In this document: piece after piece, positions 1-22,874 of the stretch
Layout of the letters: each line of letters begins with the position of its first letter
Position numbering within the stretch: the stretch's first letter is position 1
IMG/VR virus record: IMGVR_UViG_3300044953_000111
Location: 1 to 22,874 of that record
From: a virus
DNA: 22,874 bases
Reading direction: 5' to 3' (one strand)
Program-made: the position numbers and the translations under genes
The notes under the pieces: model-generated
Databases searched by the model: none
Told to the model about the DNA's origin: nothing
Seen by the model: only the letters and a program-made list of their open reading frames with translations

Positions 1-743
1 AGATAGTAGGCATCGTTACAAGGAATTGTAGAAAGCGGCAAATTTGTGTCTAAAAAAGTAGATCCGCTTGTAGCGAGAAACCCTATTCTAAATGGCTCCA
101 CTCCACCTGGGCTTGTTCTATAGACAGCAATGGCAGTAATTCCGAATCCAGCTGGTATAGTGAAGCCACTTAGAGCGATCGCACTAGCACCAGCCACAGA
201 AACAGTAAGACCACCAGAACATGGGCCAGTGAAGGCTCGATCATTAAGATAACTGTACCTGTAAACGAAGATCCCAGTAAACCCCGAGCCCGAACCTATG
301 GCTCCTGAGACAAACCCAACAGTACTACCAGGAGGCAGAGAATAATTTGTGGCATTAGTTCCATCATATTTAAAAAAGTCCGCACCATTAGCTGCAAACA
401 ATCTGTCAACGAATGGGACAAAATCAAAAATGGCCCCGTTACTTAGACCAGTCCTAAAAGCATTAAACCCCAAGCTTGTGGCCTGATATGCGGTGGTATT
501 CGCTGTCACCACAAGGTAGCTCGCACCATCAAGGCGGTTAAATTCTATCCCTCCTGTGATGCGGCCTGAAATAGTGGCTCCGACATAAAGAGTTGAGCCT
601 GGTCGTTGAGTGAGAGCACCAGGAACAGTAAAATCCACATTTCTTAAATCAAGAAACTGTGTATCGCCCGTTGCGTAAGGAGAGACCTTTGTGTTGATCC
701 CACCGAAGTTCTGATAGCTCTCCTGCTTAACTTTCTCGGCCAT
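1..743 (-). CDS. Tail-associated structural protein, N-terminal part (runs off left edge)
   Basis: I translated this partial gene by hand: it starts at ATG 741-743 and stays open for about 247 codons to the left edge, so its C-terminus is missing. The start overlaps the stop of the adaptor gene as ATGA, which implies coupled translation. The protein opens with MAEKVKQESYQNFGGINTKV and continues with a segment like LRNVDFTVPGALTQRPG. An early 'FGGIN' followed by 'NVDF...GALTQRPG' is typical of large beta-rich phage tail proteins encoded just after the head-tail adaptor. The rest is rich in Gly, Ser, Thr and aromatic residues with alternating strands, as in a beta-propeller or beta-sandwich. 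Membership of a tail hub or stabilisation protein class is inferred from context and this N-terminal pattern; no catalytic motif is visible. Confidence 0.8.
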   Translation of the reverse strand, partial: MAEKVKQESYQNFGGINTKVSPYATGDTQFLDLRNVDFTVPGALTQRPGSTLYVGATISGRITGGIEFNRLDGASYLVVTANTTAYQATSLGFNAFRTGLSNGAIFDFVPFVDRLFAANGADFFKYDGTNATNYSLPPGSTVGFVSGAIGSGSGFTGIFVYRYSYLNDRAFTGPCSGGLTVSVAGASAIALSGFTIPAGFGITAIAVYRTSPGGVEPFRIGFLATSGSTFLDTNLPLSTIPCNDAYY

Positions 744-1399
744 CAATAGAACCCTGTATAAGCACCCAAGTCATCAGTTATAACGATGTTTCTTGGAACA
801 TCAACAGAGCGATCATCGGCGTCTGCTTTCATCATCGCCATGTAATCGGCATATTTGCGCTCTAATTGTGGGCTTGCATCCCTGTCGTCTTTAATGCGCC
901 CATCTCGAGCGGCTAGGACAGCCAGAAGCTCATGATACTGCGTGGGAAGATCCGGGACATTCCCATCAAGAGTCATCTCACTAACAATATGTGCATAACT
1001 TAATCTTATCGTGTAGGTCGTATCTGGGGCAGGAAGTAAAACAATCCTATTCTTCCGCATGTAATAAACAATCGGTTGACCCTGAATGAGTGGATACAAT
1101 CCCTGCTGATTAATCGTGATCGGCTGGATGAGCTGCCGAACGTCATTCACATTATCCGTCACAACTTCAAGCCTGAGCAATTTTAGAAAGTCATCCGGTA
1201 GAATGTAATCCGATTGACCGATAACACAGTTGGTTTGAAGACATTTAAAGTACCAGTTTTCATGGGCACCAATTAGGGTCTTTTGGGCTTCGTATAGAGC
1301 ATTGTTTAGAAACCTTCCAACTTGAGCCTCAGAGAAGTAACCAAACTGAAGATCATCTAGATAATTTGCCGTTAAGTCTTTCAACTGTCGAAAGTTCAT
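743..1399 (-). CDS. Head-tail adaptor (gp4/SU10-type connector) protein
   Basis: About 218 residues. I prefer ATG at 1397-1399 over the GTG two codons upstream, because it overlaps the previous stop as ATGA. The N-terminal half is helical (MNFRQLKDLTANYLDDLQ, then FLNNALYEAQKTL), followed by a beta-rich middle with 'YILPDDFLKLLRLEV' and 'IVLLPAPDTTYTIRLSYAH', and a C-terminal helical region (YHELLAVLAARDGRIKDDRD, then ERKYADYMAMMKAD). This architecture matches the family of phage adaptors that form a ring beneath the portal and join it to the tail. It lies after the capsid genes and just before a tail protein, the usual place for an adaptor. The family call rests on pattern and position, not on a profile search. 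Confidence 0.75.
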   Translation of the reverse strand: MNFRQLKDLTANYLDDLQFGYFSEAQVGRFLNNALYEAQKTLIGAHENWYFKCLQTNCVIGQSDYILPDDFLKLLRLEVVTDNVNDVRQLIQPITINQQGLYPLIQGQPIVYYMRKNRIVLLPAPDTTYTIRLSYAHIVSEMTLDGNVPDLPTQYHELLAVLAARDGRIKDDRDASPQLERKYADYMAMMKADADDRSVDVPRNIVITDDLGAYTGFY

Positions 1400-1611
1400 T
1401 CGCACTCCGTCATTGAATCACTTGTACAGTTAGTCCAAGTCGTAAGTGTAGCTTGAGCGGCGACATTCCAAATGTCAGCACAGGGCCACAGAAAACCCAT
1501 CGTATTGAGTCCTAATCCAGAGATAGTGTCGTAAGCAGTAAAACCTTGAGAGTTTAGCGCCTGACCTACGACTGTGCAGTTGATTGCGTTGTTAGCCACC
1601 GTGCAACCCAT
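1396..1611 (-). CDS. Small hypothetical protein between glycosyltransferase and adaptor
   Basis: A 71-codon frame from ATG 1609-1611 that I do not recognise. It overlaps the glycosyltransferase end by about 46 bp and the adaptor start by 4 bp (ATGA). The protein has no membrane segment and is unusually rich in Cys (five), Thr and Asn, with 'GLGLNTMGFLWPCADIW' in the middle. Without this frame there would be a gap of about 165 bp in an otherwise gapless operon, and its ATGA junction with the adaptor fits the local pattern, so I keep it. The long upstream overlap and odd composition mean it could instead be spurious or have a later start. Confidence 0.5.
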   Translation of the reverse strand: MGCTVANNAINCTVVGQALNSQGFTAYDTISGLGLNTMGFLWPCADIWNVAAQATLTTWTNCTSDSMTECE

Positions 1612-3749
1612 TCCTTTGCTACGGCTCGCCAGTTGTGTTTTTCAAGGTCCAAACTCACGCGCTCGTAAGCCTTTTCGTGAATCGCCTTGAGCACTTCATG
1701 GGCATAAGCCTTGAGCTGCTCCGGGGTATCAGCCCCGTGATCAAGCAGCGTGGCCATTCTTTGGGATTCTGCTTCTTTCAATGTATCAGCTAGACCACCG
1801 ATTCGTCGAGTAACAGGATAAACCCCATTTCCCAAAGCCTCTAGTGCACTGATGCAAAATGTCTCTAGGAACCAAGTCGGATATAACCAAACGGCAGAAG
1901 TGGACAGCTCAGTCAAAAGATCCTTCTGAGCTACATTTCCATGCATCTTCACCCAAGGACGCTCCTTGATCATGCCCTCAAGCATATTGGCCTCGTCCTG
2001 CATTCCACCCTTTCTCATATTATCAAACCCGTAGAACGCATGAAGCTCAGCTTCTGGACGTTCCTGGCGCACGATGTCCATAACTTTCATTGCTTCACAA
2101 AGCCCGCGGTCAGGGGAACTCGTAAACACCACTTTATAGGGGTTCTTTTGCCCTTTAGAGGCCGGAAAGTTTTCAGGGATAATCCCGTTACGGGTCACCC
2201 ACATCTTCTCGTCAGGCATGTCTATAATGCTTTTTAGATAGTTCTTATGAAACGGCGTCAACACAGCAACGGCCTCATAAAAGTTCGTGATGTTTATCCC
2301 GGGAGCCAAGAGATCGTGCGACCAGAGGACTGTTTTAGAGTTCGTGATCTTAACATTATGTCGCCATGCGATATGTAAAGCCGGGTCGTACTTAGAGAAG
2401 TATTCGTTAGCTCGCTTTAGACTCACATACTCCACGCCACTACAAACGACTTCATCGTCCCTCGGGTTAAAAATAATAACCCGACGACCAGTCAGTTCTT
2501 TAAGATACTTAGTTAAAAAGATTGCCGCTGTCTCTGATCCTCCACAGCCTTTTTCGCGCCAGATGTTCTCATCCCAAGGATAATAAGACCCTAAACACGT
2601 CAACACGATGTCTGAGCATGGTTCTTTTTTGCTAGTGAAGTTATTTTGAATGTTTTTGATCTCAGCAGCTAGGGCACGACCCTCATCATCTCCCATGTCC
2701 TGAGATTCTTTTGCGTAAGTATAAGCCTGATCAAGATTTCCTAGCTGGACGTAAGCTCTCGATAAACTATTTCGTGGGTAAGTCGTATAAAGCTGTCCAA
2801 AAGCGAAAAGCGGAGACATACACCGGTCGGCGTTTGAATCTCTATTCGGACATTCTTTGGCGGCGGCATAATATGGTAAGGATTCAGCGAGCCTGTTTTG
2901 TTTTGCGTAGCAATCCCCAATGACAACCCAAAACTCCGCACGATGAGGCGCTAGCAAAAGTCCTGTTTGTGCGACCTGAATGGCTTCATGAAGCTTTCCG
3001 GTCATCATGAGCGAGTAGCAAAGATATTGCTGGGCCAAAATTCTATCATGACCTTCTAAATCCTTTTGAACTACTGCTTTACCAAGCAATTCAGTCGCAC
3101 CAGCATGATCACCGGCTTCAAACTTCTCTTTACCAAAATAGAATAACATCCGTGAATCAAGCTCATCTTTATGGGCTTCAAAAATGCGGATATTTCGGCC
3201 CTTGTCCTTCTCAAGATCATTAATTGTCCGCATGTGCTTGATCTGCCAGGAGTGAACTAGGCCAACCCTGACTTGCCCGTTCGTTCCAAATGGCATGATT
3301 CCTTCGTGGATAAAATATTTCCACTCCATACCCTTTAGACGATTGATTACCCGCTCTCTAGCAAACGAAACAACCGGACGGTCTGTAGCCGGATCACTTG
3401 CGTAGTGATAGGTGGCGATCCAGTAATCAAACCCAGCCATCGTGGAATCTCTCCACAGCTTAAAATTCTCAGGGTTTTGCATTACATCGTCGCAATCAAT
3501 CCAAAGTACATAGTCCGTCTTAGCCTGTTTTAGATTGAAGTTTCTGGCTTTGGCGAAATCGTTCACCCATTCAAAATGACTAATATGAGCGCCATAATTT
3601 TTAGCGATCTCAACCGTTTTGTCTGTTGATCCGGTATCGGTGACGTAGATCTCATCAACGAGACCCTTAATAGACGATAAACAACGACCGATATTCTGTT
3701 CTTCGTTTTTGGCGATTATACAAGCGCCAAGAGTTGGCCTTCCAAGCAT
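1566..3749 (-). CDS. Multidomain glycosyltransferase: GT2 + TPR + GT-B (GT4-like)
   Basis: A 727-residue protein with three modules. Residues 1-230 look like a GT2 (GT-A fold) glycosyltransferase: the start is 'LGACIIAKNEEQNIGRCL', then 'VTDTGSTDKTVEIAK', and a DxD-type metal site within WIDCDD (D85/D87). Residues about 235-365 are helical pairs resembling TPR repeats (e.g. AIQVAQTGLLLAPHRAEFWV). Residues about 380-720 look like a GT-B enzyme: 'GCGGSETA' at 401-408 resembles the N-terminal glycine loop of GT4 enzymes, and the EX7E signature is present as E629 to E637 before 'ALGNG'. It probably transfers two sugars to a protein or glycan; the substrate cannot be read. ATG 3747-3749 has an AGGGG ribosome site 6 nt upstream. 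Its place inside the structural operon suggests the target may be a virion protein (inference). Confidence 0.88.
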   Translation of the reverse strand: MLGRPTLGACIIAKNEEQNIGRCLSSIKGLVDEIYVTDTGSTDKTVEIAKNYGAHISHFEWVNDFAKARNFNLKQAKTDYVLWIDCDDVMQNPENFKLWRDSTMAGFDYWIATYHYASDPATDRPVVSFARERVINRLKGMEWKYFIHEGIMPFGTNGQVRVGLVHSWQIKHMRTINDLEKDKGRNIRIFEAHKDELDSRMLFYFGKEKFEAGDHAGATELLGKAVVQKDLEGHDRILAQQYLCYSLMMTGKLHEAIQVAQTGLLLAPHRAEFWVVIGDCYAKQNRLAESLPYYAAAKECPNRDSNADRCMSPLFAFGQLYTTYPRNSLSRAYVQLGNLDQAYTYAKESQDMGDDEGRALAAEIKNIQNNFTSKKEPCSDIVLTCLGSYYPWDENIWREKGCGGSETAAIFLTKYLKELTGRRVIIFNPRDDEVVCSGVEYVSLKRANEYFSKYDPALHIAWRHNVKITNSKTVLWSHDLLAPGINITNFYEAVAVLTPFHKNYLKSIIDMPDEKMWVTRNGIIPENFPASKGQKNPYKVVFTSSPDRGLCEAMKVMDIVRQERPEAELHAFYGFDNMRKGGMQDEANMLEGMIKERPWVKMHGNVAQKDLLTELSTSAVWLYPTWFLETFCISALEALGNGVYPVTRRIGGLADTLKEAESQRMATLLDHGADTPEQLKAYAHEVLKAIHEKAYERVSLDLEKHNWRAVAKEWVARWLTTQSTAQS

Positions 3750-3757
3750 TTAAACCC

Positions 3758-4234
3758 CTATTCTTTGGTAGCTTCAGTTACGGTATTAGTTAAGGTCTTT
3801 ACCCTCAAGATTGTGCTCGCTCCGCGTGAGTAAATAGTCCACACTCCGCTCGCTTTGTCAAAGTTTGCATCACCCTCTAAAAACTCTTGGTTGCGCTTTA
3901 GGAAGCCGTAGACGGTCGTTGGATCTGTCGCTGTAAATCCAAAGGAATCTTCGGGCACGCCGATCTTTAGATCCACGGCTTGAATAGGATCAAGCACGCC
4001 GCGGACATAGCGATCAGCAGAGGCAAGACCAGCTCCGCCATCAAGAGTAAAGTTAATTGAAAACGTCGGACTGTATTGAAACCGATACCAACCAGAAGCG
4101 GCTGGCATCTCAGTCACCCCAGGAGGGGCGAGCAGTGTCGTGCCGCTGATTCCAGCAAACAAAATAAACGTTGGACTCAATCCGGAGTTAGTAGCGGGGT
4201 TACCATCACCAAAAATTGCCCAATACGTTTTCAT
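3758..4234 (-). CDS. Small beta-rich phage structural protein
   Basis: 158 residues starting at ATG 4232-4234, with GGAG about 7 nt upstream. The first half alternates Gly and aromatic residues ('GWYRFQYSPTFSINFTLDGG'), typical of a beta-sandwich. The second half has a linker 'GVLDPIQAVDLKIG' and a segment 'FLKRNQEFLEGDANFDK' leading to 'WTIYSRGASTILRVKTLTN'. The pattern 'D...VYGFLKR.QEF.EGDA.F....G.WTIYSRG' is, as I recall it, recurrent in small structural or accessory proteins of phages with this gene order. The exact role is unknown; it could be a head or tail accessory protein. It is the first gene after the hairpin at 4251-4299, so its expression may depend on read-through of that structure. 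Confidence 0.7.
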   Translation of the reverse strand: MKTYWAIFGDGNPATNSGLSPTFILFAGISGTTLLAPPGVTEMPAASGWYRFQYSPTFSINFTLDGGAGLASADRYVRGVLDPIQAVDLKIGVPEDSFGFTATDPTTVYGFLKRNQEFLEGDANFDKASGVWTIYSRGASTILRVKTLTNTVTEATKE

Positions 4235-4250
4235 TCAAAGCTCCATCTTT

Positions 4251-4299
4251 AAAAACACGGAGAGAGAGTCTCTTTGGAGGAATAACCCCCTCCCCGTGT
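4251..4299 (-). terminator. Branched hairpin followed by U-tract (putative intrinsic terminator)
   Basis: In the 91-bp gap, read on the minus strand, ACACGG (4299-4294) pairs with CCGTGT (4260-4255). Inside this 6-bp stem are two further hairpins: GGAGG/CCTCC (4293-4289 with 4280-4276, 8-nt loop) and AGAGA/TCTCT (4273-4269 with 4265-4261, 3-nt loop). The outer stem is followed by five T residues (4255-4251). The shape is a small three-way junction rather than a single stem. A hairpin with a U-tract between two genes suggests an attenuator or terminator. Folding was done by eye. Confidence 0.55.
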
Positions 4300-4325
4300 G
4301 ACACCACTATCCGATTAAGGATCTC

Positions 4326-4829
4326 TTAAACACCTAGTTTACCTGGACCGGTCATCGGTTCTTGAGGTGAACTCTCTGGAAGGTCCAGCGGAGTCGCAAC
4401 CTGCACGTAGCTCACTAAAAATGCCTCAGTCTTATCAACAACAGCCTTGAGTCTATCGCTGTCAAAGCTGATAAGGCCGCTCGGCATACGAGCAGACTGA
4501 CAGTTTGCAAGCTCGTCAGAAGCAAGCCCAAGCAAAGTCAAAATCATGTTCGCATCTTCAGACTCGACTGAATCATTCATCGCGATAGCTGGTTCAACCA
4601 AATATTCCCTCGGGTGCGTCTCTGGAAGATCCAGTTGGGGTTGTGCTAACACCCAAGCCTGATAAGTACGAATCGCATTGATGTAAGACGTAAGCCTAGC
4701 AACATCAAACTGATTCATTCCAGCAAGGCCAGAACTCACCGACTTGTAGACTTCCTCCCTGAAACGATTAAGGCGCTCGCAAAGCCCCTTAACATCGTGA
4801 TTGTAAACCTTAACACCTGACACTGGCAT
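4326..4829 (-). CDS. Hypothetical phage protein with internal duplication (LDLPE repeat)
   Basis: 167 residues from ATG 4827-4829, preceded by a G-rich ribosome site. The protein is mostly helical and contains two copies of a module of about 43 residues. Copy one runs from 'FDVARLTSYINA' (about residue 41) to 'LDLPETHPREY' (ends about 77). Copy two runs from 'FDSDRLKAVVDK' (about 124) to 'LDLPESSPQEP' (ends about 157). Both begin with FD..RL and end with LDLPE(S/T).P.E. Between them is 'NCQSARMPSGLISF'. No catalytic motif, signal peptide or membrane segment is visible. I do not know its function; the context is structural. It is the last gene before the branched hairpin. Confidence 0.7.
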   Translation of the reverse strand: MPVSGVKVYNHDVKGLCERLNRFREEVYKSVSSGLAGMNQFDVARLTSYINAIRTYQAWVLAQPQLDLPETHPREYLVEPAIAMNDSVESEDANMILTLLGLASDELANCQSARMPSGLISFDSDRLKAVVDKTEAFLVSYVQVATPLDLPESSPQEPMTGPGKLGV

Positions 4830-4852
4830 AATTACCCCCTTCGTTTAGACCC

Positions 4853-5542
4853 TTATTGTATACCCTTGCGTGTGACTTGTGATAGCCGTCTGGATTCAAA
4901 CGCCTCTATCATCTCACGCGCTTTAATCTCGTTTTTTATAAAATATGCAGCTAGTAAATCCTGTCTGCCAAGCTCAAAAGCTAATTCTGCTTTGCGTTCA
5001 GGCGAAATCGGTAAGTTATCAAGGCGTTCGTTCCCGCCCTTAATCACACGATATCTTGCCACAGCTTCCCAGTTCTCTTGCTCGGCTTGTTCAATCCCGT
5101 TCGGATACTTAGCCATTACTTCCGGCTCTAGCTCCAACCGGATCTTGTTGTATTCGTCAAGCATCCGTGTCAAATCCTCGACGGTAACCAATTGACCCAT
5201 CATCTTTGATTCCGCACGCTCAATCTGTGCCTCGGCTCGTAGTCTTTTTGAGACCGTATCGGCTTTTTCTAGAGATTCTTTAGCCTCAATGTAATCGGCT
5301 TGAGAAAGTTTAGCCTCAATCTTTGCATTGCAGATTGACTGACTCAAATAATACATTTCGCGAATTGCTTGAAAATATCTCTGCGAAGAGGTCAGTTTTT
5401 CATGACCCTCTGAAAGCGTCCCATGCCTGCACATGTGGCGAGTCTGAGTCAATACTAAGTGCGTATGCAGTTTTTCTCTGAAAGAATCAGCGAGTTTTAC
5501 TGTTTCGTTTTCAGCGAGGGTTAAAATTTTATTGTAAATCAT
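4853..5542 (-). CDS. Hypothetical alpha-helical protein
   Basis: 229 residues, starting at ATG 5540-5542, which overlaps the stop of the preceding adhesin gene by one base (TAATG), implying re-initiation. The sequence is almost all helical and highly charged: a segment like 'ADYIEAKESLEKADTVSKRL' followed by 'AEAQIERAESKMM' (about residues 82-115) has coiled-coil character, and the C-terminal region is rich in Glu, Arg and Ala. No membrane segment, Cys pairs or enzyme motif is visible. I do not recognise the family. Position directly behind a large adhesin-like gene would fit a chaperone or structural helper, but nothing in the protein itself shows that. Confidence 0.65.
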   Translation of the reverse strand: MIYNKILTLAENETVKLADSFREKLHTHLVLTQTRHMCRHGTLSEGHEKLTSSQRYFQAIREMYYLSQSICNAKIEAKLSQADYIEAKESLEKADTVSKRLRAEAQIERAESKMMGQLVTVEDLTRMLDEYNKIRLELEPEVMAKYPNGIEQAEQENWEAVARYRVIKGGNERLDNLPISPERKAELAFELGRQDLLAAYFIKNEIKAREMIEAFESRRLSQVTRKGIQ

Positions 5543-8500
5543 TAAATAATTGCTCCGGTACTAAACTCTCTAGCTACACTAGACGAAACATCGTTTGACC
5601 AAGACACAGCATTATACTTCTGACTAAAAGACTGTGGACCGCCGTTGTTCCCGCCGTTGACGTAAGTGTTGCCGGTATTCCTGTTATAACCACAAGCCTG
5701 AGCGTTAGTGCTGTTATTAATCACTGTGGTCATAGATATTGAACTTGACCACGAAGTTCCGTTCCACTCGTAGCTATTTGTAGCAGATGTCCCAGTGAAA
5801 TCCGCACCAACAATTCCTCTGGCTCCACCAGCACTCAAAGCTCCTAGTGCGTAGCCAGCGGCTGTTGGAACTGCTGTATCCGTTGTCGTAGTAGTGCCGT
5901 CAAAAGTTCTGTGTGTTGACAAATAACTTGGACCAGACGCAACACCACCAATCACGCGCCACTTACCGCCCTGCGTGAATCCTTGCATCCTAAAGCCAGT
6001 GCCAGACACACCGGCACCACCCGACCATGTGACACCGCTGTAAATGTCTACCGCTGTAGTACCTGAGCCTCCGTTAAACCCGCCGATTGTGTATAGGTTG
6101 TTGAGTAGCGTTACAACGCATGAGTCTGGGTTATTTGATCCACGATTAGTTTCGGCAGACCAAGTGATCCGATTATAAACAGAGTTAGCCGCGGCTGTGG
6201 ATCCACCCGTTGATAAGTAATCAATCAAATGCAACCTGCCGTTATATTTTGCTTCTGCAACCGAAGACCGCATGCCCGAAAAGCCAGGCCCAGAAATAGT
6301 AGACCAGCTGATAAAGTTATAGCTCTCGGCATCGGACTGACCGTTTGCTGCTGTATTCCCAGACGAAGATCCAATTGCACGAATGAAAAACGCCGGAGCG
6401 TTTGGATCATCAACAGATAAATCAATGCGCAATCTATTCCAGCGGCCAAACAAGTAAACCCAAATGAACCCTGTACTTGCGTTTTCAGCCCAAATGTCAC
6501 CGTTTTTAGGATTCCTAGGCGTATTAGACTGTGCAAAAACCTGAATGGCGTCATCTAGTTCTTGGCGTGGTTGAAACTTCTGCAAGGTGTCCACATCATC
6601 GCGTGGCCTTATGACATCTATGCCCTGAATGACAGCGGTCATACCGGTTCCGGTAACGGTTCCAGAAACAATATGATGTCCCATCGTTCCGATGCTGTAG
6701 CCAGTGCCAAACTGAGTTGCGATTGAAGCACCGTCAAATAAAACAGCCATGCTTGATGCCGTTCCAAGTAGCGCAAAGTTTTGACCAAAATATTCAAAGC
6801 GGAACGTGCAGTTAGTGCTTGCTCCAATATATTGAATACCACCAGCCGCTCCAACGGTTGCCCCGCGCGACCAGCCGCCAGTCAGGTAAAGATCATCTGC
6901 AAAGTATCGCTTATGCGTTCCAAGTTTAATCAGCGTAGCATTGACAGCCGTGCGGTTAGTTTCAGCCATCAAGTTGTCATAGCTAGCAAGTAAACCAGTG
7001 GTTTGTGCTTGGTTTGTCGCCGTTTGAAATGGTTGAAACGATTTAAACGCAACGGCGTTTGACATTGAGGCCCCAGGATAGAACGCCACCTGATGCCACT
7101 GAGGACCGGAATCACCAAATACAGTAAAGCGCTGTATGCCGGTCAACCCTTGGTTTAACCCCCAAGCAGGTACCCCATTCACTGAGAATGTCCCGTGACA
7201 AATAGCCCCTAAAGAAGACAACTCAACAGAGAGTGCTGCCCCGTAGAACTCAAAGTTCAAACTTCCAGAAGCTCCAACAAACCCAAGCCCGTAGTATCCG
7301 TTTTGAGCCGTTCCCGTGATGTTTTGGCCCCACACGCGAAACTCTTTATTTAGACCGCTAAAATATTTCGTGGTCCCGCCAAAATCGGCAGGACTATTTA
7401 ACCCAGGCAGTTGGGCAATATTCCACATTTGACCAAAATCTACGTTTGCACCTTGTGTATAGTAGCTTGCTCCAATAGCTAAAGAAGCATTTCCAAGCCA
7501 CGCTTTATAAAACGTAGCCCCCGCCAAAGCTACGGCAAGAGTCGGGCTAACAGTTAATGTGTCTGTGGAAACGTTTGTCACTGATCCGATGTAAAAACTA
7601 GATCCAGCAAGCGCCACGACTCCTGAACCAATCGGGAAACTTGACCCGTGACCTGTGGTGACCGTTACAAGGTTTGTTCCGCTAGTTCCCGTCGCTGCTG
7701 AAAAAATAGTCGGTATTGTATTTGATGTGTTCGCGTATGTGTTGGATGCGGTTTTGTAAATTGCGACGTTTGATCCAAGTGGACCGGTAACAGCGGGCAC
7801 CGCCATTGTCGTAACAGAGGATGTAGTTTCCTTTGTCTTTGACACGTAAGTTGACCCTGGCGTTATTGCGATATTCTGCCCAGAGTTTTCAAAATAAACA
7901 GTAAACCCGCCGAGATTCAAAAGGCCGACTTGGTTTGCTGTTAGACGATAGTCGTGAATGTTTTCAGTTTCGTTTGAAGTCCCGTGCCTGACAGCGTGCC
8001 ACCTATTCCAGCCGCTTGGAGACTGTGTTCCAGACAGTGAAGTAAACGTCTGTGATCCAAAGGTAACATCGGATCCGGTGTCAGCTCCGTCAACCAAGAT
8101 ATCAGCTGTTGCTGTGGTGTCAGCTACAGGGTTAACTATGAATTGAACACGCCTTGCGACACCACAAATACCAATGCCGTCATCAATTTGATTAACGTCT
8201 ACTGATAATCCCTCAAAAGTATTTCGCAGCCTAATATCCCCATAGGCATAAGCGTAAACACCAGGGATTTTCTCACTAAATTCAATTTCAAAAGTAGGCT
8301 TGCTTTGAATCCAGTCTTTTTGCTCTAGAGGAATGAGTCTTTGAATCCAGAGTGTTTTGTATTCGTACCGTGGGAAGTCAGTGTTAGCTAAAAATCGCCC
8401 GAGGGGATTCGTGCTAGCCGTGCTCGTTAGGCCGGTGTTGTTTGTTGGCTCAACAGTAGCATCGTCAAAGAAGTCTTGAACATAGTCGCCAGCACCCTGG

Positions 8501-8547
8501 CCACTGCCACCACCTGATTGAAACAGCGTATCTTTGGATGATCCCAC
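5542..8547 (-). CDS. Large tail adhesin/fibre-like protein with C-terminal kelch-like propeller
   Basis: 1001 residues; the only start near the open frame's beginning is GTG 8545-8547, with no clear ribosome site. The N-terminal stretch (1-50) is Gly/Ser-rich. Residues about 50-120 look like a structured attachment domain (PRYEYKTLWIQRL, IRLRNTFEG). The middle is beta-rich with several sandwich-like domains, then 'GDIWAENASTGFIWVYLFG' near residue 690. From about residue 743 to the end there are six units of about 43-52 residues starting with Y(N/S/E)..(S/T)WS-like strands (ISWS, ITWS, VTWS, a degenerate copy, TSWS, VSWS) with 'YTIGG' and 'YVNGG' turns, as in kelch propellers. It probably forms a host-binding or carbohydrate-binding tail appendage. 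Propeller identity is by eye. Confidence 0.75.
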   Translation of the reverse strand: MGSSKDTLFQSGGGSGQGAGDYVQDFFDDATVEPTNNTGLTSTASTNPLGRFLANTDFPRYEYKTLWIQRLIPLEQKDWIQSKPTFEIEFSEKIPGVYAYAYGDIRLRNTFEGLSVDVNQIDDGIGICGVARRVQFIVNPVADTTATADILVDGADTGSDVTFGSQTFTSLSGTQSPSGWNRWHAVRHGTSNETENIHDYRLTANQVGLLNLGGFTVYFENSGQNIAITPGSTYVSKTKETTSSVTTMAVPAVTGPLGSNVAIYKTASNTYANTSNTIPTIFSAATGTSGTNLVTVTTGHGSSFPIGSGVVALAGSSFYIGSVTNVSTDTLTVSPTLAVALAGATFYKAWLGNASLAIGASYYTQGANVDFGQMWNIAQLPGLNSPADFGGTTKYFSGLNKEFRVWGQNITGTAQNGYYGLGFVGASGSLNFEFYGAALSVELSSLGAICHGTFSVNGVPAWGLNQGLTGIQRFTVFGDSGPQWHQVAFYPGASMSNAVAFKSFQPFQTATNQAQTTGLLASYDNLMAETNRTAVNATLIKLGTHKRYFADDLYLTGGWSRGATVGAAGGIQYIGASTNCTFRFEYFGQNFALLGTASSMAVLFDGASIATQFGTGYSIGTMGHHIVSGTVTGTGMTAVIQGIDVIRPRDDVDTLQKFQPRQELDDAIQVFAQSNTPRNPKNGDIWAENASTGFIWVYLFGRWNRLRIDLSVDDPNAPAFFIRAIGSSSGNTAANGQSDAESYNFISWSTISGPGFSGMRSSVAEAKYNGRLHLIDYLSTGGSTAAANSVYNRITWSAETNRGSNNPDSCVVTLLNNLYTIGGFNGGSGTTAVDIYSGVTWSGGAGVSGTGFRMQGFTQGGKWRVIGGVASGPSYLSTHRTFDGTTTTTDTAVPTAAGYALGALSAGGARGIVGADFTGTSATNSYEWNGTSWSSSISMTTVINNSTNAQACGYNRNTGNTYVNGGNNGGPQSFSQKYNAVSWSNDVSSSVAREFSTGAII

Positions 8548-8559
8548 GGTTAGAGAATA

Positions 8560-8591
8560 CTTGAGGGATGGACGTTAATCCACCCCTCAAG
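8560..8591 (-). promoter_or_regulatory. Intergenic hairpin ahead of the large adhesin gene
   Basis: An inverted repeat fills most of the 56-bp gap before the adhesin. CTTGAGGG (8560-8567) pairs with CCCTCAAG (8584-8591), then one A/C mismatch, then four more pairs (8569-8572 with 8579-8582) around a 6-nt loop. On the minus strand it is followed by TATTCTCT, only weakly T-rich, so it could be a weak terminator, a processing site, or a structure that controls translation of the GTG-started gene beginning 13 nt further on. Confidence 0.5.
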
Positions 8592-8603
8592 CACCTTAAA
8601 TAA

Positions 8604-9017
8604 TTACGCGCCGAAGTGCGTGACGATATCCTGAAGTTTCTTAACGATAACTTCAAGAACAAGGTCGTCAGTTCCGTTGTTGGCACAAACGGCCCACAAC
8701 TGGTCACCAGCAGCTCCCTGAATGTGTGAAGATCCAGCAGCAGCAAGCGAGGCCGATGTGAATGCACCAGACGTTCCATAAGCTGGATATGCCAAGGCAA
8801 CCATCATGGAAATACTGTCCGTTCCGCCGAATTTCTTAATGTCAACGCGAACAGTCGGAGCTTGCGAAATAGCTCGCCCTGAAGCACTGACACGAATCAC
8901 TTCAAAGTTGAACGGAGCGGTCCAGATCGGGAACGACCCAGGAGCCACTACAGATCGGTTGTATACAATCACCTCTCTCTGTTCAGAGGTGTCTTTATCA
9001 CGATTAACAATAGCCAT
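8604..9017 (-). CDS. Decoration- or head-fibre-like protein
   Basis: 137 residues, ATG 9015-9017 with GGAAGG about 6 nt upstream, a good ribosome site consistent with high expression. The protein begins 'MAIVNRDKDTSEQREVIVYN' and continues as alternating strands with a Gly/Ala/Ser-rich centre ('GTSGAFTSASLAAAGSSHIQ'), then 'GDQLWAVCANNGTDDLVLEV'. This is the look of a small beta-sandwich capsid or tail decoration protein. It sits two genes after the major capsid protein, a usual place for decoration or head-completion genes. No enzyme motif or membrane segment is seen. The hairpin at 8560-8591 follows its stop codon, so its mRNA end may be protected or terminated there. Confidence 0.6.
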   Translation of the reverse strand: MAIVNRDKDTSEQREVIVYNRSVVAPGSFPIWTAPFNFEVIRVSASGRAISQAPTVRVDIKKFGGTDSISMMVALAYPAYGTSGAFTSASLAAAGSSHIQGAAGDQLWAVCANNGTDDLVLEVIVKKLQDIVTHFGA

Positions 9018-9018
9018 T

Positions 9019-9456
9019 TTATACCTTCCTTTTTGGCGCTAGCTGACTAACGTTGTAGTCATTCCAGGCCCGTTTCATATCGTTTCTAGTTTCTCGCCCT
9101 ATGTCTTCTAGCCGATTATCTAACGCTCTCTTTTCGGACTTCTCAGTCTTTTCACGCTGCTCCATGATGGAAGCGTAAACATCGCGATTCTGTCCGTCGA
9201 TTTCCTTCAAACGTTGCATGATCGGTTCAATTCCCCATGCTACAGGAACACCTTTCAGTGTCCAGTCGGTTGAAAGGCTCATCACGTAGAGCGGTTGACA
9301 ATCAACAACGAATAGCGCGGCTCCAGAATCTAAATCATGTTTGACGTAAGTTTTTCTATATCGGTAGATGTTGATCATCGCACCATCACACCGAGCGAAA
9401 AGCTCCCGATCAAAAAATTTTAGTTCCTGATTAAGCCGCGCTACAAAAAAAGACAT
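9019..9456 (-). CDS. Small post-capsid protein (possible head-completion or accessory)
   Basis: About 145 residues. I prefer ATG 9454-9456 (MSFFVARLNQEL) over the TTG four codons upstream. The first 100 residues are mixed ('FFDRELFARCDGAMINIYRY', 'LFVVDCQPLYVMSLSTDW'), and the last 50 are a charged helix ('REKTEKSEKRALDNRLEDIG'). It lies directly after the major capsid protein gene, where phages often encode a head-completion or capsid-associated protein. I do not recognise the family with confidence. Helical C-terminus, no membrane segment, no catalytic pattern. The gene ends one base before the start codon of the decoration-like gene. Confidence 0.65.
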   Translation of the reverse strand: MSFFVARLNQELKFFDRELFARCDGAMINIYRYRKTYVKHDLDSGAALFVVDCQPLYVMSLSTDWTLKGVPVAWGIEPIMQRLKEIDGQNRDVYASIMEQREKTEKSEKRALDNRLEDIGRETRNDMKRAWNDYNVSQLAPKRKV

Positions 9457-9468
9457 AGTTAATCCCAA

Positions 9469-10680
9469 TTATGGGCTGATGTAGTTACGGAGCACCGCGC
9501 AGCTAGCTGGGAACTCATTGAAAAGATTTGCGAACAAACGCAGTCTCACTTCAAAAAGATCACTGCTAGTCTGAACGATAAGCTCAGAACCAGTCTCAGA
9601 TGCCCACTCAAGCTCGCTCAGCACGTACTTGACGATGACACCTTCCGAGAGCATGAACACTCTGCGGGGGCTGTCTTTGTCTGGGCAAACTGGCGAACCG
9701 TTAAATTCCAGATAAGAGTTCTCGGTCTTTGTAAAGCCTCCGTCACCCTTAACCGTATTAACATAACGCTTATCGGCAGCAAGAAGCTTAGTATAGAAGC
9801 GTTCGGTGTCGAAATCAGTCCATAGAACTGAGATCTTACCGTTACCTCTACGACGCGCTTCGTTGTATGCCTGCTGAAGGCCATCCAAAGTCAACTGACC
9901 ACCCGAAAGGTTGACCGAGTTGCCCTGGAAGCTTGGATACAACGACCGATCAACGTTAAACACTGTCGTCGTTCCACCATCAAGCTGAGTCAGGATTCCC
10001 TGAATCTCTTGACCCTGTGAGCCGGAGCGAATCAGGACATCTGTTGACACGACCGTCACTGGAGCGCTAAGCGTCAGCGTTGCAGTGGTTGTGCCAGTCA
10101 GAGCCGTAATCGCTACGCCAGATGCTTTAAGGGTGGCAAATGTTGAGTCATAGATATCTACGACCATACCAACATCAAGGAACTTGTTCCCTGCTTCAAC
10201 TGACTCACGACCAGTCACGGTAATAACCGAGCTAGAAGTCGCGTTAGCTGAAACGGTCGCAAGCGTTCCAGTACCATCCCACGAACACTGGCGGTTAACA
10301 TCGCTCACGAGATCTTTCATACCTTCAGACATCTGAAAGCTGACTTCGCGAACATATGCTCCCTTATCGTTCTTGCTTGCAGCGATCATCTGAGCGCTCA
10401 CACCGAACCTAAGGTAATTACTACGGTTTGCGATCAAGGCTTGTACCGTGGTTTGACGCCCGATAGCAGGAAGGTTGCCCCCCTCTGCAACGGCTCCGAT
10501 CCCAGTATTACGCCGGACTTTGACCGGTCGCACAACCTGGAATCCGCTCCAAGGTTCTTTACCTTTTTCTGCGGCTTTGTAAATAGGACAGCTATCGTTG
10601 AACTGGCTCTTAATCGTACCTGCGTAGAAATTCTTCAGATTGGCCAGCCCGGACGAGACTGTCTGGAATGAATTAGGCAT
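9469..10680 (-). CDS. Major capsid protein (HK97-fold)
   Basis: 403 residues, ATG 10678-10680. The ribosome site is strong (AAGGAG at 10692-10687, 6 nt spacing), as expected for the most abundant virion protein. The N-terminal region includes 'PWSGFQVVRPVKVRRNTGIG', then 'RQTTVQALIANRSNYLRFGV', resembling the N-arm and E-loop region. Residues about 145-220 form a strand-rich insertion (VITVTGRESVEAGNKFLDVG, then 'VVDIYDSTFATLKASGVAIT'), like the inserted beta-barrel of some capsid proteins. The remainder fits the P- and A-domains ('LDGLQQAYNEARRRGNGKIS'), ending 'FNEFPASCAVLRNYISP'. It follows the scaffold gene directly, the standard order. HK97 fold is inferred from these patterns. Confidence 0.88.
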   Translation of the reverse strand: MPNSFQTVSSGLANLKNFYAGTIKSQFNDSCPIYKAAEKGKEPWSGFQVVRPVKVRRNTGIGAVAEGGNLPAIGRQTTVQALIANRSNYLRFGVSAQMIAASKNDKGAYVREVSFQMSEGMKDLVSDVNRQCSWDGTGTLATVSANATSSSVITVTGRESVEAGNKFLDVGMVVDIYDSTFATLKASGVAITALTGTTTATLTLSAPVTVVSTDVLIRSGSQGQEIQGILTQLDGGTTTVFNVDRSLYPSFQGNSVNLSGGQLTLDGLQQAYNEARRRGNGKISVLWTDFDTERFYTKLLAADKRYVNTVKGDGGFTKTENSYLEFNGSPVCPDKDSPRRVFMLSEGVIVKYVLSELEWASETGSELIVQTSSDLFEVRLRLFANLFNEFPASCAVLRNYISP

Positions 10681-10692
10681 TTGTCTCTCCTT

Positions 10693-11517
10693 TTATATAG
10701 CTCCTCGCATAGCTGCTTCTAGCGCCGCGTTGGTAGCTTCCTTAATGGTCTTGTACTGAACTGGTGCCTGACCAGGAATACCACCGCCGCTTGGTGCATC
10801 TTTAGCCACACGATTAGCTTCGGTTTGTTTAGTTACTTGTTCTTTTGTTTTCGCCTGGAACCGTTGAGTCAACTTATCGTTAACCGATTTAAATAGCTGA
10901 TCCCAAACCTGCTCTGTAAGCTTAGTTCCTTTATCGCTGAGCGTCTGAGCGCGGGCCAGGATTAACTCCTGGATGTCCGGGTCTTTTGTCTCAGGATACT
11001 TTTCACCAAGCTTCGCGAACGTAGATTCAATCGTAGCAAGATGGCTCGCCACCTTACTCTCGTAAATCTCCGATTCTATTTGGGCTACTTTATCGGCTAC
11101 CGACCTAAACTCAGGCGGTAATCCCTGCTCACTCTTAGGTTCCTGCTTTTCGTCTAGTCCGTTCGGAAGCGCATACTTAGCGTAGCCGTGAAACGACTTC
11201 GGGTAGAGCTTCTGAAACTCGCCATACAAATGCGGGTTCTCCCTGAGTGTTTTAAGATCATGCTCCAAAGCGTTCCAATATCTGGATTGCTCCTGATACT
11301 GTTTTCGCTCCTCGGCAAGCTCTTGTGTCTTGCGGGTATAGTCTGAATGGGCCATAACGCTGCTTTTAAGCGCTTGGGTTGTCCACTCTTTGCCATCCCA
11401 CTTGAATTTCTCCACAGAGCCGAGATCGAGGATCTCTGGTTGTTCCGTTGGAGTAGAAACTTGTTCTGTTGTTGGTTCGGCTCCCAGTTCTTGGGTTTGA
11501 CCTTCTAGGTTTTCCAA
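10693..11517 (-). CDS. Capsid scaffolding protein
   Basis: 274 residues from a TTG start (11515-11517) that is supported by AAGGAG nine bases upstream. The N-terminal 30 residues are acidic, Gln- and Thr-rich and probably disordered. Then comes 'FKWDGKEWTTQALKSSVMAH' with 'DYTRKTQELAEERKQY', a motif I associate with scaffold or internal head proteins. Residues 60-230 are charged helices with coiled-coil character, and the C-terminus is short, Gly/Ala-rich and ends in a small helix. This acidic, helical composition directly upstream of the major capsid gene is typical for scaffolds that line the procapsid and leave on maturation. No serine-protease motif is seen, so it is not a fused protease. 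Confidence 0.82.
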   Translation of the reverse strand: MENLEGQTQELGAEPTTEQVSTPTEQPEILDLGSVEKFKWDGKEWTTQALKSSVMAHSDYTRKTQELAEERKQYQEQSRYWNALEHDLKTLRENPHLYGEFQKLYPKSFHGYAKYALPNGLDEKQEPKSEQGLPPEFRSVADKVAQIESEIYESKVASHLATIESTFAKLGEKYPETKDPDIQELILARAQTLSDKGTKLTEQVWDQLFKSVNDKLTQRFQAKTKEQVTKQTEANRVAKDAPSGGGIPGQAPVQYKTIKEATNAALEAAMRGAI

Positions 11518-11520
11518 AAT

Positions 11521-11838
11521 TTATCTCTCCTTCATTCCGAATGCTTTAGAAACGCGGCCATACCATCCCATGTCTTTGGCGGTTTCAGGTTGTTTTGCTG
11601 CTTCCTGCATTAACTGTTCTTTGGTGGCCTCTTTGGACTCTTTAGTAGGGGGGGCTAGGTCAGACTTTTTATTTTCTTGTTCTGACTCCATGTCTTCGTC
11701 TTCTTTTTCCATGGACTCACCCATCATTTCGTTTTGTTCATGCATCATTCCCTCTTTGTCGCCTCCGAGGTTGATGATGATATTGAGTCCTTGACGTTTC
11801 TTCATTAACGCTGCCTTCATTGGGTCGCTTGGCATCAT
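11521..11838 (-). CDS. Small Met/Glu/Lys-rich protein between portal and scaffold
   Basis: 105 residues. The start overlaps the portal stop (ATGATG over TGA) and has AAGGAG about 10 nt upstream, so it is a real, coupled gene. The composition is extreme: about a dozen Met and many Glu, Lys and Gln, with runs such as 'MMHEQNEMMGESMEKEDEDM', then 'MQEAAKQPETAKDMGWYGRV'. It is probably disordered or helical, with an ordered C-terminal patch (WYGRVSKAFGM). No family recognised. Its location between portal and scaffold, and its acidic helical character, suggest an assembly role such as an auxiliary scaffold or portal-associated factor, which is inference only. Confidence 0.7.
   Translation of the reverse strand: MMPSDPMKAALMKKRQGLNIIINLGGDKEGMMHEQNEMMGESMEKEDEDMESEQENKKSDLAPPTKESKEATKEQLMQEAAKQPETAKDMGWYGRVSKAFGMKER
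11527..11532 (-). promoter_or_regulatory. Shine-Dalgarno site selecting TTG start of scaffold gene
   Basis: AAGGAG on the minus strand lies nine bases before TTG 11515-11517. No ATG is available nearby in that frame, so the site decides the non-ATG start. It falls inside the last codons of the Met-rich gene. Confidence 0.6.
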
Positions 11839-13856
11839 TGTAATTGTGCTCCTTGCTGTAATTGTTCTGCGGCCGTTTCTTGTTGGGCCATTTGATCAGC
11901 GAGCATCTGGTCTTCAGCCATTTGCTCTTGAACCTGCACTTGCTCCTCTTGAAACTTTAGTGATGGGTCGGCTAGCTCAGATGCTTGTCGGACATGCTCT
12001 TCTCGCACCTGGAAATAGAGATCCTGTATTTCGGGAGCGAGGCGCTCAAATTTGTCTGACTTCCTGAACCGCTCCATCTCCTTGAGAATGAGTGTGTGAT
12101 TGTCAAACTCATCAATATTTGGATATATCCCAGCTTCAATTTGTTCTATTTGTTTCTTGGCCATGTTCGTATCAAGAGCTTGATCCCGCCATACTTGAGC
12201 TACATCGCCAAACTCCAACATGTTAAGAACTTGCTCTCTGGTTTTTGGATCAGCTGGGTCTCCCATGAGGCCAGCCTGAAATAGATTCAAAACCTCTTGC
12301 CTCTTGAGTGTCTTACTACCAGGTAGAGCGGAGCCTTTTATGACGATCACATCTGTGTTGTTTTTAAGATCTGCACCAGTGAATGGTTTAACAGCATACT
12401 CAAGTCCGGATCCACCAACCTTGAGAAGTCTCTCAGTCTGATAAAACTTCTGAGCATATTGAAGAATCAATTTTCCTAACCTGGCATAAGCTTCTTCGTG
12501 ATTGCTAATTTCTAGTCCAATACGAGTGTCATCTTGCTCAGTCAGGAACTGCATCCCAATCGCCGGAATAGAGGATGATGGAAGCTGCCCTCGTGATACT
12601 TGGTTGATTCCTGAAATGTCATCTAGCTGAGCCTGAAGCGCTTCTTCTTCTTTGTAGGCATATGCAGGAATCTGTGGTGTGTCTAATGGCCTAACTTCCG
12701 CAGCATTTGGCACTGGCGTAAAGTGAACCACCTCGCCTGATAAGTCGTTTAGGCCCTCTTTAATCAACTCAGATCCACGAGGGGCAAGATACTTTCCGGC
12801 TAGGAGCTGGTTAACCCATTGAGCACGCTTCTGATAAAGCCTGTTGAATTGATCTTGGATAGGACGAAGATGTGTGATGACTGATTCTGAATAATACTTT
12901 CCAGCGACAACGATGTCGTCAAACTTAACCAGTGGAATATCGCCAACGGGTAGTGGTTTGTCCTCTAAAACAACATCCCCTGCTGTGATAACCATCCTAC
13001 CGAGAGGATATTTTTTAGAGCGCTTCTCGTAGTAAACGTATTCTGTCGCTGAGTTAGTTAGAATGGACTGAGTTCCACTCATTCCTCGGCTTTGTGTATT
13101 GAGAGACTGAATCCTAGCCTCATACTGATTAGAGAGTGAAAAGCTTTGATCTTCTTTTACTTCCTCTCCCTTTTCGCCATACTGCGATTTGAAATAGTCT
13201 AGCTTTCTAATCTTAGCGCATATGAACCAAGTAGATTCTTCAAAGGTTTTTGCTAGTGGATCTTGGAACACCTCAAATGCTGAAATGACATCAATCCCGA
13301 TGTCTCCCTCATAACCAGTCACTTCACCATTCATAGGATCAATCATGGGATTACCTAAAGTGTCATCATACCTGATTCTGAGATATGAGTGACCGCACTG
13401 TTGTGCCCACATGACGGTATCAACTCGTTTTCGCTCTAGGTTTTGCGTATCCCAGACGTAATCTAACACCTGAAGTGAAAGCTCTGCTGCTTCCTTATCT
13501 TCTGGGTCGTTTGAGTTTGGTTTTACATCATATTTTGGTTTGTTTTTAACCAGTCTTGAGCATCGGTTTTGAATCGCTGGGAGGATCTTGTTTACATGGA
13601 TTCTGTTCTTGGCAATTGTCCCGATACTTGCGCCGAGGGTCTCAAAGCGCCTTGTTGATGAGTTGTAGGCGACGTTACTATATCCGAGCAGAGCTGCGAC
13701 GTTCGTTAGCCAGATGGCTTCATTTGCTGTTCTAGCTGTAGATTGACGAGCTTCTAGGGCTTTAGTCTGAACCCAGGCGGCGAGTTTTTTTTCCGCCTGT
13801 TTAGCCGCAAAGTCATCAAACTTATCATTGCCTTCTAGTGCGTCTGATATTTCCAT
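11835..13856 (-). CDS. Portal protein
   Basis: 673 residues, ATG 13854-13856, overlapping the previous stop by one base (TAATG). The protein has the layout of a large (P22-like class) portal: an N-terminal helical clip/wing part with 'AKNRIHVNKILPAIQNRCSR' and 'LVKNKPKYDVKPNSNDPEDK', then 'MWAQQCGHSYLRIRYDD', 'GDIGIDVISAFEVFQDP', a core 'SESVITHLRPIQDQFNRLYQ', and 'QLDDISGINQVSRGQLPSSS' with 'QFLTEQDDTRIGLEISNHEE'. The last 80 residues are a Gln/Glu-rich helix, like the barrel region. Twelve copies would form the DNA channel that receives the terminase motor and carries the adaptor. The family assignment rests on these recurrent portal segments and on context. Confidence 0.9.
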   Translation of the reverse strand: MEISDALEGNDKFDDFAAKQAEKKLAAWVQTKALEARQSTARTANEAIWLTNVAALLGYSNVAYNSSTRRFETLGASIGTIAKNRIHVNKILPAIQNRCSRLVKNKPKYDVKPNSNDPEDKEAAELSLQVLDYVWDTQNLERKRVDTVMWAQQCGHSYLRIRYDDTLGNPMIDPMNGEVTGYEGDIGIDVISAFEVFQDPLAKTFEESTWFICAKIRKLDYFKSQYGEKGEEVKEDQSFSLSNQYEARIQSLNTQSRGMSGTQSILTNSATEYVYYEKRSKKYPLGRMVITAGDVVLEDKPLPVGDIPLVKFDDIVVAGKYYSESVITHLRPIQDQFNRLYQKRAQWVNQLLAGKYLAPRGSELIKEGLNDLSGEVVHFTPVPNAAEVRPLDTPQIPAYAYKEEEALQAQLDDISGINQVSRGQLPSSSIPAIGMQFLTEQDDTRIGLEISNHEEAYARLGKLILQYAQKFYQTERLLKVGGSGLEYAVKPFTGADLKNNTDVIVIKGSALPGSKTLKRQEVLNLFQAGLMGDPADPKTREQVLNMLEFGDVAQVWRDQALDTNMAKKQIEQIEAGIYPNIDEFDNHTLILKEMERFRKSDKFERLAPEIQDLYFQVREEHVRQASELADPSLKFQEEQVQVQEQMAEDQMLADQMAQQETAAEQLQQGAQLQ

Positions 13857-14077
13857 TAGGTCGCTGCGTAGTCAGAAAGAACTCCTAAATCTTCGGTTGA
13901 TTCAGGGGCACTTTCTTTAGCTTCGACCTTTTTGGTCCCCCAATCGGCTTTTTGCCCATACTGATACGAAACAAAATCACGGCTCATGAGCTTGTTCACA
14001 AGCTTTTGCGTCGTGACATAATACATGACTTCTCGGATGATAGTGTAACCGAGAAGTGCGAAAAAAGCAGCGGTCAC
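13856..14077 (-). CDS. Small single-pass membrane protein upstream of portal
   Basis: 73 residues from GTG 14075-14077. The GTG overlaps the preceding stop (TAGTG) and has GGAGG eight bases upstream, which supports this start over any ATG. Residues 2-20 (TAAFFALLGYTIIREVMYY) form one hydrophobic segment. The rest is soluble and charged: 'FVSYQYGQKADWGTKK' and an acidic tail. It could be a membrane-associated accessory of packaging or lysis, but no known lysis motif is visible and I do not recognise the family. Confidence 0.65.
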   Translation of the reverse strand: MTAAFFALLGYTIIREVMYYVTTQKLVNKLMSRDFVSYQYGQKADWGTKKVEAKESAPESTEDLGVLSDYAAT

Positions 14078-14448
14078 TAGAATCCCTCCACTAGCCCTTC
14101 GGATGGACCATATGTTTTACGACCTAGTTGAACCGACATTTCTTCTTTAATTTTATTAAGTTCCCCGTAAGGGTAGACCATGATGTTTTTATAGAAGAAA
14201 TGGGACACCGTCCCTGTGCCTCCTGGGTTATAGAGTTTGATAATCTCTGGTGTGGTTTCTAACTCCGTATCACCTCTAGCTAAGGCTTCAGCAATACGAG
14301 ACTCAAATTCATGTCTGGTCTCTTTAGTTGGATCAATATCAAAGGCTTTTGGATCAGTTTTATGAGCTGGAATCTTTGAGGTGTCCTGGTGCTCTCCAAA
14401 AACAGCAGTAGGGTCAGTTTGTTCAAGTGTCGTCGTATTCATTGGCAT
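14077..14448 (-). CDS. Small hypothetical protein between terminase nuclease half and portal
   Basis: About 124 residues if it starts at ATG 14446-14448 (MPMNTTTLEQ); an ATG two codons later is equally possible, and a longer start at 14523 would overlap the nuclease gene by about 100 bp. The N-terminal third is polar and disordered. The second half has order: 'ETRHEFESRIAEALARGDTE', then 'PEIIKLYNPGGTGTVSHFFY' and 'VYPYGELNKIKEEMSVQLGR'. No family recognised. It is translationally tied to the membrane protein gene that follows. Confidence 0.65.
   Translation of the reverse strand: MPMNTTTLEQTDPTAVFGEHQDTSKIPAHKTDPKAFDIDPTKETRHEFESRIAEALARGDTELETTPEIIKLYNPGGTGTVSHFFYKNIMVYPYGELNKIKEEMSVQLGRKTYGPSEGLVEGF
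14085..14089 (-). promoter_or_regulatory. Shine-Dalgarno site selecting GTG start of small membrane protein
   Basis: GGAGG on the minus strand precedes GTG 14075-14077 by eight bases. It lies inside the end of the upstream gene, and the GTG overlaps that gene's TAG stop. Together they fix a non-ATG start for the 73-residue membrane protein. Confidence 0.6.
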
Positions 14449-15226
14449 TTCTGTTTGATTTAGCGATGAGCTGGTTTCTGTACCAGTCTTCGTATCCTGA
14501 GTCTTGCGGGTTAGGTTGAACATTCTTTGGTTTCTCTTTCTCGGGGTAAAATACGATTTTTTCCATGTACGCTAATGCGTCTAGGAGATCGTCATGTGCC
14601 CCCCGTGGGAATTGGTTGTATTCTATTTCAAAATCTGTCAGACCTTGGGCAATAAGTAAACGATTCCATTCAAATCTAGGGACTAAACCACTGATCCTCA
14701 TTTCCTTAGTTTTATCTGGAGTCGGTTTAATCCCAACGACTGGTAACTCTGGCACATGGCGTCTTCGCTTTTCTTCTTCAATCATGTATAGGAGCGCCTT
14801 TTGATATGCCACATCTTCTATGCCAATGGATTTTGGTTTGAGCTGGCTATAAACGTCAAAGACTAGTTGAACCACTTGGGTCGGGTTGATTTTGAATCGC
14901 TGGGCATGGGTGAGATACCACGTTTCATTTGCATCAACTTGAATAACGCATAATGCTGTGAAGTCAGCGTTAGAAGTCTCTGATAGAGCAGGGTCAATAA
15001 ACGCAAACGTATGAACCTTAGCTGGGAGTTCTTTGAAATACCTAAGCCACTCGGGTTTAAGCTTGCGGTCTTCAAGGGGTATAATTTCATTTTGGTATTG
15101 GTTCGCGAAGTGATAAGAACCTGCCGCCTTCTTGAGTTCAAGTAGCTTTTCGCGACTAAGACGCTCAGGAAATAGAAGCGATCCATCAGCTCGCTCTGCC
15201 TTTTCGTAGACTATTGACCATTTCAT
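14423..15226 (-). CDS. Terminase large subunit, nuclease half (separate gene)
   Basis: About 267 residues from ATG 15224-15226, which overlaps the previous stop as ATGA; a TTG six codons upstream is less likely. It begins in the interdomain linker ('ADGSLLFPERLSREKL', residues 13-28, then 'YHFANQYQNEIIPLEDRKL'), which in intact terminases follows the ATPase domain. Next is an RNase H-fold nuclease: 'FAFIDPALSETSNADFTAL' with D78, 'SIGIEDVAYQKALLY' with E137, and 'QFPRGAHDDLLDALAYMEKI' with D212, D213 and D216. These acidic residues bind the metals that cut the genome at packaging. There is no Walker motif here, and an in-frame stop lies a few codons upstream. The ATPase half is a separate gene at 21573, about 6.3 kb away. 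Confidence 0.9.
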   Translation of the reverse strand: MKWSIVYEKAERADGSLLFPERLSREKLLELKKAAGSYHFANQYQNEIIPLEDRKLKPEWLRYFKELPAKVHTFAFIDPALSETSNADFTALCVIQVDANETWYLTHAQRFKINPTQVVQLVFDVYSQLKPKSIGIEDVAYQKALLYMIEEEKRRRHVPELPVVGIKPTPDKTKEMRISGLVPRFEWNRLLIAQGLTDFEIEYNQFPRGAHDDLLDALAYMEKIVFYPEKEKPKNVQPNPQDSGYEDWYRNQLIAKSNRNANEYDDT

Positions 15227-15636
15227 CCAAAGAAGGTGCTCCAAAGCATCTTAATTGGTGCCCAGTCCTCTTTATGAACGACCCAGATAACGAAGAACAC
15301 ATAGAGGATTAGAGCTAGTTGAAATACGAAATAAACGAACTTAACGAAATAACCAGCCAGGTCATTGAGCTTTCTCATAAAGCTTCCACGAGGAACAATC
15401 GCATTGTCTAATCCAAACTGCGCTATATGAGCCAAGCGAGCCTTCTGCTCTGATATTGTCATAGTTACAAGCTCACCCTTGTCATTGACCTTCCAAAAGT
15501 GAGGCTTGGCTCTGCTAACCTTGCTGAAATCTGGATTTAAGAGAGCGTTTGGGTAACTCTTGATCTGTCTTTTGCTAGGATTCACTATGACGCGTGCGTT
15601 GTTCTTCGTGAACACTACTAGCCGAGTCTTTGGCAT
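15223..15636 (-). CDS. Membrane-anchored small protein
   Basis: 137 residues from ATG 15634-15636. The N-terminal 90 residues are basic and soluble ('TRLVVFTKNNARVIVNPSKR', then 'KPHFWKVNDKGELV'). Residues about 96-120 are one strong membrane segment (YFVKFVYFVFQLALILYVFF). A short tail with 'WAPIKMLWSTFF' follows. Its final bases overlap the start of the terminase nuclease gene (ATGA), so the two are translationally coupled. No known holin or spanin pattern is obvious. A role in lysis, entry or membrane-associated assembly is possible but not shown. Confidence 0.65.
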   Translation of the reverse strand: MPKTRLVVFTKNNARVIVNPSKRQIKSYPNALLNPDFSKVSRAKPHFWKVNDKGELVTMTISEQKARLAHIAQFGLDNAIVPRGSFMRKLNDLAGYFVKFVYFVFQLALILYVFFVIWVVHKEDWAPIKMLWSTFFG

Positions 15637-15772
15637 TTCCTACCTCAATATCCTTAGCAAGAAGATTAATAAACGCTGCCACCTCGCGGTAGGGCCTCGT
15701 CGCTAAATAATTTAGCGTATCTGCTAGGGTCTTTGAATCTATGTTGTACGACTTGGACGGTAGTTCTTGCAT
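15575..15772 (-). CDS. Small helical protein
   Basis: 65 residues from ATG 15770-15772 with AGGAGG six bases upstream, one of the best ribosome sites in the window. The core 'IDSKTLADTLNYLATRPYRE' plus 'VAAFINLLAKDI' is two amphipathic helices, a pattern I associate with small phage proteins of unknown function whose core reads L..L..YL.TRPY.EV. The last 20 residues are polar. It overlaps the following membrane protein gene by 62 bp, which is long for this operon, so the membrane protein could start later. Confidence 0.65.
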   Translation of the reverse strand: MQELPSKSYNIDSKTLADTLNYLATRPYREVAAFINLLAKDIEVGNAKDSASSVHEEQRTRHSES

Positions 15773-15782
15773 TCTTTGCCTC

Positions 15783-16019
15783 CTATGAAGTTGTTACTGG
15801 TGGATCACCTTGAGCTGCTGCCGCTGCTTGTGCTGCTGCTTGCGAAGCCTGCTGAGCTAGGATCTGTTTAATCTTCGCTTTTAGGATTATCCCCACGACT
15901 CTTTTTACATATTGCGTACTAGTTTCGCCACCAATTAAAGGGATTACCGCCTGAAGCGCGGCTAGAAGCGTCGGAACCTCGGCGTCTGGAATTGTTACGT
16001 TTACTGGAATTGTCGCCAT
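15783..16019 (-). CDS. Small hypothetical protein with Ala/Gln-rich tail
   Basis: 78 residues, ATG 16017-16019, with AGGAG about 7 nt upstream. The N-terminus 'ATIPVNVTIPDAEVPTLLAA' resembles the start of the next gene upstream ('ADVTVLVTFKEDEYPDIKSG'), so the two may be paralogues. The C-terminal third is a low-complexity Ala/Gln run (QASQAAAQAAAAAQG) encoded by a gct/tgc-type trinucleotide repeat at about 15815-15850. No function can be assigned. Confidence 0.6.
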   Translation of the reverse strand: MATIPVNVTIPDAEVPTLLAALQAVIPLIGGETSTQYVKRVVGIILKAKIKQILAQQASQAAAQAAAAAQGDPPVTTS

Positions 16020-16027
16020 AAATTCTC

Positions 16028-16303
16028 CTATCCTGAAATCACTGTGCCGTCGGGCAGAGTCGCATCAACGGTCGGAGTTATCTGAACAGATTGAGACTCG
16101 CTTACTAACCGCACTGCCTTTCGTCTTAGGCCGTCTCGCGCAAGCTCTCCTAAAATCACAGGGATTCTAGTTAAAACCCAGTTATCGTCGCTTACCGGAG
16201 TGCCGTCATCTGCCGACGTATTGGGATAGATTTCCAGCATCCCGCTTTTGATATCGGGATACTCGTCTTCTTTAAACGTCACTAGAACAGTTACGTCAGC
16301 CAT
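16028..16303 (-). CDS. Small hypothetical protein, possible paralogue of its neighbour
   Basis: 91 residues; ATG 16301-16303 overlaps the previous stop by one base (TAATG). The N-terminal strand 'VTVLVTFKEDEYPDIKSGM' is like that of the following gene, and a helix 'LTRIPVILGELARDGLRRKA' occupies the same relative place as 'VKRVVGIILKAKIKQIL' there. No catalytic or membrane motif. It sits between the lectin-like protein and the Ala/Gln-rich protein and is probably co-translated with the former. Confidence 0.6.
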   Translation of the reverse strand: MADVTVLVTFKEDEYPDIKSGMLEIYPNTSADDGTPVSDDNWVLTRIPVILGELARDGLRRKAVRLVSESQSVQITPTVDATLPDGTVISG

Positions 16304-17733
16304 TACTCAAAGTATCCGTTAACTCTTACAGTACCCCTGAACACCTCTGTGGCAGTCGCAGTAGCAATAGGCATTTTTAAAAAGATGTGAACAATAGTTC
16401 CCGGCTCTGACACAAGCGGAGTCGTAAACGTAAAGTTTAGGTTCTCTGCCGCCGCTCCCACTGCTGCACCCACTGGAAACGTTTGAATCCCAAGCAATTG
16501 CCTTCTTGGGGCGCGCGCTGCAGCCGTTGCTGAGTCGGTTGTCGTCATGTTTACGTTGGTAGATCCAACCGCGACACCCCATTGCATCACTGTCGCCGTA
16601 GTCGCTACCGCTACAACCGTGTTGATCGTGCTAATGCTGATGTCTGTGATATAAAGCGACCGACCAGCGATCGCTGCCGTTCCAGCAGGGACCGTATAAC
16701 CAAATAGTGCGTAGTCCGTTTCCGCTCCACCCACTGCCAAAAAAGCAAACTGACCGCCGAGCGTGGTGTATCCCGCCGCCGTATTTGAAAGTGTCGCGTT
16801 CGTCGGGCCTGTAATATTAACCGAGTTCGCCGTCTGTCCAGCCGCTGCTCCAGGTGGGGCTGAAATACAATGGAAGCCGTTGCCGACCATCGCCGAACCC
16901 CAATCACGGGTGTTGTTGATGTCTCCGTTTGAAATGTTTACGGCGTTAATCTCTAAGCGCTGAGCCGAACCAACAGCCGCGCTGTTAAAAATCCGTGTGA
17001 GTATTGGAAGCGCATAACACTGGCTCAAAGCGGGAGCCGTGGTTGGACGGTCCGCTGCTGCGTAGAGAACGTCATCAACCCAAAACTCTACACGGTCGTT
17101 ATTCATGACGATAAGAAAATGATAGACCTGGTTTACAGTGATTGTTGGCAACGTCCCTGTTGCTGCGGTTTCCACACCGTTATAGTTAACGATTCCCTGA
17201 AGCACGCCTGAGCTATTGAGTTTGAAATAAACCCCGTCCGTCGGTGTCGTAGTTCCAGACGCTAGACCCAACCCAAGCTCAGCTACGTTGTTGGTCTGCG
17301 GAGCTGTTGAGAATCTAGCCCAAAACTCCACATAAAGCGGATAAGTTCCAAACATCGGAAACGTCTTATAGGTCTGAACCCGCGCTACAGCACCAGAGGC
17401 CACGGAGTTACCGGAGTTCATAACCATATATCCGCCGCTCAGAGCTACTGTCATGGTTGATGTAGTTCCAGCGTAAGTCGAAGTGTTGAAAGTCGTGTGT
17501 GTAAAGTTGTCTTGCCACATGAGCGAATCAACGCCGACGCGCAATCGGTAATCATCTGAGACGTCTAGCGCCCTAGAAAACCTTGCAAGTCCTGAGCTAC
17601 CGTCGTGAACCTCGCCAATCGCTGCGGAATACCCCGCTTGATCAATATCTGTCGGCGTATTCACCTTCAAATTGTTGTTGGCATCAACGCCAGCTAAATC
17701 AGCCGATGAACCTGATTTGATAATTACGCTCAT
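16303..17733 (-). CDS. Tail/adhesin-like protein with LamG (concanavalin-like) domain
   Basis: 476 residues, ATG 17731-17733. The N-terminus 'VIIKSGSSADLAGVDANNNL' is a short beta module frequent at the start of phage structural proteins. Residues about 75-245 read as a jelly-roll, with 'YPLYVEFWARFSTAPQTNNV', 'GVYFKLNSSGVLQGIVNYNG' and 'VYHFLIVMNNDRVEFWVDDV', the pattern of a LamG/concanavalin-like glucanase domain. The C-terminal 220 residues are Ala/Thr/Val-rich strands ending 'VFRGTVRVNGYF'. It is probably a virion surface protein that binds a carbohydrate. Together with the fibre-like gene just before it, it forms the adhesin part of the cassette between the two terminase halves. Confidence 0.72.
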   Translation of the reverse strand: MSVIIKSGSSADLAGVDANNNLKVNTPTDIDQAGYSAAIGEVHDGSSGLARFSRALDVSDDYRLRVGVDSLMWQDNFTHTTFNTSTYAGTTSTMTVALSGGYMVMNSGNSVASGAVARVQTYKTFPMFGTYPLYVEFWARFSTAPQTNNVAELGLGLASGTTTPTDGVYFKLNSSGVLQGIVNYNGVETAATGTLPTITVNQVYHFLIVMNNDRVEFWVDDVLYAAADRPTTAPALSQCYALPILTRIFNSAAVGSAQRLEINAVNISNGDINNTRDWGSAMVGNGFHCISAPPGAAAGQTANSVNITGPTNATLSNTAAGYTTLGGQFAFLAVGGAETDYALFGYTVPAGTAAIAGRSLYITDISISTINTVVAVATTATVMQWGVAVGSTNVNMTTTDSATAAARAPRRQLLGIQTFPVGAAVGAAAENLNFTFTTPLVSEPGTIVHIFLKMPIATATATEVFRGTVRVNGYFE

Positions 17734-17736
17734 TTA

Positions 17737-19851
17737 TTACACCCCAACGCAATGAATAACATATTGCCCAAAGCTACCATTTGGAGCCTTAGTTATAACG
17801 TCAAAACCGACACCTGCACTAATATTTGTAGCATAAGCGACTATTTCCTCAGCCGCATAATCATCCGGGTCATGGTCCGCTGTGGTTACCGCAAAAGGAG
17901 TACAGACAATCTTAGTAGACGCCCCGACCCACGCTGCCGCCACCGTAGTAGTAACTTGATCTGACTCACCGCCGCCAACCGAGCCAAAGTCTACAGTTAC
18001 AGAAACAGCGTTGCCACCAAAGCCCGAGGTTGACACATACGATGTAACGGTCGTGCTCGTAGACCCGACGACTTTAACACCATTGACCCATAGTTGGGCT
18101 TCCAGCGCTCCCGAGTCATAAACCCAATAGGTGTCGCCCTTAACGGTGTCTGACCCTTCAAAAATGATCTTTTTGTCGCTTGCTACCTGTATGTCGTCTT
18201 CAACGTTGATCGCCCAACCAGTAACAGTTGCACCACCTGAAAAAGACGGAAGCGGGTTCACCTTTAAGCCGTACAGTCTGTGAGTGCCACCGGTATGGGT
18301 AAGGCCGCCGTCCTGAATAATGGCCCGAAACCCATAATAGAGCCTTGTGCCCTGCGTGTTTGCCACTAGGGTTCCTGGCTGTGCCTGAATCCCGATCATC
18401 GTAACGGTGCCGGTTGGGTCTACCGTGTGGTTTGACGTAAATAGACTAGAAGCCGATGGCGAGGCTGGTGACCCAGAGTGCGTAGCAGTAAAGTTCAAAC
18501 ACCGCATTGCAGACGTTGATCCGGTATGAACCAGCGTCAATAACATCCCGGTTGACACTGTTGAGTCAGTGAGATTCGCTGAAATAATGCGCACGCTGGA
18601 TGGGGCATCCGTTCCGAGGCCCATTCTTGCTGCCTGAAGGTTTCTCGGCGTTGATCCATCACCGATATAAACAAACCCAGAGCCAGACTCCTGAGGGTTA
18701 ATAATTAAGTTCGTGCTGTACTGGATGGATGCCGCCTCTGCTGACCCAAAAAACAGTTTTCCTGCGTTGTTTAAATATAGTTTCTGCGTAGCCGTAGCGG
18801 TGCCACTTGTGGTTGTAAAAAACCGTATGCCTCCCGGCGTACTCGTGGCTGAATACACCCCGTCGGACTCAAACCGAATCAACGCCCCAGTTCTGTATGA
18901 GGACGTGCCGTCATATCCGCCCGCTCTAATCTGCCCCAGTATGGTCCCACTACCGCTAATACCTGTCGGACTCGAAAGGCTTGCCCCTTCGCTGCGCAGA
19001 AACTCTATTCGCGGAGCTACGCTGGTAGTGGCTGAGGCCATCGGCACAAACAAACCGCCGTTTGTGGCCCCCGTGTTTACGTCTGCGACCTGAGCGCGCG
19101 GGGTATTTGTTACCCCATTTAGCGAGTAAGTTGCCTCACCTTGACCGACGTTTGCGTTGGTCGCTTTAATGCCGGACGAGTCAACGTAAAAGTAGTTTGT
19201 TGTTTCGGCGTTGTCTCTAACCGCAAACAAGACGCCGGTGATTGGTGTAGCGGCATCGCGTATCCGAAGACCCTTATTCGTGTTGTCTACAGTAAAATAT
19301 TCTCCCGTGATAGACGAGGAGTCATAAACTACTTGCCAGTAAGGAAGTAGCGCCGATCCAATATCGTACCAGCTACAGTCGCCGGTTGATGGAAGACTTC
19401 GCAAAACAAACGGCCCTGGCGTTCCACCCGCTGGCCTGTCCTTGGGCATTTGATAAGACGTAGCGCCTGTATTGTGCTGAACAACTCCTGTGCCGTTACC
19501 GTCAATAATTAGGTTAGCGTTGCTTGTGGTCGGCGTGATTCGTCCGGTGGTATCGTCTATTTGGACGGCTGAGTTCTGAATTAATTTTCCGGTTGTTCCG
19601 TCAAATCTTACAATCGCGTTGTCGGTGCTAGACGCTGGGCCTACGACATCTCCAGCTACAGCTCCGTTCCATACTAGATCAATCGTATCCGTGGTCGAAT
19701 TTCCGGTGATAGTAATAGAACTATCTGAGCTGGTGAGAATAAGTGTATCGGTTGGTGAGTCAGCCGCTGGAGTTGTGCCGAGATCCGGCTGAATAAACGC
19801 AAAGCTGTTGACGTTACTTGCTGAAGGTCCGGTGATCCATAAACGCGGCAC
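17737..19851 (-). CDS. Tail-fibre-like structural protein
   Basis: 704 residues from GTG 19849-19851, immediately after the stop of the last tandem gene. The N-terminal region contains 'GDVVGPASSTDNAIVRFDGT' (about 67-86), a segment recurring in phage tail fibres, followed by strand-rich, Thr/Ser/Gly-rich repeats ('ASIQYSTNLIINPQESGSGF'), consistent with a trimeric fibre. The last 110 residues form a separate beta-sandwich containing 'TADHDPDDYAAEEIVAYATN' (from about 657) and ending 'GFDVITKAPNGSFGQYVIHC'; this looks like the C-terminal module of many phage structural proteins. No intramolecular chaperone or lyase motif is visible. Probably a receptor-binding fibre, inferred from composition and motifs. 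Confidence 0.75.
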   Translation of the reverse strand: MPRLWITGPSASNVNSFAFIQPDLGTTPAADSPTDTLILTSSDSSITITGNSTTDTIDLVWNGAVAGDVVGPASSTDNAIVRFDGTTGKLIQNSAVQIDDTTGRITPTTSNANLIIDGNGTGVVQHNTGATSYQMPKDRPAGGTPGPFVLRSLPSTGDCSWYDIGSALLPYWQVVYDSSSITGEYFTVDNTNKGLRIRDAATPITGVLFAVRDNAETTNYFYVDSSGIKATNANVGQGEATYSLNGVTNTPRAQVADVNTGATNGGLFVPMASATTSVAPRIEFLRSEGASLSSPTGISGSGTILGQIRAGGYDGTSSYRTGALIRFESDGVYSATSTPGGIRFFTTTSGTATATQKLYLNNAGKLFFGSAEAASIQYSTNLIINPQESGSGFVYIGDGSTPRNLQAARMGLGTDAPSSVRIISANLTDSTVSTGMLLTLVHTGSTSAMRCLNFTATHSGSPASPSASSLFTSNHTVDPTGTVTMIGIQAQPGTLVANTQGTRLYYGFRAIIQDGGLTHTGGTHRLYGLKVNPLPSFSGGATVTGWAINVEDDIQVASDKKIIFEGSDTVKGDTYWVYDSGALEAQLWVNGVKVVGSTSTTVTSYVSTSGFGGNAVSVTVDFGSVGGGESDQVTTTVAAAWVGASTKIVCTPFAVTTADHDPDDYAAEEIVAYATNISAGVGFDVITKAPNGSFGQYVIHCVGV

Positions 19852-20145
19852 TTAGGTACCTGCCGATCTACCTCTTAGCGCCATGACGGTTGCCGTTGAG
19901 CCAGTCGCTGCGAAGTAAACAGTTGTAGAGTTATCAATCTGCACAGCCTCACTCGTACCGTAAAGATACCCAAGCCCCCAGGGAATAGGTGTTGATCCTG
20001 TTACTATCTCCAAGGAACCACCTGAAAAGTACTTGAACACAGAGGCATTGAGACCAGCCACCACAGTGACGCCAATAATAGTAGACAAGCCAACGCTAAA
20101 GCGAAATCCTTCCAGTCCATGAATGTCTCGCCGGTCTTGACTCAT
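19852..20145 (-). CDS. Small tandem paralogue C (beta-rich structural protein)
   Basis: 97 residues, ATG 20143-20145 overlapping the previous stop as ATGA. It is the third and most divergent of three consecutive genes with the same pattern: (K/R)Y..G.(S/T)LE near the middle ('FKYFSGGSLEIVTG'), a G(Y/F) turn, and Y..ATG.T near the end ('VYFAATGSTATVMALRG'). No enzyme motif or membrane segment. It lies immediately before the fibre-like gene, so the set could form a fibre base or a virion surface protein. Function unknown. Confidence 0.7.
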   Translation of the reverse strand: MSQDRRDIHGLEGFRFSVGLSTIIGVTVVAGLNASVFKYFSGGSLEIVTGSTPIPWGLGYLYGTSEAVQIDNSTTVYFAATGSTATVMALRGRSAGT

Positions 20146-20453
20146 CCACCACTTCCAGGGTTTCCTTCAGAAAACACGCGCAAAAAAGACCATGTGCAAG
20201 TCGTTGTTCCGGTCGCTGTATAGTAAAGGTCTCCGATGATTGGAATTGGGGTGTAGTGAACAGCCCCACCCATCACGAATCCATTACCTGGGGTAAGACT
20301 CGGGCCACCAAACTCAAGAGAGCATCCAGCGATGTATCGCACGAGAAATCCCATCTGTCCGGCCACACACTGAACCACTCCGCTCGCGCCACCGGCGGTA
20401 ACTAGCACCGAGCCGTTAAACGCTCCAACCTTATCAAGCCAATTGAGATACAT
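20142..20453 (-). CDS. Small tandem paralogue B (beta-rich structural protein)
   Basis: 103 residues; ATG 20451-20453 overlaps the stop of paralogue A by one base (TAATG). The middle is 'FLVRYIAGCSLEFGGPSLTP' and the end 'LYYTATGTTTCTWSFLR', aligning by eye with its two neighbours. It ends 'GNPGSGG', like the 'NPGSLG' end of paralogue A, so these two are closer to each other than to C. Strand-rich, no signal peptide. Unknown function. Confidence 0.72.
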   Translation of the reverse strand: MYLNWLDKVGAFNGSVLVTAGGASGVVQCVAGQMGFLVRYIAGCSLEFGGPSLTPGNGFVMGGAVHYTPIPIIGDLYYTATGTTTCTWSFLRVFSEGNPGSGG

Positions 20454-20761
20454 TAGCCTAAGCTCCCTGGATTCTGTGGTCCTACCAATCTAAATCCGGT
20501 AACTGTGCTAGTTGCTCCTGTTGCGATCATGTAAACATCACCAGTGCATGGGAAAAACACCGGGTAAGCGTTGGTGTTTGCACTTAAAATATACCCCGCC
20601 CCAGAAGTGAGTGATGCCCCTCCGACCTCAAGGGTTGATCCAGCTAGGTATCGGAACATGATTCCGATTTGTCCTGGGAGTGCTGTGAATCGCTGAGCAC
20701 CGCCGGTTTGAACGGATGTAGTAAACGCCGAGATTGTTTGTCCTAGTAACTCACGAGCCAT
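20453..20761 (-). CDS. Small tandem paralogue A (beta-rich structural protein)
   Basis: 102 residues, taking ATG 20759-20761 (MARELLGQTISAFTTSV) as the start; the longer open frame to 20923 would lie inside the methyltransferase gene. It overlaps that gene's stop by 11 bp. Key segments are 'FRYLAGSTLEVGGASLTSGA' and 'VYMIATGATSTVTGFRLVG'. These match paralogues B and C in order and spacing. No catalytic motif. It opens the run of three related genes ahead of the fibre-like gene. Confidence 0.72.
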   Translation of the reverse strand: MARELLGQTISAFTTSVQTGGAQRFTALPGQIGIMFRYLAGSTLEVGGASLTSGAGYILSANTNAYPVFFPCTGDVYMIATGATSTVTGFRLVGPQNPGSLG

Positions 20762-21569
20762 TTGTTTTGAACCCCACTTGTGAGCCGTTAGGTAGCTCAC
20801 CCCGCATATGTTGAATAAAGTTATCGTACCAACGCCAATCGTACTCCGGAAAGAGGTTTCTAACAACGCCTTGAAACTCATGAGGCGTATACATCCGGAG
20901 GTGCCCTCCGCCCCCTGCCTCACCCTTCCATCCCCTTGGTGGCTCGCCGTTGTGCGGCGTGTATTTTGGTGTGCTGACGTGAATGATTTTAGGTTTAACG
21001 TCTAGCTTAACTAGGTTTTGCCGGATCTCGTCTACGTTCCAGAGGTGTTCAATAATTTCGCAAGAGATATACATGATCGGGTTTGAATCAAACGCTTCAA
21101 CCATCATGTCACCAAGGATGTCTTTAGCTTTAGCTCTAGCTGTATCGTGAACACCAAGGGCTTTGTACTTAAACTGACATTTGTTTTCTTTAAGGCCAAT
21201 AGGGAGCCAATACTCGCCCGGTCCGAACTCTAAGAGGTTAGGTGTAATTCCTTGAGAATTAAACTTTTGAACGTCCGCAAGGATGAGCTTTGCTCGTAGG
21301 TTATGAAACATCCAGACGGACTTAGAGACCGAGACGTCTTGGTCTAATGGGTTTGTTGAGTAATCCTCTAAATTTTGAGCATATTGGAGAACTTTATCCC
21401 GAGCTGCGATGATGGCTGGTGGTGGGTTGTCTCGGTAATAGGCGGGCAACATTTCGCCGAGGATCTTCATAGCACGTTCTATTTCGTCGGCTCTAACGAG
21501 GCAGTCAGCTACGTCTAGGTATGATTTTTCCCATTCGGGCCAGTTCTTTAGTTCGCCGTCATTTAGCAT
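20751..21569 (-). CDS. Class I SAM-dependent methyltransferase
   Basis: 272 residues; ATG 21567-21569 lies three bases after the terminase ATPase-half stop and has TAGGAG about 9 nt upstream. Residues 1-70 are helical. The Rossmann-like part starts at about 110, with motif I as 'NLLEFGPGEYWLPIG' (E114-F-G-P-G). 'MYISCEIIEHLWNVDE' (about 166-181) matches the motif with EVIEHL in methyltransferases of the 11/23 type. 'GGGGHLRMYTPHEF' (219-232) is the loop often seen in enzymes that methylate sugars or small molecules. The substrate is unknown. As the first gene of the cassette, and with a glycosyltransferase elsewhere in the operon, it may modify a glycan on the virion (inference). It lacks the DPPY/NPPY motif of adenine-specific DNA methylases. 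Confidence 0.8.
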   Translation of the reverse strand: MLNDGELKNWPEWEKSYLDVADCLVRADEIERAMKILGEMLPAYYRDNPPPAIIAARDKVLQYAQNLEDYSTNPLDQDVSVSKSVWMFHNLRAKLILADVQKFNSQGITPNLLEFGPGEYWLPIGLKENKCQFKYKALGVHDTARAKAKDILGDMMVEAFDSNPIMYISCEIIEHLWNVDEIRQNLVKLDVKPKIIHVSTPKYTPHNGEPPRGWKGEAGGGGHLRMYTPHEFQGVVRNLFPEYDWRWYDNFIQHMRGELPNGSQVGFKTNGS

Positions 21570-21572
21570 TGG

Positions 21573-22403
21573 TTAGTCTCCTACTGTTTTACCTGAGTAT
21601 TTCCAGAGTTCGCCTTGATCTATTTCAAGCTCATGCTGGCTTACCATCCCGATCACGTCGTCTGCGCTATAGCGGGTACCGACAAGGACCAGGATTCCGT
21701 CAGGTTCTAAAATGGATAGCGCCATTCGGTAGTGATTCCAAACCTTTTCTCTTTGGTCCTGATTGGCTGAGTTTTTGTCCGAGTTCAAATCGTCATGGAC
21801 ATAGCAATCATAGTGCTGCCCGACGCGGGCCGTTGAAATGGCTGACGCGCTTAGACTAGGCTCTTTTAACTTTTTTGTCCTAGTTGAGAGGGTAAGTTCT
21901 GATTGAGTCCAGTTGTCTGATCCTATTCGGTCACCGAAGATGAGGCGGAACTTCTCTGACTCATAGTGTGATTTTATCTGAGAAATAAACTTCTTAGAAT
22001 TTGAGTAGACCTCAGAGTTGATACAGATTCTCAGGTTGGGGTTATGCTCTAGGAGCCACATAGGGTAACTTATACAAGCGATTGAGCTTTTGAAGGTCCC
22101 CCTAGGCATGACGATGAGTTTTCGCTTTGTAGGGGCTTCCAAGGCCCTAATCATGCGGCCGTGAGCGTGAGGCACGACATCCCGATAATCTAAGACGTAT
22201 TTCGCAAAGCGGTATAGCGATTCTTTATAGTGCTCTGAGGCAAAGCTTTTGACGGCCTGATACTCAAGTTTTGCTGCGCTCTTTAGTGAGGATCGATAGG
22301 ATCTCCTTAATATCTCCTCGGAGTTCCCTGTTTTCTTCTTTGAGTTCTCGGATGACTGACTCAAAGGCGGCGTTTGTGACGTAGGTTTCTCTGGTTCTAT
22401 CAA
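21573..22403 (-). CDS. Terminase large subunit, ATPase half (separate gene)
   Basis: Up to 276 residues, counted from TTG 22401-22403. It holds the complete packaging ATPase: an adenine-site region 'YRFAKYVLDYRDVVPHAHGR', Walker A-like 'MPRGTFKSS' (99-107, an F in place of the usual loop Gly but with R101 and K105), Walker B 'YDCYVHDDLN' (D204, D205), and the coupling motif 'VGTRYSADDV' (GTR at 242-244). It then ends at 'ELWKYSGKTVGD', where intact terminases continue into the linker and nuclease; those parts are at 14423-15226. The start is uncertain: the TTG has no ribosome site and lies deep inside the 86-residue gene, and no ATG or GTG occurs before the adenine-site region. The motor ATPase should still dock on the portal. 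Confidence 0.88.
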   Translation of the reverse strand: MIEPEKPTSQTPPLSQSSENSKKKTGNSEEILRRSYRSSLKSAAKLEYQAVKSFASEHYKESLYRFAKYVLDYRDVVPHAHGRMIRALEAPTKRKLIVMPRGTFKSSIACISYPMWLLEHNPNLRICINSEVYSNSKKFISQIKSHYESEKFRLIFGDRIGSDNWTQSELTLSTRTKKLKEPSLSASAISTARVGQHYDCYVHDDLNSDKNSANQDQREKVWNHYRMALSILEPDGILVLVGTRYSADDVIGMVSQHELEIDQGELWKYSGKTVGD

Positions 22404-22524
22404 GGGTAGCGTCTAGTTGGTCAACTTGCTTTTCTAACCTGGTTACTTTTGTTTGTACGGCTCCGAATGTCACGGCGAAAGTTAATATAGCGGCTATGAT
22501 TTCTCTAATCAGATCGTCCGTCAT
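22264..22524 (-). CDS. Small membrane/coiled-coil protein between terminase genes
   Basis: 86 residues, ATG 22522-22524, with AAGGA about 8 nt upstream. Residues 8-25 are one hydrophobic segment (EIIAAILTFAVTFGAVQ), followed by a long charged helix with hydrophobic heptad positions ('VTRLEKQVDQLDATLDRTRE', then 'FESVIRELKEENRELRGDIK'). This gives an N-terminal membrane anchor plus coiled coil. It overlaps the terminase small subunit by 20 bp and the ATPase-half frame by up to 140 bp. Such proteins near lysis genes can be holin or spanin partners, but here the neighbours are packaging genes, so the role is open. Confidence 0.68.
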   Translation of the reverse strand: MTDDLIREIIAAILTFAVTFGAVQTKVTRLEKQVDQLDATLDRTRETYVTNAAFESVIRELKEENRELRGDIKEILSILTKERSKT

Positions 22525-22874
22525 CTAGGTCATCCTTGAGCGACTGTTTGAGGTCCTGCTTGATAGCTTCAATAGCCTTCTCCTCATCATCGCTTAGGGT
22601 GACCTTTTGTTCAACTTTGTCCCATTGATCTAGCCAGTGTTTCCCGAGCCAGATAAGCATTGCGGGGTTTCCTTTTGAAGCAGCAGCAAATTGTAGTCGT
22701 CTTAACGAGACCTTGCCAGTTGACCGCTTTTGTCTGCTGTACTCCGCGAAATTCATCCCGGTGCGTCGTTTGCACTCACTCTCTATGGTATCAACGGAGA
22801 CGCTAGCGAGATCGGCGCATTCAACTTCTGTGGCATGAACGAACAGAGCGCCTTCAATTTTTGTCCAGAGTGTA
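22505..22874 (-). CDS. Terminase small subunit, C-terminal part (runs off right edge)
   Basis: The frame stays open upstream of ATG 22756 to the right edge. Hand translation adds a helix-turn-helix segment: 'GALFVHATEVECADLASVSV', then 'DTIESECKRRTGMNFAEYSR'. It continues 'QKRSTGKVSLRRLQFAAASK' and 'GNPAMLIWLGKHWLDQWDK', then an acidic C-terminal tail. A DNA-binding HTH followed by '(K/R)..LR..QF..A.KGN.AM.IWLGK..L.Q.DK' is a characteristic small-terminase pattern. It would recognise the packaging site and recruit the motor. The N-terminus is missing from this window. The next gene's start lies within its last codons. Confidence 0.85.
   Translation of the reverse strand, partial: TLWTKIEGALFVHATEVECADLASVSVDTIESECKRRTGMNFAEYSRQKRSTGKVSLRRLQFAAASKGNPAMLIWLGKHWLDQWDKVEQKVTLSDDEEKAIEAIKQDLKQSLKDDLDDGRSD

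Follow-up and report, generated by a model that had tools for sequence, protein, structure and literature searches.

In the viral DNA analysed here (the window: 22,874 nt, positions 1–22,874 of IMG/VR record IMGVR_UViG_3300044953_000111), the large terminase subunit (TerL) is encoded by two separate genes, and this split is conserved and old. TerL in other tailed phages is normally one protein with core, lid, and nuclease. We consider it probable that an ancient fission of terL became fixed in a clade of uncultured tailed phages and that the resulting core protein and lid-linker-nuclease protein would reassemble at the portal. The two TerL genes, the genes between them, and their neighbors are listed from upstream to downstream.

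22505–22873, minus strand: candidate small terminase by position, cut by the record end; no PHROG match
21573–22403, minus strand: split half 1 of TerL, encoding the ATPase core (276 aa from an uncertain TTG start); PHROG 38
20751–21569, minus strand: 272-aa gene, methyltransferase-like by eye only, its start 3 nt past the stop of the ATPase half; unmatched in PHROG and Pfam
20453–20773 (longer reading 20453–20923), minus strand: 103-aa-family copy 1; family HMM E 1e-14, no PHROG match
20142–20453, minus strand: 103-aa-family copy 2; family HMM E 2e-12, no Pfam or phage-record match
19852–20145, minus strand: 103-aa-family copy 3; family HMM E 9e-26
17737–19851, minus strand: 704-aa putative fibre or structural protein, by composition and neighborhood; no PHROG or Pfam match
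16303–17733, minus strand: 476-aa putative fibre protein; weak Laminin_G_3 (lectin-like) match below cut-off
16028–16303, minus strand: 91-aa ORF without assigned function
15783–16019, minus strand: 78-aa ORF without assigned function
15575–15772, minus strand: 65-aa ORF without assigned function
15223–15636, minus strand: 137-aa gene directly upstream of the nuclease half, its stop overlapping the nuclease-half start
14423–15226, minus strand: split half 2 of TerL, encoding lid plus nuclease (267 aa, ATG start); PHROG 38, Terminase_6C
11835–13856, minus strand: portal protein, downstream of the nuclease half; PHROG 156 E 1e-45, Pfam P22_portal
10693–11517, minus strand: scaffolding protein; PHROG 3927 E 1e-8
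9469–10680, minus strand: major capsid protein; PHROG 14242 E 9e-44

The PHROG 38 profile (terminase large subunit) aligned with the ATPase half over its positions 266–463 (E 3e-36) and with the nuclease half over 468–714 (E 1.1e-47), the two alignments being adjacent and free of overlap. Additionally, the nuclease half matched Pfam Terminase_6C above the cut-off. The upstream gene encodes an ASCE ATPase core whose Walker A motif is the P-loop PRGTFKSS (R101, K105), followed by Walker B at D204-D205 and the coupling motif GTR at 242–244. The downstream gene encodes an RNase H-like nuclease with the acidic catalytic residues D78, E137, D213, and D216 (numbered from MKW; ORF numbering is six higher). 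The first-pass annotation had described TerL as two genes about 6.3 kb apart with ten genes between them, the Walker A-like, Walker B, and GTR motifs in one and the nuclease acids in the other. Both genes were indeed located on the minus strand at these positions, the nuclease half 6.3 kb downstream, with ten ORFs in the intervening 6,346 nt, and the motifs proved to be conserved across 49 relatives. The gene neighborhood of portal, scaffold, and capsid is that of a TerL; what departs from the usual TerL is that the two domains do not share one polypeptide, two genes being found at all 55 loci described below.

The nuclease-half ORF runs from 14423 to 15244. Its most likely true start is the ATG at 15226, from which the protein begins MKWSIVYE and which overlaps the stop of the upstream gene as ATGA. 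The start of the ATPase half is uncertain because the conserved part is preceded by TTG codons only and is overlapped by an 86-aa ORF.

The position of the cut was assessed with AlphaFold2 models of the two halves. The ATPase-half model (pLDDT 85) matched PhiV-1 TerL 7–247 (Z 22.1) and residues 103–312 of T4 gp17 (Z 17.1), whose lid we take to span 314–360. The core of D6E TerL aligned to this model up to about D6E residue 189. The nuclease-half model (pLDDT 82.5) matched TerL nuclease domains from residue 55 on only; its residues 55–229 corresponded to D6E 237–415 and T4 gp17 363–561 (Z 13–15.5). In D6E the lid precedes an ordered linker at 230–241 (PMC5727402). As the nuclease match starts at 55, the D6E core match stops near 189, and the D6E lid lies ahead of the linker, residues 1–54 of the nuclease half correspond to lid plus linker. 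The models thus place the cut within the ATPase domain, separating its core from its lid. The earlier placement of the break at the interdomain linker did not hold, since the second protein carries the lid ahead of its nuclease domain. Modelled alone, residues 1–54 showed lower confidence (about 50–79) than the nuclease part, which would be weakly consistent with a stretch packing against the other chain. Residues of this lid, among them G36, Q43, Y44, and N46, are conserved in the second protein among 49 pairs, a pattern that supports retained lid function.

Relatives were gathered by profile searches of viral contigs with half-length protein queries. This yielded 55 distinct, non-redundant contig loci with both halves, mostly 40–60% identical, and in all of them the ATPase half comes first and lies on the same strand as the nuclease half, so that the same split recurs in the same order. 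The gap between the halves ranges from 224 to 6328 nt (about 0.22–6.3 kb; median 1,535). In L006 and L017 (45–51% identity), for instance, the separate genes flank one or two small genes. Fused TerL proteins (L041, L042, L068, L141, L144, and others) were also recovered by the half-length queries, and the search method therefore leaves fused genes findable.

In a concatenated tree, the 49 full-length pairs available from the 55 loci formed one clade beside one-gene TerLs (SH-aLRT 98 in a quick tree without bootstraps, from which distant outgroups were dropped for their long branches). The split or fused state changes once on this tree, and the fission has a single origin. In L068, a relative with TerL in one gene, the models of the two halves abut, the N-half model stopping at residue 233 and the C-half model taking over at 234; hence, the fission neither removed nor duplicated anything. 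The best-matching isolate and phage records examined all had a one-gene TerL and none showed the same split (ANMV-1, phiA008, Helicobacter prophages, ICP2, A-4L, BSTP12, ctsTn925, MedPE-SWcel-C56, tant8-1, NVP1208B, Lbo-JY12, LE3, and RHph_Y52). The nearest phages by portal and capsid (Casserole, Shocker, DS1, and ctEqG8) likewise have a one-gene TerL, which is too distant to match either half model. One split contig (L067) sits in a Nitrosotalea MAG, and a search of 200 genomes in the phylum of this MAG matched that MAG only, too little for a host assignment.

Both genes are open, conserved, and under selection. R101, G102, K105, D204, D205, T243, and R244 of the ATPase half as well as D78, E137, D213, and D216 of the nuclease half are invariant in 49 of 49 pairs, and the GTR glycine is kept in 47. 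For the close pair L107/L108, dN/dS was 0.059 and 0.019 for the two halves, synonymous sites being saturated in other pairs. The catalytic residues and the low dN/dS bear out the initial impression that both halves are intact. Distance matrices of the two halves correlated with r 0.525, compared with 0.495 and 0.55 for the halves versus the portal. Since the halves correlate no better with each other than each with the portal, these matrices give no signal of coevolution over and above shared descent.

Neither half, used as query, found another TerL match in the window's 22.9-kb record. Every record comes from metagenomes, and IMG/VR rates none of them as a complete genome; genomes of the clade are about 35–40 kb, and 18 virus records of 34.4–40.8 kb have one place for the ATPase and one for the nuclease each. 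A complete second terL was thus found neither in the window nor in relatives of 34–41 kb. In one record (G017) the halves lie near opposite contig ends, as expected from a circularly permuted assembly. Another IMG/VR contig, L003, aligned with the window over 13.2 kb with a single mismatch (99.99% identical) and showed the same arrangement. Because L003 may stem from a related sample, the clade of split loci is the stronger evidence against misassembly.

Of the two genes, one supplies the Walker A, Walker B, and GTR motifs of the ASCE ATPase core and the other the ATPase lid, the linker, and the RNase H-like nuclease. The two proteins would meet non-covalently, restoring the core-lid contact, and the two-chain TerL would dock at the portal. 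Hydrolysis of ATP by one chain would then move the lid of the other, and the nuclease would arrive on the lid-bearing chain. In models of the D6E and T4 enzymes, it is contact with the P-loop arginine that sets the lid in motion (PMC5727402); in the split clade this contact would cross between two proteins. A further possibility, put forward only tentatively, is a two-component motor with ATP binding and hydrolysis on one polypeptide and force transmission (the lid) on another, in which the ATPase domain would be completed in trans and lid-nuclease chains might exchange or vary in number around the ATPase ring as packaging proceeds through initiation, translocation, and cutting.

The phi29 packaging ATPase has no active nuclease, which makes an ATPase-only motor possible in principle. 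Core and lid-nuclease could accordingly be separate machines, the core translocating alone and the second protein being recruited for cutting only. We regard this as unlikely, as the cut deprives the core of the lid that, in models of D6E and T4, contacts the P-loop arginine and transmits hydrolysis (PMC5727402), and the conservation of lid residues in the second protein argues for a continuing core-lid contact.

The halves might be exons around a self-splicing intron, in cis or in trans, joined as RNA in the manner of Jug-phage terL, which group I introns interrupt and for which metatranscriptomes show splicing (PMC12363816). However, a gathering-threshold Rfam scan of the window and 14 relatives (15 sources) matched no intron and only a tRNA. 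Several gaps measure only 224–478 nt and therefore offer almost no space for an intron, and in L017 a single ORF fills the 296-nt gap completely. Furthermore, the nuclease-half ATG overlaps the upstream stop in the window, with such an overlap in 23 of 55 relatives, and the ATPase-half tails past the break differ in length and sequence. Trans-splicing by an undescribed ribozyme is formally possible; splicing as a whole appears very improbable.

A split intein or ribosomal bypass as the source of one chain is hardly credible. Inteins do occur in the clade, inside each half (L183, L138), but the second half starts directly at MKW and the first half ends 0–30 residues past the break, which leaves no intein halves at the junction (15 loci). 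Bypass would have to skip 0.2–6.3 kb of translated genes, for which we know of no precedent. The first-pass annotation had seen neither an intron-encoded endonuclease nor an intein at the junctions, in agreement with the negative Rfam scan and the 15 junctions free of intein pieces.

Decay and misassembly are common causes of split genes in metagenomes, but a decayed or misassembled terL can be practically dismissed here given the second assembly with the same layout, the 55 loci with the same break, the invariant catalytic residues, the low dN/dS, the single copies, and the conservation of the split across the clade.

Among known systems, the Autographiviridae-type TerL (T7 gp19 / PhiV-1) has the same motifs and domain order as the split pair. 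It is one polypeptide, whereas the split clade has two genes cut between core and lid. The closest solved proteins to the ATPase half by sequence are 8dgc_E and 4bij, and 8dgc_E is the closest solved structure (Z 22.1 to the core, Z 15.2 to the nuclease). In herpesviruses, the conserved TerL coding sequence UL15/UL89 is interrupted by other genes, the set of which varies between lineages, and mRNA splicing joins the two exons to give one protein (PMC3079670). In the split clade, by contrast, start and stop are separate for the two halves, and the Rfam scan turned up no intron. Jug phages resemble the split clade in fragmentation, with terL in two or three pieces, yet their introns carry homing-type genes and spliced RNA was detected (PMC12363816), which is not so in the split clade.

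A different break was seen in ctLwi270 (MW202554), a circular metagenomic podovirus in GenBank; among phage records, its capsid protein is the one that matches the window best. The genome has two ORFs labelled "terminase large subunit" with a 62-aa ORF between them; the first combines the core with a lid-like stretch and an intein-like insert, and the second is the nuclease domain alone. The break thus falls at the true interdomain linker, which points to a separate fission event, independent of the one in the split clade. PHROG 4758 (243 aa, ATPase only) and PHROG 5573 (250 aa, nuclease only) closely match the two halves in extent and hint at further cases, either true splits or intron fragments; as they score below PHROG 38, they are probably not from the split clade. 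In the openly accessible literature searched, no stable two-polypeptide TerL lineage was found. Spliced TerL genes (herpesvirus UL15, Jug phages) are already known.

Packaging models hinge on two things, the way in which the core moves the lid and what keeps the nuclease quiet while DNA is translocated. A lineage naturally cut at the core-lid boundary allows the two parts to be titrated separately and the necessary contacts to be sought. In addition, genomes with a split terL will be missed or mis-scored wherever phages are classified by TerL or filtered by length.

The terL locus is also an insertion place for structural genes. The 103-aa family lies between the halves at 46 of 55 loci and essentially nowhere else on those loci, and had no match in Pfam, PHROGs, or phage records. 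Relatives of the 272-aa gene lie between the halves in other contigs, and L031 is among the loci where a gene of the same type as the 137-aa gene stands ahead of the nuclease half. Other genes found between the halves in the clade encode a fibre-like protein, a 268-aa family, a 137-aa family, and a glycosyltransferase family (Pfam match in L055). Following the fission, the gap would be a site that gains and loses structural and host-surface genes (103-aa family, fibres, glycosyltransferases); the insertion of such a gene either caused the fission or came after it. The portal lies 0.4–1.4 kb downstream of the nuclease half at 51 of 55 loci. Too seldom to be informative against a background of 12%, Shine-Dalgarno-like motifs precede the start of the ATPase half at 13 and that of the nuclease half at 10 of 55 loci.

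Three features of the window bear on the surroundings of the two TerL halves and of the structural genes:

19852-20773, (-) strand, three copies of a 103-aa family, located between the TerL halves
22264-22524, (-) strand, an 86-aa ORF that weakly matches an Rz-like spanin
1566-3749, (-) strand, a 727-aa glycosyltransferase fusion (PHROG 13126 and PHROG 2170)

The between-halves position of the 103-aa family was found in 46 of the 55 relatives. The family had no match in Pfam or PHROG; its members may act as decoration proteins or as partners of the split TerL. The 86-aa ORF overlaps the start of the ATPase-half ORF.

The portal and capsid of the window were closest to those of Jasminevirus-type actinophages (22-30% identity), whereas the TerL of these phages belongs to another lineage. 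The packaging and capsid modules of the window therefore differ in history. The structural gene region encloses the glycosyltransferase fusion, a relative of which is encoded by the related contig L006 (17018-18760).

Intein-like inserts were observed in either half. In the related contig L183 (8753-10525), the ATPase half carries one within its Walker A motif, and the nuclease half is a gene of its own. In the related contig L138 (1673-3400), the insert lies in the active site of the nuclease half, after HDD. The podovirus ctLwi270 (MW202554, 13006-15543; circular GenBank genome) carries an intein-like insert in the TerL ATPase ORF, and a 62-aa ORF separates this ORF from the nuclease ORF; this TerL split is a different one from that of the window.

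The split-TerL contig L067 was assigned to a Candidatus Nitrosotalea MAG. This placement probably reflects bin contamination; less probably, the phage has an archaeal host.
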